Shown here: positions 1-64,000 of the stretch, one piece after another
Layout of the letters: every line of letters begins with the position of its first letter
Numbering within the stretch: position 1 is the stretch's first letter
Source of the DNA: Synechococcales cyanobacterium bin59.metabat.ball.084
GTDB taxonomy: Bacteria > Cyanobacteriota > Cyanobacteriia > Cyanobacteriales > Chamaesiphonaceae
Reading direction: 5' to 3'
NCBI GenBank assembly: GCA_013297675.1
Contig: JAAFHZ010000007.1
Span: 1 to 64,000, forward strand
DNA length: 64,000 bases
Position numbers and translations under genes: made by a program
The notes under the pieces: generated by a model
The model's input: the letters and a program-made list of their open reading frames with translations, nothing else
The model's database searches: none
Told to the model about the DNA's origin: nothing

Positions 1-234
1 CTGGTAAATCTAAAAAAGCTTCTATGATTGCTAAGTTATTCAAAATTGTCACTACTCCATAAGTTGCTGTACCATAATACTAGCACCACTTGTGCCAATT
101 ATCATAGAATGAAATAGCCCTGGGTAGTACGCATTGATCTTAGAACTCATAAACTATTGACTCGTTTCTATGTGTCCTTCCTAATGAACACAGCAAGCCA
201 AAAGCATCACGAAAACTGTGTTTGCAAACTAAAA

Positions 235-849
235 ATGGATTTTAACTTCACCAAAGTCATTGTTTGTAGTGGTCATATGACCGATCGAGCAAATCGTGCC
301 AATCCGCGCTTTCCACCCGAAAAAGAAGCATTAGTAAGAGAGCAAATAATTAACCAGCTTCACTTATGGCAAGTTGATACAGGATCTCTAGCGATTTGCA
401 GTGGCGCAAGAGGAGCAGATATTTTATTTGTCGAATGTTGCCTGAGTTTGGGTGCCCAGATACATTTATTGATTCCTTTGTCCCAGACTGAATTCTTAGC
501 TCGATCGGTACGGCTAGATAACACCAACTGGCAAGATCGCTACTTGGCATTGTTACAACAACGTAATGTTTCTGTGTTTTTCCTTGAAGATTTCCTCGCC
601 AAAAACCCAGAAAAGTTCTTGATGATCGATAATATATTTGCTCAAAATAATCTCTGGATTATCCACACTGCCCAAACCATGCTGCGATTCTCCCCTGGAG
701 AATCGGCACAGCTATATGCCATTTTGGTCTGGGACGAACAAAGCCAGGGTGATGGCCCCGGCGGCACCGCAGATTTCGCCGATCGCATCCATCAATCCCA
801 AGGCACCATCGCCATCATTAACCCCACCAAACTTACCGCGAGGCCATAA
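235..849 (+). CDS. SLOG-like nucleotide-binding domain protein
   Basis: The 204-residue product has a Rossmann-like alpha/beta pattern. The motif SGHMTDRANRANPRFPPE lies near the N-terminus and CSGARGADILF follows about 35 residues later. Both resemble the SLOG-type domain found at the front of some cyanobacterial and proteobacterial signalling proteins such as class III cyclases and STAND ATPases. SLOG domains generally bind nucleotides or NAD-derived ligands, so a ligand-sensing role is inferred. The frame is open from a TTG at 157 and an ATG at 184, but the homology-like part begins just after the ATG at 235. The stop is three bases before the patatin gene, so the two are probably co-transcribed and translationally coupled. 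The exact ligand is unknown. Confidence 0.7.
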   Translation: MDFNFTKVIVCSGHMTDRANRANPRFPPEKEALVREQIINQLHLWQVDTGSLAICSGARGADILFVECCLSLGAQIHLLIPLSQTEFLARSVRLDNTNWQDRYLALLQQRNVSVFFLEDFLAKNPEKFLMIDNIFAQNNLWIIHTAQTMLRFSPGESAQLYAILVWDEQSQGDGPGGTADFADRIHQSQGTIAIINPTKLTARP

Positions 850-852
850 ATT

Positions 853-1992
853 ATGTCTGTCGAAAAAATCCTAGCCCGCGAAGGAGCACGCAAGTTATTA
901 GCGCTGGATGGCGGTGGCATTCGGGGCTTAATCTCGATCGAAGTCTTAGCAGAGCTAGAAAGTCAAATTAAAGCAGGCTTAGTCTCCAGCGGAAAACTAA
1001 CAGCCAATGATCCTTTTGTCCTTGCCGATTATTTTGACTACATTGCTGGTACCAGTACCGGTGCAATTATTGCCACAGCTCTCTCTACCGGCATGTCCGT
1101 AGCTAAAATTCGAGAGTTTTATGAAGCTAGTGGCGCAGCCATGTTTGAAAAAGCCGGATTATTAGAAAGATTAACTCACTCAAAATACGAAGATACTCAA
1201 TTAGCCCGTATCTTGCAGGAAACCTTTGGAGAGAATACCACCCTGGGCACCACGCGCTTAAAAACATTACTGATGTTGGTAATGCGCAATGTCAAAACAG
1301 ATTCACCCTGGACAATCTCTAATAATCCCCAGGCCAAATATAACGATCGAAGCCGTGCCGACTGTAATTTAGAGATACCGCTATGGAAATTAGTAAGGGC
1401 TAGCACCGCTGCACCGACTTTTTTCCCACCAGAAAATGTCACCGTAGGTGCAAGACAATTTATTTTTGTAGATGGGGGCATTACTCCTTATAACAACCCA
1501 GCCTTTCAGCTATTTTTGATGGCTACAGCCGAGCCTTATAACCTGCGCTGGCCAGCCGGTGAAGATCAGATGCTCATGGTTTCGGTGGGCACCGGTCTGA
1601 CTCCCAACATTCAACCAAATTTGGAAGCTAAAAAGATGAATTTGCTCTATCAAGCAACATCACTACCAACAGCATTGATGTTTGCGGCTCAGAACGAGCA
1701 AGATATGCTCTGTCGGATCTTTGGTAAATGCTTGGCTGGTGAACCGATCGATGGGGAAGTTGGTAATTTAATTGGAGCCACCGGAGCAGTGCATCCTAAA
1801 CTGTTTACCTATGTTCGCTATGACGTGGAGCTATCTCAAAAAAGTCTCCAACAGTTGGGAATGGGGCACCTAAATGCTGATAATATTCAACAAATGGATT
1901 CGGTAAAATACATGCCAGAACTGCAAGAAGTTGGCAGAGCTATAGCTAAAAAGGTTGATTTTTCCAACCCAAATCTTTCGCTATTCTTGTAA
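853..1992 (+). CDS. Patatin-like phospholipase
   Basis: The 379-residue protein carries the full patatin signature. The oxyanion loop DGGGIRG is at residues 19-25, the nucleophile elbow GTSTG has Ser68, and the catalytic Asp is in DGG near residue 207. Patatins are Ser-Asp dyad lipid acyl hydrolases that release fatty acids from membrane phospholipids. No signal peptide is visible, so it is expected to be cytosolic or peripheral to the membrane. It follows the SLOG-like gene by three bases. In bacterial conflict systems patatins (for example CapV of CBASS) act as membrane-damaging effectors switched on by a nucleotide sensor, and this pairing resembles that logic. No nucleotide cyclase gene is visible in the window. 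A housekeeping lipase role is equally possible. Confidence 0.9.
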   Translation: MSVEKILAREGARKLLALDGGGIRGLISIEVLAELESQIKAGLVSSGKLTANDPFVLADYFDYIAGTSTGAIIATALSTGMSVAKIREFYEASGAAMFEKAGLLERLTHSKYEDTQLARILQETFGENTTLGTTRLKTLLMLVMRNVKTDSPWTISNNPQAKYNDRSRADCNLEIPLWKLVRASTAAPTFFPPENVTVGARQFIFVDGGITPYNNPAFQLFLMATAEPYNLRWPAGEDQMLMVSVGTGLTPNIQPNLEAKKMNLLYQATSLPTALMFAAQNEQDMLCRIFGKCLAGEPIDGEVGNLIGATGAVHPKLFTYVRYDVELSQKSLQQLGMGHLNADNIQQMDSVKYMPELQEVGRAIAKKVDFSNPNLSLFL

Positions 1993-2171
1993 AAACCACT
2001 GTGCGTGAAGAAGGTAGGTTAGAGGAAATAATTCTTACTATTCTACAGGCAAAAAAAACTACTCATTTATTTTATGACCGAGGATATCTATTCTGGTACT
2101 CGACAGCAGTAGAATGACTGTGGTACAAATGGCAGCTAGCCATCAAGAAAAAAGGCTGGGAGGCTAAAGCG

Positions 2172-3089
2172 ATGAGTACACCAGAAATTCATTGGTATCC
2201 GGGGCATATTGCCAGAGCACAGCGGCAGTTACAAGAACAGCTCAAAAAAGTTGATGTGGTACTAGAAGTGCGAGATGCGCGGATTCCGCTGGCCACCCAT
2301 CACCCGTTTGTGGAAACTTGGATTGGCAACAAGATGCACCTGCTAATTTTTAATCGGGTGGATATGATCACGCCGGAGGTGCGGCTGGCTTGGACTCAAT
2401 GGTTTAAATCTCAGGGGCAAACAATATATTTTTCAGATGCGCGGGCAGGTAATGGGGTCGCAGCAATTATGAAGGCCGCACAGGTGGCTGGGATTTCTAT
2501 CAATCAGCGGCGCAAGGAGCGGGGCATGTTGCCACGGGCGGTGCGGGCGGTGGTGATTGGCTATCCAAATGTGGGTAAGTCGGCTCTGATTAACCGGTTA
2601 TTAAAAAAGCGGATTGTGGAGAGTGCTCGCAAGCCAGGAGTCACTAGACAACTGCGCTGGGTGCGGATTTCTGAGGAGTTGGAGTTGCTGGATGCGCCAG
2701 GGATTATTCCCGGACGCTTAAACAACCAAGCAGCCGCGATTAAGTTAGCGATTTGTGATGATATTGGTGAGGCCAGCTACGATCGGCAGCGAGTCACCGC
2801 CGCGATGGTAGAACTCATTAAAGATCTGGGGTATGACCAAAACTTGGTTTCTAAGTACGATATTGACCCGTTAACGATGACGGGCGAAGATTATATTCGG
2901 GCGATCGCTGACAAACAGTATCTAGGAGATATGGAACGCAGCGCCCATAATCTGTTAAACAATTTCCGCACGGGTGGTTTGGGGGCGATCAATTTGGATG
3001 TACCCCCAATTGTCGGCCAAGAGGCGATCGCCAGAGGCACAAATGAAGAGCCTAAGCTGGCAACGGTTGCTAATTTCCCTGATTTCTAG
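2172..3089 (+). CDS. ylqF: Ribosome biogenesis GTPase YlqF (RbgA)
   Basis: This is a circularly permuted GTPase of 305 residues. The G4 motif NRVD (residues 61-64) precedes the P-loop GYPNVGKSAL near residue 130 and the G3 motif DAPG near residue 175. That order is typical of the YlqF/RbgA family, as is the start HWYPGHIARA. The family acts in late maturation of the large ribosomal subunit. The length is normal. The gene stands alone, downstream of a 180-base gap after the patatin gene and convergent with the MFS gene. Two HIP1 octamers lie inside it, at 2901-2908 and 3024-3031. Confidence 0.93.
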   Translation: MSTPEIHWYPGHIARAQRQLQEQLKKVDVVLEVRDARIPLATHHPFVETWIGNKMHLLIFNRVDMITPEVRLAWTQWFKSQGQTIYFSDARAGNGVAAIMKAAQVAGISINQRRKERGMLPRAVRAVVIGYPNVGKSALINRLLKKRIVESARKPGVTRQLRWVRISEELELLDAPGIIPGRLNNQAAAIKLAICDDIGEASYDRQRVTAAMVELIKDLGYDQNLVSKYDIDPLTMTGEDYIRAIADKQYLGDMERSAHNLLNNFRTGGLGAINLDVPPIVGQEAIARGTNEEPKLATVANFPDF

Positions 3090-3104
3090 CTAAAGAATAT
3101 TTGG

Positions 3105-4349
3105 TTAATCAGATGATTTAGGAGCATATTGCTGCTGCGATCGAACTGCCAATATTAACACCAAAAAAGTCAAAATCCCCGCTGCATATAGCGGATAGGC
3201 ATAGCTACTATAATTGAGGGGATTAACTTTTTGTCCGGCTAACTCGGCTACTTCGGCTAATTTAGTAGTCCGCTGATCGATCATTAAACCAGCCACAACT
3301 GGCCCAATGCCGTTGGAAATACTCAAGTAAGAAGCGTTTAAACCTGCGGTCATTCCCTGTTCTCCGGGCTGGGTATTGAGTGAAACCAGGGTGCTAATTG
3401 TGGGCTGTACTAAGGAGTTGAAGATAGCAAACAGCATTCCGACCACTACAAAATAGCTTAAAACAGGAATAATGGGCATCATGCCAAAGCACAGGCTGCG
3501 GAAAAACAGCCCCAGAAATAAGATGCGCACGGTGCTAACTTTGAATTGTTCGGTCAAAATCTTTAAACCTTTGGTTTGCATCAATACCCCCAAAATACCA
3601 AAGGCAAAAAACAAGATGGTCAAAGATTTGCTGTCTTGTCCTAATACTTTTAAATAATAAGGTTGGAAGGCAAAGGTGAACATCGTAAAAGTGGTGCCGG
3701 TCAAAAAGTTTAAGATTACCAAAATGCCCACACCGGGAATCCGTAAACCCGAAATTAGTTTATCTAAGCCCAGGTCAAACAATGAGCCAATTTGTCTTTT
3801 GGCAGCGGGCAACGTTTCGGGCAAACGTAAGATTGTTAGGGTTAACGCGACTACTGCAATGCCTGCCGAAGCCAAAAAGGAAGTGCCGATCGATCGCTGC
3901 TGGGCGATTAAACTCAAAATTGGACCGACGACGAAACCTAGACCCAGCGCTGCCCCAAACACCCCAAACCCCTTGACTCGATCTTCGGGGGCGGTGATGT
4001 CGGTGATAATGGCCTGGGCAACGGAGACGTTGCCGCCAGTAATGCCATCGAGGAAGCGGGCAAAGAATAACATGCCTGCACTGGTGGCGGTGCCTGCTAG
4101 GGTGTTGGCGATGACGGTGCCCAGAAGACTGATGATTAATAGAGGTTTGCGGCCAAATCGATCGGAGAGTTTACCAATAATAGGGGTGGCAAAAAATTGG
4201 GCGATCGAGTAGATCGAGAACAGTAAGCTGGTTTCAAACTCATTGAGATGAAACTGTTTTCCGTAGATGTAAATGGTGGGAATCAGGATGGTGAAGCTTA
4301 AAGCATTAATAAAATTAATGAGGGCAACGATCCAAAAGGTAGAGCGCAT
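3105..4349 (-). CDS. MFS transporter, DHA1 (TetA-like) family
   Basis: The product is a 414-residue integral membrane protein with about twelve hydrophobic helices. The motif GKLSDRFGRKPLL between helices 2 and 3 is the classic MFS motif A of drug/H+ antiporters. It is therefore predicted to be a proton-driven exporter in the cytoplasmic membrane; the substrate cannot be told. The C-terminal half contains a short insert before the last helices (AEVAELAGQKVNP). It converges on ylqF with 15 bases between the stops. No regulator is adjacent. Confidence 0.9.
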   Translation of the reverse strand: MRSTFWIVALINFINALSFTILIPTIYIYGKQFHLNEFETSLLFSIYSIAQFFATPIIGKLSDRFGRKPLLIISLLGTVIANTLAGTATSAGMLFFARFLDGITGGNVSVAQAIITDITAPEDRVKGFGVFGAALGLGFVVGPILSLIAQQRSIGTSFLASAGIAVVALTLTILRLPETLPAAKRQIGSLFDLGLDKLISGLRIPGVGILVILNFLTGTTFTMFTFAFQPYYLKVLGQDSKSLTILFFAFGILGVLMQTKGLKILTEQFKVSTVRILFLGLFFRSLCFGMMPIIPVLSYFVVVGMLFAIFNSLVQPTISTLVSLNTQPGEQGMTAGLNASYLSISNGIGPVVAGLMIDQRTTKLAEVAELAGQKVNPLNYSSYAYPLYAAGILTFLVLILAVRSQQQYAPKSSD

Positions 4350-4375
4350 GGGGTGGCAAATCAGGAAAGTCTATG

Positions 4376-4573
4376 TCAGGATAGCGCACTGCTGGGGACG
4401 ACGATCATCTGAACCTGAATGAATCGCTGCAGGTATGGTATGAGATCTGCGCGGGTTTTGAGGTTGATGGTTGCTTGGGTGTCAAAGCCTATTTGCAGTG
4501 GATGGGTTACACTGGTTGAGGTAAAGTTAGCGAGGCTAATTTGTATGACAATTTCGCCGCTGGTTAAAGGCTC
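4376..4573 (-). pseudogene. Possible 3' remnant of an unrecognised gene
   Basis: On the minus strand, under the 5' end of the Uma2 gene, a stop-free run of 65 codons ends in TGA at 4378-4376. It reads like natural protein (for example GEIVIQISLANFTSTSV and FDTQATINLKTRADL), with alternating beta-type segments and no low-complexity sequence. An in-frame stop at 4576-4574 cuts it off upstream and no start codon fits. It may be the C-terminal end of a lipid-binding or DUF2993-like protein truncated when the Uma2 gene arrived. That identity is only a guess. Confidence 0.3.
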
Positions 4574-5525
4574 TCAGCCATTTGTTGGGACAGATATATC
4601 GGTCAAAAAGCGGAATCCCACGATCGATGATTTTCATTTTCCTGATGGATTGCCGACAGCGGATGAGTTACCAGATTCGGATGACACGCCTGTGGATAAG
4701 GAATGGAGCCGGAGGCTTCCTCCGGCTAGGGAATTCCGTAGTGAGTTACAAGAATTGATTCCGGGGTTGCTAAAAGCAATTTTGATGGAGATGTGGGGCA
4801 GTCGTAAGGATTGGCTGTTTAGTATCGATATGGCTTTTTATTATGACCCGATGCAGCGGACGAAGGCGATCGCTCCTGATGGAATGTTGAGTTTGGAGTT
4901 AAGAGAAACTGATAGTACTAAGCTACGGTCTAGTTATGTTTTATGGCAAGAGAAGGTATTGCCATTGTTTGTGATGGAGATTGTTTCCAAAACTGCTGGG
5001 AGAGAAAAAACTGAGAAGTTTGAGATTTATCAATCGGTGGGGATTTTGTACTATTTAATTTATTCTCCTCTGCTGAAAAGAAAGGCTAGGTTTCAACTGT
5101 ACAAGTTGGTTGAGGGTAAATATGTGCTACAAAGTTCTGGTCAGCAACCTTATTGGATGCCAGAAGTTGGGCTGGCGATCGGTGCTGAGCAGCAAGTTTA
5201 TGGCTACGCTGAGCGAGAGTTGCTGTATTGGTATGACGAAAATAATGTGAGGTATCTTACGCCGACAGAGAAATCAGTGATGTCATTGGCAAAAGCTGAT
5301 GCTGAGGCTAGAAAGGCAGCAAAGGAAACTAAAAGAGCTGATGCTGAGGCTAAAAAGGCAGCAGAGGAAACTAAAAGAGCTGATGCTGAGGCTAGAAAGG
5401 CAGCGGAGGAAACTAAAAGAGCTGATGCTGAGTTGGCTGAAAAGGTTGCTGTTCAAAAGGAAATAGAGCTACTCAGAGAACGTCTTAAGGCATTGGGAAT
5501 AGATCCTGATTCGATTAAATTGTAG
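4545..5525 (+). CDS. Uma2 family (DUF820) PD-(D/E)XK nuclease-fold protein
   Basis: The 326-residue protein has the cyanobacterial Uma2 core. APDGML carries the conserved Asp, and a beta-strand leads into FVMEIVSKTAGREKTEKFEIYQ, where E and K form the expected ExK part of a PD-(D/E)XK site. The family is expanded in cyanobacteria; endonuclease activity is presumed from the fold and not generally demonstrated. The C-terminus (about residues 245-310) is a charged helix built of a 14-residue repeat, probably a coiled coil. The frame is open back to an ATG at 4419, but residues before the ATG at 4545 do not look like the family and overlie the remnant on the other strand, so the later start is preferred. 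Confidence 0.8.
   Translation: MTISPLVKGSQPFVGTDISVKKRNPTIDDFHFPDGLPTADELPDSDDTPVDKEWSRRLPPAREFRSELQELIPGLLKAILMEMWGSRKDWLFSIDMAFYYDPMQRTKAIAPDGMLSLELRETDSTKLRSSYVLWQEKVLPLFVMEIVSKTAGREKTEKFEIYQSVGILYYLIYSPLLKRKARFQLYKLVEGKYVLQSSGQQPYWMPEVGLAIGAEQQVYGYAERELLYWYDENNVRYLTPTEKSVMSLAKADAEARKAAKETKRADAEAKKAAEETKRADAEARKAAEETKRADAELAEKVAVQKEIELLRERLKALGIDPDSIKL
5295..5432 (+). repeat. 42-bp tandem repeat inside the Uma2 gene
   Basis: Three full copies (5295-5336, 5337-5378, 5379-5420) and a partial fourth begin gctgatgctgag and differ at only a few positions. They encode ADAEARKAAEETKR-type units, giving a highly charged helix. The near-identity at DNA level suggests recent slippage, so copy number may vary between strains. 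Confidence 0.9.
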
Positions 5526-5570
5526 ATGATCGATACGCGATCGGGAAACTAGTTCAGGTTAAAATGTCAG

Positions 5571-5620
5571 TTTAGGGTTCATGGTGAAATTAACCTACCA
5601 ATTTCACCATGAACCCTAAA
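5571..5620. terminator. Long perfect hairpin upstream of the zorA-like gene
   Basis: Two 21-base arms (5571-5591 and 5600-5620) are exact reverse complements around an 8-base loop. The left arm begins tttagggttcatgg. There is no T-run after either arm, so simple rho-independent termination is not certain. It lies 45 bases after the Uma2 stop and about 70 bases before the zorA-like frame. Confidence 0.75.
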
Positions 5621-5692
5621 CGTACCTGCCGTAGATTGATAAGTATCTAGGGAATTATAAGTTCATGTGGGGTAAATCGAGATATTTGGGGA

Positions 5693-8287
5693 ATGCTAAG
5701 ATGCGTACCAAGTAAAGCTGCTGTGATCCTTGGCACCCCAACTACCCCGTGCTGCCTGATGAACTCTATTCCATCATCGATCGTCATCCTCTCTGTTATT
5801 TTCGTGGGGATTCCAGCTCTCATCGCTGTATATTTGCGTTTGCTTTGCTATCGATATCTTCATGAACTCAACCAAGACCTGTCTCGGTTGTTAAACTTAT
5901 TGAGTACAAACTCTGATCGACTAAGTGGAATTATTAATAAGTTACATCAGCGGTATGCAGCGGTCAGTCTCAAAACTGATCGAGTAAATACAATTGCCTT
6001 GGTCGAAGTAGTTTACGCAGAACAGCGAATCCGTTGGCCTCTTGGCAAGATTTCCCTAGAGAGAATTGATGCTTACACTCGAGTGCTGCCCAATTTGCTA
6101 CTGTCTTTCGGATTAATTGGCACATTCGTTGGTATTACAACTAATTTAGTGTCTTTGAGTGGCATTATTAATAGTACTAATGCTAGCGATATTAATGAAT
6201 TAGTGACGGCACTAAAATCACCTTTAGAGGGTATGGGCATTGCCTTTATCAGCAGTTTAGCGGCATTAGGGGCTAGTGCTTTTTTAGTAATTGCCAATTT
6301 ATTTTGGAATATTAGCACTCAAAAAAACGATTTGCTTAGTGGCTTTGAAGATTATTTAGATAATATTTATCAGCCAAGTCTTAACGGAGATAGCAAGCTA
6401 GATAAAACCATTGATAAGATGGCAAATACCTTTGATAAATTTTTAATTGGGTTCGGTGACTCCATTAAATCGGCGGTAGAAATTGCTCTTCAGGATAAGA
6501 TCAAAGAGATTTCTAATGCTTACGATAAGGTTTCAAAAGCAGCGTTGAAAACCTATAGTCATTTAGACGATGCTACCGGTAAAATTTCTCAAGGGGCGAA
6601 CAGCATACAGTCTGCTGCCCTCAACTTAAATCAGGCAGTCAAAGAAATCCATGATAGTGAATTTGCTCAATCTCTTTCTAAAACGACAAAGGCAATGGGT
6701 CTTCATGTGCGTGAATTTGAAATGTCCAGTCAGTGTTTGTCTAAGACTGTGGTATCTACTGAAAAATTATTTGCTGAATCTGGGGTGTCTTTTTCTAACG
6801 CGATCGATAAATTAGTGAATACCCAAGATGGCTTTATGAGTTCGATCGAGAGTCTCAACCATGCGGCCAACACAGTCAAAGGGGGTACGTTAGGTTTCCA
6901 AATGGCAGCTACTGAGCTTCAAAAAGCTGCCCAATCTATTAAAGAAAGTAAATTTGTGGAATCACTGACCCATGCCACTAGTGGATTGAAAAATACAGTT
7001 GGTGAATTCCAGTCTTCCAGCAAAAACTTAGCCGATACTATTTCTGGGATTCATGATTTTATGGATGAATCTAACAGCAATTTTGCCAGTCAACTCATAG
7101 AACTCGGTGCCATTCAAAGTAGTTTTACTAGCTCTAGTAAAAACTTGGACAAAACAATATCATCACTACGTCAAAGCTTAGAAAACTCATTTCTCAATAA
7201 AATCGAAGAAATTTCCACTAGCTATATGGGGATAGCTACCTTAGCTAGTCAAACCTATGTGAAGCTAGATAAAATCTCCGATACAATGGCCGATAGTGCT
7301 ACTGGTTTACAGAGTTCTTCATTGATTTTCCAAGAATCAGCGCAAATCTTGGCCAAAGCTGACTTCGATCAATCTTTCAGATCCTTTACTACTGCTGCTT
7401 CTACCATGCAGGAATGTATTAATGGCTCCAATAACCTCTTTACACAGTCGATCGCCGATCTAGCTCAGGTACAATCTAATTTCGCCAAATCTAGTAGTGG
7501 ATTAAATGCCTCTGTTTCCACACTGCATCAAACCCTGGGTGACTTGATGACCGATGGCATCCAAAAAATCTCTACTAGTTACGATGGCATCAGTAACCTA
7601 GCATCGCAAACTTATGAGCGGCTAGATGCAGTGTTTGGCAACATGGATAGTAGCGTCAAAAATATCTATGACTCTTCGCTGGTCTTCCAGCAAACTGTGC
7701 AGGCATTGGATACCAGCTTCCAAGTCATTCAAAAAGATTTCCAGGTTTCTACTAACAATTTACAAGAGACCTTTGGCAGTATTGATCGGGCGGTGAAAGT
7801 CTTGGAAACAAATGGTCATCAATCCTCAGTGGTACTCGAAAAGATCGCCGATATCTCTGGTTCACAACAATTGATCAGCAGTCAACAGCAATTCAGTCAG
7901 CAGTCTTTTAGTGATGTACTGCCTAAGTTTGATAGTGTTGCTAGCTCTTTTCAAGAAATATCATTGCAAATAGCACGTAAGAATTTGGATATGGGTGATA
8001 TGACCTTACAGATGTCGGAAGCTGCTGGCAAGATCAATAGTTATATTGACAGTAAAGATCAGGCCAAAAATGAAATTAGCGATCGACTTAACCAAGCTAT
8101 CAACCAACTCAACAAGCTCGAGGTGGTTAGCACCAGTGGCTTTGGTGGACTAAAAAATGAAATTAGTGGTCAACTCAGCCAAACCATCAATCAACTTAGC
8201 AAGCTTGAAGTAGCTAGCACTAGTGGTTTTAGTGGATTGAAAGAAGCGATCGAATCATTTCCAAAGCGCAAATTTCCCTGGTCTTAA
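5693..8287 (+). CDS. zorA: ZorA-like MotA/ExbB-family stator with long tail
   Basis: The N-terminal 210 residues form a MotA/TolQ/ExbB-type proton-channel core. There is one helix at about 28-50, then a hydrophobic pair at about 130-155 (LLLSFGLIGTFVGITTNL) and 180-205 (GMGIAFISSLAALGASAF). The remaining 650 residues are Ser/Lys/Leu-rich amphipathic helix with several divergent repeats of about 100-140 residues and a final 28-residue tandem repeat. This layout matches ZorA of Zorya anti-phage defence, whose long cytoplasmic tail transmits the signal from the motor. The ZorB-like partner follows after five bases. The frame opens at ATG 5693; ATG 5759, directly before the first helix, is a good alternative. 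No strong ribosome binding site is seen at either. Confidence 0.8.
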   Translation: MLRCVPSKAAVILGTPTTPCCLMNSIPSSIVILSVIFVGIPALIAVYLRLLCYRYLHELNQDLSRLLNLLSTNSDRLSGIINKLHQRYAAVSLKTDRVNTIALVEVVYAEQRIRWPLGKISLERIDAYTRVLPNLLLSFGLIGTFVGITTNLVSLSGIINSTNASDINELVTALKSPLEGMGIAFISSLAALGASAFLVIANLFWNISTQKNDLLSGFEDYLDNIYQPSLNGDSKLDKTIDKMANTFDKFLIGFGDSIKSAVEIALQDKIKEISNAYDKVSKAALKTYSHLDDATGKISQGANSIQSAALNLNQAVKEIHDSEFAQSLSKTTKAMGLHVREFEMSSQCLSKTVVSTEKLFAESGVSFSNAIDKLVNTQDGFMSSIESLNHAANTVKGGTLGFQMAATELQKAAQSIKESKFVESLTHATSGLKNTVGEFQSSSKNLADTISGIHDFMDESNSNFASQLIELGAIQSSFTSSSKNLDKTISSLRQSLENSFLNKIEEISTSYMGIATLASQTYVKLDKISDTMADSATGLQSSSLIFQESAQILAKADFDQSFRSFTTAASTMQECINGSNNLFTQSIADLAQVQSNFAKSSSGLNASVSTLHQTLGDLMTDGIQKISTSYDGISNLASQTYERLDAVFGNMDSSVKNIYDSSLVFQQTVQALDTSFQVIQKDFQVSTNNLQETFGSIDRAVKVLETNGHQSSVVLEKIADISGSQQLISSQQQFSQQSFSDVLPKFDSVASSFQEISLQIARKNLDMGDMTLQMSEAAGKINSYIDSKDQAKNEISDRLNQAINQLNKLEVVSTSGFGGLKNEISGQLSQTINQLSKLEVASTSGFSGLKEAIESFPKRKFPWS

Positions 8288-8292
8288 ATAAT

Positions 8293-8931
8293 ATGACATC
8301 CAAACGCCGCAGTGCTGAAAGCGAAGAACTAAATATTTGGCCATCATTTACCGATCTGATGTCCAATGCTTTCATGATTAGTATGCTGTTAATCTTACTC
8401 TTGGTGATTAAAATACCAACGAAGAAGCAAGAACAGCCCAAAAAAGCGCCGCCAATCATTGAAATTCAAGACAGCGGAGCCTACCGATTTTTATCGGGCA
8501 GCGCTGAATCCCCTGCTGAAATGACTAACTATCTTGAAACCAAACTAGTTTCTCAAATTGAGGAACAGGTTCGAGAAAATAAAATCGATGTGATTGAAAT
8601 TATTGGTCATACCGATGCACAGCCCAATGCGATCAATGCTGGAAACCTAGATAGCAAAATTCAGGATGTGGCAGCAAACAAGTTTCCGATATCAATGTTG
8701 AAAGCTAGCTCTAACGCAGACTTAGGTCTAATGAGAGCTTTGACAGTGGTAAAGATTTTGAAGAATATCCAGTCTAGTTCAAGTCATCTGAAGGGTGTCA
8801 AATTCAGAGCTTACTCTGCTGGTCAGCTAATTCTCCCCCGAGATATTGAATCTGCCGATCCACAGGATGGTCGTCGCCGTCGGATCGAAATTCGGTTTAC
8901 TCGTGATGGCAAGGTGACAAAAGTAGGATAG
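8293..8931 (+). CDS. zorB: ZorB-like MotB/OmpA-family stator subunit
   Basis: The 212-residue protein has a short cytoplasmic start, one membrane helix (about residues 22-42) and a periplasmic OmpA/MotB domain. Asp21 in WPSFTDLMS sits at the entrance of the helix, where MotB-type stators carry their proton-binding Asp. EIIGHTDAQPN and the C-terminal GRRRRIEIRF match peptidoglycan-binding OmpA motifs. With the gene upstream it should form an ion-driven inner-membrane motor anchored to the wall. ZorB of Zorya is the closest architecture. No zorC, zorD or zorE follows: the next gene is on the other strand and encodes a small membrane protein. Confidence 0.82.
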   Translation: MTSKRRSAESEELNIWPSFTDLMSNAFMISMLLILLLVIKIPTKKQEQPKKAPPIIEIQDSGAYRFLSGSAESPAEMTNYLETKLVSQIEEQVRENKIDVIEIIGHTDAQPNAINAGNLDSKIQDVAANKFPISMLKASSNADLGLMRALTVVKILKNIQSSSSHLKGVKFRAYSAGQLILPRDIESADPQDGRRRRIEIRFTRDGKVTKVG

Positions 8932-9031
8932 CTTCGTAGGTCTTGATGATCGATTAATTTCTTGATTTGCAATCTATAGCAATGGTATTCAATGAACAAT
9001 TGATGATGGCAAAACGACTCCTTACAAAATA

Positions 9032-9088
9032 TTAGGATCTATGATGGTTCAAGATTTGCTATGCAGCTTGAACCATCATAGATCCTAA
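9032..9088. terminator. Long perfect hairpin downstream of the zorB-like gene
   Basis: Arms 9032-9053 and 9067-9088 are exact 22-base reverse complements with a 13-base loop. The hairpin lies between the convergent ends of the zorB-like gene and the small membrane protein gene, so it can serve both strands. Its outer half (ttaggatctatgatgg) resembles the hairpin upstream of the zorA-like gene (tttagggttcatgg). Confidence 0.75.
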
Positions 9089-9099
9089 ATTCAACCAGG

Positions 9100-9510
9100 C
9101 TACTCTCCCCAAGAATCCAGATCGAGTGCCGCAGAGCCACCCTGATCGAGTTCTTTAAACACACCCTTGAGCTGAATCCACAAAAACAGAGTGGTCAGTA
9201 GGGTCATTGGAATCGCCAATCCGGCGGCCAAGATATCTGGAAAGCCAAAAATGGACAGTCCTGAGGTCAAGAAAATTCCCACCCCGGCAGCAATACCCAC
9301 AAAAGGGACTTGGAGAGGGAGTTTACCCGAGTTGGCCAAGCGAATATTGGCTCGATCGGCAGACCAAGCTTTGACGTTGGTTTTAAGAGTGGCATCGAAG
9401 GCTGCACCGCAGCTTATGCCCATGAACAAACCGACTACCAGTAAGAAGTATGGCGGATCGGTAGGATAGTAATACAAACAGAACTCCTGCAAATGGCTGA
9501 TGGAAATCAC
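9100..9510 (-). CDS. Small integral membrane protein, unknown function
   Basis: The product has two or three hydrophobic segments: one around YFLLVVGLFMGISCGAAF, then VGIAAGVGIFLTSGL and AGLAIPMTLLTTLFLW. A soluble loop separates the first two, and the C-terminus is acidic. I do not recognise the family. The longest frame begins at a GTG at 9510. A TTG at 9477-9475 preceded by GGAG at six bases is a better start and would remove the overlap with the mini-gene on the other strand. The 3' end faces the zorB-like gene across the hairpin. Nothing in the sequence links it functionally to that pair. Confidence 0.7.
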   Translation of the reverse strand: MISISHLQEFCLYYYPTDPPYFLLVVGLFMGISCGAAFDATLKTNVKAWSADRANIRLANSGKLPLQVPFVGIAAGVGIFLTSGLSIFGFPDILAAGLAIPMTLLTTLFLWIQLKGVFKELDQGGSAALDLDSWGE

Positions 9511-9648
9511 ACATTTAGTGCGATATATTTATCTCATGCGCCTGAGATACATCTTAAATTTAAAGCAATTGTCCGGGCAAATCAAATTGAATCTTCTTTA
9601 GGTATTAGTGAGTTAAAGCTCTCCGTACCGGGGGAAATCGGGGTTTAG
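9493..9648 (+). CDS. 51-residue protein, first copy of a tandem pair
   Basis: An ATG opens a 51-codon frame (start MADGNHTFSAIYLS, end VPGEIGV) that is repeated 259 bases downstream. The two products are about 65% identical (33 of 51 positions), with no gap in the alignment until the last codons, and ANQIESSLGISE is unchanged in both. No membrane segment or signal peptide is seen. A hairpin with a T-rich tail follows seven bases after the stop. There is no clear ribosome binding site. I do not recognise the family. The frame overlaps the 5' end of the minus-strand gene only if that gene uses its GTG start. Confidence 0.5.
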   Translation: MADGNHTFSAIYLSHAPEIHLKFKAIVRANQIESSLGISELKLSVPGEIGV

Positions 9649-9654
9649 TTAACA

Positions 9655-9687
9655 ATGGCAGGCACAGAAGGTGTCTGCCATTCTTTT
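9655..9687 (+). terminator. Terminator of the first mini-gene
   Basis: An 11-base stem (9655-9665 with 9671-9681, one G-U pair) and a 5-base loop are followed by tcttttgg. Confidence 0.65.
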
Positions 9688-9751
9688 GGCTGTTCAAAAT
9701 CTTGGTTCACTGGTATTTTTTTATGTTAGGTTCCAAGCTGAGATCCAGTAA

Positions 9752-9910
9752 ATGGCTGATGGAGATCACAAATTTAGTGAGATATATTTGTCTTATCAGC
9801 CTGAGATACAACTTAATTTTCAAGAAGTTATCCCGGCTAATCAAATTGAATCTTCTTTAGGTATTAGCGAGTTTAGCCTCCCTATACCGGGGGAATTGGG
9901 GTTTAGTTAA
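9752..9910 (+). CDS. 52-residue protein, second copy of a tandem pair
   Basis: The frame reads MADGDHKFSEIYLS at the start and ends IPGELGFS. It aligns over its whole length with the upstream copy, including the following terminator region, so a block of roughly 190 bases was duplicated. Differences fall in solvent-type positions (N/D, T/K, A/E, H/Q), while hydrophobic and Gly/Pro positions are mostly kept, as expected for coding sequence. A strong terminator follows directly. Function unknown. Confidence 0.5.
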   Translation: MADGDHKFSEIYLSYQPEIQLNFQEVIPANQIESSLGISEFSLPIPGELGFS

Positions 9911-9913
9911 CAG

Positions 9914-9945
9914 CAGCAGACACAATGTGCCTGCTGTTTTTTTTG
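9914..9945 (+). terminator. Terminator of the second mini-gene
   Basis: A stem of CAGCAGAC-type sequence (9914-9924) pairs with 9926-9936 (one G-U, tight loop) and is followed by eight T. It overlaps an ATG at 9925 that would otherwise extend nadC. Confidence 0.75.
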
Positions 9946-9993
9946 GCGCTTTTTTTGTGGTTAACTAGAGGCTGTTGGTTCTTTGGTTTCTTT

Positions 9994-10842
9994 ATGGCTC
10001 CGTTTGTTTTACCTCCTTGGATCGTGCTAGATCCCTTGCTAGATAGCTGGTTACGAGAAGACATTGGGCGTGGCGATCGAGCAACTGCTGGTTTAACAGG
10101 TATTAGAACCGCCCAGTGGCGGGTGAAATCAGCAGGAAGAATTGCCGGGTTAGATGTGGCAGCGCGGATTTTTCAGCGGTTGAACCCGACTGTAGACTTT
10201 GTGGCCTTGGTACCAGAGGGAGCTGATTGTGAGGCTCAGACGATCGTGGCCGAAATTACTGGATCGATCGGGGATTTGTTGACGGGTGAGCGATCGGCGT
10301 TGAATTTGGTGATGCGGTTGAGTGGCATTGCCACAGCAACTAGTTTATATGCGGCGCAGATTGCTGATTTGCCAACCCAGTTGGTAGATACCCGCAAAAC
10401 TACGCCCGGTTTAAGAATTTTAGAGAAGTATGCAACTACTGTGGGCGGGGGAATCAGTCACCGCCAGGGTTTGGATGATGGAGCGATGATCAAAGATAAT
10501 CATATTGCGGCAGCGGGGGGCATTCGGGAGGCCGTAACATTGGTGCGGGAATCTTTGCCATATCCGTTGACGATCGAGGTAGAAGTAGAGTCGATCGAGC
10601 AGCTCGATGTGGCGATGGAGTGCGGGGTAGAGATTATTATGTTGGACAATATGCCAGTGCCGATGATGGAGGTGGCGGTAGATGCTTGCCGAAAACACGC
10701 CCCACATATTAAGTTGGAAGCTTCGGGGAATATTACGCTGGAAACTATTCGAGCAGTGGCCGAAACTGGGGTAGATTATATTTCTACAAGTGCGCCAATT
10801 ACTCGATCGCCCTGGTTAGATCTAAGTATGCGGATGATCTAG
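9994..10842 (+). CDS. nadC: Nicotinate-nucleotide pyrophosphorylase (carboxylating)
   Basis: NadC converts quinolinate and PRPP to nicotinate mononucleotide in de novo NAD synthesis. The 282-residue product shows DTRKTTPGLR, GGGISHRQGLDDGAMIKDNH and the barrel motifs EVEVE and IMLDNM that bind quinolinate and PRPP. The frame is open from ATG 9925, but that codon lies in the upstream terminator hairpin and would add a hydrophobic leader foreign to the family. ATG 9994 gives the normal length. The gene is monocistronic. Confidence 0.93.
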   Translation: MAPFVLPPWIVLDPLLDSWLREDIGRGDRATAGLTGIRTAQWRVKSAGRIAGLDVAARIFQRLNPTVDFVALVPEGADCEAQTIVAEITGSIGDLLTGERSALNLVMRLSGIATATSLYAAQIADLPTQLVDTRKTTPGLRILEKYATTVGGGISHRQGLDDGAMIKDNHIAAAGGIREAVTLVRESLPYPLTIEVEVESIEQLDVAMECGVEIIMLDNMPVPMMEVAVDACRKHAPHIKLEASGNITLETIRAVAETGVDYISTSAPITRSPWLDLSMRMI

Positions 10843-10907
10843 AGCATCTCAATTACGAGAATCGATTAGAATTATTCTAGACCCATTCCCATCAGAGAAT
10901 CAAGAAT

Positions 10908-11168
10908 ATGAGTAGACATACCCCTTACAACATCCAGTTGCAGGTTTCGCGGATGTTTCAAGATGGACAAGCCATGTTTGCCAGCATTAAAGTCCAAGAT
11001 TGGCTGAAAGAGCGCAGTGAAGATCCGGCAGACTACAGTATTACTTTCAACAAAAAACCGGCACCAGTCGGTTCCCGCGCAGTCCAAACAGTCGAAATTG
11101 TGCTCAAGCGCAAAGATGGTGAGCCAGTAGCCGATTGGTTACTGTCACAGTTAGCTGGTGAAGGCTAG
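10908..11168 (+). CDS. Small conserved protein of unknown function
   Basis: The 86-residue product starts MSRHTPYNIQLQVSRMFQDG and has a mixed alpha/beta pattern with a basic surface; there is no signal or membrane segment. Codon use and composition match the neighbours. The stop shares four bases (ctag) with the stop of the convergent glycosyltransferase gene. I do not recognise a named family. Confidence 0.75.
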   Translation: MSRHTPYNIQLQVSRMFQDGQAMFASIKVQDWLKERSEDPADYSITFNKKPAPVGSRAVQTVEIVLKRKDGEPVADWLLSQLAGEG

Positions 11169-13300
11169 GCTTGGTGAATCTGCCACATTTGCTGATAGGC
11201 TTTCTCCATCTCTAGAGTGAAATCATGGGCGTTCCATAGCGGAGATGTCCAGCGTGCGGCTAAGAGCTTGCTAGCTACTTGTTGACGAAGGCTCTGATCT
11301 TTACCCAGCTTGATGCCCCACTCAATGTATTCGACGATCGATTTCCCAATCCCCTCGGTAATACCGGCACAGGTCATAAAACCATAACTATTTCGGGCGG
11401 CGAACTGCTCACCAATGGTCGTAACCATCGGAATTCCCAGCCACAAGGTTTCTAATGTAGTAGTTGCGCCATTGTAAGGAAAGGTATCTAAAACCACGTC
11501 GGCGATCTGTAAATTAGCGCGATGGGTTATTTCGTTGGGATCTTCGCCTAAGAAGCGAACTTTTGACCATTCTAAGCCCGCTGCTGCTGCTAAAGATTGA
11601 TATAAGCGTAAAGCAGTATCTTCGTCCATGCGGGTTTTGACTAATAAATAGCTATTAGCTACTTGTCGTACTATTTGCATTTGTGCCAAAATATTGGCGG
11701 CATTGAGCTTGTAGCCTTTTTGGGCGCTGAAGTAAATCACTGCATCTGCGGGGATATTTAGGCTCGATCGAGATATCGTAGCTGTCCCGACTTCAAAACC
11801 ATCCACGGCTAAATAAGTCTGGGGCAACCGCCAAATCTTTTCGCTATAGTATGCTTGGGCATCGGCTGGTAAAACTTGGTGATCGGCAATGTAGTAGTCA
11901 ATTTCTGGACAGCCAGAGGCATCCCAGCCTAGCCAAGTTATCTGAATTGGAGCTGCTCTGCGCGACATAACTTCATAGGTGACACTAGAGGTAATGCTAT
12001 CTACATCTACTAAAATATCTATTTGATCTTGACGAATCAAATCAGCAATTTCTACAGGATTATTATTGAGATAGTAGTTGGCATCAGACTTGCTAGCAAA
12101 CCAATGAGCATTAAAGGAATTATGTTCAGGAGTATTGATGTTATAAGTAAAAATCTCAAATTTCTCATGATTATGATACTGCCATAGCCAGCGACTCAAC
12201 CAACCCACAGAATGAGAGCGCAGCGTTCCACCGATATAGCCAATTCTTAAAACCCCTGGTTTTTTGGGGTGTTTTGGTTTTGCCGAATAAGGTTTTTTGG
12301 CATCGGCTAATTCTAATTTCAAACAGGCTTGATATAACTGACCAGCGCGATTTTGATAGTGATGATTTTCGGCGGGCAAATCTTGGAGATAAGGAAAAAA
12401 GCCGGTGGTGCTGATGATCGATTTACAGTTTTCTAAATCTATATCTGGGGGTGGATTCTGCAAAATCTGATCTACCAAGCTGCGATAGGCAGGCATGATT
12501 GTTGCCACTTGTGCAAAATCACTGGCTTCTAGTAAAGCCCTTGTCCATAAATAATAGCCGCGCACTTTTTCTAGATCGGTAACACAGCCTTCGTAATATT
12601 TTTGAGCCATCTGGGCACTATCGGCATAGCGATTTACTTGCGGATAAGTCACAGAGAGAAAATGCCTTAAGCCTAAATTTTGGGGGAATAGCTCTAGGCA
12701 ATATTCAGCCACCGAAATACCTCGATCTGTCAGGTAGGGAAAACCTATACCAAAAGCCTGTACCAGCAATATACTCAGCAGCTCTTCTGCTCGATCGCTA
12801 TATTGCAAGCAATTTAAAACCTGAGAGATATTTTCTGTGCAGATTACTCCCAACATTTTACCAAAAGCCGCTGCTAACAGGGGCTGATTAATCTCCTCCG
12901 CTTCAGCAATAGCTTCGGCTAGCTGCCATTCCAAAATATGTGCTGGGTGTAGTTGAGTACAGCAGTCTGTCAGCAAGACTAACTGCAAAACATTTTCTAA
13001 GCAAGTGTCATGAAGCTGCTGAAAGTATTCTCTTAAGATCAATGCTCCTCGATAGTTACGCAGCTCGGTCTGTTGTTGGGCCGCAATCAGCAAAGTGTTG
13101 CCCAGGTCAGTGGCTAATTGAGCAGCGGCTGCTTCGTCAGAGGCGTTGGCCAAGGGTATCAACCAAGTGGCATCAGCTTCTGCCAAATTATTATTGAGAG
13201 CGTAAGAAATTCCTAACCACCAATAGTTGCTAGCCAGATCGCTCTTGGCGATCGCGGCTTTGTAACGAGCAATCTGTTTGGTGATAGATGGTGCAATCAT
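11165..13300 (-). CDS. GT41-family (O-GlcNAc transferase/SPINDLY-like) glycosyltransferase
   Basis: The 711-residue protein has an all-helical N-terminal half (TPR-like, residues 1-310) and a GT-B catalytic half. RIGYIGGTLRSHSVGWLSRW begins the catalytic region. QITWLGWDASGCPEIDYYIAD, KVRFLGEDPNEITHR and DVVLDTFPYNGATTTLETLW are typical of bacterial O-linked GlcNAc transferase-like proteins. It probably glycosylates a protein or a surface polymer. The frame continues upstream to 13693 but overlaps the divergent flippase gene and loses homology, so the ATG at 13300 is chosen. The flippase next door suggests a shared role in surface glycans. Confidence 0.85.
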   Translation of the reverse strand: MIAPSITKQIARYKAAIAKSDLASNYWWLGISYALNNNLAEADATWLIPLANASDEAAAAQLATDLGNTLLIAAQQQTELRNYRGALILREYFQQLHDTCLENVLQLVLLTDCCTQLHPAHILEWQLAEAIAEAEEINQPLLAAAFGKMLGVICTENISQVLNCLQYSDRAEELLSILLVQAFGIGFPYLTDRGISVAEYCLELFPQNLGLRHFLSVTYPQVNRYADSAQMAQKYYEGCVTDLEKVRGYYLWTRALLEASDFAQVATIMPAYRSLVDQILQNPPPDIDLENCKSIISTTGFFPYLQDLPAENHHYQNRAGQLYQACLKLELADAKKPYSAKPKHPKKPGVLRIGYIGGTLRSHSVGWLSRWLWQYHNHEKFEIFTYNINTPEHNSFNAHWFASKSDANYYLNNNPVEIADLIRQDQIDILVDVDSITSSVTYEVMSRRAAPIQITWLGWDASGCPEIDYYIADHQVLPADAQAYYSEKIWRLPQTYLAVDGFEVGTATISRSSLNIPADAVIYFSAQKGYKLNAANILAQMQIVRQVANSYLLVKTRMDEDTALRLYQSLAAAAGLEWSKVRFLGEDPNEITHRANLQIADVVLDTFPYNGATTTLETLWLGIPMVTTIGEQFAARNSYGFMTCAGITEGIGKSIVEYIEWGIKLGKDQSLRQQVASKLLAARWTSPLWNAHDFTLEMEKAYQQMWQIHQA

Positions 13301-13427
13301 GATTGGAGCTAGAACGGCTACGATGCTATGGTACCCAGCCGCTCGATCGTTCAAGCCATAAAAGGTTAAAAATTTCGATGAAGTGATTGGTAAACAGTGA
13401 TTGGTAAACTCTGCATAATTCAGCCGG

Positions 13428-14768
13428 ATGGCAGTGGTCGATCGACTGTTAAAACAGCATACAATGGAGCAAAGTCTTCCGTTGCTACCTAACGCTGCCT
13501 TCATGCAAAAAATCTTTCGCAATAATATTTTCTCCAATAGCATCGCGGTACTGCTATTGCGGGGTACTACGATCTTTACCCGGATTGCGGCGTTGTTTGT
13601 AATTGCCAAATTCACCAATAGCCAAGAGTTTGGCATGGTTTCGGTGGCGGTTGCTCTGGCCGAAATTGGCAAAGTAGCAGCCGATTTTGGCACTGATACT
13701 CTGTCTTTAAAAGAATATGCGATCGCTTCTGAGCCTCAGCGTTTGAGCAGGTTTGCTGGGACTGTTGCCCATACTAAATTTATTTGCTGTTTGCTGGTAT
13801 ATGCTAGCCTATCTACTTACTTTGTGGCGGTAGAGACTTTACCAAATGCTTTGATTGGGATAGTAGCAGGGTTATTGCTGGTTACGACTTCATTTAGTAA
13901 CTTTTCGATTAATTACTTTCAGGCCAGGTTAAGAATTCCAGAAATTCTGTGGCCGATCATTGCTAATAACTTAGTGGCGTTGGCGCTGGTGGCTTTGTTA
14001 CTGACAGTATACCCCAGTGCTTTATTGGGGGTAGCCATTTTGCCCGGAGCCGAAGCGGTGAATGCCCTAATTTTGTACTTATATTTCCGTAAGAATGTGC
14101 GATTAGAGTTAAAGCAAATCGATCGAGCGGACGTGTGGGCTTTGCTGCGCCAGGGGCTGCCGATCGCGATTTCGATCATTATTGTGGCTATTTACACCCG
14201 CCTGGATGTAATTGTCTTAGAGAAGTTTTTTGATAAGTCGATCGTCGGGGAATATGGAGTGGCTTTTCGCTGTACAGAGCCATTTCAACTGGTGACTTCG
14301 GCTTTTGCAATTACTGCCTACAGTCATTTGTCAGCGATTTTAGACCAGCATAAGTTCCAAGAAGCCAATAAATTTATTGTGAAATATGGCTCAATGATTT
14401 TGACTTATGGCTTAGTGATTTGTGGATTTTTGCTGCTGGTGGCTCCCCCTTTGATTCAAGCTTTTTTACCCCAATATCAAAATTCGATTCCAATTCTGCA
14501 AGTGTTGGCCACCGCAATTATTTTTCGGACACCTAGCGCCAGTCTTACCTGCATGATTCAAGCCTTTGGTCACTACCGGTGGATTACCTATGTATCGGTG
14601 TGGAATTTGGTATTTATTGCTGCACTGTTGGCAATTTTGGTACCCAGAATGTCGGCAATTGGCGCAGCTTATTCTTTGCTGATCGGGGAAGTAGTGAATG
14701 TGCTGATTCAGGGTTCTATGCTGTTATATATAAGTCGCCGTCGGCTTTTAATAGCTAGCAAATCCTAA
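13428..14768 (+). CDS. Oligosaccharide flippase (Wzx/PST, MATE-like superfamily)
   Basis: The 446-residue protein has about twelve to fourteen hydrophobic helices and no soluble domain. The N-terminal pattern (NNIFSNSIAVLLLRGTTIF, FTNSQEFGMVSVAVALAEIG) is that of polysaccharide export flippases, which move lipid-linked sugars across the inner membrane. ATG 13428 is the longest start; ATG 13464 or 13503 would still include all helices. It is divergent from the glycosyltransferase and ends at a strong terminator. Confidence 0.87.
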   Translation: MAVVDRLLKQHTMEQSLPLLPNAAFMQKIFRNNIFSNSIAVLLLRGTTIFTRIAALFVIAKFTNSQEFGMVSVAVALAEIGKVAADFGTDTLSLKEYAIASEPQRLSRFAGTVAHTKFICCLLVYASLSTYFVAVETLPNALIGIVAGLLLVTTSFSNFSINYFQARLRIPEILWPIIANNLVALALVALLLTVYPSALLGVAILPGAEAVNALILYLYFRKNVRLELKQIDRADVWALLRQGLPIAISIIIVAIYTRLDVIVLEKFFDKSIVGEYGVAFRCTEPFQLVTSAFAITAYSHLSAILDQHKFQEANKFIVKYGSMILTYGLVICGFLLLVAPPLIQAFLPQYQNSIPILQVLATAIIFRTPSASLTCMIQAFGHYRWITYVSVWNLVFIAALLAILVPRMSAIGAAYSLLIGEVVNVLIQGSMLLYISRRRLLIASKS

Positions 14769-14797
14769 AAAAAGCCCCCATTTCTGGGGGCTTTTTA
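14768..14797. terminator. Bidirectional rho-independent terminator
   Basis: AGCCCCCA pairs with TGGGGGCT around tttc, flanked by A-run and T-run, so it works in both directions between the convergent flippase and RTX genes. Confidence 0.92.
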
Positions 14798-14811
14798 AAG
14801 CTTAATCAAAA

Positions 14812-16332
14812 CTAGCCAGTAATTCTAAAAGAATCAGCAGTGACAATTGTGCCTGGAGCAACAGAGGCAAATTGACCGCCTCTGCCCAAGCCATGACCGC
14901 CACAGTTTTCGTTGTAGAACAGTGAGCCATTGCTGGAGTTGTAGACAATAAATGCCTGTGATTCGGCTGCATCAGCATCGCTAGTAACAATCGCAAAATC
15001 GCTACTCACGTTGAAGCCGTTACCAGCAGAACTTTGTAACGCACCAAAAGTACCTTTACTCAAGGAGATGAAGTCTTCGGCGTTGTTAAAGTCAGAGATA
15101 TTATCTACGCCTAGACCGGCTGCATCAAAGGCTACGCCACCAGAGCTGAAGGCAAAAGTATCACGACCTGCTCCGCCAGTAAGTGCGTCATCGCCACTTC
15201 CTCCAACCAAGAAGTCATCACCATTGCCGCCAAATAAGGTATCGATACCGGCATTGCTCTGTAAGATGTCATTGCCATCTTCACCGAAGATCAAGTCATC
15301 GCCATTCCCGCCTGCGATCGTGTCGTCTTCACTACCGCCATAGAGAGCATCATTGCCATCTTCGCCGAATAGTAGATCTCTGCCACTGCCACCGTAGACA
15401 GTATCATTGCCATTGCCACCAAAAAGGGTGTCATCGCCAGCGTCACCGCCAATTAGATCATCATCGTTGCCGCCAAAGATTGCATCATTGCCATCTTCAC
15501 CAAACAACCGATCTTGGCCATCGGCACCAACAATAGTATCGTTACCATTGCCACCATGAACAAAGTCATCGCCATTGCCAGCTTCGATCGAGTCATTATC
15601 GTTGCCGCCGTACAGGAAGTCGTTGCCATCTTCACCAAAGATTGTGTCTTGGCCATCACTGCCTACGATTGTATCGTCACCGGCACCACCAAACAGCAAG
15701 TCGTTACCAGCATTGCCATCTAATGAGTCGTTACCATTACCACCATAAATGGAGTCATTGCCTTCTTCGCCAAAGATAGAGTCATTGCCATCGTTGCCAA
15801 CTAAGGTATCGTTGCCGTTACCGCCAAAGATGAGGTCGTCATTAGCACCGCCATCAATGGAGTCGTTATCGTTACCACCGTAAAGTGAATCGTTGCCATC
15901 TCCACCAAACAATATATCTTGGCCATCGTTACCAACCAAAATATCGTTACCAGTGCCACCATCAAGGGTGTCGTTACCGGTACCACCATCAATAAAGTCG
16001 TTGCCAGCATCACCAAACAACCGATCATTGCCATCCAAACCAAAAATTCGATCGTCTCCGCCTAAGCCTCGAATAGTGTCGTTGCCATTGGTGCCGTTGA
16101 GAGTGTCATTTCCTTCTGTTGCACCAGTGGGTACCGGAGTTGGAGTAGGTACCGGAGTTGGTGTTGGTACCGGAGTTGGGACTGGATTTGGCCTTGGTAT
16201 GGGAGTTGGCGTTGGTACTGGGAAAGGCAGTGGAAATGGAATAGGTGTGGGAAAATTATTTCTGCCCGAACTTCTGTTAGATCTCTTCGAGCTTTTATTT
16301 GATTTTTTAGAGCTTTTATTTTTCTTAGACAT
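14812..16332 (-). CDS. RTX calcium-binding repeat protein
   Basis: The 506-residue protein has a Lys/Ser/Asn-rich basic start and a 45-residue Pro/Thr/Val linker. It then has 36 uninterrupted nonapeptides of the type GGxGxDxLx (about residues 72-395) and a C-terminal segment ([16 protein letters not shown]) like those that carry type I secretion signals. Such repeats form calcium-loaded parallel beta-rolls outside the cell. There is no Sec signal, so type I export is expected, though no exporter genes are nearby. The repeats show a higher-order period of five units. Function may be adhesion, S-layer or motility related; the sequence does not tell which. Confidence 0.92.
14950..16120 (-). repeat. 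36 RTX nonapeptide-coding repeats with a 135-bp super-repeat
   Basis: Units 7-31 group into five blocks of five nonapeptides (45 residues each) whose second and third units repeat as [27 protein letters not shown] and [27 protein letters not shown]. The order is conserved in each block, indicating expansion by duplication of a 135-bp unit. Boundaries given are approximate. Confidence 0.8.
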
Positions 16333-16664
16333 CGATTTTGTTCAATCCTATGTGTTTAAACAGCTTAATTAAGTAGATTGCACCATTTTTTTAACATTAA
16401 AGTTAATAGCCAGAGATATGATATCTCACACCTTAATTTCGTACCAGTTAAAATGAAAGAAAAATCCTGAAAAGTAGAGGCAAAAGCCTGAAAGGCTCTC
16501 TAGATAAAAGTTTTAGCAAAAGTAACTGATTATTGCTAACTTCAGCCAATCGACTGATATATAGCGCTAAAAAGCGGAGAAAGCATACGCCATGTTAAGT
16601 AAATTTAGAATAGAAACTCTGATGGTTGAGCCATTATTGAATAATCAATGACCTAGCGCACAGC
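16333..16664. other. Intergenic region without a recognisable gene
   Basis: This AT-rich stretch of 332 bases lies between the RTX gene (5' side) and the rnz stop. It must hold the RTX promoter. The only frame with a plausible start is 19 codons long (16592-16651) and I see no support for it. No hairpin with a T-run was seen. Confidence 0.6.
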
Positions 16665-17597
16665 TTAATGGTGACGAGCAATATTGTGAGTAGAAAAGTC
16701 TTGAGCAAGCTCAGTATTTGGAAAAATCGCACGAGCCGCCTCTAACAAGTCTTCTAAGCCGATCGGGTTGCCGGGAGCATAGCGAGGACTAAAGTGAGTG
16801 AGCACTAATTGTTTGACCTGGGCACTCAAAGCTACCTGTGCCGCCATCGTGCAAGTGGAATGAAGTCGATCGAAGGCCATTTGGGCATCGGCATGGGCAA
16901 AAGTCGATTCGTGAATCAGCAAATCGGCTCCTTGAGCTAAGGTAATAGAGTTTTCACAAAACACTGTATCGGTGCAATACACCACCACTCTGCCTTTTTC
17001 CATAGCGCCACAGAGATCTTTGCCGTTGATTTGTCGTCCGTCTGGCAAGGTAATAGTTTCGCCATTTTTGAGTTGACCCAGCATTGGCCCAGCCGGAACG
17101 CCCAAGGCGTTGGCTTTGGCCACATCCAGTTTGCCCGGTCGATCGGTTTCTTCTACCCGATAGCCAAAAGCGGGCACCTTGTGCTTAAGAGGAATGCAGC
17201 TTACCTTAAAATCTGCCTCTTCATACACAATCCCCTCTTGGACAGTATGGATTTTGATTGGATAGTTGAAATGAGTATAAGAATATTTCTGGCTGGCATG
17301 GAGATATTCTGACAGTCCAGGTGGGCCATAAATATCAATTCGATCAGGATTTCCGGCCATGCCATAGGTCGCTAGCAAGCCCATCAGGCCAAAAATATGG
17401 TCGCCATGTAAATGGGTGACAAAAATCCGCCGGATTTGGCCAATTTTTACATCACAGCGCAAAATTTGGTGTTGGGTTGCTTCACCACAGTCAAATAGCC
17501 ATACCTCTGCTCGCTGGGGTAAGTTCAGTGCCAAGCTAGAAACATTGCGCCCTCGGGTGGGCACTCCAGAAGATGTCCCGAGAAAAGTTACTTGCAC
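16665..17597 (-). CDS. rnz: Ribonuclease Z
   Basis: RNase Z cleaves the 3' trailer from tRNA precursors. The 310-residue metallo-beta-lactamase-fold protein begins VQVTFLGTSSGVPTRGRN and carries the zinc motif THLHGDHIFGL, the later HESTF and THFSPRY. A GTG at 17597 gives the family's usual N-terminus; the frame also continues to an ATG at 17636 that would add 13 residues. The length is normal. It is separated from the kinase gene upstream by about 120 bases. Confidence 0.93.
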   Translation of the reverse strand: MQVTFLGTSSGVPTRGRNVSSLALNLPQRAEVWLFDCGEATQHQILRCDVKIGQIRRIFVTHLHGDHIFGLMGLLATYGMAGNPDRIDIYGPPGLSEYLHASQKYSYTHFNYPIKIHTVQEGIVYEEADFKVSCIPLKHKVPAFGYRVEETDRPGKLDVAKANALGVPAGPMLGQLKNGETITLPDGRQINGKDLCGAMEKGRVVVYCTDTVFCENSITLAQGADLLIHESTFAHADAQMAFDRLHSTCTMAAQVALSAQVKQLVLTHFSPRYAPGNPIGLEDLLEAARAIFPNTELAQDFSTHNIARHH

Positions 17598-17718
17598 GGC
17601 AATTTTGTGTGACGTTCTTTGGCTAGATCTTAGCATCTACAACAGAAATCGCGGACTTACTGGGTTAGATCTAAGTTTCAGTAGGAAAAACTGATGGCAA
17701 AATCTTATCAACTCTAAC

Positions 17719-18759
17719 TCACTCCTGCTGACTGGCTATCCGCATCGCCCATTGCACAGCCGGGGGTAAATTTACATCATTGACCATAGTTTGATGATCA
17801 CTCATCCCCTGGGTATACTTGCTATCAATATAGCGACGTAGTTTGGTACGCAGTTGCCGACTGTCGATCGCCTGTAACACCTGCACTGCCGATTGATAGC
17901 GATCGGTTAAAGATATCCGAATCATTTTGTCGATGATATCGGCTAAGTCTTCACTGATCTGCACTTCCGATCGCCAGCGAACTTCCGAAGTGCGAGGATC
18001 TACTGTGAAGTAAATTGGCTCTTTGCCAGTGAGGAGAAAAATACAGGTCATGCCTAGAGCATAAATATCACTGGCATAAACTGGCTGTCCAGAAATCTGC
18101 TCAGGTGGAGCGTAGCCAGGAGTGCCGATCGCCTTGATGGTCAAGCGTTTATCGTCTTGATGTGAACCTTCTCGATCGGCCACTGCCCCAAAATCAATAA
18201 GTACTAGCCGATTATCGGTAGGGCAATGAATAATATTTTGGGGCTTAATATCTCGATGAATCAACCGACAGCTATGAACATAAATAAGGAGGTGCAGCAT
18301 TTCTGCCAAAAAATCTTGAACTTCGGCCTCGGTTTTGGTGGTTTGCGCACGAATAGCTGCAAAAAGAGTATCACCGGGAATATATTCTTGCACCAAATAC
18401 ATTTCACCATCTTTGCGAAAGTAATCGATCAGTAAAGGAATTTGACTATGGCTGCCCAAATAGCTCAGAGTGCGGGCTTCTACATAAAAACGCCACTTGG
18501 CGATCGTCAACAGAGCCGGATTGGTAAACTTGGGTACCAAGTGCTTAATTACACAGAGGGGCTGGCCAGGTAAATAAACATTACGCGCTAGGTAAGTAAT
18601 GGCAAAACCACCTCTGCCCAAAATTTTAAAAATTTGATACCGATTCGCTAACAGCCCTTCATCATCAGCTAAGTCACCGCTTTCTATCGGATATTCGATA
18701 CTATCAGAAAGGAAAAGGGAACTGCCTGCTAATGGTTGAGTAGGAATAGAGCTAGACAT
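17719..18759 (-). CDS. Serine/threonine protein kinase (Hanks type)
   Basis: The 346-residue protein shows GRGGFAITYLA (P-loop), VIKHL (ATP-anchoring Lys), HRDIKPQN with catalytic Asp170, DFGAVAD with Asp189, and GYAPPEQ. The substitution DFGAVAD plus a GRGGFAITYLA loop is typical of cyanobacterial SpkB/SpkC-like kinases. There is no membrane helix, repeat or sensor domain after the kinase core, so it is a short soluble version. Substrates are unknown. It is divergent from ycf23. Confidence 0.93.
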   Translation of the reverse strand: MSSSIPTQPLAGSSLFLSDSIEYPIESGDLADDEGLLANRYQIFKILGRGGFAITYLARNVYLPGQPLCVIKHLVPKFTNPALLTIAKWRFYVEARTLSYLGSHSQIPLLIDYFRKDGEMYLVQEYIPGDTLFAAIRAQTTKTEAEVQDFLAEMLHLLIYVHSCRLIHRDIKPQNIIHCPTDNRLVLIDFGAVADREGSHQDDKRLTIKAIGTPGYAPPEQISGQPVYASDIYALGMTCIFLLTGKEPIYFTVDPRTSEVRWRSEVQISEDLADIIDKMIRISLTDRYQSAVQVLQAIDSRQLRTKLRRYIDSKYTQGMSDHQTMVNDVNLPPAVQWAMRIASQQE

Positions 18760-18956
18760 GGAGACATACCCACGAAAACTAAAAAAACTGGGTAAACGGC
18801 AAATTGGCAGTTATCGGTCAACAGCACCATTGAGATAAAAAAATAAATCAATAGACCACACACTTTTGATATTTTCTCCTAAATATCAAGGAGATTATGA
18901 TGAAAGGGTTGAATTCGGCTAAAATACTGATTCAAATCATTCTGGAGCAATAGCTC

Positions 18957-19712
18957 ATGTCTAATCTTGATTCTTTACAGGCGGCTTTTTCTCAGCGTCG
19001 AGCTTTGAAAGTAATTAGTGGCTTAAACAACTTCGATGCCGGACGAGTAGCAGCAGTGGTAAAAGCTGCCGATCGGGGTAATGCCACATTCATCGACATT
19101 GCAGCCAGTCCTCAGCTAGTGAAAATGGCTAAGCAGCTTACTAACTTACCTATTTGCGCCTCGGCTGTTGATGCGGAGCTATTGGCGGCAGCAGTAGCGG
19201 CCGGTGCTGATTTGGTAGAAATTGGTAACTTCGATAGTTTTTATGAGCAGGGTATTAAGTTTGAAGCGGCTGAGGTGATTGCTTTAACCCAAGCCACTCG
19301 TAAGCTGTTGCCAACCACTCTACTATCTGTGACCGTACCCCATATTTTAGCGTTAGATCAACAGGTGGAGCTAGCTCAAACCTTGGTATCTTTGGGTGCC
19401 GATATCATTCAAACAGAAGGTGGTACTAGTGCTAATCCTCTCCACCCTGGTACTTGGGGCTTAATCGAAAAAGCTGCGCCTACTTTGGCCGCCACGATCG
19501 AAATTGCGCGGGCAGTGAGCGTACCGGTGCTCTGTGCCTCAGGAATCTCTAGTATTACAGCACCTTTGGCGATCGCCGCTGGAGCTGCCGGTGTGGGAGT
19601 TGGCAGCGCCATCAATAAGCTCGATGATGAGCTAGCGATGATTGCCACCGTGCGCAGCTTAGTAGATGCTTTGACTACCTCTACCTACAAGAGTGCGGCT
19701 TTGAGGGCATAG
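18957..19712 (+). CDS. ycf23: Ycf23 (DUF561) TIM-barrel protein
   Basis: The 251-residue protein is an (alpha/beta)8 barrel, with GADLVEIGNFDSFYEQG and GADIIQTEGGTS as phosphate- or ligand-binding loops. It matches the Ycf23/DUF561 family of cyanobacteria and red-algal plastids, which has no proven reaction. The length is normal. Its last 28 bases overlap the 3' end of the convergent aminotransferase gene. Confidence 0.88.
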   Translation: MSNLDSLQAAFSQRRALKVISGLNNFDAGRVAAVVKAADRGNATFIDIAASPQLVKMAKQLTNLPICASAVDAELLAAAVAAGADLVEIGNFDSFYEQGIKFEAAEVIALTQATRKLLPTTLLSVTVPHILALDQQVELAQTLVSLGADIIQTEGGTSANPLHPGTWGLIEKAAPTLAATIEIARAVSVPVLCASGISSITAPLAIAAGAAGVGVGSAINKLDDELAMIATVRSLVDALTTSTYKSAALRA

Positions 19713-20812
19713 GTGACTCGCTCTTGTTCTGCGGCAGTAATTTCTGGGAACATCGGAATCGACAATACCTGATGGGAGACTTCTTCGGTAACGGGGAAGT
19801 CTCCTGGCTTGTAGCCCAGGTCTTTGTAGACTGCTTGCAAATGCAGAGGCAAAGGATAGTAAATCATCGAGATGATGCCAGCTTCTTGCAGCTTTGCCCG
19901 CACTGCATCACGGCGGCTGCCGTCGGTGCCGCCTAAAATTCTGAGGGTGTATTGATTCCAGGCCGATTTGCCCGGTGCGGGAGTAGGCTGGGGCAGAATG
20001 ATATCGGGGATATCCCTGAGGAGCTGCTGGTATCGATCGGCCACGGCTTGCCTGCCCGCAGTCCATTTATCTAGGTAGCGCAGTTTAATAGATAGTATGG
20101 CTGCTTGCACCGCGTCTAACCGACTGTTGATGCCTACAACTTCGTGATAGTAGCGCATTCGACTGCCGTGCTCCCGGTACATCCGAGCATCAGCCGCCCA
20201 AGTTGGATCATTGAGCGTAATGGCTCCGCCGTCGCCGCAACCACCCAAGTTTTTGGTAGGGAAAAAGCTAAAACAGCCCACATGGCCAATGCTGCCGGTC
20301 TGTTGGCCTGCCCACTCAGCGCTAGCAGACTGGGCACAGTCTTCGATGACTTTCAGGTGATGACTGTTGGCGATCGACATCAGCGCAGTCATGTCTACTG
20401 GTCTGCCAAACAAATGCACAGGCATAATTGCTTTGGTCTGGGGCGTAATGGCCGCAGCAATTTTGTTTAAGTCAATGTTATAGGTGTTGGGATCAATATC
20501 TACCAAAACTGGCTTTGCACCAGCCGCGCTAATCATTTCGGCAGTGGCAATGAAGGTAAAAGGGGTGGTGATTACTTCGTCACCCGCGCCAATTCCCAAA
20601 ATCTTTAAGGCCAAATACAAAGCGTCAGTACCAGAGTTGCAGCCTACGGCATCAGCAGTGCCCACATATTTGGCAAATTCTTGCTCGAACGCTTGCACTC
20701 CCGGCCCGCCGATATACGCACCAGAGGCCAGCACAGAGAGCACAGCGGCATCTATTTCGGCTCCGATCGCCTGATATTGTCGTTTGAGGTCTAGGGGGGG
20801 GATGGTACTCAC
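19685..20812 (-). CDS. DegT/DnrJ/EryC1/StrS aminotransferase
   Basis: This PLP enzyme of the nucleotide-sugar aminotransferase family has 375 residues. GCNSGTDALYLAL forms the phosphate site, EDCAQS holds the pyridine-binding Asp and SFFPTKNLGGCGDGG carries the Schiff-base Lys. Members make amino-sugars for surface polysaccharide. The neighbours give no pathway partner. The ATG at 20812 sits next to the divergent fetB-like gene. Confidence 0.92.
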   Translation of the reverse strand: MSTIPPLDLKRQYQAIGAEIDAAVLSVLASGAYIGGPGVQAFEQEFAKYVGTADAVGCNSGTDALYLALKILGIGAGDEVITTPFTFIATAEMISAAGAKPVLVDIDPNTYNIDLNKIAAAITPQTKAIMPVHLFGRPVDMTALMSIANSHHLKVIEDCAQSASAEWAGQQTGSIGHVGCFSFFPTKNLGGCGDGGAITLNDPTWAADARMYREHGSRMRYYHEVVGINSRLDAVQAAILSIKLRYLDKWTAGRQAVADRYQQLLRDIPDIILPQPTPAPGKSAWNQYTLRILGGTDGSRRDAVRAKLQEAGIISMIYYPLPLHLQAVYKDLGYKPGDFPVTEEVSHQVLSIPMFPEITAAEQERVTYALKAALL

Positions 20813-20874
20813 TATGTTTGCGTCCGAAAATATGTAAACTATTTTAACCGTGGCTAACCCACAATTGAGTACTC

Positions 20875-21657
20875 GTGGAAAAATTACCTGAATTAAGTTT
20901 GACCGATTTGGCAGTGATGGGTGGCTTGGTGGCGGTGGCTGCTGGGTTACTGCTGTGGTTAAGGATGAAGCTCATTGGGCAATTGTTCCTCTCGGTGGCG
21001 CGAGCCGCTCTGCAAGTTTTGATGCTGGGGATCTTTTTTAGTCTGATTTTGCGCACTGCACAGCCCTGGGCGAGTGAGATCGGTTCCCTTGTCTTAATAT
21101 TTGTGGTAGCAGTGGCCACTAGCAGTCGGTTAGGGAAATCTTGGCGGCAGTTGTTACCGCTGATTTTTGGGATATTTTTGCTGAGTACTGGGTTAGTGCT
21201 GGGGTATGTTTATCTGCTGGTGGGTCGTGGGCAGATTTCGATCGGCTATTTGCCCATGTTAGTTGGCATTTTAATGGCGGCTAGTCCGCCCGTGACTATT
21301 ACAGTGGGTCAAAGGTTTTTAGAATCTTTACTGCAGGAGCAGGAGGCGATCGAAACTCGTTTGAGCTTAGGAGCGACTGGCCATCAATGGTTGCAGGTAT
21401 ACCAGCGCCAAGCTCTGTACCAAAGCCTCCAACCGGCGCTGCAAACTCTGGCTTTGACTGGTCTGGTGACAGTACCAAGCTGGATGGCTGGAGCGATGTT
21501 AGCGGGGATGACTCCGCTGTTAGCGGCAGCTTATCAGGTAGTGCTATTGGTGACGATTATGACCCACCAAATTTTGACTGGGGTGCTTTTGCTGATAGGC
21601 ATAAGTAAACTTTGCTGCGATGAGGCTGGCCGATGGCGCAGCCTGACCAAAAATTAA
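20875..21657 (+). CDS. fetB: FetB/UPF0014 family ABC permease (putative iron exporter)
   Basis: The 260-residue protein has about seven membrane helices. The central motif (SPPVTITVGQRFLESL, then EQEAIETRLSLGAT) is that of the YbbM/FetB family, whose E. coli member pairs with the ATPase FetA to export iron and resist peroxide. No FetA-like ATPase gene adjoins it here. The start is a GTG at 20875, shared with a short intergenic space to the divergent aminotransferase. It converges on the dedA family gene with a 4-base overlap. Confidence 0.8.
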   Translation: MEKLPELSLTDLAVMGGLVAVAAGLLLWLRMKLIGQLFLSVARAALQVLMLGIFFSLILRTAQPWASEIGSLVLIFVVAVATSSRLGKSWRQLLPLIFGIFLLSTGLVLGYVYLLVGRGQISIGYLPMLVGILMAASPPVTITVGQRFLESLLQEQEAIETRLSLGATGHQWLQVYQRQALYQSLQPALQTLALTGLVTVPSWMAGAMLAGMTPLLAAAYQVVLLVTIMTHQILTGVLLLIGISKLCCDEAGRWRSLTKN

Positions 21658-22307
21658 TGCTTCTTGTTTTTTCTCATTTCTTGCAAGATGTGAATTGCTG
21701 AAGGAATAAAAGATAGCAAAATTACGCACAAAGTAATTAATATCAGATATTTTTCAACATTTCCTTTGCCGACAGCCTTTTCTAATGCTTCGCCAGCAAA
21801 ATATCCCAGGAGATTGAGGCCAACTGCCCACAAAAATCCACCCACAATGTTGTAGGTCATAAATGTTTTGTACTTCATGGCCGCAGCGCCAGCCACAATC
21901 GGTGCAAAAGTCCGCACAATCGCCACAAATCGCGCGGCAACCACTGCTAATGGCCCTTTTTTATCATAGAAATCTTGGGCAGCAATCAGGTATTTTTTCT
22001 TGAATACTACGGAGTCTTCTTTTTCAAATAGGCCACGACCATACTTTCTGCCCGTGTAATAGCCCACATTGTCACCCAAAACTGCCGCCACAAAACTGCC
22101 AAAGCACATTACAGCAATACTCCAAATTCCTGGATTGGCGTAACATAAAAAGCCGGTGGTCAGCAACAAACTATCGCCGGGTAGAAAAAAACCAAAGAAG
22201 AGTCCAGACTCAGCAAAGATCACAAACCATATTGGTAGGTAACTCCAATAGCCCAGGGTTTTCATCAACCACTCAATCTTTGCTTGAATATCTAAATCCA
22301 TGATCAT
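21654..22307 (-). CDS. DedA family membrane protein
   Basis: The 217-residue protein has DedA/SNARE-associated signatures: ESGLFFGFFLPGDSLLLTTG, GDNVGYYTGRKYG, and RFVAIVRTFAPIVAGAAAM with the conserved Arg pair. The family acts in polyprenyl-phosphate or phospholipid translocation. There are four to six hydrophobic helices. The start ATG (22307) is followed two codons later by a second ATG. Confidence 0.92.
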   Translation of the reverse strand: MIMDLDIQAKIEWLMKTLGYWSYLPIWFVIFAESGLFFGFFLPGDSLLLTTGFLCYANPGIWSIAVMCFGSFVAAVLGDNVGYYTGRKYGRGLFEKEDSVVFKKKYLIAAQDFYDKKGPLAVVAARFVAIVRTFAPIVAGAAAMKYKTFMTYNIVGGFLWAVGLNLLGYFAGEALEKAVGKGNVEKYLILITLCVILLSFIPSAIHILQEMRKNKKH

Positions 22308-22399
22308 TCCTCACCCTAAAAAATACGTACAAATAGCCAAACCATTTTAGTTGAAAGGAACTGCCGCTTCCTGCAAAATAGTATTAATTATTAACTTGA

Positions 22400-22606
22400 T
22401 TACTTATTAACTTTGTTGGTGCTACGCACAGCCACATAAAATAACCCAACTGTTAGGGGAATACTCAGGGCTAGAATGGTTCCAGTGATGGTGGTGCCAT
22501 ATTCTGGTGTGCCAGAAGTCAGCTCAAATACCGAACCCACAGCAGCGATCGCTGTAATACAGGCTCCTAACAGACAAATGCTCCCCAAGGGGGTGTAATT
22601 AAACAC
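22400..22606 (-). CDS. Small two-helix membrane protein
   Basis: The 68-residue product has two hydrophobic helices (ICLLGACITAIAAVGSVF and ILALSIPLTVGLFYVAV) joined by a polar loop ELTSGTPEYGTT. It begins at a GTG whose G is the last base of the def stop codon (TAGTG), so translation is probably coupled to def. It looks like a conserved cyanobacterial protein but I cannot name it. Confidence 0.75.
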   Translation of the reverse strand: MFNYTPLGSICLLGACITAIAAVGSVFELTSGTPEYGTTITGTILALSIPLTVGLFYVAVRSTNKVNK

Positions 22607-23181
22607 TAACTAACTCCTGAACTAACGGGTTGAACGGCTTGAATAGAAAGACCATGCTTTTTCAATTCGGCGGTGAGGGTGAGGCTGTCATCGATGCGAT
22701 CGACAAACAACACGCCGCTGAGATGATCCATTTCGTGCTGAATAATTCTGGCCAAAAAGCCGTCGGTTTTGAGGTGGCAAGGACGACCGTTTTCGTCTTT
22801 ATAAGAAATTTCTACGGTTTCTGGGCGCTCTACATGCATGTACACGCCAGGAACGCTTAAGCAGCCTTCTTGGTCTTTGGCTAAGACTTTGCCACAATTT
22901 TTGACTTCTGGATTAATCAAAATCAGCGGTGGTATTGCCGGATTCTCTGGCTCACTGTCGATTACAATCAATTGCTTATTGATACCTACCTGGGGGGCCG
23001 CTAAGCCCACTCCGTCGGCAGTGTACATAGTTTGGAGCATCTGCACCACCGTTTGACGCAGTTCATCATCAACTTTGTTGACTCGTTTAGCTGGCTGCCG
23101 GAGTACCCGATCGCCTAACTTATGAATGCTGAGGGGCGATTTATCTAATTTTTTCTTTTCTACCAGAATCTGCACGGCCAT
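22606..23181 (-). CDS. def: Peptide deformylase
   Basis: Def removes the formyl group from nascent proteins. The 191-residue protein has all three motifs: GVGLAAPQVG, EGCLS (metal Cys) and HEMDHL (two metal His and the catalytic Glu). The length is usual for a type 1B enzyme. It forms an operon with the small membrane protein downstream. Confidence 0.95.
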   Translation of the reverse strand: MAVQILVEKKKLDKSPLSIHKLGDRVLRQPAKRVNKVDDELRQTVVQMLQTMYTADGVGLAAPQVGINKQLIVIDSEPENPAIPPLILINPEVKNCGKVLAKDQEGCLSVPGVYMHVERPETVEISYKDENGRPCHLKTDGFLARIIQHEMDHLSGVLFVDRIDDSLTLTAELKKHGLSIQAVQPVSSGVS

Positions 23182-23259
23182 ATAGAGCGGATGGGGGATG
23201 AAGTGATTAGTTTCTACAATTCTTTACGATTCTATCATCCCCTCAGCCCCAGAGCTAGG

Positions 23260-23445
23260 CTATCTGGCATGAACAGCGGCAATGCCTGGAGCATAGGATT
23301 CTATTACCTTACCGGTAGCAGCACAGGTGACTAACAGATAGTCACAAGCCGGACATTGGCTGCGTACTAGTTCTAAGTCTGGGATGTAATGACGCTCTGC
23401 TCGATCGCTGCCGCAGTTAGAACAATTGATTTTGTGGTTTCGCAT
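23260..23445 (-). CDS. Small zinc-ribbon protein
   Basis: The 61-residue protein has two CxxC knuckles (CSNCGS and CPACDY) spaced 20 residues apart, forming a zinc ribbon. Similar short cyanobacterial proteins are often labelled PriA-like, but it lacks every helicase domain, so that label is not justified. Function unknown; it may bind nucleic acid or a partner protein. Confidence 0.7.
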   Translation of the reverse strand: MRNHKINCSNCGSDRAERHYIPDLELVRSQCPACDYLLVTCAATGKVIESYAPGIAAVHAR

Positions 23446-23625
23446 ATTTTTTTGATCTCCGGAAGAGGCGAGTGGTGTGGGGAGGGTGAAGCAGGTAAAG
23501 GCCGTAAGTTAAAAACTACGATCCCATCAGGGATCGATCTAAAACCACACAGTATCCACGAATTCATATCCTTCCATTAATCCATAAATCTTCTGAATAC
23601 CATTGGAAAATATTATTAAGAAAAT

Positions 23626-23656
23626 AAAAACCCCTCGCTTCAGCGAAGGGTTTTTA
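23626..23656 (-). terminator. Terminator of psbD
   Basis: AAAAACCC..TCGCT pairs with AGCGA..GGGTTTTT around a two-base loop. On the minus strand it follows the psbD stop by about 30 bases. Confidence 0.9.
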
Positions 23657-23688
23657 TCTTAGAAATCCAAAGGATTTCACTAAAATTC

Positions 23689-24744
23689 TTACAAAGCGTT
23701 GCCGCGAGGCAGAACTTCTTCAGGGAAAGCAAACTGCTCATGAGGCTGATCTTGAGGAGCCATCCAAGCGCGAATACCTTCGTTCAACAAGATGTTCTTG
23801 GTGTAGAAAGTTTCAAACTCAGGGTCTTCAGCAGCACGTAACTCTTGAGAAGTGAAGTCGTAGGCGCGGAGGTTTAAAGCCAAACCAACAATGCCCACAG
23901 AACTCATCCACAGACCAGTTACTGGTACAAACAGCATAAAGAAGTGCAACCAACGCTTGTTGGAGAAAGCAATTCCAAAAATCTGAGACCAAAAACGGTT
24001 AGCAGTAACCATCGAATAGGTTTCTTCAGCTTGAGTAGGTTCAAACGCCCGGAAGGTATTGGGGTTTTCGCTATCTTCAAACAAGGTGTTTTCTACAGTG
24101 GCACCGTGAATCGCACAGAGTAAAGCGCCACCCAGAATACCGGCTACGCCCATCATGTGGAAGGGGTTGAGCGTCCAGTTGTGGAAGCCCTGCAAGAACA
24201 AGATGAAGCGGAAGATTGCGGCCACTCCAAAAGAAGGAGCGAAGAACCAACCAGATTGACCCAATGGGTAAAGTAAGAAAACGCTGACAAATACCGCGAT
24301 CGGGCCAGAGAAAGCCAGAGCGTTGTAAGGACGAATTCCGACCAGGCGAGCAATTTCAAACTGACGCAGCATGAAGCCGATCAAGCCGAAAGCGCCATGC
24401 AGAGCCACAAATGCCCACAGACCACCCAACTGACACCAGCGAGTGAAATCACCTTGAGCTTCTGGACCCCACAAAAATAGCAAGGAGTGACCCAAGCTGT
24501 TGGGAGGAGTAGATACTGCTACGGTTAGGAAGTTAGCACCTTCGAGGTAGCTAGAAGCCAAACCGTGGGTGTACCAAGAGGTAACAAAAGTGGTACCGGT
24601 CATCCAGCCGCCTAAAGCCAAAAAGGCTGTAGGAAACAGCAAAATGCCAGACCAGCCCACAAATACGAAGCGGTCTTTCTTGAGCCAGTCATCAAGAACG
24701 TCAAACCGTCCCCGCTCCTGGCCTCTATCTAATGCAATGGTCAT
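23689..24744 (-). CDS. psbD: Photosystem II D2 protein
   Basis: The 351-residue product is full-length D2, from [20 protein letters not shown] to the end [12 protein letters not shown]. It has five membrane helices and the His ligands for P680 chlorophyll and non-heme iron. It binds pheophytin and QA in the reaction centre. In most cyanobacteria one psbD copy overlaps psbC. Here no psbC follows and a terminator closes the gene, so this is probably the monocistronic second copy (psbD2-type), which is stress- or high-light-induced in studied species. No damaged residue was noticed. Confidence 0.97.
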
Positions 24745-24960
24745 GTTCTAGGTCCCTTGCGTGATTGAGAATTATTTTAAATTTGGATAGATATAATTTC
24801 TATTCTTTAACAAAATTAGCAGAAAATTTACAATTTGACACGTTTAATCTGCGCTAAATCGGTGCTTACCGGAGCCAGCATGAGCTAAAAGTGTCTACTG
24901 GCAAGGGTTTGAATAGAATTATAAAGAAAATATTAACCGAGAATGTTTTTCTCATACACC

Positions 24961-25000
24961 ATAAAAAATACCCACCAACTGCGGTCAGGGAGTATTTTTT
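24961..25000 (-). terminator. Terminator downstream of tRNA-Gly
   Basis: On the minus strand an AAAAAATAC arm pairs with GTATTTTTT, extended by an imperfect CCC/GGG stem, directly after the tRNA 3' end. Confidence 0.6.
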
Positions 25001-25015
25001 GCTTTTCTTATTTTA

Positions 25016-25086
25016 AGCGGGCGGTGGGAATCGAACCCACAACAACAGCTTGGAAGGCTATGGTTTTACCACTAAACTACGCCCGC
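25016..25086 (-). tRNA. tRNA-Gly (UCC)
   Basis: The minus strand folds into a 71-base cloverleaf. The acceptor GCGGGC pairs with GCCCGC and U is the discriminator. The D-arm contains AGTGGTAAAA, the anticodon loop is CTTCCAA (anticodon TCC) and the T-loop is GGTTCGATTCC. CCA is not encoded. Confidence 0.95.
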
Positions 25087-25155
25087 GCAATCAGTTAACA
25101 CAGCATATCATAAGAAGACAACGGGAGGCAAGGGTGCCTCCGATTGCTTGCCTGA

Positions 25156-25539
25156 TCACACCAACATCATGGGTTTGATGGTGCCGGAGGGCTGCTTGAG
25201 GCTAGCCTCACTGTAGCTGCTCCAGAAGCTAGCAAATTCCCGTGCTTTAGATTCCCAATCTGGATGAATTTTATACATTCGACGAGGACGACCTCGGCCT
25301 TCAACTTTTTTCCAGTAGCCAGAAATCATGCCAGAGCCTTCCAGAAACTTGATGGCGCTATATAGCACCGTATCTGAAAGCCGGAAAGTTTCGGAGTCTT
25401 TTTCTAGGCGAGAAATCAACTCGGTGCCGTAGGAATCGCCATCCATCAAAACAGCCAGGATGTAGCAAACCGCTAGTTCTTGGTTTAGATAAAGTGGCGG
25501 TGGATTTTGAAAGAAGCGGTAAATGTCATCAAATTTCAT
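25156..25539 (-). CDS. PadR family transcriptional regulator
   Basis: The 127-residue protein has a PadR-type winged helix (about residues 20-95). LAVLMDGDSYGTELISRLEK is followed by the recognition segment TVLYSAIKFLEGSGMISGYW and the wing GRGRPRRMYKIH. The start MKFDDIYRFFQNPPPLYL at ATG 25539 is preferred over the GTG at 25551. It stands alone between the tRNA and a DUF3611 gene, so no target is evident. Confidence 0.88.
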   Translation of the reverse strand: MKFDDIYRFFQNPPPLYLNQELAVCYILAVLMDGDSYGTELISRLEKDSETFRLSDTVLYSAIKFLEGSGMISGYWKKVEGRGRPRRMYKIHPDWESKAREFASFWSSYSEASLKQPSGTIKPMMLV

Positions 25540-25824
25540 AGTTTTGACCACTAGAATGCTTTAGAGTACTGAAATCTTGGGTAGGTATAATCATCGTAGC
25601 GATTAGCCTCACACACCCCTTCTCAAACAGCATCGATCTCAGCCTACTGTTTAGCTCAATAAATTTGCCAAACCGTAACTCTACTTATTCGCGATCTAGC
25701 TATTTTTACTGCCGATCGGTTTTAATACTTAGACTGAGTGGATGCCTGTTTTAAGGTTAGCTCGATTATCCTTCCCCTTGGGGAATTTCTATATATACTT
25801 TTCTTTCGATTTGTTGAAAATATC

Positions 25825-26433
25825 ATGACAGAATCTCTTAACAATAGTTCAACTCCGGTAGCCGCTAAAAAAATTGCGTCTAACTTGCGCTTCGCTGGCC
25901 GCTTTGGTCTGTTGGGACAATTGATACCAGCAGTGGTTTCTGGGCTGTCATTATTGATTGCGATCGCCTGGACAGCAGCCAGTAGAAATCCGGCAGGGAT
26001 CGGTACCGATCGAAATACCGGCGGGGGATTAGTCTTCACAGTTTTATCCCTAGCGCTGGCTTTTGCGGGGGTTTTTTGGTTTCTGCGATACAGTTTATCT
26101 GCGCGGAAATTTGCTGATGCCAATACTCGACCCCGTAAAGCAGATACGGTGAAGTTGATTCAGGTGGGATCTGTGATTAATATTATTGGCTTGGCGCTAG
26201 CAATTTTAGGAGCACAAGGTCTGATTTTGAGCCTATTTGGTAAATCTTTGGCGCTGATTAATCCTTTCGCTCTTAGCCAGGTGATGAATAGCGGCTCGAC
26301 TATGGCGAATATTACAATTCAACCAATGGAAATGCTAGAAGTGTTGGCTAATACCCAGAGTATTTTTGCTCACTTCATTGGCTTGATTTTTTCTTTGTGG
26401 CTGCTGAATGGTATTGCGAAGCAGAGCGCCTAG
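25825..26433 (+). CDS. DUF3611 membrane protein
   Basis: The 202-residue protein has four hydrophobic helices and the DUF3611 pattern (FAGRFGLLGQLIPAVVS near the N-terminus, later GGGLVFTVLSLALAF). The family is found in cyanobacteria and chloroplasts and has no assigned reaction. The frame opens at an ATG at 25738, but family similarity starts at ATG 25825. Its stop almost touches the convergent perR-like gene. Confidence 0.82.
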   Translation: MTESLNNSSTPVAAKKIASNLRFAGRFGLLGQLIPAVVSGLSLLIAIAWTAASRNPAGIGTDRNTGGGLVFTVLSLALAFAGVFWFLRYSLSARKFADANTRPRKADTVKLIQVGSVINIIGLALAILGAQGLILSLFGKSLALINPFALSQVMNSGSTMANITIQPMEMLEVLANTQSIFAHFIGLIFSLWLLNGIAKQSA

Positions 26434-26434
26434 A

Positions 26435-26854
26435 TTATTTGTGGCAGGCGGCACAAAAACCACGTACCACTACTTCATAAGTCTGGGCTTGCAGCTCGGG
26501 CTTGATTTTTTGTAAATCTAACTCAGCGAAAGTTTGCCAGGGTAGGTCTTCGATCGAGCCACAGCTATTACAGCAAAAATGATGGTGAGGATGTACATTG
26601 GCATCATACCGACTCATGCCTGCTTCGATGTGTACTTCTCTAATGAGTCCGGCAGTCTGTAATGCTTGTAGGGCACTGTACACAGTTGCTTGAGAAGAAA
26701 CCGGTCCTTGGGCATTGAGATCTAGCAACAGCTTATCGACGGTGGGATGATCTTTGCGATCGAGTAAGTTGCGATACACTGCAAAACGCTGGGGTGTAAC
26801 CCGCAGCCCGCGATCTTTCAAAATTTGGACAATACCATCAGGCGAAATGTTCAT
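26435..26854 (-). CDS. perR: Fur family regulator, PerR-like
   Basis: The 139-residue protein has the Fur winged helix (GLRVTPQRFAVYRNL, SSQATVYSALQAL) and the dimer domain with HPHHHFCCNSCG and a final CAAC, which gives two structural CxxC zinc knuckles. The gene is divergent from a type II peroxiredoxin, the arrangement of the PerR regulator and its target in Synechocystis (slr1738/sll1621). A 7-1-7 palindrome overlaps the peroxiredoxin promoter. PerR senses peroxide by metal-catalysed His oxidation. Assignment to PerR instead of Fur or Zur rests mainly on this context. Confidence 0.87.
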   Translation of the reverse strand: MNISPDGIVQILKDRGLRVTPQRFAVYRNLLDRKDHPTVDKLLLDLNAQGPVSSQATVYSALQALQTAGLIREVHIEAGMSRYDANVHPHHHFCCNSCGSIEDLPWQTFAELDLQKIKPELQAQTYEVVVRGFCAACHK

Positions 26855-26939
26855 ATCTATCCAGCTTGGAGATATTCTGATTCTTAATTATAGATCTTCC
26901 ATGATGAGAATGGCTGTAAAATAAAGTTTATTTTTATCC

Positions 26940-26970
26940 TTGACTTATCTTTACATCAGAATTATTCTGA
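26940..26970 (+). promoter_or_regulatory. Peroxiredoxin promoter with overlapping Fur/PerR-type operator
   Basis: TTGACT (26940-26945) and TATTCT (26963-26968) are separated by 17 bases, a good sigma-70 promoter. TCAGAATTATTCTGA (26956-26970) is a perfect 7-1-7 palindrome covering the -10 box, where a bound Fur-family dimer would block polymerase. A second half-site ATTCTGA lies at 26874-26880 near the regulator's own start. Confidence 0.65.
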
Positions 26971-27013
26971 GATATGTACAGATTACAAAAAACATTCACT
27001 TAAGAGATCTACT

Positions 27014-27547
27014 ATGGCTGTAATTACTCACGTTCCTGATGTAACCTTTAAGACCCGTGTTAGAGATGAATCCATAGGTGGTGATAACCCTTTTCGCTGG
27101 CAAGATGTCACAACGAAAGACCTGTTTGCAGGCAAGAGAGTTGTAGTCTTCTCCCTGCCCGGTGCTTTTACCCCTACTTGTTCGACTTCTCACCTGCCCC
27201 GCTATGAAGAGCTATATGACGAAATCAAGGCTCAGGGCGTAGATGCAGTAATCTGCATTTCAGTGAATGATGCATTTGTGATGTACCAATGGGGTAAGAG
27301 CCAAGGTGCGAAAAATGTCTTCTTGTTGCCTGACGGTAGCGGCGAGTTTTCGCGCAAGATGGGAATGTTGGTGGATAAGAGCAATCTTGGTTTTGGGATG
27401 CGTTCTTGGCGTTATTCTATGGTGGTCAAAGACATGGCGATCGAAAAGATTTTTGCTGAAGCTGGCTACAGTGACAACTGCCCTACCGACCCCTTTGAAG
27501 TATCTGATGCCAACACCATGCTGGCTTACTTAAAAAGCGCTAAGTAA
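27014..27547 (+). CDS. Type II (Prx5-like) peroxiredoxin
   Basis: This thiol peroxidase has 177 residues. The peroxidatic Cys is Cys56 in [14 protein letters not shown], and WRYSMVV with its conserved Arg lies downstream. It reduces hydrogen peroxide and organic peroxides, usually with glutaredoxin or thioredoxin. It is divergent from the PerR-like gene and followed after 56 bases by glutathione reductase, so a glutathione-linked peroxide defence unit is likely. Confidence 0.94.
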
Positions 27548-27603
27548 CAGTTAAAATTCAATGCTGACACCGCCCCACATTTCCTATATTTACTGAGGTC
27601 AAT

Positions 27604-28956
27604 ATGAGCTACGACTACGATTTATTGGTAATTGGGGCTGGGTCTGGCGGCATTGCCACCGCCCGCCGCGCCGCCGAATACGGGGCAAAAGTGGCGGTGA
27701 TTGAATACGATCGACTGGGTGGCACCTGTGTAAATCGCGGCTGCATCCCCAAAAAATTGATGGTCTACGCTTCTCACTTTCCAGGACTGATGGCAGAGGC
27801 CGTAGGCTATGGCTGGGGTAAAGTAGAGAGCAAACTAGACTGGCCACAGATGGTTGAGAAAGTCCATGGTGAGACAGTCCGACTGAATGGCATCTACCAA
27901 AGAATGTTAGATAACTCTAAGGTGGAAGTGATTACCGGAGTTGGTTCGTTTGTAGATAGCCACACGGTGGCAGTTGGCGACAAAAAATATACCGGCGAGC
28001 GAATTTTGATTGCGGTAGGCGGAGAACCAATTAAACCGGCAGTATTAGGCATAGAACATGCTTTAACTTCCGATGAGATTTTTAACTTACCCACGCAGCC
28101 CAAAAAACTAGTTGTTTTGGGCGGTGGCTATATTGGTTCTGAATTTGCCAGTATTTTTAATGGTCTGGGCAGTGAAGTCACCCAGCTCATTCGCAGTGAC
28201 CTAATTTTGCGCGGCTTTGATCAAGAGTTACGAGAAGAAGTCCAAGCTGGCATGATTAATCACGGCATCAACATTCGTCATTCAATTGAGCTGCTGGCGA
28301 TCGAGCGAGTAGCTGAAGGCGTACTGGTGAAAATTAAAACTGGCGACTCGATCGAAACCCTGGAAGCTAATGCTTTGGCCTTATCAGCGTTAGGTCGCAA
28401 ACCCCGCATTGATAAATTAGGACTAGAAAATACTCAAGTAACCGTGCAAAATGGTGCAATAGCAGTAGATGAATACAACTGCACCAGCGAAAAGCATATT
28501 TACGCGGTGGGTGATTGCCTCGATCGCATTGAACTTACTCCAGTGGCCATCAATGAAGGCCGAGCATTCGCTGATACGGTTTTTGGCAACAAGCCGCGTT
28601 TGATGTCTTATACCAATATTCCTACGGCAATTTTCACCCATCCAGAGGCTGCAACCGTGGGTTTAACTGAAGCAGAGGCCAAAGAGCAATATGGCGAAGA
28701 TGCCATCAAGGTCTATCGCAGTAAGTTCCGGCCAATGTACTACGTACTACCAGACAAACAAGAAAAGACTCTGATGAAGCTGGTGGTAGAAATTGCTACC
28801 GATAAGGTATTGGGTGCTCATATGGTGGGCGACCATGCCGCAGAAATTATTCAGGGCGTAGCGATCGCCGTCAAAATGGGTGCCACCAAGGCCAACTTTG
28901 ATGCTACCGTTGGCATTCATCCTAGTTCTGCCGAAGAATTTGTGACTATGCGGTAG
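27604..28956 (+). CDS. gor: Glutathione-disulfide reductase
   Basis: The 450-residue flavoprotein disulfide reductase has an N-terminal FAD site (GAGSGGIATARRAAEYG), the redox pair GGTCVNRGCIPKK (Cys42/Cys47), the NAD(P)-binding GGGYIGSEFASIF, and the C-terminal catalytic His in VGIHPSSAEEFVT. It regenerates GSH using NAD(P)H. It probably shares a transcript with the peroxiredoxin. Confidence 0.95.
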   Translation: MSYDYDLLVIGAGSGGIATARRAAEYGAKVAVIEYDRLGGTCVNRGCIPKKLMVYASHFPGLMAEAVGYGWGKVESKLDWPQMVEKVHGETVRLNGIYQRMLDNSKVEVITGVGSFVDSHTVAVGDKKYTGERILIAVGGEPIKPAVLGIEHALTSDEIFNLPTQPKKLVVLGGGYIGSEFASIFNGLGSEVTQLIRSDLILRGFDQELREEVQAGMINHGINIRHSIELLAIERVAEGVLVKIKTGDSIETLEANALALSALGRKPRIDKLGLENTQVTVQNGAIAVDEYNCTSEKHIYAVGDCLDRIELTPVAINEGRAFADTVFGNKPRLMSYTNIPTAIFTHPEAATVGLTEAEAKEQYGEDAIKVYRSKFRPMYYVLPDKQEKTLMKLVVEIATDKVLGAHMVGDHAAEIIQGVAIAVKMGATKANFDATVGIHPSSAEEFVTMR

Positions 28957-28963
28957 TGATCAT

Positions 28964-31279
28964 TTAAGTTTCCACAAATAGCCCACTGCGACCAAAAGCC
29001 TCCTCGGCGGCGGTAAAAGCAGGTGCTTCATCGACAGTGTTCGGGTCAAAAAAGTAAGTTTCTTGGAGAAATCGTCCATTAATGATCGATGACTCCAGCT
29101 TATTGATATGGTCTTGAGCGATTTGGCAGGCTTTGGTGAGGCTGGCCAGATCGCCTTGATTGAGTAGTTGCTGTAGCTCTAAGCGAATACTAGCTAAGCG
29201 AGAGACTGGCCGCAGTAGTCCATAAATTCGATATAGTCGATCGGTGGCAATAGTGGCTTGTTGGAGGGCGTTGGCTCGGGCTAACTCTGAATCTAAGCTA
29301 GGCCAATGGCGCGTGGTGTAAAAGGCTTGTTCATCTTGGTGATACCATTCTTCGGAACGGGCGATCGAAGCTGAAACAGTATTGTGCAGTTTCCAGAAAA
29401 ACAAGCGCAAGGTTGCACCATCAACTACCGTAGCTAATTTGTCATCGATCGACATGTTGAAGTTTCCTCCTCCAGAGGATTGACCCAGCAGTAAATATTC
29501 TACCGGATACATATCGACTTCTTTGTTTTGCACAACGTAAGCATTGAGGTGATGACGACAATAAGGGCAAGGGTATAGACTAGCAAATAGCTTAAAGAAA
29601 CTCTTGAACAAATTGGTGCAAGTAATTTGTCGATCGAGGGGTTTGGTATCGATAATTTCGGCGGTAGTATGAAAAAATCGCCAGACTGCTGGACCCAAAT
29701 AATAAGGAAAACTCACCCGCATTTGCGAGTCTTTGATATCGTTGCGGCCAAGATAAACATCAATGAAAGCCACATACTGAGATAACACCCCCGATTCTCG
29801 GCCAAATTCTATCCGTTCTCGACGTTTTTGTACTCCATTGAGATAGTGATGAGTTAAGCGCCAAGCTTGTTGAACGGTCAATTTTTGGGCTGGGGTAAGA
29901 CCAGTAAAATTGGCAGAGACATCTTCACCATAGCGATCGAATTCGCCAGCGGCTTTGGTGGATGCGTACCATTCATTTAACTTTGCTTCGTCGGGGATGG
30001 TGTTAGCTGGTAAATCTGCTGCGGTGCTGACACTAAAGGCGGTCAATAGCTTGGGCATAAAGTCTTCGTACCAATAAGCCACCGGCATCATGGCACCATC
30101 GATGGTTTCTAGTGAATTGGTCAGAATTACTCGCTGCCACTGTTGCAAATAAGCTTGCGGATTTTCACCTGCCGGGATTGAGGCCGGAGTAAATTCTTGT
30201 TCAAGTTCTTGCTTGCGCAACCGGTTCAGTTCGTTGAGAGCTAATACTCCTTCGATAATATCTCCTACTTGCAAACGTTGTTTTTTCATGGTGATGGCAA
30301 ATTCCACCCCAGCAGCAAATTTTTCGCGGGCATTGGCCGATTTGCTGCGGGCAGCTAACATGGCTTCTGCCTCAGCTAACATTGCTGGTGTTTTGCTTAG
30401 GTTTGGCCAATCGTTGATCCGAGCTTCTGAACGAGCATATTCTGCGTTAATAGATTGCACGACGGCATCTAATAAGGGGTAACAAGCTGGTTCTACGATA
30501 TTTAATTCTTTATATAAATCGATCGATGTTTGGACAAAAGCCACGAAATCACTAATGCGATAGGGTAAGCTTTTGACTTGCAGATGAGTTTCATGATTGG
30601 CTGAGAAGCTCTCCCGAAAACAACGATAAGCTGCCCCTTGGATTAATCTGAACATGCCGATTTGCATTTGAAACCGAGAAGTCCCTCGATTTTTTTCGTC
30701 TGGAGATTGCGATGTTGTTGAATCTGGCACTGAGTCTACAGTGGTGTCTGGTTTGATAGGTAATGAGTTTGTATTTATGGCAGGACTGGTGTCTTCGCTA
30801 CTGATCGATGGCTCTGGGATCTGCTCTGCTTTGGGTTTAGCAGCTTGAGTTTCGGGGGGCAGTATTTGGCAAAATTCGGTAAAGCCGATCGAGCCATCGC
30901 CATCTTCATCAACTTCTTTAACTAAGGCGTTTAGCTCTGCATCAGTCAGGCCAAACTGGCTCATGACGCTCTGCATTTCGTGGGCGGTAATGTGGCCGCT
31001 GTGATCTTTATCAAATATGCTAAATGCCAGCTCTAGGCGGCTGCGTTGATCGCCTTGTTTGGCAATCATCAGAGTTTTGAATTCCTCGAATTCAATGCTG
31101 CCCGATCGATCAATATCTACTTCTTTAATCAGGTCACGGAGTGCGGTTTCGCTCAGTGATTGTCCTAAAGATTTTAATACTTCGCCTAGTTCGATGGCAG
31201 AGATAGCACCACTATTGTCTGTATCAAAAATGCTGAAAGCTGCCCACAGTTTTTCAACTTCAGTTTTATTTAATAGCAT
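28964..31279 (-). CDS. Calmodulin-like EF-hand protein fused to an Erv/ALR-like thiol oxidase region
   Basis: The 771-residue protein starts with four canonical EF-hand loops at residues 19-30, 55-66, 90-101 and 124-135 (for example DTDNSGAISAIE and DEDGDGSIGFTE). Their spacing is nearly that of eukaryotic calmodulin. After a Pro/Ser/Thr-rich linker (about 140-200) comes a long helical region. Near residues 530-640 are GPAVWRFFHTTAEI, SLYPCPYCRHHL (CPYC at 571-574) and FFWKLHNTVSASI, in the order of the FAD-binding W/H, CxxC and HN motifs of Erv1/ALR sulfhydryl oxidases. No signal peptide or membrane helix is seen. ATG 31279 has GAGG six bases upstream and is preferred to a TTG at 31291. Function inferred: calcium-responsive disulfide formation. 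Confidence 0.8.
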   Translation of the reverse strand: MLLNKTEVEKLWAAFSIFDTDNSGAISAIELGEVLKSLGQSLSETALRDLIKEVDIDRSGSIEFEEFKTLMIAKQGDQRSRLELAFSIFDKDHSGHITAHEMQSVMSQFGLTDAELNALVKEVDEDGDGSIGFTEFCQILPPETQAAKPKAEQIPEPSISSEDTSPAINTNSLPIKPDTTVDSVPDSTTSQSPDEKNRGTSRFQMQIGMFRLIQGAAYRCFRESFSANHETHLQVKSLPYRISDFVAFVQTSIDLYKELNIVEPACYPLLDAVVQSINAEYARSEARINDWPNLSKTPAMLAEAEAMLAARSKSANAREKFAAGVEFAITMKKQRLQVGDIIEGVLALNELNRLRKQELEQEFTPASIPAGENPQAYLQQWQRVILTNSLETIDGAMMPVAYWYEDFMPKLLTAFSVSTAADLPANTIPDEAKLNEWYASTKAAGEFDRYGEDVSANFTGLTPAQKLTVQQAWRLTHHYLNGVQKRRERIEFGRESGVLSQYVAFIDVYLGRNDIKDSQMRVSFPYYLGPAVWRFFHTTAEIIDTKPLDRQITCTNLFKSFFKLFASLYPCPYCRHHLNAYVVQNKEVDMYPVEYLLLGQSSGGGNFNMSIDDKLATVVDGATLRLFFWKLHNTVSASIARSEEWYHQDEQAFYTTRHWPSLDSELARANALQQATIATDRLYRIYGLLRPVSRLASIRLELQQLLNQGDLASLTKACQIAQDHINKLESSIINGRFLQETYFFDPNTVDEAPAFTAAEEAFGRSGLFVET

Positions 31280-31410
31280 TTTAAACCTCAACAGAAAATC
31301 GCTTCATTATATCAAATTGATGTGTCTGAATTTGTTAGATAGTTTTGCTGAAGTAAAAGGCTGTCAAAATCTGAGACTATTAGTGAGTGTTTATTTCTAA
31401 GAATTTGCTG

Positions 31411-32115
31411 ATGAAGCCATATCAAAGAATTGCGATCGAAGAATGTCAGGAACCCCTGTTACCCCTATATGGCGAAGAGTTTGCCTTGGTAACACCCCAT
31501 GCTTACATGGCCTGTGGCGCAGACTATGGTGGAAAATCGCCGTACTTTTTGCGCCAGGGATCGATCGATCGCTTGCGTCAGGCTCAGCAGCATTTACAAG
31601 TTTTGCGACCGGGCTGGCGACTGCAAATCTTTGATGCCTATCGACCAGTAGAAGTGCAGCAGTATATGGTGGATTACACTTTTAAGCAGGTTTTAGTTGA
31701 ACGGGGCTTAGAAAATTTAAGACTTGCACCTGATCAGGCTGAGGAAATTTGGCAACAGGTGTATCAAATTTGGGCAATTCCTAGCTTTGACCTAGAGACA
31801 CCGCCGCCCCATAGTACCGGAGCGGCGATCGATCTCACTTTGCTAGATGCTGAGGGGAATGTAGTAGATATGGGATCACCGATCGATGAAATGTCTGATC
31901 GATCGCGGCCTAACCATTTTGCTACCGACCCTGAGGGACAAGTCTTTCATGAGCATCGAGAAATCCTGCGACAAGCAATGAATGCGGCTGGTTTTGAGCG
32001 GCATCCAGGAGAATGGTGGCATTTTTCTTGGGGGGATCAGCTCTGGGCTTGGATCTGTCAAGAGAATAATGGAGTGGGATCAGTGGTAGCTCGTTATGGT
32101 AGGTTTATCGAATAG
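31411..32115 (+). CDS. D-Ala-D-Ala dipeptidase (VanX/DdpX, peptidase M15D)
   Basis: The 234-residue protein has the M15 zinc motifs: IFDAYRPVEVQ, the HxxxxxxD pair in PPHSTGAAIDL, and ExWWH in PGEWWHFSW. VanX-type enzymes hydrolyse D-Ala-D-Ala; outside resistance clusters they serve in wall recycling. murQ two genes downstream supports the latter. No signal peptide is visible. A GTG at 31387 is an alternative start. Confidence 0.88.
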   Translation: MKPYQRIAIEECQEPLLPLYGEEFALVTPHAYMACGADYGGKSPYFLRQGSIDRLRQAQQHLQVLRPGWRLQIFDAYRPVEVQQYMVDYTFKQVLVERGLENLRLAPDQAEEIWQQVYQIWAIPSFDLETPPPHSTGAAIDLTLLDAEGNVVDMGSPIDEMSDRSRPNHFATDPEGQVFHEHREILRQAMNAAGFERHPGEWWHFSWGDQLWAWICQENNGVGSVVARYGRFIE

Positions 32116-32132
32116 TCAGTTCCGTTTTTGCC

Positions 32133-32519
32133 ATGCGCGTATACGTCATTTTGTTCAACGCTCGTACCGATAATGAAGGTATTCATTCTGTGCGTGCCGA
32201 AGGTCACGACCTCATTTATATGTTTGCCGATGAAGATGATGCCACTCGTTACGCCATGATGTTGGAGGCTCAAGATCTTCCTACACCTGCGGTGGAGCCG
32301 TTGGACTCGCAGGAGATCGAAGAATTTTGCGCCGATAGCAACTATGAATGTGTGCTGATTGAACAAGGTATGCTGGTGGTGCCGCCCGAGAATAATTTGA
32401 CTGATACCGATTGGCAGGCCGATGGTCAGCATCGGAAGACCGCTGAGACTGCGGATGAAGATGCCAGTAGTGACGTAGACTACGATCGAATTCGTCGTCA
32501 ATTGGAAGGATTACTTTAA
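32133..32519 (+). CDS. DUF3110 protein
   Basis: The 128-residue protein matches DUF3110 in its first 95 residues (VYVILFNARTDNEGIHSV, LEAQDLPTPAVEPLDSQEIEEFC, NNLTDTDWQ), a family of cyanobacteria and plants without known function. An acidic tail of about 30 residues follows. Its TAA stop is directly followed by the murQ ATG, and it lies 17 bases after the dipeptidase, so the three genes form one operon. Confidence 0.85.
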   Translation: MRVYVILFNARTDNEGIHSVRAEGHDLIYMFADEDDATRYAMMLEAQDLPTPAVEPLDSQEIEEFCADSNYECVLIEQGMLVVPPENNLTDTDWQADGQHRKTAETADEDASSDVDYDRIRRQLEGLL

Positions 32520-33476
32520 ATGCCAGAGTCAACTCAACAACCAGACCAGACTCCAATCCAGCCTTCAGCGCAAAGGGGGTACTTGACCACCGAACAGGTC
32601 AATGAGCGCAGCAAAAACCTCGATCGACTCAGTGCGATCGAATTAGTAGATTTATTTAATACCGAAGATAATCAGACCATTACAGCCATTGCTGGTGCTA
32701 GAGAAGAACTGGCCAAGGTGATTGAGGCTACGGCTGCTGGGATGCGCCAAGGTGGTCGGCTGTTTTACATCGGCGCGGGGACTAGTGGCCGCTTGGGCGT
32801 ATTAGATGCCGCCGAATGTCCGCCAACTTTTTGTACTCCGCCAGAAATGGTGCAGGGGATTTTAGCTGGAGGCGATGGAGCCTTGGTGCGCAGCTCAGAA
32901 GGTTTGGAAGATATTGCTGCCGATGGGGCACAGGCGATGGTCGATCGGGGTGTGGGCACCAACGATGTCTTGGTGGGGATCGCGGCTGGGGGGACTACAC
33001 CTTACGTCCATGGCGCTTTAAAAGCCGCCAAAGAGCGGGGGGCGACCACGGCGTTTATTGCCTGTGTGCCGCTAGCACAGGTTCCGGCTCAGGCCGATAT
33101 CGAAATTAGACTACTGGTTGGGCCAGAGATTTTGACTGGTTCTACCCGGCTTAAGTCTGGGACAGTGACTAAAATGGCGCTGAATATTATTTCTACAGGT
33201 GCGATGGTGCAACTTGGCAAAGTTTATGGCAACCGCATGGTAGATGTGGCTGTCACTAATTCTAAGCTGCACGATCGAGCCATCCGCATGTTGGCAGATT
33301 TGGCTGAAATTGATTACCAGGCTGCCACTGAGTTACTAGAAGCTGGTGATCGATCGGTAAAGGTTTCGCTACTGATGCACTGGACTGGCGTAAGCCAAGC
33401 CCAAGCTAAGCAGCTATTGCAAGATCAGCAAGGGCAGTTGAGACAGGCTAGGGCTGCTGCCTCAAACCCCACCTAA
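32520..33476 (+). CDS. murQ: N-acetylmuramic acid 6-phosphate etherase
   Basis: MurQ splits the lactyl ether of MurNAc-6-phosphate to give GlcNAc-6-phosphate in peptidoglycan recycling. The 318-residue SIS-domain protein has IGAGTSGRLGVLDAAECPPT, the catalytic loop around AGGDGALVRSSEGLEDI, and STRLKSGTVTKMALN, with a C-terminal UBA-like helix bundle. It starts with no gap after DUF3110. Confidence 0.95.
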   Translation: MPESTQQPDQTPIQPSAQRGYLTTEQVNERSKNLDRLSAIELVDLFNTEDNQTITAIAGAREELAKVIEATAAGMRQGGRLFYIGAGTSGRLGVLDAAECPPTFCTPPEMVQGILAGGDGALVRSSEGLEDIAADGAQAMVDRGVGTNDVLVGIAAGGTTPYVHGALKAAKERGATTAFIACVPLAQVPAQADIEIRLLVGPEILTGSTRLKSGTVTKMALNIISTGAMVQLGKVYGNRMVDVAVTNSKLHDRAIRMLADLAEIDYQAATELLEAGDRSVKVSLLMHWTGVSQAQAKQLLQDQQGQLRQARAAASNPT

Positions 33477-33479
33477 TTG

Positions 33480-33797
33480 CTACAACAAGGATGAAGATGG
33501 TTGGCCGCTGAGCGCTGTTGCCCGCTCGCGGTCACGATTCTCCCCCATATCATGGTCGATCGTCAGTCGCTCCGGCTTACAACGTTTGACTACTGCCTGA
33601 ATGCCTTGAGCAGATTCGTTTTCTAGGTCTTCGATATGACCTTTCATGGCTGACTCTGCCTCCTTTACGTCGGCAAAAGGGCCAAAGTAGTAAGTGCATT
33701 TGGGCTGTGTGGTAGAGACTTCGATCCACCATGCTTGGCCCAAAAAATCTAGGGTATTAGTCCAGATCTCGCCGATCTTCCCGAGCTTCATTGGCAT
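33480..33797 (-). CDS. DUF1816 protein
   Basis: The 105-residue product has the DUF1816 core (LDFLGQAWWIEVSTTQPKC, YYFGPFADVKEAESAMKGH), a cyanobacterial family of unknown role that also occurs next to phycobilisome genes. The frame extends to 33878, but the family start MKLGKIGEIW follows the ATGs at 33797 and 33791. It converges on murQ with three bases between the stops. Confidence 0.8.
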   Translation of the reverse strand: MPMKLGKIGEIWTNTLDFLGQAWWIEVSTTQPKCTYYFGPFADVKEAESAMKGHIEDLENESAQGIQAVVKRCKPERLTIDHDMGENRDRERATALSGQPSSSLL

Positions 33798-33878
33798 TTT
33801 TCTATTTAAATCAAATTTACAATAAATGTTGACAAGGAAAAAGATTTTCCCCTCTGCAAAGTTTGCCAACCGAATCAA

Positions 33879-34208
33879 TGACAGTAGAAAGTTATTAGAT
33901 CAAAATCATCTAGTAAAAGTACCTACTTGCCTTTGCCTGGGCGGTTCTTCGCAGATGCCTTTATGAATAATGGGGGGGAATCAGTCTAGAGTCAACCTCA
34001 ATATTCACCAAACTTCATAAGAATCACCATCTAAGGCACAATCTTTAGTTTGTTTTAACAAAATAATCCGATTTCTCATCTATGAAAGGTATAACCTGCA
34101 ACACTTTGCTGCTTGGTCGATCGATTTAGATTAAATTTTGAAAACTCCACCCGCCGAAGCAGATGAAGTTTCAAATAGTTTTATGCTAGCTGAGCCGATT
34201 CGATTTAC
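33879..34208. other. Intergenic region without a recognisable gene
   Basis: About 330 bases separate the DUF1816 promoter side from the 3' end of rlmB. I see no frame with a supported product, no strong hairpin with a T-run and no repeat. Confidence 0.6.
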
Positions 34209-36173
34209 TTATAGTCTGATCCGATTTGACCATCGCTGGCGTTGGATCTCGTACAGAGCCATTGCCGCTGCGGTCGCCGCATTCAGGCTGGCGGTTTTGC
34301 CCGAAAGCGGGATCGAGATCAAGAAATCGCAGGTGTTTTCGGTAAGTAAACTGAGTCCTTCACCTTCTGCTCCGATAACTATAACGACTGGCCCAGTAAA
34401 TTTGACATCGTGGATAGCCGTCGGAGCCGTAGCCACTGTGCCATAGATCCAGAATCCGGCTTCTTTGAGTTCTTGCAGAGCACGGCTAAGGTTTGTGACT
34501 CTGGCAACCGGCAGATGCTCTAGCGCCCCGGCTGCGACCTTCTGGACGCTGCTAGTGATCCCTACCGCTCGTCGCTGGGGAATCACTAAACCCTGGACTC
34601 CCAGGGCTTCGGCAGTACGCACCATTGCCCCTAAGTTTTGGGGATCAGTTAAGCTATCGGCAACCAAAATCACTGGCTGCTCGTTACCTTCTTTGGCTTT
34701 GGTAATAAGTTCTGTCAGATCCCAATAGTGGTAAGGGGCAACTTGGGCCACGATCCCTTGATGATTGCCGCCATCGCAAAGCTGATGCAAGCGACGCACA
34801 TCTACTTCGTCTACTACTGTACCGGTGCCTTTGGATTCGGTAACTAGTAGATTAAATTGGGGATCGTAGCGGAGTTTGGGGAGCAACCAAATGCGATTGA
34901 TTTGCCGACCGCTTTCTAATGCGCTTAATACCGAATGCTTACCGTAGATAAAATCTTCGGAAGCTTGTTCTAGTGGTGCCGAAGATTCTTGGGCGTTGAG
35001 TTGTTCAAAATAAATGGTGTCGCCTTCTACTTTGTCCTTCCCAGCATATCTCTGGTCTCCATAAGGTTTTCGAGGCTCTTTGTCTCTCTGGAATCCCCCA
35101 TCATCAAAGGATCTACGTGGTGCCCGATCATCACCACCAAACCGACTATCGCCAAAAGACTTGCGCGGTGCGCGATCACCTTTGGTGTAAGGGGAGCTAT
35201 CGGTTGGGTTAAACGGCTTTCGATCGCTAAAGGGTTTGCGGGCTGGCCGATCTCCTTGAAATCCGCCATCATCAAAGGATCTGCGTGGTGCTCTGTCATC
35301 GCCACCGAAGCGACTGTCACCAAAAGATTTACGCGGAGCACGATCGTTTGGATTAAACGGCTTGCGATCTGGACGATCTCCACCTCCAAATGGTTTTCTG
35401 GCTGGCCGATCTCCCTGATATCCACCGTCATCAAAGGATCTACGGGGCGCTCTGTCATCGCCACCAAAAGGTTTGCGCGGTGCTCGATCTGTGGGATTAA
35501 ATGGCTTGCGGGGACGATCGGAGAATCCACCATCTCTGTCGCCAAAGGATTTACGTGGTGCTCGATCTGTGGGATTAAATGGCTTGCGGGGACGATCGGA
35601 GAAGCTGCCATCTCTATCGCCAAAAGATTTGCGTGGTGCCCGATCGTCTCCACCGAATCGTCTATCGCTGTCAAAGGATTTTTTTGGCCGATCTGAGAAG
35701 TTGCCTTCTCTATCGCCAAAAGATTTACGCGGTGCTCGATCATCCCCACCAAAGCGCCGATCGCTAGGTGCGCCACCGTCGCGGTTAAAAGGCTTACGTG
35801 GTGGTCGATCATCGCCGCCGAATCTGCTATCCCGGTCAAAAGATTTGCGCGGTGCCCGGTCGTTAGGATTAAATGGCTTGCGGTCGCTCTCAAATTTACG
35901 AGCTGGACGGTCTGAGAAGTTACCACCTGAGAAATTACCACCGTCTCTGTCACCAAAAGATTTGCGGGATGGTCGGTCGTCGCCGCCAAATCTGCTATCC
36001 CGGTCAAAAGATTTACGCGGTGCACGGTCGGCGAAGCTATCGTCGCCACCTGTTCCTACTGTTCTGCGGGGCTTGCGTTCACGAAGTGTCTCTGAAAGAG
36101 AATCGCGGGGGGTAGTGTCATCAGCACGACGACTACCAAAATTACCACCAGCTTTACGGGGTTTAAAAGGCAT
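34209..36173 (-). CDS. rlmB: 23S rRNA 2'-O-ribose methyltransferase (RlmB/TrmH family) with long RG/D-rich N-terminus
   Basis: The last 240 residues are a complete SpoU-type enzyme. A substrate-binding L30-like domain starts at [16 protein letters not shown] knotted SAM domain follows, with [30 protein letters not shown] and [20 protein letters not shown]. RlmB methylates the G2251 ribose in 23S rRNA. The first 390 residues are disordered, made of repeated Arg/Asp/Gly/Phe units such as [14 protein letters not shown] and [16 protein letters not shown], far longer than in common RlmB. This region probably binds RNA or drives condensation. mrnC lies 34 bases upstream. Confidence 0.92.
34990..36110 (-). 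repeat. Imperfect repeats coding [11 protein letters not shown]-type units in rlmB
   Basis: Many 30-90 bp imperfect repeats (motif agatttacgcggtgctcgatc on the plus strand) encode R-, D- and G-rich units. The repeats keep several antisense frames open, which are not genes. Confidence 0.85.
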
Positions 36174-36207
36174 AAAAAAATACTCGATCGCTCAAATGTC
36201 GATCGGC

Positions 36208-36636
36208 TTAAAGGGTAGCAGAGACCAAAACTATTTCTGCCAGCAGTGTTTGCAGGCGATGGGGATTGGTGAGGTACAGGTAGCCAATTAATGTTTCAAA
36301 ACCAGTAGCTTGCTGGTATGTCTCGGGACTGACGCGGCGTGGGCCGCCGCTGGCTGCATTGCGACCGCGTTTGAGCCAAGACAGCTCTAACTCGGTTAAC
36401 TTGGGCAATAGCAATTCTAAATGACGAGCCTGAGTCTCGGCTCGGACTTGAGCGACCACTTCCTGATGGTAGGAGTGCGGTCTCTTGAGGGGCATTAGTA
36501 AGCTGGTGCGTACATATAGCTCGTAAACGGCATCGCCAATGTATGCCAAAGACACTGGCGATACTTGTTGTATGGGTAAAGACAACCCACCAATTGCCGG
36601 GAGGTTCGGCCAAATCTCTTCATCCAGATCGGTCAC
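36208..36636 (-). CDS. mrnC: Mini-ribonuclease III
   Basis: The 142-residue protein is an RNase III catalytic domain without a dsRNA-binding domain. SLAYIGDAVYELYVR carries the catalytic acidic pair and GYLYL the later motif. MrnC matures 23S rRNA ends. It sits directly upstream of rlmB, as in Firmicutes, consistent with joint work on the large subunit. Confidence 0.93.
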   Translation of the reverse strand: MTDLDEEIWPNLPAIGGLSLPIQQVSPVSLAYIGDAVYELYVRTSLLMPLKRPHSYHQEVVAQVRAETQARHLELLLPKLTELELSWLKRGRNAASGGPRRVSPETYQQATGFETLIGYLYLTNPHRLQTLLAEIVLVSATL

Positions 36637-36780
36637 AAAATTAACTAATTAAATAATTAATCGACCATCAAAATTGAATGCCAAGTTGAATGCCAAATCA
36701 AATGGTCGATATCATTGTTGTTGAACGGTAGAGTAGAAAACTAGAATGATCGGCGTATTGCTACGGAAGTCACTAATTCT

Positions 36781-37149
36781 CTAAGCTGCTGGCACATTGG
36801 CTAGAGCATCATCCACGGAGGTTTGAATTGATAAGAACTTCTCTAGTCTTACCAATTTGACAGTTTGCATTACCCGAGCATTGGCAATTACTTGCAAAGA
36901 ACCCTCTATAGATTGGGTTTTTTTGACTAATTTAACCAAAGCTCCCAAACCAGAGCTGTCTACGAAATCGATCTTAGAGAGGTCTAAGATAATATGCGGT
37001 GGTCCATCTTCGATGAACTTGCCAACAACTTTTTGAAAAGTCGGCTCCGAAAAAGCGTCTAGCAAACCGGTGAGCCGAAATACCTGACAAGTGTCTTTGA
37101 GTTCTCGGGTACCGCGTAGGCTGACTGTCAATGTGAGTGTTTCAGCGAT
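36781..37149 (-). CDS. STAS-domain protein (anti-sigma factor antagonist type)
   Basis: The product is a single STAS domain. ILDLSKIDFVDSSGLGALVKL contains the Ser that is phosphorylated in SpoIIAA-like antagonists. It should take part in a partner-switching cascade, although no kinase of the SpoIIAB type adjoins it. The first canonical start is a TTG at 37131, which leaves a perfect AGGAGG 23 bases away. An in-frame ATC at 37149 lies five bases from that AGGAGG and would add IAETLT. I give the longer version; 36781-37131 is the conservative alternative. Confidence 0.85.
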   Translation of the reverse strand: MAETLTLTVSLRGTRELKDTCQVFRLTGLLDAFSEPTFQKVVGKFIEDGPPHIILDLSKIDFVDSSGLGALVKLVKKTQSIEGSLQVIANARVMQTVKLVRLEKFLSIQTSVDDALANVPAA

Positions 37150-37370
37150 GATCGCCTCCTAACATCTGTCTCTTAGCAGGTCGCATTTAAAATTAGAAAA
37201 TTGAGCATAGCAAGCTGCTTGATGTTTGTCAATCTCAATACCGAAATTTACGCTAGTTGTGCAACGTAGCTGGTCGGTCATTCATTATGAACATAACGAA
37301 AACACCAGTAATCACTACTATGAAACAGCTAATCTTTTAGCTCAGATATGCTTGCTGCTGCCCTTTTGGT

Positions 37371-37574
37371 CTAGCGGCCTTGACGAGAAGAAAGTTTTTC
37401 ACACTGAGCCTGAGTTTCGTGTAGCAGTACCTGCAATTTATCGCCAGTTCTCAGGGTATCTGGTACTAAATTTTTGGCCTGCAAGGCCATGTGCAACTGT
37501 AGATGCGCTACGTAGTCACTGATTTCTGCCCCTAGGGAGGGATCTTGGTGTGGTGGAATGGTACCGGTTTCCAT
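37371..37574 (-). CDS. Small hypothetical protein
   Basis: A 67-codon frame starts METGTIPPHQDPSLGAEISD and is mostly helical and polar (DYVAHLQLHMALQAK, TGDKLQVLLHETQAQC). It begins at an ATG and fills the space between panB and the STAS gene. The composition is protein-like, more so than the overlapping plus-strand frame. No family is recognised. Confidence 0.5.
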   Translation of the reverse strand: METGTIPPHQDPSLGAEISDYVAHLQLHMALQAKNLVPDTLRTGDKLQVLLHETQAQCEKLSSRQGR

Positions 37575-37679
37575 TAGCCTATAAACCTAATAGCTTTTAT
37601 AAAGAGAATTTATCACAAGAAACATTATCACTTCTTCGATCGTAAACAACATTTACATTGATCCCCAGCACCAAACAAT

Positions 37680-38456
37680 CTACTTTCCGGGAAACCCGCC
37701 CTGTTGCACATCCTGTTGATACGCCTGCACCGCTGCCGTAATAGTGCCCCTCAAATCAACGTAAGCCTTGGCAAAAGGCGGCAACCGATCGCTCAACCCC
37801 AACAAATCTGCCGTCACTAACACCTGACCATCACAATACCCCCCGGCTCCAATCCCGATGGTTGGGATCACCAATTTTTCACTAATCTCTTGGGCTAAAT
37901 CGGCGGGGATATGCTCTAGAACGATCGAAAATGCCCCAGCTTCTTCTAAAGCCACCGCCTCAGCTAAGATGCGCTGTCGATCGACTTCTGTTTTCCCCTG
38001 CTGCCGAAACCCCAACTGCTTCGACGATTGGGGCGTTAAGCCCACATGCCCCATCACCGGAATCCCAATCTCTACCAGCCTTGCCACGGTTTCGATCATG
38101 CGCGGATGACCACCTTCTAGCTTCACTGCTCCGGCACCAGTCTCTTTTAAGACTCTTCCCGCCGAGATGATAGCTGTAGTTATATTTTGCTGATAGGTTA
38201 GAAATGGAAGATCTACCACGACCAAAGCCTGCTCGACTCCGCGCATCACTGCTTGGGCATGGTGAATCATGGTATCTAAGGTCAAGGGTAGGGTGCTGTT
38301 GTGTCCTAGAGCCACCATCGCCAAAGAGTCACCTACGAGGATGATGTCTACTCCGGCGCGATCGAGAATTTGGGCGATCGGGTAATCCCAGGCAGTCAGG
38401 ACTGTAATTTTCTTTTGCTGCTGTTTGTATTGAACTAGTTGACGGATTGTTAGCAT
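37680..38456 (-). CDS. panB: 3-methyl-2-oxobutanoate hydroxymethyltransferase
   Basis: PanB makes ketopantoate for pantothenate and CoA synthesis. The 258-residue TIM-barrel protein shows [46 protein letters not shown] and the C-terminal [20 protein letters not shown]. The length is normal. It is divergent from alr; the 70-base gap holds both promoters. Confidence 0.95.
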
Positions 38457-38526
38457 GGCGACCGAAGTTGGGCTAGCATGGCGATGGAAATAAGCAGAGA
38501 AACTGGCCAGAAAACTGGTAAGAACA

Positions 38527-39666
38527 ATGATCTTAACGGACGCATGGCCGCAACAGCGTGCCTGGGTAGAAATCGATCGAAGTAGACTGGCTCACAATGT
38601 GGGTCAGCTTCGCAGTTTGTTAGCACCCGCAACAGCTTTGATGGCAGTGGTGAAGGCCGATGCCTATGGTCATGGCTCGATCGAAGTCGCTAAGACTGTT
38701 TTAGCAGCCGGAGCTACTTGGTTAGCAGTGGCCACTGTCCCCGAAGGAATTGAACTGCGTGAGGCTGGAGTTACGGCACCCATTTTATTACTGGGCGCAG
38801 CGAACAGTTCTGAGCAAATTGAATTGATCGAGCAATGGGGCTTGCAGCCTTCGATCGTCAGTTTAGAACAGGCTCAGTACTTTCAAGAACATTTAGCGCA
38901 GCCGATCGATGTTCACTTAAAAATTGATACGGGCATGTCTCGCCTGGGTATTCCTTGGCAAAAAGCAGCAGATTGCTGTCAAATAATTCGTAAGCTTACT
39001 AAGCTGCAAATTGCCAGCATCTATTCCCACTTGGCCACTCCCGATGAGCCAGATCCGACCATCTTAGAGCTGCAAGAGCAGCGCTTTGCCACGGTTGTTG
39101 CCGAAATCAAACCCTTGTTTCTGCGGCTGCCGTTGCTGCACATCGCCAATTCTGCTGGTTTAATGGTTAGCCAGCGTTTGCATCACGATTTGGTGCGGCC
39201 AGGAATTGCGTTGTATGGCCTCTGTCCCGCTCCCCATTTAGGCCATCAGCTCGGTCTTCAGCCAGTGATGAGCGTCAAAGCCCGTGTCACTCAAGTAAAA
39301 ACCATTAGTGCCGGGACTGGGGTGAGTTATGGTCATCGCTTTGTCGCCCAACGAGATACCACGATCGCCGTCGTAGGCATTGGTTATGCTGACGGTGTGC
39401 CCCGTCGTTTATCTGGACAGCTTGAATTACTTCTCCACGGTCAGCGAGTGCCGCAAATTGGCAATATCACCATGGATCAAATCATGTTAGATATCACTGA
39501 TATATCCACTGATTCAACTAGAGTTAAGGTCAATGATGTGGCTACGCTTTTAGGTGAAGCCGAGGGAGAAAAGATTACTGCCGATGACTGGGCTAATTTG
39601 TTGGGCACTATTTCTTGGGAAATTCTCTGTGGTTTTAAACACCGACTACCCAGAGTTTTGGTTTAG
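38527..39666 (+). CDS. alr: Alanine racemase
   Basis: Alr is a PLP enzyme that supplies D-Ala for peptidoglycan. The 379-residue protein has Lys43 in [12 protein letters not shown] as the PLP anchor and the catalytic Tyr region TGVSYGHRF, with HIANSAG and GIALYG in the barrel and a beta domain at the end. The length and order are normal. Confidence 0.95.
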
Positions 39667-39739
39667 TAGGCTACTTTTTGCTAGCTAATTTCTTGATAGC
39701 CAGATAAAATCAAATTCTGATTGCAACGCAAGGTGTGTG

Positions 39740-40942
39740 ATGAAAGAACTTTCAGATATCTCTGGTGCGCTAGAGAGTAAGGAAGAAGCTAAGCCCGGTG
39801 TTTATCGTAGCCGTTTGTTTGGATTTATCCAGCGGCAAGCCTATCGCTTGCGCGAAGGAGTGGGCTTAGGTCTGCGCCAAGTTAAGGTGTCAGTGCAATG
39901 GACTGGCCAAATTTTGCTGTCGCCCCTGCGGTGGTTCGATCGATTTAGACAAGATCCTAGCCGCCAAATTGCTGCCAAAGAAAAACTGAAAGAATTGCCC
40001 ACCCTCACCAAGCCGCGCATTGAGGTAGAAATAATTTTGGCCGAAGTGGCCGCAGCGGGCTATGGTGAACTGCAAATGCCGGTGCGAGAAGATTGGTCGG
40101 TGGTGGATGCTAAAGATTGGGATACAACCTTATTGGGTGAAAGTCAGTTAGCTCTGCGGGGTGAAGCGGCACTGCCCCAACGCACTAAGCCGGTGATTCG
40201 GGGGTTGGCTTCGCTGTTGGCCGATCGATCAATAGTTTTAGTTGATCGATATAACCAAATCTTAGATGTGCTTTCCCCTAGCCAGCAGTTGCATCTTCAG
40301 CGCCAAATTGATCCGGTTTTGGCGCAACAGTGGTCGATCGATCAAGCCAGCCGACCAGAGCTATCGGCTGAAGATTCTGGTTTGTTAAATTCTGCTGCTA
40401 GTCAGCTAATTTTGCCCCCGGCTCCACCTACCCCATGGCAAAAAGTGGGTAATTGGTTTAATTTTTATCGTGATTATCTCTGGATCGATAGTCCGGCGCA
40501 AGAACAGGCTGGTCAAATAGCTGGTCAAATAACGGTGGCTGCACCCAGTAGCTTGGTGTTGCCGATTAGGGAGTTTACGCAGCCGGTGCCTGAATCTGGC
40601 GGTCTGGTGCGCGGTGCTAGTGGCGATTTAGCGGTGGCGGTTGATTCTGCGGTTACTAAAGGGATGTTTGGGCGGAAGGCTGGTTGGAGTGAGGCGGCGA
40701 GGCAGGCGCTGCATGATCGATCGCAGGAGTGGGAGATCGAAGGCTCTCATAGTCTGGCTCGTCATCAGGCTAATCAAAGTAAAACTGTGTTCACCCCAGA
40801 ATGGATCGAGACTCCTACTTCCGACTTGGGCTATCATCGATCGATCTTTGTCCAGCTTATGGAATGGCTAGATAAATTAATGTTGGCTCTAGAAAATTGG
40901 CTGATCTGGATTTTTCAGAAACTATTTCCTAAGAACAATTAG
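39740..40942 (+). CDS. Conserved hypothetical protein with C-terminal hydrophobic end
   Basis: The 400-residue product is not recognised. The N-terminal third is basic (RSRLFGFIQRQAYRLREGVG) with a weakly hydrophobic stretch. The middle (about residues 90-190) is an alpha/beta region rich in Glu and Ala, and the C-terminus ends in amphipathic, Trp-rich sequence (LENWLIWIFQKLFPKNN) that may touch a membrane. The ATG at 39740 has AAGG seven bases upstream; a GTG directly before it is possible. Codon use matches the core genes, so it is likely a vertically inherited cyanobacterial gene. Confidence 0.75.
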   Translation: MKELSDISGALESKEEAKPGVYRSRLFGFIQRQAYRLREGVGLGLRQVKVSVQWTGQILLSPLRWFDRFRQDPSRQIAAKEKLKELPTLTKPRIEVEIILAEVAAAGYGELQMPVREDWSVVDAKDWDTTLLGESQLALRGEAALPQRTKPVIRGLASLLADRSIVLVDRYNQILDVLSPSQQLHLQRQIDPVLAQQWSIDQASRPELSAEDSGLLNSAASQLILPPAPPTPWQKVGNWFNFYRDYLWIDSPAQEQAGQIAGQITVAAPSSLVLPIREFTQPVPESGGLVRGASGDLAVAVDSAVTKGMFGRKAGWSEAARQALHDRSQEWEIEGSHSLARHQANQSKTVFTPEWIETPTSDLGYHRSIFVQLMEWLDKLMLALENWLIWIFQKLFPKNN

Positions 40943-40988
40943 TCGCAACATAGTTCTCCTAAGACATCAAAAAAAACATCAAACGGGG

Positions 40989-41063
40989 TGGGTGAGCGGA
41001 GTCGAACCCCACCCCCATGAATTCAGTGATTTCAATGGTGTCCCATTCGACTCTGCTCAGGGA
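40989..41063. repeat. REP-like inverted repeat (GAGCGGAGTCGAA type)
   Basis: GTGAGCGGAGTCGAA (from 40992) and its near complement TTCGACTCTGCTCAG (41046-41060) frame a loop of about 40 bases. The word GAGCGGAGTCGAA is a common interspersed palindrome core in many bacterial genomes. It marks the left edge of the accessory patch. Confidence 0.6.
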
Positions 41064-41070
41064 ACACCCT

Positions 41071-41448
41071 TTATTGATTTCCTTTGTTATTTTGATTTTG
41101 CACATGTTTTTTGAGCTTGTAACTTTGCCCAAGAGCTTCTTTGCCTTGCTTTGGAATTATTGCAGCTTGGGCAATATGTTCTCGGTTTCGTTCTGTCCAG
41201 TATTGCTGAGATGCTTCAGCTTGCTGTAAAACCATTTGGTACTCTGTTTCAACTTCCGATCGATTGGCTTCAATGTAAGCCAGTGCATCATGGATTTGAT
41301 CCTCTGTTAAATTTAATAATGAGCTGATGAATTTTGCTGGATACTGCGAATTTGCGTAATCCATTATGTCGTAGAGAGTAATACGAGTGCCTGAGATGGT
41401 TAATCCCCTTTCTGTGCGGGTGATTGGTTTATAAGATGTTGTAGTCAT
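41071..41448 (-). CDS. DUF433 domain protein (antitoxin-like)
   Basis: The 125-residue protein contains a DUF433 winged helix (ITRTERGLTISGTRITLYDI, QIHDALAYIEANR). DUF433 proteins often act as antitoxins to DUF5615 PIN-like toxins, but no such partner follows. The C-terminal 60 residues are charged and helical (QQYWTERNREHIAQAAIIPK), unlike the compact family. The frame opens at 41550, but the ATG at 41448 starts the domain. Confidence 0.75.
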   Translation of the reverse strand: MTTTSYKPITRTERGLTISGTRITLYDIMDYANSQYPAKFISSLLNLTEDQIHDALAYIEANRSEVETEYQMVLQQAEASQQYWTERNREHIAQAAIIPKQGKEALGQSYKLKKHVQNQNNKGNQ

Positions 41449-41588
41449 AGGTATGGCTTTCTGGTTTGGGTAGTTTTTATAGTCTCGGATTAATTGACGA
41501 TTCTCAAAAATTAGCTGTTTGCATTCTGCTGAATAGATGTAATGAAACATTCTCTCCGAATGAATGATTCCATTAATTAATGGAATTA

Positions 41589-42239
41589 TTACTTTGCTTT
41601 TATTTTAATTTGTATCCAAACGATGAACATACCCCAATATAGGTCTAATATAAACAGTATTTCTTTTCTGTTGATCTGATTTCGTGTCAGTCCCATTTTC
41701 TCCCATTCCAAAGTTTTGTCAATAATAAAAGCTTCTCCCTCTTCATCAATATTTTTAGAGAGCAAATCTGACAAAAAGAAATGTCTAGAAATTCTTGACT
41801 TATTCTCCGGAGAAATTCTCCTCTTGCTTTGTTCCTTTGAGAAATCATAACTTGGGAATTTCTGGTTTAGAAATTCTTTTCTTCTTTGTTCTTGCGCTAA
41901 TACTTCCTTCTTCAAGTATCTTTGCCTTGCTTCTTGTTGCTCCAAAGCTTTATCAATGTATTTGTGAACATTGTATGAAGATCCAGTTTCACTTTGACTT
42001 GGATTGAGTGAAATTTTTGACGATACCAAGACTTCGATTTTTTCTGATTCATCATTATCAATCTTTTGTGGAGTTTTTGACGTTGAAGCAATTAAAGATA
42101 TTGTTATTAAATCTACAATTACTAATAAAGAGACAAGAAATACGTCAATGGGTGATGGATGATTGTAAAGTTGATCAAATACAAGTTCACCAGCCGCATT
42201 CCTGGTGCAAAGAATAAATATGCTAAAAATAAGAATCAT
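41589..42239 (-). CDS. Membrane-anchored coiled protein, unknown function
   Basis: The 216-residue product has one or two hydrophobic helices in the first 55 residues (VFLVSLLVIVDLITISLIA). A charged, Lys/Glu/Gln-rich helical section follows (LEQQEARQRYLKKEVLAQEQ), and a hydrophobic end (LFILDLYWGMFIVWIQIKI). It is AT-richer than the core genes. It starts 14 bases after the PadR gene stop, so it is the last gene of a three-gene operon. No family is recognised. Confidence 0.65.
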   Translation of the reverse strand: MILIFSIFILCTRNAAGELVFDQLYNHPSPIDVFLVSLLVIVDLITISLIASTSKTPQKIDNDESEKIEVLVSSKISLNPSQSETGSSYNVHKYIDKALEQQEARQRYLKKEVLAQEQRRKEFLNQKFPSYDFSKEQSKRRISPENKSRISRHFFLSDLLSKNIDEEGEAFIIDKTLEWEKMGLTRNQINRKEILFILDLYWGMFIVWIQIKIKAK

Positions 42240-42253
42240 TAATCTAAACTCCC

Positions 42254-42613
42254 TTATGTAGCGTATGTTTGACTTGATGCTAACTGTTGACGATACTGTT
42301 GCGTTACTGTTAATGCAGTTTCGCCTTCAATGGAAATCGTATAGTATCGTCTTCTCGCCCCGCCAGATTCCTCGCCTGAAGCTGCTTCTCCCCAGCGACC
42401 TGTAATTAATCCCTGTTGCTCCATTCTTTTTAATGCGGGATACAAGCTTCCAACACCAATCTCACGGCGATTAGTTTGCTTATTAGCCTTATTGATTCTA
42501 CTAAGAATATCTAAACCATAAACTCCTTGGGTATAGCCACAAATTACCGTCAGGATGTCTTCTTCTGTAGCAGATATAATAGTGACTGCTCCTTCTTTTT
42601 TCTTCTTAGCCAT
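42254..42613 (-). CDS. PadR family transcriptional regulator
   Basis: The 119-residue protein has a PadR winged helix. DILTVICGYTQGVYGLDILS is followed by the recognition region GVGSLYPALKRMEQQGLITG and wing GGARRRYYTISIEG. The N-terminus is Lys-rich. It sits two bases after the upstream coiled-coil gene and 14 bases before the membrane protein gene, so it probably autoregulates this operon. Confidence 0.85.
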   Translation of the reverse strand: MAKKKKEGAVTIISATEEDILTVICGYTQGVYGLDILSRINKANKQTNRREIGVGSLYPALKRMEQQGLITGRWGEAASGEESGGARRRYYTISIEGETALTVTQQYRQQLASSQTYAT

Positions 42614-42615
42614 AA

Positions 42616-42870
42616 TTATTTCACCTTATTAGTATTAGCTGAAACACTGGTGGGATGTGATTTTGGAATAGTATTAGCATCAACAGCATTTTTGAGTATT
42701 CCAAGTAACAGTGCTGCACCAACAACAATTCCAATTCCTTGTAGCCAACGGTTTCTTAATTCTAACTGTCGTTCGATGGTTTCCACCTTATTTTCCAGTA
42801 CCCTTACCGTTTCTCTAAGGTCACTTAACTTGTCCTTGAGACTATCCATCTTCCCATTACTATTGAGCAT
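42616..42870 (-). CDS. Short coiled-coil membrane protein
   Basis: The 84-residue product has a heptad-patterned helix (LKDKLSDLRETVRVLENKVE) and one membrane helix (WLQGIGIVVGAALLLGILKN), with a polar tail. It is the first gene of the PadR operon. An ATG at codon 8 is an alternative start. Function unknown. Confidence 0.65.
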   Translation of the reverse strand: MLNSNGKMDSLKDKLSDLRETVRVLENKVETIERQLELRNRWLQGIGIVVGAALLLGILKNAVDANTIPKSHPTSVSANTNKVK

Positions 42871-43029
42871 AAGATATACCTGTTGAGCAACTATCCTACT
42901 TTAGCAATACTCTTGCAAAAGTGCAATACCTTGTTTAGCTGATATTCTTCCTTCGTGTTTCAAGATGGCTCTGGCTAATGATTTTAATTAAATGCCTTTT
43001 ATCTCGCTCTGATTTAGTGTGAGAAGGTA

Positions 43030-43257
43030 CGTTGGAAAATCAAGACAGAGTTATCCCTTAAACCAGCTATCTCTCAAGAGACTTTATAGGAATTTGTAAC
43101 CGATCGAGGACTCAAACAAAAAGACTTACTGCCAGTCTTCGGCTCTCAGGGCATCGCCCCGGAAGTTTTAAACGGCAAGCGATCGATTAGTAAAGCTCAA
43201 GCCAAGGCACTAGGCGAATTCTTCAAAGTTTCACACACATTATTCTTCGATCGCTGA
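43030..43257 (+). pseudogene. Broken HigA-type (XRE) antitoxin
   Basis: From 43090 to 43257 the frame reads EFVTDRGLKQKDLLPVFGSQ, then EVLNGKRSISKAQAKALGEF and ends FFKVSHTLFFDR, the C-terminal HTH part of HigA antitoxins. An in-frame TAG at 43087-43089 splits it from the preceding ISQETL, which in intact relatives runs on without a break. No start codon or HigB toxin remains nearby, so it is a decayed toxin-antitoxin remnant. Confidence 0.65.
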
Positions 43258-43312
43258 CAACAAACACAGAGTTCAGGGAGTCCTAATGGTATTCACCAAC
43301 TGTTTTGAGGGA

Positions 43313-44167
43313 CTACTGAGCACTAACAAGCCAAGCCGCAGCAGGCATTTGCACCCCATCTTTTGTCTCAAACATCTTCAATCGCTCTTCTAACTCAGAT
43401 TGAATCGCCATCCCGATCGCCGCAGGCACATCCTCCGGCAACTGGGCATTACCCAAAGCCTTCAGCAAAAATTCCGCAGCAGACCTAGCATTAGATCCAG
43501 CACCACCAATACCCAAATTGTTTTGCCATGGTGTAATCCTAATATTCTTAAATCCCGCCAATTGCAGTATTTCCTGCACATACTCTGGTTCATCAAAAGC
43601 AAACGGCCCAGGCGCACGCGGCACCGGAGTTGGCAACGGGAAATGTGCATTGATCATGTTTTCTACTTCCAGCCGCCAGAGATTTTGGAGCATTGGTGCC
43701 CAACAAGCAAAAACCATTCTGCCACCGGGCTTCAAGAAACCATGCAGATGAATAAAGGCAGCCTGCGGATCGCTAAAAAACATCACACCAAACCGCGATA
43801 CCACCGCATCAGCCTGTGCCACAGGCAACTCAGCAATTGCCGCATCCCCCAGCACAAAATGCAAATTCTCCAAACCTAGCATTCCGGCTCGCTTGCTAGC
43901 TTCTGCCACCAACACCGACGAAATATCTAACCCCGTCACCCCACCTGCTGCACTGACCTGCCGAGCGATCGCTATACTCGTAGCCCCAGTCCCACAGCCC
44001 ACATCAATGATTCGCTCACCTGGTTGACACGCCGCCAGTTCAATCAGCGCTCGACCGATCGGCTCCAACATCTCCTCAAAGCGATCGGCATTCGCCAACC
44101 ACCGTTCACCCCGCTGACCCGCCCAGAGAGTTTCTGAGCTTGCTTTTTCTGGGCTTATATTCGTCAT
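43313..44167 (-). CDS. Class I SAM-dependent methyltransferase
   Basis: The 284-residue protein has motif I IIDVGCGTGATSIAIA, the acidic residue at the end of beta-2 in VTGLDIS, and GDAAIAELP as motif II. The substrate is not evident; the long C-terminal helical part resembles small-molecule or UbiE/COQ5-like enzymes. The start follows the fragment of a second methyltransferase by five bases. Confidence 0.85.
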   Translation of the reverse strand: MTNISPEKASSETLWAGQRGERWLANADRFEEMLEPIGRALIELAACQPGERIIDVGCGTGATSIAIARQVSAAGGVTGLDISSVLVAEASKRAGMLGLENLHFVLGDAAIAELPVAQADAVVSRFGVMFFSDPQAAFIHLHGFLKPGGRMVFACWAPMLQNLWRLEVENMINAHFPLPTPVPRAPGPFAFDEPEYVQEILQLAGFKNIRITPWQNNLGIGGAGSNARSAAEFLLKALGNAQLPEDVPAAIGMAIQSELEERLKMFETKDGVQMPAAAWLVSAQ

Positions 44168-44171
44168 GATT

Positions 44172-44294
44172 TCAGACTCTGTTAAAGATAATCAATATTT
44201 TACCAACTCGAAGCTTGACTTCATGCAGTAACTCTCTAGCCCAACTTTGTTGAGCATCGGAATTTCGGGCATATTTTACTGGATTCTAAGTCAT
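44172..44294 (-). pseudogene. N-terminal fragment of a methyltransferase paralogue
   Basis: On the minus strand NPVKYARNSDAQQSWARELL corresponds position by position to NSVKYAQSSDEQQSWVKALL at the start of the intact methyltransferase gene beginning at 45160. The fragment has a stop at its third codon and runs into unrelated sequence after about 24 matching codons. It is the relic of a duplicated gene. Confidence 0.7.
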
Positions 44295-44377
44295 GATCAT
44301 ATTTTTGGTAAGGCGGGCTAACCGGTGAAATTACTGGTAATAATATCGGGGTTTGTCTGCCAGGAAATCAGCTATCT

Positions 44378-45160
44378 TCAATATTTTATCAGAGTAGCTT
44401 CTTGCTTGACCATCAAAATATGAGAGTAGCCCCACTGATCCAAAGGGTGATCGGCTAAATATTTATCGACAAATTGATCGACAAAATCATCTCGTTGTTC
44501 GATCGGTACGCTGTGAGTAAAGGGAGTCCAATTATTAGAGATCCAGTCCTTTAATTCATCCCGATTAGGATGAGTAACATCCTGAGGAATCAATTTTAAC
44601 TGTTCTATCCTAAAATTGGTTTCTTTTAACCATCTAGGGTAGTCTTTATCTTGATCAAAAGAGTAAGCGTCATGGAAATCGTGGAAGTATTTTTGCCAGC
44701 GATCTAGCGACATTAATTCGGCAAAAATATTGAGAATTTCTTTGGCATTGCTTTTGCCACTGCAAGATACCACGAGTCTGCCGCCAGCCCGTAGAACCTG
44801 ACTGGCCTGGTGCAAAAAAATCTGATGGTTGTTTGCCCAATTTAAAGTTGCATTAGAAAAACACAGATCGAATTCTGCCTGAAAATTTAGAGAAGGGGTA
44901 TTAAATTGATTAAATAACAAATTGGGGTAGATGGTGTTGGGATATGTGCGATTGGCATAATCGATCATTTCTGCTGAACTATCGACCCCTACAACCCGGC
45001 TGTCGGGCAATGTTTTGGCAAAGTCTGCCGTGATTTTACCGTTGCCACAGCCCACATTTAAAATTGCTTCATCACCGCGTTTTTGCACTTCAGATAGTAA
45101 CGCTTTGACCCAACTTTGCTGCTCATCAGAGCTTTGAGCGTATTTTACTGAGTTCCACAT
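44378..45160 (-). CDS. Class I SAM-dependent methyltransferase (trans-aconitate methyltransferase-like)
   Basis: The 260-residue protein has ILNVGCGNGKITADFAKTLP (motif I), VVGVDSSAEMIDYA, and FDLCFSNATLNWANNHQIFL, a sequence shape seen in Tam- and BioC-like methyltransferases. The substrate is unknown. A broken N-terminal copy lies just downstream. Upstream is dxr, divergent. Confidence 0.83.
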   Translation of the reverse strand: MWNSVKYAQSSDEQQSWVKALLSEVQKRGDEAILNVGCGNGKITADFAKTLPDSRVVGVDSSAEMIDYANRTYPNTIYPNLLFNQFNTPSLNFQAEFDLCFSNATLNWANNHQIFLHQASQVLRAGGRLVVSCSGKSNAKEILNIFAELMSLDRWQKYFHDFHDAYSFDQDKDYPRWLKETNFRIEQLKLIPQDVTHPNRDELKDWISNNWTPFTHSVPIEQRDDFVDQFVDKYLADHPLDQWGYSHILMVKQEATLIKY

Positions 45161-45307
45161 AGTAATCTTACTAGCGTATGCTAGCCCCCGAAATTATTGG
45201 TCAGATACTCAGGAGAATAGTCCAAAGTATTCGTTTTGTCCGTAAGAAAAAGTTAGGTGTTCATCGCAGTCTTTGGTAACATTATGTAAACTCTTCTGGC
45301 AAAAACT

Positions 45308-46489
45308 GTGAAAGCGATAACCCTTCTTGGCTCCACCGGGTCAATCGGCACCCAAACTCTAGATATCGTCCGTGAACACCCCGATCGCTTTCGCCTAGTA
45401 GGTTTGGCTGCTGGCAGCAATGTAGAACTACTGGCGCAGCAAGTGCAAGAATTTCGCCCGCAGATCGTGGCGATCGCCAACCAAGCTAAGTTTGCGGAAC
45501 TAAAAGAGGCACTCAGCGGCTTAGATTACCATCCAGAAATTTTGGCTGGCGAAGAAGGCTTGGTAGAAGTCGCCCGCTATGGTGATGCCCAGAGCGTCGT
45601 GACAGGAATTGTCGGCTGTGCGGGGTTATTACCAACTTTAGCAGCGATCGAAGCTGGTAAAGATATTGCTTTGGCCAATAAAGAGACTTTGATTGCTGGT
45701 GGTCCGGTGGTCTTGCCGCTGGTAGCGAAGCATGGCGTGAAGCTGTTACCGGCAGATTCTGAGCATTCGGCAATTTTTCAGTGTTTACAAGGCGTGCCCG
45801 CTGGTGGACTCCGCCGGATTATTTTGACCGCTTCTGGTGGCTCGTTCCGAGATTGGCCAGCAGAGAAGCTTCAGCATGTAACAATTGCAGATGCCTTGCA
45901 GCATCCGAACTGGTCGATGGGCAAAAAAATCACGATCGATTCAGCTACTTTAATGAACAAGGGCTTAGAAGTGATCGAAGCTCATTATTTATTTGGCTTG
46001 GACTACGACGATATTGATATTGTGATTCATCCCCAGAGCATTATTCACTCTTTGATTGAAATGCAAGATACCTCGGTGCTGGCGCAGCTTGGCTGGGCAG
46101 ATATGCGCTTGCCCTTGCTCTATGCTATGTCTTGGCCAGAGCGGATTGCTACTGATTGGCCACAGTTAGATTTAGTAAAAGCTGGAGATTTGACCTTTCG
46201 AGAACCCGATCGCGTGAAGTATCCTTGTATTAACTTGGCCTATGCAGCGGGCAGAGCGGGCGGCACGATGCCTGCGGTGTTGAATGGAGCTAACGAACAG
46301 GCAGTGGCGCTGTTTTTAGATGAAAAAATTCCATTTTTGGCGATTCCGCAGTTAATTGAGCAGGTGTGCGATCGGCATAGTGCCGATAATAATCAACAGC
46401 CTGCCTTGGCTGACATTATTGCCATGGATGAATGGGCGCGGCAGGCGGTGTTAGCAGCGAGTCAAAAAATATCTTTGGCTACAGTTTAA
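45308..46489 (+). CDS. dxr: 1-deoxy-D-xylulose-5-phosphate reductoisomerase
   Basis: Dxr commits carbon to the MEP isoprenoid pathway that feeds carotenoids and phytol. The 393-residue protein has the NADPH site [14 protein letters not shown], the metal and substrate motifs [41 protein letters not shown] and [11 protein letters not shown]. It starts at GTG 45308. The length is normal. Confidence 0.96.
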
Positions 46490-46540
46490 TTCTTTTGACC
46501 AGTGGTAAATTCACTTAATCGAGTTGCGTAATTCTGTTTG

Positions 46541-46568
46541 GAGGTGGCTGATTTGCCGCCTCTATTTG
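46541..46568 (+). terminator. Probable dxr terminator
   Basis: GAGGTGGC (46541-46548) pairs with GCCGCCTC (46555-46562, one G-U) around a six-base loop. It is followed by tatttgttt, a weak U-tract. Confidence 0.55.
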
Positions 46569-46596
46569 TTTGCGGCCAGAAATATCTGAATTTTGA

Positions 46597-48039
<1,443 letters not shown>

Positions 48040-48129
48040 CACAATACCGGTGCCCAAAACCGATCTAACTTACTAGATCGGTAAAATAAAACCTGGTAAA
48101 ATTCTAAAAAATAACTAGAGAAATTCATT

Positions 48130-48429
48130 ATGGAACTCACGATCGAATGCAAACAGCGAGTAGCTGGCAGCAAACCAAACCAACTGCGCCGTGAAGGTCG
48201 TACACCAGCTAATTTGTATGGTCACAAAGGCAATGAATCGGAGCTGTTGACCATCAGCACTAAAGATTTAGACATGTTGCTCAGAAAAGCGCAGCCGGGT
48301 AAAACAATGGTAGAAGTTACTATTCCTGAGCTTTCTTGGAAAGGCAAAGTAGTAGTACAAGATGTTCATAAACACCCTTGGAAGCCATTTGCTTATCATG
48401 TGAGCTTTTACGCTAACAGCAACAAGTAG
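48130..48429 (+). CDS. rplY: 50S ribosomal protein bL25
   Basis: The 99-residue protein matches the short, single-domain L25 type that binds 5S rRNA (NQLRREGRTPANLYGH near the N-terminus). It has no CTC-like C-terminal domain. A terminator follows within 25 bases. Confidence 0.88.
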   Translation: MELTIECKQRVAGSKPNQLRREGRTPANLYGHKGNESELLTISTKDLDMLLRKAQPGKTMVEVTIPELSWKGKVVVQDVHKHPWKPFAYHVSFYANSNK

Positions 48430-48451
48430 TTTTAGTAAAAACTAAAATTTA

Positions 48452-48476
48452 TTACCCGCAGTAGCGGGTTTTATTT
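48452..48476 (+). terminator. rplY terminator
   Basis: ACCCGC (48454-48459) pairs with GCGGGT (48464-48469) and is followed by ttttatttt. Confidence 0.85.
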
Positions 48477-48573
48477 TGGCTAAAAATCAAGGCATTAAAA
48501 ATTAAAGAGAAGAAACTATTTAGGCTGTAAGACGGTCACAGAAAACAATACTATTTTAGTTTCAACCAGCACC

Positions 48574-49287
48574 ATGACCCTTGTTAGATCTTGTTTGCGC
48601 CTAACTCTACCCGCATTATTAACTCTTGGCCTTAGCTCTCCTGGCTGGACGGCAGAGCAGCAGCGGGTGCTCTCGGTAACTGGGCGCGGCACCACTTCGA
48701 TCGCCGCCACTTTAGCTCAAGTTAGTTTAGGAGTAGAAGTCACCGGTAAAAACTCTACAACCGTGCAAAAAGAAGCTGCCAACCGCGCAGCCAGAGTGTT
48801 ACAGTTGCTGCGCTTACGTAAGGTTGACAAACTTCAAACCAGCGCTGTCACCCTCACTCCTAATTATGTCAATGAAAACAACCGCCAGCGAATTGCAGGC
48901 TACACCGCTACTAATAGCGTCACTTTTAGAACACCCACTACCGAAGCCGGAGTAACGATCGATGCCGCCGTCAATGCCGGAGCTACTCGGGTAGATAGCG
49001 TTAGCTCGGTGCCCGAAGATGCAGCGATCGAAAGTGCTCAGTCTCAGGCGATTCAATTGGCCACCAAAGATGCCCAGCGGCAAGCATTAGCAGCCTTAAG
49101 TAGTTTGGGTCTCCAGCAAAAGGCGATCGTGGGAATTCAGATCAATGATGCCGCTCGCCCTGCGCCAATACCGGTTGCTTTTGGTCGAAATGGTTCCTTC
49201 GATGCCGCTAAAACAGTTGCTCCTACCCAAATCGTAGGCGGCGAACAAGAAGTACAGGCCAACGTCACTCTGCAAATTAGCTACTAG
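48574..49287 (+). CDS. SIMPL (DUF541) domain protein, exported
   Basis: The 237-residue protein has a Sec signal (SCLRLTLPALLTLGLSSPGW, cleavage near residue 27). The DUF541/SIMPL domain follows, with VLSVTGRGTTSIAATLAQVS and TSAVTLTPNYVNENNRQRIA. These periplasmic or outer-membrane proteins are of uncertain role, with links to stress. A perfect terminator lies 74 bases after the stop. Confidence 0.88.
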   Translation: MTLVRSCLRLTLPALLTLGLSSPGWTAEQQRVLSVTGRGTTSIAATLAQVSLGVEVTGKNSTTVQKEAANRAARVLQLLRLRKVDKLQTSAVTLTPNYVNENNRQRIAGYTATNSVTFRTPTTEAGVTIDAAVNAGATRVDSVSSVPEDAAIESAQSQAIQLATKDAQRQALAALSSLGLQQKAIVGIQINDAARPAPIPVAFGRNGSFDAAKTVAPTQIVGGEQEVQANVTLQISY

Positions 49288-49360
49288 TCTAGATTTCTAA
49301 GGAGATTGAGATTTAAGGGCATTAAATCTTAGTCAGACTATCGCAATTGTGTTGTTTTGT

Positions 49361-49406
49361 TACCGAGTTAAAAGCTAATGCACTGACTTTTAACTCGGTA
49401 TTTTTA
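49361..49406 (+). terminator. Terminator downstream of the SIMPL gene
   Basis: A perfect 14-base stem (49361-49374 with 49387-49400, arms TACCGAGTTAAAAG) has a 12-base loop and is followed by TTTTT. The remaining 245 bases before chlL show no further gene; the chlL promoter must lie there. Confidence 0.9.
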
Positions 49407-49652
49407 TGCTGAAAAGGTTAATAAAATATCCACAATTAGGGCTGAAAATAAGGTGAGCTGTAGCATCTTTACTGATAGAAATATCGATCAATTATAGGTA
49501 TTTACGCTTAAACACGCCATCCTACTAGTCTGCAAGCAATAGTAGCTGACAAACTATTAGTATGAACGAATATGTCAGCTCCTTTTCTTTGCCTCTACTT
49601 AGCGCCATAATTTTCACCTATAAGATACAGTCGGCCAGCGGAGGTTTTGTAA

Positions 49653-50516
49653 GTGAAACTAGCAGTATACGGAAAAGGCGGCATTGGTAAATCGACAACT
49701 AGCTGCAACATCTCAGTCGCTTTAGCTCGGCGCGGGAAAAAAGTCTTGCAGATTGGTTGCGATCCCAAGCATGACAGCACCTTTACCCTCACGGGATATT
49801 TGATTCCAACGATTATCGATACATTGCAAGAAAAGGACTACCACTACGAAGATGTGTGGCCTGAAGATGTGATCTACAAAGGTTATGGCGGCGTGGATTG
49901 CGTAGAAGCAGGCGGCCCGCCTGCTGGTGCGGGATGCGGTGGTTACGTGGTGGGCGAAACAGTCAAATTATTGAAAGAGCTAAACGCTTTTGATGAATAT
50001 GATGTGATTTTGTTTGACGTATTGGGCGACGTGGTTTGCGGTGGCTTTGCGGCTCCCCTAAACTATGCCGACTATTGTTTGATTGTCACGGACAACGGCT
50101 TTGATGCTTTGTTTGCCGCCAATCGGATTGCTGCTTCAGTGCGGGAAAAAGCCCGGACTCACCCCTTGCGTTTGGCTGGCCTGATCGGCAACCGCACTTC
50201 TAAGCGAGACTTGATCGATAAGTACCTAGAAGCAGTGCCCATGCCTGTTTTAGATATATTGCCCCTGATTGAAGATATTCGGGTATCCCGAGTTAAGGGC
50301 AAAACATTGTTTGAGATGGCCGAAAAAGACCCCGCCCTCAACTATGTGTGTGACTACTACCTGAACATTGCTGACCAAATTTTGGCCATGCCCGAAGGCG
50401 TAGTACCTAATGACACCCCCGATCGGGAGCTATTTACTTTGCTTTCGGACTTCTACTTGGGTAACACTACTCCGCCGCCGGTGACTGCCAGTGCTGAGCA
50501 GCTTTTGATGGTTTAG
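49653..50516 (+). CDS. chlL: Light-independent protochlorophyllide reductase, ChlL subunit
   Basis: ChlL is the NifH-like iron-sulfur ATPase that donates electrons to ChlN-ChlB in dark chlorophyll synthesis. The 287-residue protein has the P-loop [14 protein letters not shown], the 4Fe-4S ligands in [17 protein letters not shown] and in [16 protein letters not shown], and the usual length. The start is GTG 49653. chlN follows after about 100 bases, with a hairpin between. Confidence 0.96.
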
Positions 50517-50528
50517 TGAAACTAGAAT

Positions 50529-52011
<1,483 letters not shown>

Positions 52012-52036
52012 TATTTCGCTCAATTTGCCCCTCATG

Positions 52037-52068
52037 AAACCGTCTTCGATATAGCGAAGGCGGTTTTG
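52037..52068 (+). terminator. chlN terminator
   Basis: AAACCGTCTTCG (52037-52048) pairs with CGAAGGCGGTTT (52055-52066, one G-U) around atatag, with a short T-run. Confidence 0.8.
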
Positions 52069-52346
52069 AGGTGATATACCAAATTGGTACCCGAAAGTTT
52101 TCTATAGCATTTTAGTTAAATTACAAAAAAATACGCAATTTGGCTCATGGGTTTTGTAGATTACTTAGTTACTTTAGATATATGCGAAGACAAGGCGGTT
52201 CAGAACTCCCAGCTTAAGTATGTTATAAATTTCAGCTTCAAAGTTTAGACTAATTTAAATTTAACTTTTATTTCACGGCCTAATTGTCTCAGCTTGTTTA
52301 CTCATTTTTTGGATTTCCCTGGTTCTTACCGAGCCAGGGATTTTTT
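52067..52346 (+). ncRNA. Possible non-coding transcript ending at an orphan terminator
   Basis: Between the chlN terminator and the next gene a second terminator (stem TCCCTGG 52316-52322 with CCAGGGA 52334-52340, then TTTTTT) closes a region with no reading frame. A terminator without a gene suggests a small RNA. No known cyanobacterial sRNA motif was recognised and the 5' end is not defined. From 52347 to the PBP gene nothing else is seen. Confidence 0.3.
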
Positions 52347-52512
52347 ATTAGATAATTGTATCGATGACTGCATTTAGAACTACATTTAGCAAAATTAGTA
52401 ACGACATTGTTAGAGAGGCACAGAGTAAAAGACAGCCATGAGCAAGCTGTGCCCGATCGATCTCCTTGTGATCCTGTAAGTTAAGATCTATGGAAGCACT
52501 TTAAAGAATCAA

Positions 52513-54759
52513 ATGTCATCTCAGCCCCCTCGGAAAACCGTTCTCAATCAAATTACTCAGGTATTGCAAGGTAAAGCCAATGTCCTGCCACCGGCTCTGA
52601 AACGCAATGCGCGGGTGCCAGAAATTTTGGTTCAAGATGCCGATGCCCCCCAGCCCGATAAATATCCGCTGCTGGGCGAAAAGTATTTGCTGGGGCGCAG
52701 TAGCTCCTGCGATATTGTAGTAGATAACCAGGTGGTCAGCACCACCCACCTGTCGGTGAGTAAAGATCCTCGCCGTCCTAAAGTTTTTATCCTCAAAGAC
52801 GAAGGCTCTACCAACGGCATTTATCGGGGTAAAAAAAGAATCGATCGCCTCATTTTGCGTCATGGTGATAGCTTTACTCTAGGTCCGCCAGAATTAGCTG
52901 CTGCCGTTACGATCAGCTTTCAAGACCCACCGCCTTGGTACTTACAGACTATGCGCCTTGGCCTTTACGGTGTGAGTGGAATATTGGGAATTTTGTTAAC
53001 CTTCATTTTAATGGAAGTAGCCAAAGCTCCTTCGGTTTCCCTGATTCCAGATAGCACTGGTCCGGTGGTGGTGTTTGGTGATGGTATGGAAGAAACCTTG
53101 CGCAAGCCGCGCACCACTGCCCATCGCGATTTACCAACGATCGATAGTTTTTCGCCATATTTACCCAAAGCCTTGATCGCTTCTGAAGATGCGCGGTTTT
53201 ATTGGCATCTTGGCGTAGATCCTTTGGGGATTGCTCGATCGGTGGCAGTTGCCCGAGGGAAAGGTAAATTTACTCAGGGTGCCAGTACCTTAACTCAACA
53301 AATGGCGCGTAGTTTGTTTCGGGGTTATGTAGGTACCGAAGATTCGATCGGGCGCAAAATCAAAGAGGCAGCAGTCTCTTTTAAACTAGAAACTTTCTAT
53401 AGTAAAGACGAAATTTTGCGCTTCTATCTCAACCGGGTGTTTTTAGGCGAAGACACCTCTGGTTTTGAGGATGCGGCCCAATACTATTTTAAAAAATCAG
53501 CGAAAGATCTCACCCTATCCGAATCTGCGACTTTGGTAGGAATTTTACCAGGGCCAAATATTTTTAAACCCTGTGGTGGCGCGGTTAATGACCAGGCTAT
53601 TACCCGCCGTAACTTAGTGCTAGAGAGAATGCTAGAAACCGGCGCAGCCAGCCCTGCGGAAATTAGAGAAGCTCGTCGATCGCGCTTGAATGTGAACCCA
53701 GAAGCCTGTAAATCTTTTACTAACACCAAAGCGCCCTATGCTTACGATTACGTTTTTTTAGAACTACAGCAGATTTTGGGGGGTGAGATGGCCAAAGAAG
53801 GCAACTTTATTGTGGAGACGGGTTTAGATTTAAAGATGCAGGCCAAGGCTGAGGCGGCCTTGGCAAATCATGTCGCCAGTACTGGTAAAAGCTACCGATT
53901 TTCTCAGGGTGGTCTGGTGACAATGGATACCACCACTGGCCTGGTAAAAGCAATGGTGGGTGGAGTAGATTATCCAAAAAGTCAGTATAATCGTGCAGCA
54001 GTTGCCCAACGGCAGCCCGGTTCTACCTTTAAGCTGTTTGCCTATGCTGCGGCGATCGAGCAAGGCATTTCCCCAAACAAATCTTATTCCTGCGATCCGA
54101 TGACTTGGGAAGGACGAACTTTTAAGGGTTGTAGTCATGGGGCCAGTGGCGCAGCCGATATGTATACCGGCTTTTCGCTGTCAGAAAACATTACGGCGCT
54201 GAGAGTCGGGCGAGATGCTGGCTTATCGAAGGTGGTGGAACTAGCCCAAAGAATGGGGGTGCGATCGAAGCTAGAAGCAGTGCCTGCCCTGATTTTGGGA
54301 CAGAGTGGGGTGACTGTATTAGAAATGACTGGTGCCTATGGGGCAGTGGGCAACAAGGGCGTGTGGAATCAGCCTCGGGTGATCAAAAGAGTCTATGACA
54401 GCAGTGCTTGTCAAGATCGCAACAATTTTCGCACCTGTAGAGAAATGTATTCTTACCAAAATGATGGTCAGCACAATCGCAGAGTCATTAGCCCTGGTGT
54501 AGCCAGCACTATGTATGGCTTAATGCGGGGGGTCTTGGGTGCTACGGGCAAAGATGCAGCTTTGGGTTTGGGGGAAGCTGGTAAAACTGGAACGACCGAT
54601 CGAAATGTGGATTTGTGGTTTATTGGCTTTGTCCCCGATGCGAAGTTGACCACTGGGATTTGGTTGGGCAACGATGATAACTCTCCGGCTAGTGTGAGTA
54701 GTAGTAGTGCTCAGTCTGCTCAATTGTGGGGTAAATACATGAACTCAATTTTGCGGTAA
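52513..54759 (+). CDS. Class A penicillin-binding protein with N-terminal FHA domain
   Basis: This bifunctional peptidoglycan synthase has 748 residues. A cytoplasmic FHA domain (LLGRSSSCDIVVDNQVVSTT, STNGIY) that reads phosphothreonine comes first, then a membrane helix near 145-165. The GT51 glycosyltransferase has the catalytic Glu in SEDARFYWHLG and the motif QGASTLTQQMARSLF. The transpeptidase has Ser504/Lys507 in GSTFKL, SEN at 557-559 and KTG at 691-693. All catalytic residues are present. The FHA domain suggests control by Ser/Thr kinases. Confidence 0.94.
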   Translation: MSSQPPRKTVLNQITQVLQGKANVLPPALKRNARVPEILVQDADAPQPDKYPLLGEKYLLGRSSSCDIVVDNQVVSTTHLSVSKDPRRPKVFILKDEGSTNGIYRGKKRIDRLILRHGDSFTLGPPELAAAVTISFQDPPPWYLQTMRLGLYGVSGILGILLTFILMEVAKAPSVSLIPDSTGPVVVFGDGMEETLRKPRTTAHRDLPTIDSFSPYLPKALIASEDARFYWHLGVDPLGIARSVAVARGKGKFTQGASTLTQQMARSLFRGYVGTEDSIGRKIKEAAVSFKLETFYSKDEILRFYLNRVFLGEDTSGFEDAAQYYFKKSAKDLTLSESATLVGILPGPNIFKPCGGAVNDQAITRRNLVLERMLETGAASPAEIREARRSRLNVNPEACKSFTNTKAPYAYDYVFLELQQILGGEMAKEGNFIVETGLDLKMQAKAEAALANHVASTGKSYRFSQGGLVTMDTTTGLVKAMVGGVDYPKSQYNRAAVAQRQPGSTFKLFAYAAAIEQGISPNKSYSCDPMTWEGRTFKGCSHGASGAADMYTGFSLSENITALRVGRDAGLSKVVELAQRMGVRSKLEAVPALILGQSGVTVLEMTGAYGAVGNKGVWNQPRVIKRVYDSSACQDRNNFRTCREMYSYQNDGQHNRRVISPGVASTMYGLMRGVLGATGKDAALGLGEAGKTGTTDRNVDLWFIGFVPDAKLTTGIWLGNDDNSPASVSSSSAQSAQLWGKYMNSILR

Positions 54760-54813
54760 TTCACGGTAGCAATTTGCCAAAAACCAGAATAGAGATCCTC
54801 TCTGTATAAGTAA

Positions 54814-54834
54814 CCCCTCCGCTGGGCAGAGGGG
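54814..54834. terminator. Hairpin between convergent genes
   Basis: CCCCTC pairs with GAGGGG around a nine-base loop, between the convergent PBP and hypothetical genes. There is no T-run; weak. Confidence 0.4.
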
Positions 54835-54856
54835 AAGAATATCAAAAAAACCAGAT

Positions 54857-55744
54857 CTACATCTCTGCCGCAGCCCGTTCAATCAAACGGCGAGCTAAAG
54901 TTTGAGTACCGGTATGAGAATAGTAGTTGGTAGACACATCAATAAAAGCGCCGAGGTAATCGAGCTTATCGTCAGCTACTTCGACAAAACCCCGCAGGTT
55001 GCCCACCACCATTTCTGGTGAAAGACCACGCGACTCCACAAAATCACTCATCCAACCGCGCACCGAATCCATACTCTGATTGATAAAGCCCAGTTGACCA
55101 CCGCTGTCACCACCAGGAATGACATCGCGGATGCCTTGGAAAGTTTTGTTACCTTCTAATTGGTCAGGACCCATGCCACTTAAGCCGTCGATCGCCTTAA
55201 TGATAAAGTCTGGGCCTAGAGGCACCAAACCATCAAAGCAAATCAGCGCCGCCATCCGCATCAGAGACTCGCCGCCGTAATCGGCCAAGGCAGCTAAAAA
55301 GTCGCCGACGCTATCACCAGGGATACCGTTGATTTGGCAGAAAGCCACAATTTCAGCAACTAGTTTGACTCCTAGGTCGATCGTTTGAGCCGTTTCGGCT
55401 TTAGGAGTCAGGTTGTTTAAAAAGCCCAACAGCGGAATGCTTTCTCCCACCTTACTAGCCATTGCTGCGGCACCCAGAGCGCTAGACCCAGCATCGACAG
55501 TTTCGTAGAGCCACATGGCGGTTTGGTAGCCTTGGGACTTGTCGTTATACAGAGCTACTGCTCGTTCGCCGATCGCCTGAATATATTCTGGGTCATCAGT
55601 ACCAGTGACTGCCGTAATGGTGTTTTCAAAGCCGACAATGTTTTGCCATTGGCCAGGAATCACAAAATCGAGAGAGTTGAGCGCCATTACTGTAATGCCA
55701 CCAGTGGCTAGATTATCAACGGCTTCAAAAATTGGTTTACTCAT
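54857..55744 (-). CDS. Conserved hypothetical protein
   Basis: The 295-residue product is mostly helical and acidic, with Gly-rich segments (GSSALGAAAMASKVGESIPL, DGLVPLGPDFIIKAIDGLSG) and no membrane helix or signal. It begins MSKPIFEAVDNLATGGITVM. The composition suggests a soluble cytoplasmic protein. I do not recognise the family. The next gene upstream on the same strand encodes a lipoprotein 37 bases away, so the two may be an operon. Confidence 0.75.
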   Translation of the reverse strand: MSKPIFEAVDNLATGGITVMALNSLDFVIPGQWQNIVGFENTITAVTGTDDPEYIQAIGERAVALYNDKSQGYQTAMWLYETVDAGSSALGAAAMASKVGESIPLLGFLNNLTPKAETAQTIDLGVKLVAEIVAFCQINGIPGDSVGDFLAALADYGGESLMRMAALICFDGLVPLGPDFIIKAIDGLSGMGPDQLEGNKTFQGIRDVIPGGDSGGQLGFINQSMDSVRGWMSDFVESRGLSPEMVVGNLRGFVEVADDKLDYLGAFIDVSTNYYSHTGTQTLARRLIERAAAEM

Positions 55745-55781
55745 TGTTTCAGACTCCTTAGTTTTTTACAGATTATTGTCG

Positions 55782-56306
55782 TTACTTCAGCTTGCTAAGT
55801 CCATCTAGGTTAAACTTCTTCAGCCAAGTCATCCGGTTATCGGCGGTAAAGGAAGCATCACGGGAGGCAACTTTAACTTGGAATTTTTTCACCAATACAC
55901 CAGTGCTTTTTAAAGGGGTTTCTACTAGCATTGGAAAGCCATTGAGCTTTTCGGTGCTTTTTTGATATTTGTTAGCGGCAGCGGGCAGGCTGGTGGTGTC
56001 GCTAATAGATAAGACCGCCACATTTTTGCCGCCCTTGTTTAACTTGGCTTCAGCAAAACCTTTTTTCTCTTGAGAGAACACTCGATCGTAGCCGTCAGCA
56101 TCAGCAGGAAAGAATTTATTAAACTCGCCGCCCTGAGTCGCATCTTTAGCTACGGCTTTTTCGGCTCCCCTGGCGGTGGTATCTTTTTGCACCTGAGCAA
56201 ACTTAGAAGGCTCTTTCTGGAAACAGCCAGGAATGAACAGCACCAAAGAAAGCACGATCGGAATCAATACTTTGCGCCAGTCAACACGCCAATTAGAAAA
56301 GATCAT
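55782..56306 (-). CDS. Putative lipoprotein
   Basis: The 174-residue protein has a type II signal (VLIPIVLSLVLFIPGC, lipidated Cys28) preceded by a basic N-terminus. The mature part is Lys-rich with a small alpha/beta domain (FAEAKLNKGGKNVAVLSISD). It is probably anchored in a membrane facing the periplasm. No family name is known to me. Confidence 0.82.
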   Translation of the reverse strand: MIFSNWRVDWRKVLIPIVLSLVLFIPGCFQKEPSKFAQVQKDTTARGAEKAVAKDATQGGEFNKFFPADADGYDRVFSQEKKGFAEAKLNKGGKNVAVLSISDTTSLPAAANKYQKSTEKLNGFPMLVETPLKSTGVLVKKFQVKVASRDASFTADNRMTWLKKFNLDGLSKLK

Positions 56307-56609
56307 AAAACTTACGGGTAACGCAGATCTTTTTAATTCTGACCTAATTTATCCAGTGCTGAGGTTAAGGTTTATGGACTTGACAAATAGCCCCTAATAC
56401 CTGCTGAGAAAAAGCTCGATCGAAGCGGCTCGACTTGATCCCACTTGATCCGTCATTGGTAAGGAAATGTTAAGTTTCGTTACTCATCTCCTGATTTGGG
56501 CAGCGATCGAACAGCGGATAGTGAGATGATGTGTACCATCCAAGAGATAATCTCGATCTATAAAAACTTATCGCGTTCTTTATTCATCATTATTAAGCCA
56601 GAATTTCCC

Positions 56610-57110
56610 ATGAGAAACATGCTCAAGCGACTCCTGCTGCTGGTTATAGCAACCTTGATGTTCGCATTCCAGTCCGTTACTTTTCCCGCCCAAGCCGTAG
56701 AATTGGACGCTGCAACCCGTACTGTGGTGCTCAATCCAGAGGGTGAAACCGTTACCATGAGCATGAAGCAGGTGGTTACTGGACGTAGATTGTTCAGCGA
56801 TACCTGTGCTCAATGTCATGCTGGTGGCGTAACCAAGACCGACTTTAACGTTGGTCTTAGCCCCCGCGATTTGTCGGGTGCTACTCCTGCCCGCAACAAC
56901 ATCAATGCCCTCATCGACTATATGAAGCACCCCACCACCTACGACGGGGAAACTTCAATATCTGAACTGCACCCCGCCATTGAAAGTGCGGATATTTTTA
57001 CTGAGATGAAAAATCTCTCTGATGCAGATTTAACTGCGATCGCTGGCCATATCCTGATGCAGCCCAAAATCATGGGTGAGCAGTGGGGTGGTGGTAAAAC
57101 CGTTCGTTAA
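56610..57110 (+). CDS. psbV: Photosystem II cytochrome c550
   Basis: PsbV is an extrinsic lumenal subunit that stabilises the Mn4CaO5 cluster. The 166-residue precursor has a signal peptide ending AQA (residue 29), mature start VELDAATRTV, heme motif CAQCH (66-70) and the second axial His in DYMKHPTTYDG. The frame opens upstream at 56496, but only the ATG at 56610 gives the leader. petJ follows 131 bases later. Confidence 0.96.
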   Translation: MRNMLKRLLLLVIATLMFAFQSVTFPAQAVELDAATRTVVLNPEGETVTMSMKQVVTGRRLFSDTCAQCHAGGVTKTDFNVGLSPRDLSGATPARNNINALIDYMKHPTTYDGETSISELHPAIESADIFTEMKNLSDADLTAIAGHILMQPKIMGEQWGGGKTVR

Positions 57111-57139
57111 GATCTGAATCAATTGTTAAGGTTTTGATA

Positions 57140-57174
57140 CAGAAGCCCTAGGTATTAACTACCGAAGGCTTCTG
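57140..57174 (+). other. Hairpin between psbV and petJ
   Basis: CAGAAGCC (57140-57147) pairs with GGCTTCTG (57167-57174). There is no T-run, so it may be a processing site or weak attenuator. Confidence 0.45.
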
Positions 57175-57241
57175 CCGGTTAAAATGTTGTGATAGAAAAA
57201 TATTTGCTGCTTGGCAGCACCTGTTCTAGAGGAGAACTACT

Positions 57242-57574
57242 TTGAAGAAACTAATTTCACTGTTCACTGTGGCTTTTGCAGTGGTATTTATGGCCTTTTC
57301 GGCTCCTGCATTCGCTGGCGACGCGGCTAGCGGTGGCAAAATCTTCAGCGCTAACTGTGCTGCTTGTCATGCCGGTGGCAACAACGTAATTATGGCCAAC
57401 AAAACCTTGAAAAAGGAAGCTTTGGCTCAGTACGGTATGAACTCGATCGAAGCCATTACTACCCAAGTAACTAAAGGCAAAAATGCGATGCCTGCTTTTG
57501 GTGGTCGTTTAAGCGCTGCTCAAATCGAAGATGTAGCAACCTATGTGCTTTCTCAATCTGAAAAAGGTTGGTAA
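57242..57574 (+). CDS. petJ: Cytochrome c6
   Basis: Cytochrome c6 carries electrons from cytochrome b6f to photosystem I and substitutes for plastocyanin when copper is low. The 110-residue precursor has a Sec signal cleaved after AFA (residue 25), heme motif CAACH (39-43), and MPAFGG with the axial Met. The start is a TTG at 57242 with a strong AGAGGAG eight bases upstream. Confidence 0.95.
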
Positions 57575-57613
57575 CGAGTAGTAGCCAATTGGCTTACTGA
57601 CTTAAGATCTTTG

Positions 57614-57678
57614 CTGGTCGAACTTTTCAAGAGCTGCTGCTTCGGCATCTCTTCAAGGTTCGGCCAGTTTTGATTTTT
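57614..57678 (+). terminator. petJ terminator
   Basis: A long imperfect stem (CTGGTCGAAC.. with ..GTTCGGCCAG and inner AAGAG/CTCTT) is followed by TTTTGATTTTT. Confidence 0.75.
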
Positions 57679-57742
57679 GTAACAAATCTGGTTTTGGTAA
57701 CAAGACTGTTACACTAGATGCTATCGATTGTGACAAAAATTC

Positions 57743-58534
57743 ATGACAAACTGGCACTGGCAAAACATCCAAGATCGTCCCTATCTGACCTGTGACTTGT
57801 TGTTAGATTGGCAGCATGGCTTCTTGACCAAGCATTTCGCCCCCCTTGATCCGCCTCAGCTTACTGCGCAAATATCGCCGAACGCTAGTAGTAATCAGGT
57901 AAAACAGGTACATGGAAATATTGTGCTCAGTCCATCTGAGATGAACGATGCGCCATTAAAAGAAGAAGAAACTGGCCTAGCAATGGCCGATGGATTAATT
58001 GCTGATGGTGGCAACCAAGCTCTGTGGGTAGCCAGCGCCGACTGCAATCCAATTTTGTTAGCCGATACTCAAACCGGGATGGTATCAGCGGTTCATGCTG
58101 GTTGGCGAGGTACGGCTCAGGGAATTGTAGGGGTAGCAGTCCATAAGCTATTAGCCTTGGGTACCATGCCTGCCAATTTGCGGGTGGCGATCGGACCCGC
58201 GATCGATGGCGAAGTTTATCAGGTTACAACTGGGGTAGGAGCCGAAGTTTGTCTCTCAATTTTGCCGGAGTTACAGGGAGCTGAGCCAGATAAAATTATC
58301 GATCGAGCATTGAGCCTCTCAGACTCGCCGCTCTTACCAGATGAGCAACCCGGTCGGATTCGCTTAGATGTGCGGCGAGTGAATTTATGGCAGCTTCGCC
58401 AACTAGGCTTGACCGATCAGCAGATTTCGATCGCCCCCCACTGCACGTTTCAAGAACCCGAAAACTTTTTCTCTTATCGGCGAGAAAAACTGAAAAAAAT
58501 TCAATGGTCGGGAATAGTTTCTCGGGGAGCATAG
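57743..58534 (+). CDS. pgeF: Peptidoglycan editing factor PgeF (YfiH/laccase-domain)
   Basis: The 263-residue protein has the Cu-oxidase_4 fold with ADCNPILLAD, VHAGWRGTAQG and the C-terminal metal-site region IAPHCTFQEPENFFSYRRE. Family members keep D-amino acid errors out of peptidoglycan precursors. The sensor kinase gene begins four bases after its stop. Confidence 0.9.
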   Translation: MTNWHWQNIQDRPYLTCDLLLDWQHGFLTKHFAPLDPPQLTAQISPNASSNQVKQVHGNIVLSPSEMNDAPLKEEETGLAMADGLIADGGNQALWVASADCNPILLADTQTGMVSAVHAGWRGTAQGIVGVAVHKLLALGTMPANLRVAIGPAIDGEVYQVTTGVGAEVCLSILPELQGAEPDKIIDRALSLSDSPLLPDEQPGRIRLDVRRVNLWQLRQLGLTDQQISIAPHCTFQEPENFFSYRREKLKKIQWSGIVSRGA

Positions 58535-58538
58535 CACC

Positions 58539-59837
58539 TTGGCATCTGTGGTATTTTTACTGTTGGGTATCGCCGTTGGCTCTGTATCAGCAATTTCCTG
58601 GTATCGAGCCAAAACTTTGACTCAGCTTCGATCGATCTTAGAAGTTTTGGATTATCGGCAACCCGAAAATGTCTCGCTGCCGGTGGCTTCGCAACTGCGG
58701 CGCAAAGCTGCCCAACTGCAACAAGAGCGCGAATATTTAAAATCTCAGCTCAAAGAATGGCAAATACTTTTACAAAATGCTCCGATCGGTTACTTGCAGC
58801 TCGATGAAGATAATCAGATTTTGTGGTGTAATGACCTCACCCAAGAGCTGCTGAGTATGGAAAACTGGCAGCCCGGTCAACAGCGGCTGTTGTTAGAAAC
58901 AGTGCGCTCTTATGAGTTAGATAAATTAATTCAAAAAACTCGTGCCAAGAAAGAGAATCAAACTCTAGAATGGCAGTTTTATCCCAGCTATACCAATATA
59001 ACTACCGATAGTGCTGGTATTACCCTGAAGGCTTCAACGGTGTCTTTATCCGATCGCAATGTGGGCATCTTTTTAGAAAATCGTCAGCCGTTAATTGATC
59101 TTTCTCAGCAGCGCACCCGTTGGGCTAGCGATTTGGCGCACGAACTGCGGACTCCTTTAACTTCAATTCGACTGGTGGCCGAAACCCTAGAAAGCAAAGT
59201 AGATAGCGACAGCGTTCATTGGCTAGGGAGAATGCTAGCTGAAATCGATCGGCTGAGCCGTCTGGTGCAAGATTTCTTAGATTTAAATAGCTTAGAAGAA
59301 GCTCCGAGTCAAAATATCACTTTGCGGCCAGTGGAAATAAATGAAATTGTCAATACCGCTTGGCAGAGTCTGGAACCTTTTGCCAGCCAAAAACAAGTTA
59401 CTTTACTCCAAACCGGTGAAGGCACCTTTTCAGTCTTGGCCGATCCCAGTCGTCTAACCCAAGTGCTGATAAATTTATTTGATAATGCAATCAAATTTAG
59501 TCCCCACGATTCGGAGATCATCATCAATAGTTCAGTTAAAGATAATAATATCCAGCTTGAAATTTTAGATCGCGGTCAGGGTTTTACGCCTAAAGATTTG
59601 CCTTATGTGTTCGATCGGCTATATCGTGGTGATGTTTCTCGCCATCAAGATGAGCGCGATGACAGTATGACCACTAGCAATGGCTTGGGTCTGGCGATCG
59701 TTAAACAGATTGTTCTCGCACACAAAGGAACGGTTGCGGCCAGTAATCAGTCCCAAGGTGGTGGGAGGGTGGTGATTTCGATGCCTCAACTATCACCCCA
59801 AAATGTCCGCCGCCAAGTGGTGCAATCTCGGCTTTAA
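58539..59837 (+). CDS. Sensor histidine kinase, SphS/PhoR-like
   Basis: The 432-residue protein has one N-terminal membrane helix (VVFLLLGIAVGSVSAISW), a coiled linker, and a PAS domain (about 75-185; NAPIGYLQLDEDNQILWCND). The HisKA segment DLAHELRTPLTSIRLVAETL carries His201. The ATPase has NLFDNAIKFSPH, DRGQGF and NGLGLAIVKQI. A single N-terminal helix plus PAS is the layout of SphS, the cyanobacterial phosphate sensor, but the SphR regulator is not in the window. The TTG start lies four bases after pgeF. Confidence 0.9.
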   Translation: MASVVFLLLGIAVGSVSAISWYRAKTLTQLRSILEVLDYRQPENVSLPVASQLRRKAAQLQQEREYLKSQLKEWQILLQNAPIGYLQLDEDNQILWCNDLTQELLSMENWQPGQQRLLLETVRSYELDKLIQKTRAKKENQTLEWQFYPSYTNITTDSAGITLKASTVSLSDRNVGIFLENRQPLIDLSQQRTRWASDLAHELRTPLTSIRLVAETLESKVDSDSVHWLGRMLAEIDRLSRLVQDFLDLNSLEEAPSQNITLRPVEINEIVNTAWQSLEPFASQKQVTLLQTGEGTFSVLADPSRLTQVLINLFDNAIKFSPHDSEIIINSSVKDNNIQLEILDRGQGFTPKDLPYVFDRLYRGDVSRHQDERDDSMTTSNGLGLAIVKQIVLAHKGTVAASNQSQGGGRVVISMPQLSPQNVRRQVVQSRL

Positions 59838-59841
59838 GATA

Positions 59842-59870
59842 TTAGCAATCCAAAGATTTTAGTGTATAAT
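59842..59870 (+). promoter_or_regulatory. Probable promoter of the LRR gene
   Basis: A perfect -10 box TATAAT (59865-59870) has a weak -35 TTAGCA (59842-59847) 17 bases upstream. The predicted 5' leader to the ATG at 59912 is about 35 bases. Confidence 0.45.
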
Positions 59871-59911
59871 TGTGATGAAAATTCGATAAGAATGTAGGTA
59901 ATCAATACAGC

Positions 59912-61057
59912 ATGAAAATTAAAGCCTTGTTTTTAGCCGCAATATTGTTACCAATACTTCTGTCATCAATCTCGCTCAAATCTCTAGCTCAAGCACAATC
60001 ATCAAAGATCAAAAGCTTTGCTCAATGGTGTAAAGAAAAAGATTTGGTGCTACCGGAAACACAACAAACTATTAATTTTCTTTTGGAAAGGGTAGGCACC
60101 ACAGATTGTCAACTCGCCAATACCAGAATTGATTACGTTACTAGTCTCAACCTGAGTTCGTTGGGAAGGTTTTCTTTCTTTGATTATAATAAGCCTACGG
60201 CAGATCTAAGACCCTTAGAAGGATTAACTAATTTGACTTATTTAGATCTTGCCGGTCTTCGGGTCAGTGATTTAAACCCAATATCTAATCTGACTAAGCT
60301 GACTTATTTAGATCTTCAAGACAATACGATTAGTGATCTAAAGCCGCTAGCTAACTTAACTAATTTGACTTATTTGAACCTGAATGGTTCGAGTATAGTA
60401 CCAATTAATAGAATAACTCGAAGTGAAAACCTTCAAACTCTTGATTTAAAACCTCTAATCAATTTGACAAAATTGACCCAACTAGGTATAAATGGTAATA
60501 GAATTGTTGATATACAACCTATAGCTAACTTGACTAATTTAACTAATATAAATCTTGGCAGTAATAGGATTGTTGATATAAAGCCGATAGCCAACTTAAC
60601 CAATTTAACTTATGTAGATCTCAGTAATAATAGAGTTATTGATATAAAAGCGATGGTTAACTTAACTAATTTAACTGACCTAAATCTCCGTAACAATCAA
60701 GTTTTTGATTTGAATCCATTAAGCCGCCTGAGCAACTTAAAAAATTTAACACTTGGAGAAAACCGAATCGTCAATATAAGTCCATTAGCTAGCTTAAGAG
60801 AACTAACTAACTTAGGAATCACAAGTAATCCAATAGCTTCTTTTAAGGTACTAAATAATTTGACTAACTTGAAGAGGCTTGATCTTGATGGCAATCGAGT
60901 TAGCAAAAAGGATATCTGCCCAATTACCCCAAAAACAATTTGTCGTTTTTCCAGATCACTACTACCTAGTTCACTTGATACACAACTTTCACTACCACTT
61001 GAAAATTACGATCCACGGCTACTTCCACGGCTACTTCCACTACGCCCTTCCCGCTAG
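59912..61057 (+). CDS. Exported leucine-rich repeat protein (internalin-like)
   Basis: The 381-residue protein has a Sec signal (ALFLAAILLPILLSSISL). A short Cys-containing domain follows (FAQWCKEKDLVLP, LERVGTTDC). About ten SDS22/internalin-type 22-residue leucine-rich repeats come next (LANLTNLTYLNLNGSSI, IANLTNLTNINLGSNRIVDI), then a Cys-bearing cap (KDICPITPKTICRF). Such solenoids bind proteins. The gene is more AT-rich than its neighbours and lies between the sensor kinase and a copied piece of that kinase's 3' end, which suggests it was inserted. Confidence 0.88.
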   Translation: MKIKALFLAAILLPILLSSISLKSLAQAQSSKIKSFAQWCKEKDLVLPETQQTINFLLERVGTTDCQLANTRIDYVTSLNLSSLGRFSFFDYNKPTADLRPLEGLTNLTYLDLAGLRVSDLNPISNLTKLTYLDLQDNTISDLKPLANLTNLTYLNLNGSSIVPINRITRSENLQTLDLKPLINLTKLTQLGINGNRIVDIQPIANLTNLTNINLGSNRIVDIKPIANLTNLTYVDLSNNRVIDIKAMVNLTNLTDLNLRNNQVFDLNPLSRLSNLKNLTLGENRIVNISPLASLRELTNLGITSNPIASFKVLNNLTNLKRLDLDGNRVSKKDICPITPKTICRFSRSLLPSSLDTQLSLPLENYDPRLLPRLLPLRPSR

Positions 61058-61125
61058 AAGAACATAGATCTCTTTTAGCTCTGAGTAAGGCTTCATACCC
61101 GCACATTCCGTCTATATTCTTGGAG

Positions 61126-61230
61126 GATGTCTGAAAAGTTTTCTGTGCAAAAAGATAACGCTAATTTCATTACTGAGTAGTCAATGGCAAAATGAGCGTT
61201 TCAGGCGATTACTTTGACTTTTCAGACATC
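61126..61230. mobile_element. MITE-like element with 14-bp terminal inverted repeats
   Basis: GATGTCTGAAAAGT (61126-61139) and ACTTTTCAGACATC (61217-61230) are exact reverse complements at the ends of a 105-base non-coding segment. The sequence resembles IS5-type termini of cyanobacteria. No transposase is present. Target-site duplications are not clear. Confidence 0.65.
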
Positions 61231-61336
61231 TTCTTATGGCAGGAAGGGAGTATAACGTCCATTAATCGATCCACATGTGAAACTGCTATCCAAGTGCAAG
61301 TTCACAGCCATTAACTTAGCCCCGATGCGTTAGTCA

Positions 61337-61406
61337 GGTGGTGATTTCAATACCTCAACTATCAACCCAAAATGCCCGCAGACAAACGGTGCAATCTCAG
61401 CGATAA
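61337..61406 (+). pseudogene. Copy of the 3' end of the sensor kinase gene
   Basis: The frame VISIPQLSTQNARRQTVQSQ closely matches the kinase tail VISMPQLSPQNVRRQVVQSR (59768-59837) and ends in TAA. Only these roughly 22 codons are present. It lies just before the glycosidase gene, 1.5 kb after the real tail. Confidence 0.8.
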
Positions 61407-61423
61407 ATTAACTTAGAATTCTT

Positions 61424-63172
61424 GTGAGAAACTCTGTGAAAACTTTCGGCATTATTTTGGCTACAGTCTTTATTTTCTCAACTCCCACATACTCCCTGGC
61501 TCAAGGCAGCCAACAGGGAACCGAGGTGACTATTAATGGCAATGCTGCTGTTTCAATTCCTTGGCGACTTCGTAGTAATCAACTACAACTGAGCGATACG
61601 GGTCTGATGTATCAGATGGGATTAAGGCTTTCTAGTTCAGAAAATTACCGTAGTCAGCCGGTGGATGCCTTTGGTACAGTAAAATCTTTTCAGCCGTTGG
61701 CAGCAACGATCGATCGACAGTATCGCTATTTAGATGTTACATCTCTGGCCAAAAATCTGGGTTGGCGCTGGCAGGTAGTCGGGAATCGCTTGCAAGTTAC
61801 TACCGCCAAAACTGAAATTACTGCGGTTAATGCTAGTAGCTTAGGCAGCGATCGAGCAGAAATTCAAATCGAAACTGGGGCGGTAGTGCCCTGGCGCTTA
61901 AGCCAAGATGCTACTTCCGGTTTTTTGACCATCTATACCGCCGCGAAACCCACCTTAATTCAAGCGCCTGTAGCACCAGGGACAGTTCCCGGCAGCATCG
62001 AGCCAGGAGATGAGCAAAATATTACCAACACCAGCTTTAAAGTTACTGGCCAAGATCAAAAGACCGTGATTCAGTTTCCAATTAAACTGGGCAGTCGGGC
62101 AAGGGCGATCGGCACCGGCAAAGGAATCAAGATCGAAATGTCCCCGACAGCCATGCCAGAATGGAAAATTGCCTGGGCACCGGGAATCATCTGGCAGCAA
62201 AAATGGCAGAGTTCGGCTGGTCAGCAGTTCCCGCTATCAATTTTGGAATTAGATCCGCAAAAAGTCAGTCTGCGTCCAATTTTGGGGCAAGCCAACGTAG
62301 TGGGCAGCAGCCCGATCGGCGATATTGCCACCAGTAATAGAGCAGCAGCGGCGATCAATGGGGGCTATTTTAATCGCATTACTCGCCAGCCCTTGGGAGC
62401 CATTAAAGTCAAGGGTAAATGGCTCTCTAGTCCGATTTTGGGGCGGGCAGCTTTGGGCTGGCAAGAGAAGGGCGGTTGGCAAATTGGGCGGTTGAGCTAC
62501 AGCGAAAAAATCACCAGCAGTCGCGGCCAAGTGGTGAACAATTTATTGAACAGCGGTTTGAGCCAAGGCTCAGTAGGCCGCTATTCGATCGATTGGGGCA
62601 ACGCCTATCAACCGCTGACTAACAATGAGTTGATTTTGACTATTCAAGGTGGCAAAGTGCAGCAAGTGACCAGCGGGGGCGCGGCTAGTGCTGCCGTTAC
62701 TGTGCCAATTCCTCGGGATGGCTATTTGTTGATTGGGCGAGGTGGAGCATTGGCCGATTGGGTGGTGGGGACTACCGTGCAAATAGCCGCTAATAGTAGT
62801 CCGGCGGGGTTCGATCGACTGCCGAACGTGTTGGGGGCAGGCCCTTGGCTAGTGCAGCAGCGACAGGTGGTGTTAGATGCCCCGGCAGAAAAATTTGGCG
62901 GTGGTTTTGGCCCGCAATCAGTCGCGGCGCGTAGTGCGATCGCCATCAATGCCCAGGGGAAACTGTGGGTGATCAGCGCTCTCGATCGAGCAGGCGGCAA
63001 AGGGCCGACTTTGGGCGAATTGGCCAAGATGCTGCAAGAAATGGGGGCGGTGGATGCTTTAAATCTGGATGGAGGAAGCTCTACCAGTTTATTTTTGGGT
63101 GGACAATTGGTGAATCGATCGCCTGCGACTACGGCTAAGGTCAATAATGGCTTGGGTATCTTTCTGCCCTGA
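61424..63172 (+). CDS. Phosphodiester glycosidase (NAGPA/DUF2233) family protein, exported
   Basis: The 582-residue protein has a Sec signal (FGIILATVFIFSTPTYSLAQ). Two copper-amine-oxidase-like or wall-associated modules follow (residues 35-180, with VTINGNAAVSIPWRL). The C-terminal NAGPA domain (about 275-580) has AAAINGGYFNR, VLGAGPWLVQ and the active motif LNLDGGSSTSLFLGG. Members split phosphodiester-linked sugars on glycans or polymers. It begins at GTG 61424. Confidence 0.88.
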   Translation: MRNSVKTFGIILATVFIFSTPTYSLAQGSQQGTEVTINGNAAVSIPWRLRSNQLQLSDTGLMYQMGLRLSSSENYRSQPVDAFGTVKSFQPLAATIDRQYRYLDVTSLAKNLGWRWQVVGNRLQVTTAKTEITAVNASSLGSDRAEIQIETGAVVPWRLSQDATSGFLTIYTAAKPTLIQAPVAPGTVPGSIEPGDEQNITNTSFKVTGQDQKTVIQFPIKLGSRARAIGTGKGIKIEMSPTAMPEWKIAWAPGIIWQQKWQSSAGQQFPLSILELDPQKVSLRPILGQANVVGSSPIGDIATSNRAAAAINGGYFNRITRQPLGAIKVKGKWLSSPILGRAALGWQEKGGWQIGRLSYSEKITSSRGQVVNNLLNSGLSQGSVGRYSIDWGNAYQPLTNNELILTIQGGKVQQVTSGGAASAAVTVPIPRDGYLLIGRGGALADWVVGTTVQIAANSSPAGFDRLPNVLGAGPWLVQQRQVVLDAPAEKFGGGFGPQSVAARSAIAINAQGKLWVISALDRAGGKGPTLGELAKMLQEMGAVDALNLDGGSSTSLFLGGQLVNRSPATTAKVNNGLGIFLP

Positions 63173-63262
63173 ACTTTTTTCAGCGTTGGGGTAAATTGAT
63201 GATTACAACCTGAACCGTTTTTAGTTAAAATTCGGAAGTAATGACTGAATACCAAACGAGCC

Positions 63263-63655
63263 ATGCCAGATATTCAACTGCTGCCGGAAACCCCTAGTAC
63301 TGTGGCTGCGACTGAGTTGCGTCCTTGGGGTTCTTTTACGATCTTAGAAGAAGCCAAAGGTTACAAAATTAAGCGAATTGAGGTGAAGCCCAATCATCGT
63401 CTGAGTCTGCAAATGCATCACCATCGCAGTGAGCATTGGATTGTGGTATCTGGAACTGCCAAGGTGACTTGTGGCGGGAAAGAAGAAGTTTTGAGCTGTA
63501 ATCAGTCTACTTATGTGCCGCCCTGTACTTTGCACCGGCTAGAAAATCCTGGGGTGATTCCTTTGGTGATGATTGAGGTACAGAATGGTGAATATTTAGG
63601 CGAAGACGACATTGTACGCATCGAAGATGATTATTCTCGGACTCCTGTAAATTAA
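63263..63655 (+). CDS. Mannose-6-phosphate isomerase type II-like cupin
   Basis: The 130-residue protein is one cupin domain equal to the C-terminal part of ManC-type bifunctional enzymes. It has RPWGSFTILEEAKGYKIKRI, the metal-binding LSLQMHHHRSEHWIVVSGTA and YVPPCTLHRLENPG. It should interconvert mannose-6-P and fructose-6-P or act with a separate GDP-mannose pyrophosphorylase. A strong terminator follows. Confidence 0.92.
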   Translation: MPDIQLLPETPSTVAATELRPWGSFTILEEAKGYKIKRIEVKPNHRLSLQMHHHRSEHWIVVSGTAKVTCGGKEEVLSCNQSTYVPPCTLHRLENPGVIPLVMIEVQNGEYLGEDDIVRIEDDYSRTPVN

Positions 63656-63694
63656 TTTGAGATAAGTTAATTGGAAATAATTTATCAACCTCGA

Positions 63695-63725
63695 AAAAGA
63701 ACGCTGGATATCCAGCGTTCTTTTT
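63695..63725. terminator. Terminator of the cupin gene
   Basis: A perfect stem AAGAACGCTGGA with TCCAGCGTTCTT is flanked by A- and T-runs and could work both ways. The last 275 bases of the window are very AT-rich and show no gene. Confidence 0.92.
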
Positions 63726-64000
63726 GCATGGGGTTTTTGTATCGAATATCACTTTCATTGCTATTTAATCAGCAACTGTATCTTTGCTTACAATTAGCAA
63801 ATTGATTTCTAGAAAATTTTGTATTAACCGATACTGTTATTTATTAATTGCATTTTAAATTAAAAATGTATTAAAAAGCACTGTTTTATATTATCTGTTT
63901 CGCAGGTATCAAATATTGCTATAAATATTCTTTTTGTGCCAAATTTTACAGTTTTGTTCAACCACAAAAATTCATAATCACTAAAGTTTGAAACAAATAA

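What the first reader, a model, noticed from the sequence alone, without database searches (positions are those of the whole stretch)
5693..8931. ZorAB-like motor without ZorC, ZorD or ZorE
Seen: a MotA-type core with a 650-residue helical tail and a MotB/OmpA partner five bases downstream. Known: Zorya types use ZorAB plus ZorC/ZorD or an HNH protein ZorE. Here no such effector is near; the only nuclease-like neighbour is the Uma2 protein upstream. Inferred: either an undescribed variant with Uma2 as effector, a stand-alone motor, or a motor used for another envelope task.
Basis: partly seen in the sequence, partly recalled or inferred. Interest (0 to 1): 0.68.

Follow-up and report, generated by a model that had tools for sequence, protein, structure and literature searches.

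The report
Detached ZorAB-like motor in a cyanobacterium
Two neighbouring genes probably build a small ion-driven rotary motor in a cyanobacterium's inner membrane; its relatives usually sit beside a tubulin-like protein rather than beside anti-virus genes, so the motor may serve the cell envelope or a tubulin-like filament.

Summary
In detail: 5693-8287 (A, 864 aa) and 8293-8931 (B, 212 aa), 5 nt apart, encode a MotA/TolQ/ExbB-type membrane core with a ~630-residue helical tail and a MotB/OmpA partner. By sequence profile the nearest solved relatives are ZorA and ZorB of type I Zorya; no ZorC/D/E lies among the neighbours scanned. Uma2 as effector is not supported: the genome has 88 Uma2 copies, and related motors have no consistent Uma2 neighbour. 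Of 99 distinct related B genes, 72 end a VWA-like/FHA - FtsZl1 (tubulin-like, PF13809) - A - B operon. This is the predicted 'membrane remodelling' system of Makarova & Koonin 2010, which names its OmpA proteins but no motor. In 195 order genomes all 62 with the VWA-like gene also have the motor; 38 of 100 motor genomes lack that gene. The window pair is a diverged, detached copy. The host also carries the operon, but its FtsZl1 gene is interrupted by a multicopy transposable element. Best reading: an ion-driven 5:2 motor of a Zorya-related cyanobacterial family tied mainly to an envelope/cytoskeleton machine, here without its usual partners. Anti-phage function is neither shown nor excluded.

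The parts
5693..8287 (+). Gene A: ZorA-like (MotA/TolQ/ExbB-type) motor subunit with long tail; likely start 5759
5759..6394 (+). A core (model residues 1-212): membrane helices and beta hairpin, pLDDT about 90
6395..8284 (+). A tail (model residues 213-842): helical, internal repeats at offsets 119, 97 and 234, hydrophobic period 3.60
8293..8931 (+). Gene B: ZorB/MotB-like subunit with one membrane helix and OmpA-type domain
8353..8355 (+). Codon of channel Asp21 of B
   Evidence: conserved in 100 of 101 B proteins
5570..5621 (.). Perfect 22-bp hairpin between Uma2 and A (context, not shown to be part of the system)
4419..5525 (+). Uma2-family gene; judged a chance neighbour, not part of the system

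Best explanation
The pair encodes an ion-driven 5:2 (A5B2) rotary motor of a cyanobacterial, Zorya-related family. Shown: a ZorA-like core, a long repeated helical tail, a B subunit with channel aspartate and wall-binding residues, and the family's usual place as the last two genes of a VWA-like(-helix-FHA) - FtsZl1 tubulin-like GTPase - A - B operon. Inferred: B anchors to the cell wall; ion flow past Asp21 turns the A pentamer; the five tails bundle into a cytoplasmic rod that acts on a partner, in operon copies most likely FtsZl1. The window copy is a diverged, detached second copy. It works either alone, as motors in genomes without the VWA-like and FtsZl1 genes must, or in trans with the host's other operon, whose FtsZl1 gene is interrupted. 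The most likely job lies in the envelope or a tubulin-like filament system, not in a nuclease defence with Uma2.
For: Operon context: 72 of 99 distinct B loci in the operon, 17 detached, 9 at contig edges, 1 with VWA only. FtsZl1 is PF13809, E 4.9e-107. VWA-like gene in 62 of 195 genomes, all 62 with the motor, 60 with strong FtsZl1; motor without it in 38 of 100. In 7 distinct loci (10 listed) the motor stands between the flanking genes seen in operon loci, without VWA-like and FtsZl1. ZorA and ZorB nearest solved relatives. Channel and wall-binding residues conserved. Host operon on C151 and C193, FtsZl1 interrupted by a multicopy element. Not a recent duplicate: the host's operon copy groups with family operons, support 0.999 and 1.0, and of 11 family genomes only the host has two copies. 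No Uma2 link.
Against: No experiment shows rotation, partner or task. ZorA/ZorB being the nearest solved relatives leaves a defence use possible. OmpA-domain relatives on rhizobial plasmids lie by a thermonuclease gene, which would fit defence. The window copy has no FtsZl1 or VWA-like neighbour. 28 of 100 motor genomes lack strong FtsZl1 and 18 FtsZl1 genomes lack the motor, so the two are not obligate partners. The window copy's place in the trees is poorly supported (0.078 and 0.182 at its nearest B-tree nodes). Co-occurrence tests ignore kinship.
Confidence: 0.68

Rival explanations
1. The pair is the motor of an undescribed Zorya-like anti-phage system of cyanobacteria: B senses cell-wall damage on infection, ion flow turns A, and the tail recruits an effector encoded elsewhere or not recognised.
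For: ZorA and ZorB are the nearest solved relatives; PADLOC hits; patchy presence in 100 of 195 order genomes and a diverged extra copy in one genome of 11 in the family fit accessory genes; rhizobial plasmid relatives lie by a nuclease gene; related vWA/tubulin/GTPase operons have been read as conflict systems (passages of PMC7159879).
Against: No Zorya effector among 13 proteins scanned; family mostly in a VWA-like/FtsZl1 operon in fixed synteny with household genes in several lineages; FtsZl1 and the VWA-like protein have no convincing PADLOC hit; no relative in viral contigs.
Confidence: 0.2
2. A motor with the upstream Uma2 protein as nuclease effector.
For: Same strand, next gene upstream.
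Against: 88 Uma2 genes in the genome; 15 of 122 motor loci with Uma2 within two genes, about 8% expected, mostly downstream; hairpin between the genes.
Confidence: 0.03
3. A relic: a horizontally acquired or ancient spare copy without function.
For: Detached, single copy in the family, long branch.
Against: Both reading frames are long and intact; the channel and wall-binding residues are kept; tail repeats keep helical phase.
Confidence: 0.09

Closest known systems
Zorya type I ZorA/ZorB (8vvn, 8qyd, 8qyy)
   Same: Nearest solved relatives of both subunits by profile; same core fold, Z 11.3; beta hairpin in the core, as a beta sheet is described for Zorya-type proteins (passage of PMC12505986); long helical tail; OmpA-type B.
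   Different: No ZorC/ZorD nearby; far below NCBIfam cut-offs (30.0 of 500; 15.4 of 400); tail of about 630 residues with internal repeats (type I rod modelled as residues 237-696, passage of PMC11890865); family mostly in a VWA-like/FtsZl1 operon.
FtsZl1/vWA 'membrane remodelling' system (Makarova & Koonin 2010, PMC2875224)
   Same: FtsZl1-type protein (PF13809), vWA-type partner and OmpA-family partner.
   Different: The paper treats the OmpA proteins as outer-membrane-type proteins and does not contain MotA, TolQ, ExbB or motor. Here the OmpA protein is a ZorB-like subunit with a ZorA-like partner. The window copy itself is detached.
TolQR/ExbBD and MotAB/PomAB motors
   Same: Same superfamily fold: TolQ and ExbB at Z about 11, tied with ZorA; PomA 8.2.
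   Different: No MotA, TolQ or ExbB at E up to 1 in the core profile search; they lack the long tail (recalled).
vWA force transducers with TolQ-like pentamers (PMC12204202)
   Same: A vWA fold and a 5:2-type motor in one system (passages).
   Different: There the vWA protein itself carries the motor-inserted helix; here it is a separate gene with an FHA domain, and the motor has its own B.

Membership tests
Zorya | ZorA-like subunit with long cytoplasmic tail | tested here: met
   PADLOC ZorA1 E 6.9e-7; core profile best match ZorA 2.2e-10; but far below the NCBIfam cut-off
Zorya | ZorB-like MotB/OmpA subunit directly downstream | tested here: met
   PADLOC ZorB1 E 2.2e-11; profile match 8vvn_B E 3.4e-6
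Zorya | Type-defining partner genes (ZorC/ZorD, ZorE, ZorF/ZorG) beside ZorAB | tested here: not met
   No such hit among 13 proteins scanned at 157-19709; the contig ends upstream of position 1
Zorya | ZorC elsewhere in the genome | tested here: inconclusive
   PF15611 gave no match, but the 14 control genomes were silent too; that ZorC carries this domain is recalled
Zorya | Anti-phage activity | not testable with these tools
   Needs plaque assays
FtsZl1/vWA system | Adjacent FtsZl1 (PF13809) and vWA-type genes | tested here: not met
   Absent at the window locus; present at 72 of 99 distinct related loci and at the host's other copy, with FtsZl1 interrupted
FtsZl1/vWA system | vWA domain in the partner gene of the operon | tested here: inconclusive
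   Invariant D38, T40, S42 resemble a MIDAS motif; no Pfam hit; only weak fold matches to vWA proteins (6fpy E 6e-3); 17 FHA matches at E<=0.001 for the C-terminal part
5:2 ion-driven motors | Channel aspartate in the membrane helix of B | tested here: met
   Asp21, 100 of 101 B proteins
5:2 ion-driven motors | Pentamer:dimer assembly and ion flow | not testable with these tools
   Needs structure and flux assays
MotAB/TolQR/ExbBD | Pfam MotA_ExbB above its curated cut-off | tested here: not met
   11.5 bits, cut-off 22.9; the fold itself is shared and tied with ZorA

The most novel reading that the evidence does not exclude
A cytoskeleton-coupled rotary motor: an ion-driven A5B2 motor, anchored in the cell wall, whose repeated helical shaft drives or organises filaments of a tubulin-like GTPase (FtsZl1), gated by a vWA-like/FHA membrane protein that reads phosphorylation; the same motor was freed from these partners more than once, as in the window, and runs with other partners or none.
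Probability: 0.3. Interest if true: 0.85.

Novelty: new variant of a known kind. Interest (0 to 1): 0.62.

Why it matters
It links two lines of work that are separate in the papers searched: ZorAB-type rotary motors, known from phage defence, and the FtsZl1/vWA system, predicted in 2010 to remodel membranes and without a mechanism in what was read here. If the OmpA protein of that system is the wall-anchored subunit of an ion-driven motor, the system gains an energy source and a testable mechanism. It also warns that ZorA/ZorB-like hits in cyanobacterial genomes need not mean Zorya defence.

Tried and rejected
Uma2 as effector: rejected on copy number and context. Recent duplication of the host's own operon motor: rejected. 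Viral origin: 30 pattern-matched stretches of viral contigs, none a relative. Plasmids: 19 records match, none over 80% of B, essentially the OmpA part. The whole-model fold search did not separate ZorA from TolQ/ExbB (Z within 1). The whole-protein profile of A against solved structures is swamped by coiled coils, so the core-only profile is used. BLAST of the whole tail against itself showed only the trivial match; 110-residue pieces showed repeats, and a shuffle test supports them. The PF15611 search was silent in controls too. The PF01618 search of the genome rang at three other genes and not at the window gene. A promoter/terminator scan found no more than shuffles. A profile of the VWA-like protein had no meaningful sequence match among solved structures. 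Searches for a described VWA/tubulin/motor link; none of the listings showed one, in a library of open-licence papers only. Counts: some records came through two tools and are counted twice; the deduplicated operon count is. In the contingency tables FtsZl1 counts as present at E<1e-15; 18 of the 108 genomes with any PF13809 match have only weaker ones and count as without it.

Full report
Observation. Upstream lie a Uma2 gene (4419-5525), a transporter-like gene on the other strand (MFS by reading, not searched), a GTPase gene with a Pfam MMR_HSR1 match, a patatin gene and an unassigned ORF; downstream a small ORF on the other strand and a quinolinate phosphoribosyltransferase gene. The window begins at the first base of contig C188 of a 4.64-Mb, 220-contig genome.

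What the proteins are. Pfam barely sees A and B. PADLOC gives ZorA1 (6.9e-7) and ZorB1 (2.2e-11); NCBIfam scores are far below its cut-offs. A profile from 33 A cores matches solved ZorA chains first (2.2e-10) and no MotA, TolQ or ExbB up to E 1. A profile from 31 B proteins matches ZorB first (3.4e-6), then PomB more weakly. The AlphaFold2 model of A has a confident core with a beta hairpin and an all-helical tail of low confidence; by fold the core ties ZorA, TolQ and ExbB at Z about 11. In B the segment FTDLMSNAFM with Asp21, and His106, Thr107, Asp108 and Arg148 of the OmpA domain, are invariant or nearly so (101 sequences; 31 sequences). In Zorya the channel Asp and wall-binding residues of ZorB are needed for activity (passages of PMC11890865); the equivalence of positions is inferred from motif and alignment.

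The tail. The 632 residues from position 233 of the 864-aa ORF show internal repeats at offsets 119, 97 and 234 (best 80-residue scores 170, 104, 99; highest in 100 shuffles 45) and one strong hydrophobic period of 3.60 residues (power 7.2; 95% of shuffles below 2.1). The offsets are close to whole numbers of 3.6-residue turns, so the repeats keep the helical phase. A length varies in the family from 400 to 1076 aa.

Relatives and context. B relatives occur in 100 of 195 genomes of the order, in 49 of 292 genomes of a phylum draw, all but two of these 49 in the same order, and in 5 of 11 of the family. Eighty named loci, nearly all cyanobacterial by title, were fetched. Neighbour clustering showed a conserved operon VWA-like - FtsZl1 - A - B. 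Of 103 B loci, 76 are in the operon, 17 detached, 9 at contig edges and 1 with VWA only; without duplicate sequences 72, 17, 9 and 1 of 99. FtsZl1 is PF13809, E 4.9e-107. The first gene has no Pfam hit. Its alignment shows an invariant D-x-T-x-S motif; its model has an N-terminal domain, one long helix and a C-terminal FHA fold (17 Foldseek hits at E<=0.001, all FHA; vWA proteins only at E about 6e-3). I call it VWA-like.

Dependency. In the same 195 genomes the VWA-like gene is in 62, all 62 with the motor and 60 with strong FtsZl1. The motor is in 100, of which 38 lack the VWA-like gene and 28 lack strong FtsZl1; 18 genomes have FtsZl1 without the motor. The p values (1e-24 for VWA-like and motor, 7e-25 for VWA-like and FtsZl1, 6e-14 for motor and FtsZl1) ignore kinship. 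So the VWA-like gene appears to need the motor, but not the reverse. Synteny agrees: in Moorena loci and in L146 and L155 the motor lies among flanking genes that also flank the operon in other genomes (clusters c7, c10, c11; c60, homologous to c4), without VWA-like and FtsZl1 and with a hisS-like gene there (label by reading). Ten such loci are listed, three of them second fetches of the same contigs.

The host. Its own operon lies on C151 (VWA-like gene and FtsZl1 N-part) and C193 (FtsZl1 C-part, A, B). Both contigs end inside FtsZl1 in DNA that recurs in the genome (18 and 17 places, self included), largely at contig ends. A full copy on C197 encodes a 326-aa transposase-like protein (IS630-type by reading, recalled). 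So FtsZl1 is interrupted in this assembly. The host's operon motor groups with family operons (0.999 in the B tree, 1.0 in the A tree), while the window copy falls elsewhere with poor support. Of 11 family genomes only the host has two copies. Whether the window copy came by transfer or is an old paralogue is open.

Uma2. The genome has 88 matches. A Uma2 lies within two genes at 15 of 122 motor loci, about 8% expected, and the Moorena cases are one syntenic group counted several times. A perfect 22-bp hairpin (-38.7 kcal/mol, z -8.2) lies between Uma2 and A.

Literature. Makarova & Koonin 2010 (PMC2875224; parts 1 and 2 of 5 read, and passages) define FtsZl1 with vWA and OmpA partners and propose membrane remodelling; MotA, TolQ, ExbB and motor do not occur in its text. 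PMC7159879 (passages) reads related GTPase/tubulin/vWA operons as conflict systems. PMC12204202 (passages) describes vWA proteins driven by TolQ-like pentamers. [quoted passage not shown] PMC11890865 (passages) gives the Zorya types and ZorAB requirements. A further Zorya paper was not held. No description of a motor in the FtsZl1 system was seen in the listings.

Conclusion. A Zorya-related 5:2-type motor family in cyanobacteria is mostly tied to a VWA-like/FtsZl1 operon but can stand alone; the window holds a stand-alone, diverged copy. Family and context are well supported; task, partner and rotation are inferred. Anti-phage use remains a live rival.

Noticed in passing
L138 (G000 C151 end) and L139 (G000 C193 end); full element on L144: Both contig ends inside the host's FtsZl1 gene match a multicopy element (18 and 17 places); a full copy encodes a 326-aa transposase-like protein. 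FtsZl1 is interrupted in this assembly.
   Followed up: yes
L135:5075-10134, L136:4727-10619, L137:4713-10272: Three rhizobial-order plasmids carry a four-gene operon: membrane protein, membrane-anchored vWA-like protein (by reading), tailed MotA-like protein (by reading), OmpA protein related to B (about 35-43% over the OmpA part), with a thermonuclease (SNase) gene next to or near it in all three opened (of 19 records). A possible plasmid-borne defence or transfer module.
   Followed up: partly
window 157-1992: A small ORF that reads like a SLOG-type nucleotide-binding protein (label recalled, no family hit) directly before a patatin phospholipase resembling CBASS effectors (NCBIfam 128.6 bits, cut-off 200): a possible defence pair.
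   Followed up: no
window 17719-18759: Kinase-like gene with strong PADLOC PD-T4-6 matches (E 1.7e-118); may be an ordinary Ser/Thr kinase.
   Followed up: no
window 5570-5621: Perfect 22-bp inverted repeat with an 8-nt loop between Uma2 and A, without a T run; its arm occurs nowhere else in the window.
   Followed up: partly
L082, L087, L088, L103: Four detached motor loci have a Ser/Thr-kinase-like gene (cluster c24, label by reading) directly upstream on the other strand; with the FHA fold of the VWA-like protein this hints at phospho-signalling.
   Followed up: no
G000 whole genome: 88 Uma2-family matches in 4.64 Mb, about one per 53 kb.
   Followed up: yes
L116 (G102 C1): VWA-like gene followed directly by B, with only a 75-position FtsZl1 remnant and no A called: a deletion inside the operon.
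   Followed up: no

Follow-up and report, generated by a model that had tools for sequence, protein, structure and literature searches.

The Erv/ALR core is generally taken to belong to eukaryotes and viruses. Its described members (Arabidopsis Erv1, 2hj3; yeast Erv1; Erv2; ALR) carry the motifs GxxxWxxxH, YPCxxC and HNxV in this order, and in QSOX the Erv domain is part of a multi-domain polypeptide that carries a thioredoxin-type domain. A survey from 2011, based on the data of its time, considered Erv1 a eukaryotic invention and stated a CX16C motif for all the Erv1 proteins aligned there (PMC3097184). At the Pfam level, the Evr1_Alr domain has been noted in Nostocales, Oscillatoriophycidea, Rhizobiales and Rhodobacterales (PMC10598087), and a Gemmobacter relative of the protein described here is named "ERV1/ALR-related protein" by NCBI. 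Fusions of bacterial calmodulin-like EF-hand domains to NADPH oxidase, nitric oxide synthase, thioredoxin and 7TM proteins are described in PMC7016017, the text of which also speaks of unnamed cysteine-rich domains together with cyanobacterial calmodulin homologues and has no mention of Erv or sulfhydryl oxidases. These fusions share with the protein analyzed here a calmodulin-like module joined to a redox domain. A fusion of EF hands to an Erv (sulfhydryl oxidase) domain was not found described in the searched open-licence literature, in agreement with the initial annotation, which knew of no protein with this architecture; an earlier description elsewhere is possible.

The gene under study is located on contig JAAFHZ010000007.1 of Synechococcales cyanobacterium bin59.metabat.ball.084, in a window of 64,000 nucleotides (the whole stretch of DNA analyzed). 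It is present in single copy in its own genome and codes for a protein of 771 aa (Table 1). The layout read in the initial annotation, four EF loops spaced 36/35/34 residues followed by three ordered C-terminal motifs, was recovered entirely within this open reading frame. In our preferred reading, to which we give a probability of about one half, the product would be an enzyme from the Erv/ALR superfamily of flavin sulfhydryl oxidases, soluble and located in the cytosol, to which a calcium sensor resembling calmodulin is tethered.

Table 1. Features of the calmodulin-like/Erv fusion gene and its product (positions in the window).
Feature	Residues	Position	Strand	Basis
Gene, calmodulin-like/Erv fusion protein	771 aa	28964-31279	-	start ATG 31279, stop 28964-28966
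Calmodulin-like domain, four EF hands	1-140	30860-31279	-	Pfam, phmmer; dN/dS ~0.11 across close pairs
EF loop 1 DTDNSGAISAIE	19-30	31190-31225	-	loop pattern
EF loop 2 DIDRSGSIEFEE	55-66	31082-31117	-	loop pattern
EF loop 3 DKDHSGHITAHE	90-101	30977-31012	-	loop pattern
EF loop 4 DEDGDGSIGFTE	124-135	30875-30910	-	loop pattern
Linker, predicted disordered	141-198	30686-30859	-	pLDDT <50 at 143-194; fastest-evolving part
Middle helical domain, strongly conserved, without Pfam match	199-512	29744-30685	-	Pfam, alignment, model
Erv/ALR-like core	529-641	29357-29695	-	PF04777, PDB profile matches, hhalign to plant Erv1/ALR
GPAVWRFFHTTAEI, first Erv helix motif (W533, H537)	529-542	29654-29695	-	both invariant, 87 sequences
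CPYC redox motif (Cys571, Cys574)	571-574	29558-29569	-	family's only invariant cysteines
Insertion of ~29 residues relative to plant Erv1, CxxC to HN	about 585-618	approx. 29426-29527	-	hhalign
WKLHNTVSASI, HN motif (H632, N633)	629-639	29363-29395	-	alignment, Pfam, hhalign
C-terminal helical extension	661-771	28967-29299	-	alignment, model

A scan of bacterial genomes, one for each of 84,980 species, revealed 114 relatives. The best 80 of these came from filamentous cyanobacteria, picocyanobacteria, Nannocystis and Enhygromyxa (Nannocystaceae), and alpha- and betaproteobacterial genomes and MAGs. Their common architecture starts with an N-terminal part and a linker, continues with a middle domain (about 310 residues, no Pfam match) and the Erv core, and ends in a helical C-terminal extension, so that the fusion of EF hands and Erv first read from one sequence is conserved in bacteria. 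Within the same class, 12 of the 390 genomes sampled had Evr1_Alr, and every one of these occurrences belonged to the fusion family. The initial annotation had called the Erv signature rare in bacteria; this held for the cyanobacterial genomes, but the domain had already been noted in Nostocales, Rhodobacterales and other groups. The copy in one of the 12 genomes (L012, genome G377) carries an in-frame deletion that removes the middle domain and joins the EF part to the Erv core, contains an internal TAG and is probably decaying; in another genome of the same genus (G335, locus L019), the match was limited to the last 45 residues. A locus on a contig titled as a Klebsiella pneumoniae MAG (L084) grouped in the tree with freshwater proteobacterial MAGs, and its title is probably a mislabel.

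The N-terminal part resembles calmodulin in having four EF hands with the 36/35/34 loop spacing and about 42-44% identity over 140 residues. Pfam matched EF-hand_7 at 3e-30 in the 771-aa protein, calmodulins were matched at about 1e-30 by phmmer against PDB chains, and the EF-loop pattern occurred in the shuffled protein with a mean of 0.036 and a maximum of 2 (5000 shuffles). The four EF hands form two pairs with canonical loops, the arrangement that characterizes calmodulin-like proteins, and the profile searches supported the calmodulin-like assignment with a real margin. The family differs from calmodulin in that it is bacterial and covalently fused, and in that the loops are gone in several clades. 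Under the strict pattern, four canonical loops were present in 53 of the 86 tree members, three in 11, one or two in 11 and none in 11, one of these last (L081) being scored as loop-less only because its contig ends there. Members with four loops occur across filamentous cyanobacteria and Nannocystaceae, and most cyanobacteria and Nannocystaceae retain all four. Loss of loops was clustered: hardly any loops, or none, remain on the picocyanobacterial branch and in two Rhodobacterales, and other alphaproteobacteria retain mainly loops 3 and 4. As the loops have decayed in picocyanobacteria and some Rhodobacterales, the function common to the core does not require Ca2+. A basic stretch of the middle domain (NGVQKRRE) was considered as an internal calmodulin target and rejected, because members that lack EF loops conserve it just as well.

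This pattern bears on an alternative in which the Erv-type oxidase is active and the EF hands have a structural, Ca2+-buffering or partner-docking role, without gating catalysis. Such a role would fit a linker that is long and variable, and middle and Erv domains that are still conserved where all loops have been lost (L103, L108 and most picocyanobacteria). We nevertheless consider it rather unlikely, given that four loops with canonical ligands are under purifying selection in most cyanobacteria and Nannocystaceae. When close pairs were pooled, dN/dS was about 0.11 for the EF part, 0.07 for the Erv core and 0.26 for the linker, and both domains are under purifying selection. Since the value of the EF part lies near that of the Erv core and below that of the linker, Ca2+ binding is probably maintained where the loops are present.

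The comparison with Evr1_Alr proposed in the initial annotation for residues 500-660, which bracket the Erv core correctly, was carried out with Pfam on the 771-aa protein and gave a match of 39.6 bits to PF04777, the curated cut-off being 27.6. All 54 relatives matched the same family, and in three of ten members scanned singly the match covered positions 2-82 of 93, running through the HN motif. When a profile built from 54 sequences of residues 495-771 was searched against the PDB, the top 13 matches were only Erv-family chains (Erv1, Erv2, ALR and viral FAD-linked sulfhydryl oxidase), the best being plant Erv1 at 9.4e-6. An hhalign comparison with plant Erv1, in a sequence letter-for-letter identical to 2hj3, and ALR (1oqc) aligned 82 columns with a probability of 97.5%; the aligned stretch begins in the GxxxW helix, includes CxxC and reaches HN, bridging the insertion located between the last two motifs. 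Homology to Erv/ALR was thus supported by the profile searches, again with a real margin.

In the alignment of 87 sequences, W533, H537, C571 and C574 are invariant, and H632 and N633 are conserved in 86. The motifs occur in the same order as in Erv1/ALR: GxxxWxxxH is present as GPAVWRFFH, YPCxxC as YPCPYC, and HNxVN as HNTVS, with serine replacing the last asparagine. Apart from this serine, the family differs from Erv1/ALR in being bacterial, in its N-terminal calmodulin-like and middle domains, in the insertion, and in the absence of the CX16C motif and of a shuttle cysteine pair. Since only the CPYC cysteines are invariant, and no other conserved cysteine pair that could act as a distal shuttle was found in the family alignment, the CX16C and shuttle disulfides of Erv1 are absent; accordingly, we class the family as an Erv-superfamily variant and not as Erv1. 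The Erv domain lies, as in QSOX, within a multi-domain polypeptide, and Pfam found no thioredoxin-type domain in the 771-aa protein. The missing cysteines, together with the large insertion and a middle domain whose conservation is close to that of the Erv core, would suit an Erv-derived, FAD-binding redox sensor or scaffold that is no general thiol oxidase, for example one in which the middle domain handles another substrate. This seems distinctly improbable to us, because hardly any member departs from the residues that bear the chemistry (CPYC, W, H and HN).

An AlphaFold2 model of residues 199-771 (pTM 0.85, mean pLDDT 80) predicted helices at 530-544, 548-567, 572-583 and 621-642, in the Erv order, the third of them opened by CPYC and the fourth bearing HN; confidence around CPYC was modest (block pLDDT about 70-76). 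Foldseek searches of this model against the PDB returned no Erv structure at E<=10, possibly because a small, elaborated domain scores poorly inside a 573-residue query; the matches were due to chance only and gave no assignment for the middle domain. When the full model was searched, calmodulins crowded out everything else. That the C-terminal region has no Erv fold at all, its motifs being convergent or due to chance, would agree with this fold search but is very improbable in view of the independent profile evidence in both directions. Among viral models there was one strong match to residues 199-771, Yasminevirus A0A5K0UAY3 (BFVD; E 1.7e-18, TM 0.61, 21% identity), a 1140-aa giant-virus protein labelled histidine kinase. 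Its predicted structure fits the middle and Erv part, and the two domains may thus occur together outside bacteria. Viral relatives were not found in three viral-contig scans using different conserved stretches, in phage records or in PHROGs.

The initial annotation had placed the gene beside glutathione reductase and peroxiredoxin genes. Both neighbors are there, a redoxin gene (27014-27547, +) and a glutathione-reductase-like gene (27604-28956, +), and they are convergent with the fusion gene and share no operon with it. Homologues of either were found in none of 80 related loci (the best 80 of 114; flanks of up to about 7 kb on each side, less on short contigs), nor was any other neighbor conserved across them. 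The neighborhood therefore provides no evidence of function, and operon logic was discarded as a guide to it. Five freshwater proteobacterial loci (L083, L084, L086, L089 and L095) contain near the fusion gene a gene for a 341-369-aa protein without Pfam match (8328-9350, -, in L083), at 34-61 bp in four of the five. This protein has CAxCH and HDVHHVLAGY motifs, which we take to recall Coq4. Elsewhere in the window, an ORF at 34209-36173 (-) codes for 654 aa with a long N-terminal run of repeats followed by a SpoU-type RNA methyltransferase-like part.

In the reading that we prefer, of an Erv-type oxidase with a tethered calcium sensor, a dithiol substrate, either a protein or a small redox carrier, would reduce the CPYC disulfide, probably directly in view of the lack of CX16C and of a conserved shuttle pair. 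From CPYC the electrons would move on to FAD, bound between the GxxxW/H (W533/H537) helix and the HN (H632/N633) helix, and reduced FAD would pass them to O2, producing H2O2, or to another acceptor. With some 50 residues of flexible linker in between, the calmodulin-like lobes would be free to fold onto the middle/Erv body, and in members with intact loops Ca2+ would rearrange these lobes against that body, raising or lowering the rate. Simple hydropathy gave no clear sign of a signal peptide or of a transmembrane segment (highest 19-residue value, 1.04), making a cytosolic site likely. A thiol oxidase in the reducing cytosol is unusual, and we counted this against the preferred reading, together with the replaced asparagine, the missing CX16C and shuttle disulfides, the modest confidence at CPYC, the fold search without Erv, the decayed EF loops in some clades and the lack of a conserved genomic partner.

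The further proposal that the built-in calmodulin gates cytosolic disulfide formation and H2O2 production, so that a calcium transient would be turned into a thiol-redox signal by an Erv core usually thought eukaryotic, is put forward tentatively, at clearly less than even odds. An Erv-core family conserved in several bacterial groups, plus the structural match in a giant virus, bears on the origin of Erv. If the proposal is true, a single bacterial polypeptide would couple calcium to disulfide chemistry, thiol oxidation in the fusion family may be turned on or off by calcium, and calcium-to-redox signaling in cyanobacteria would become directly testable with one gene.
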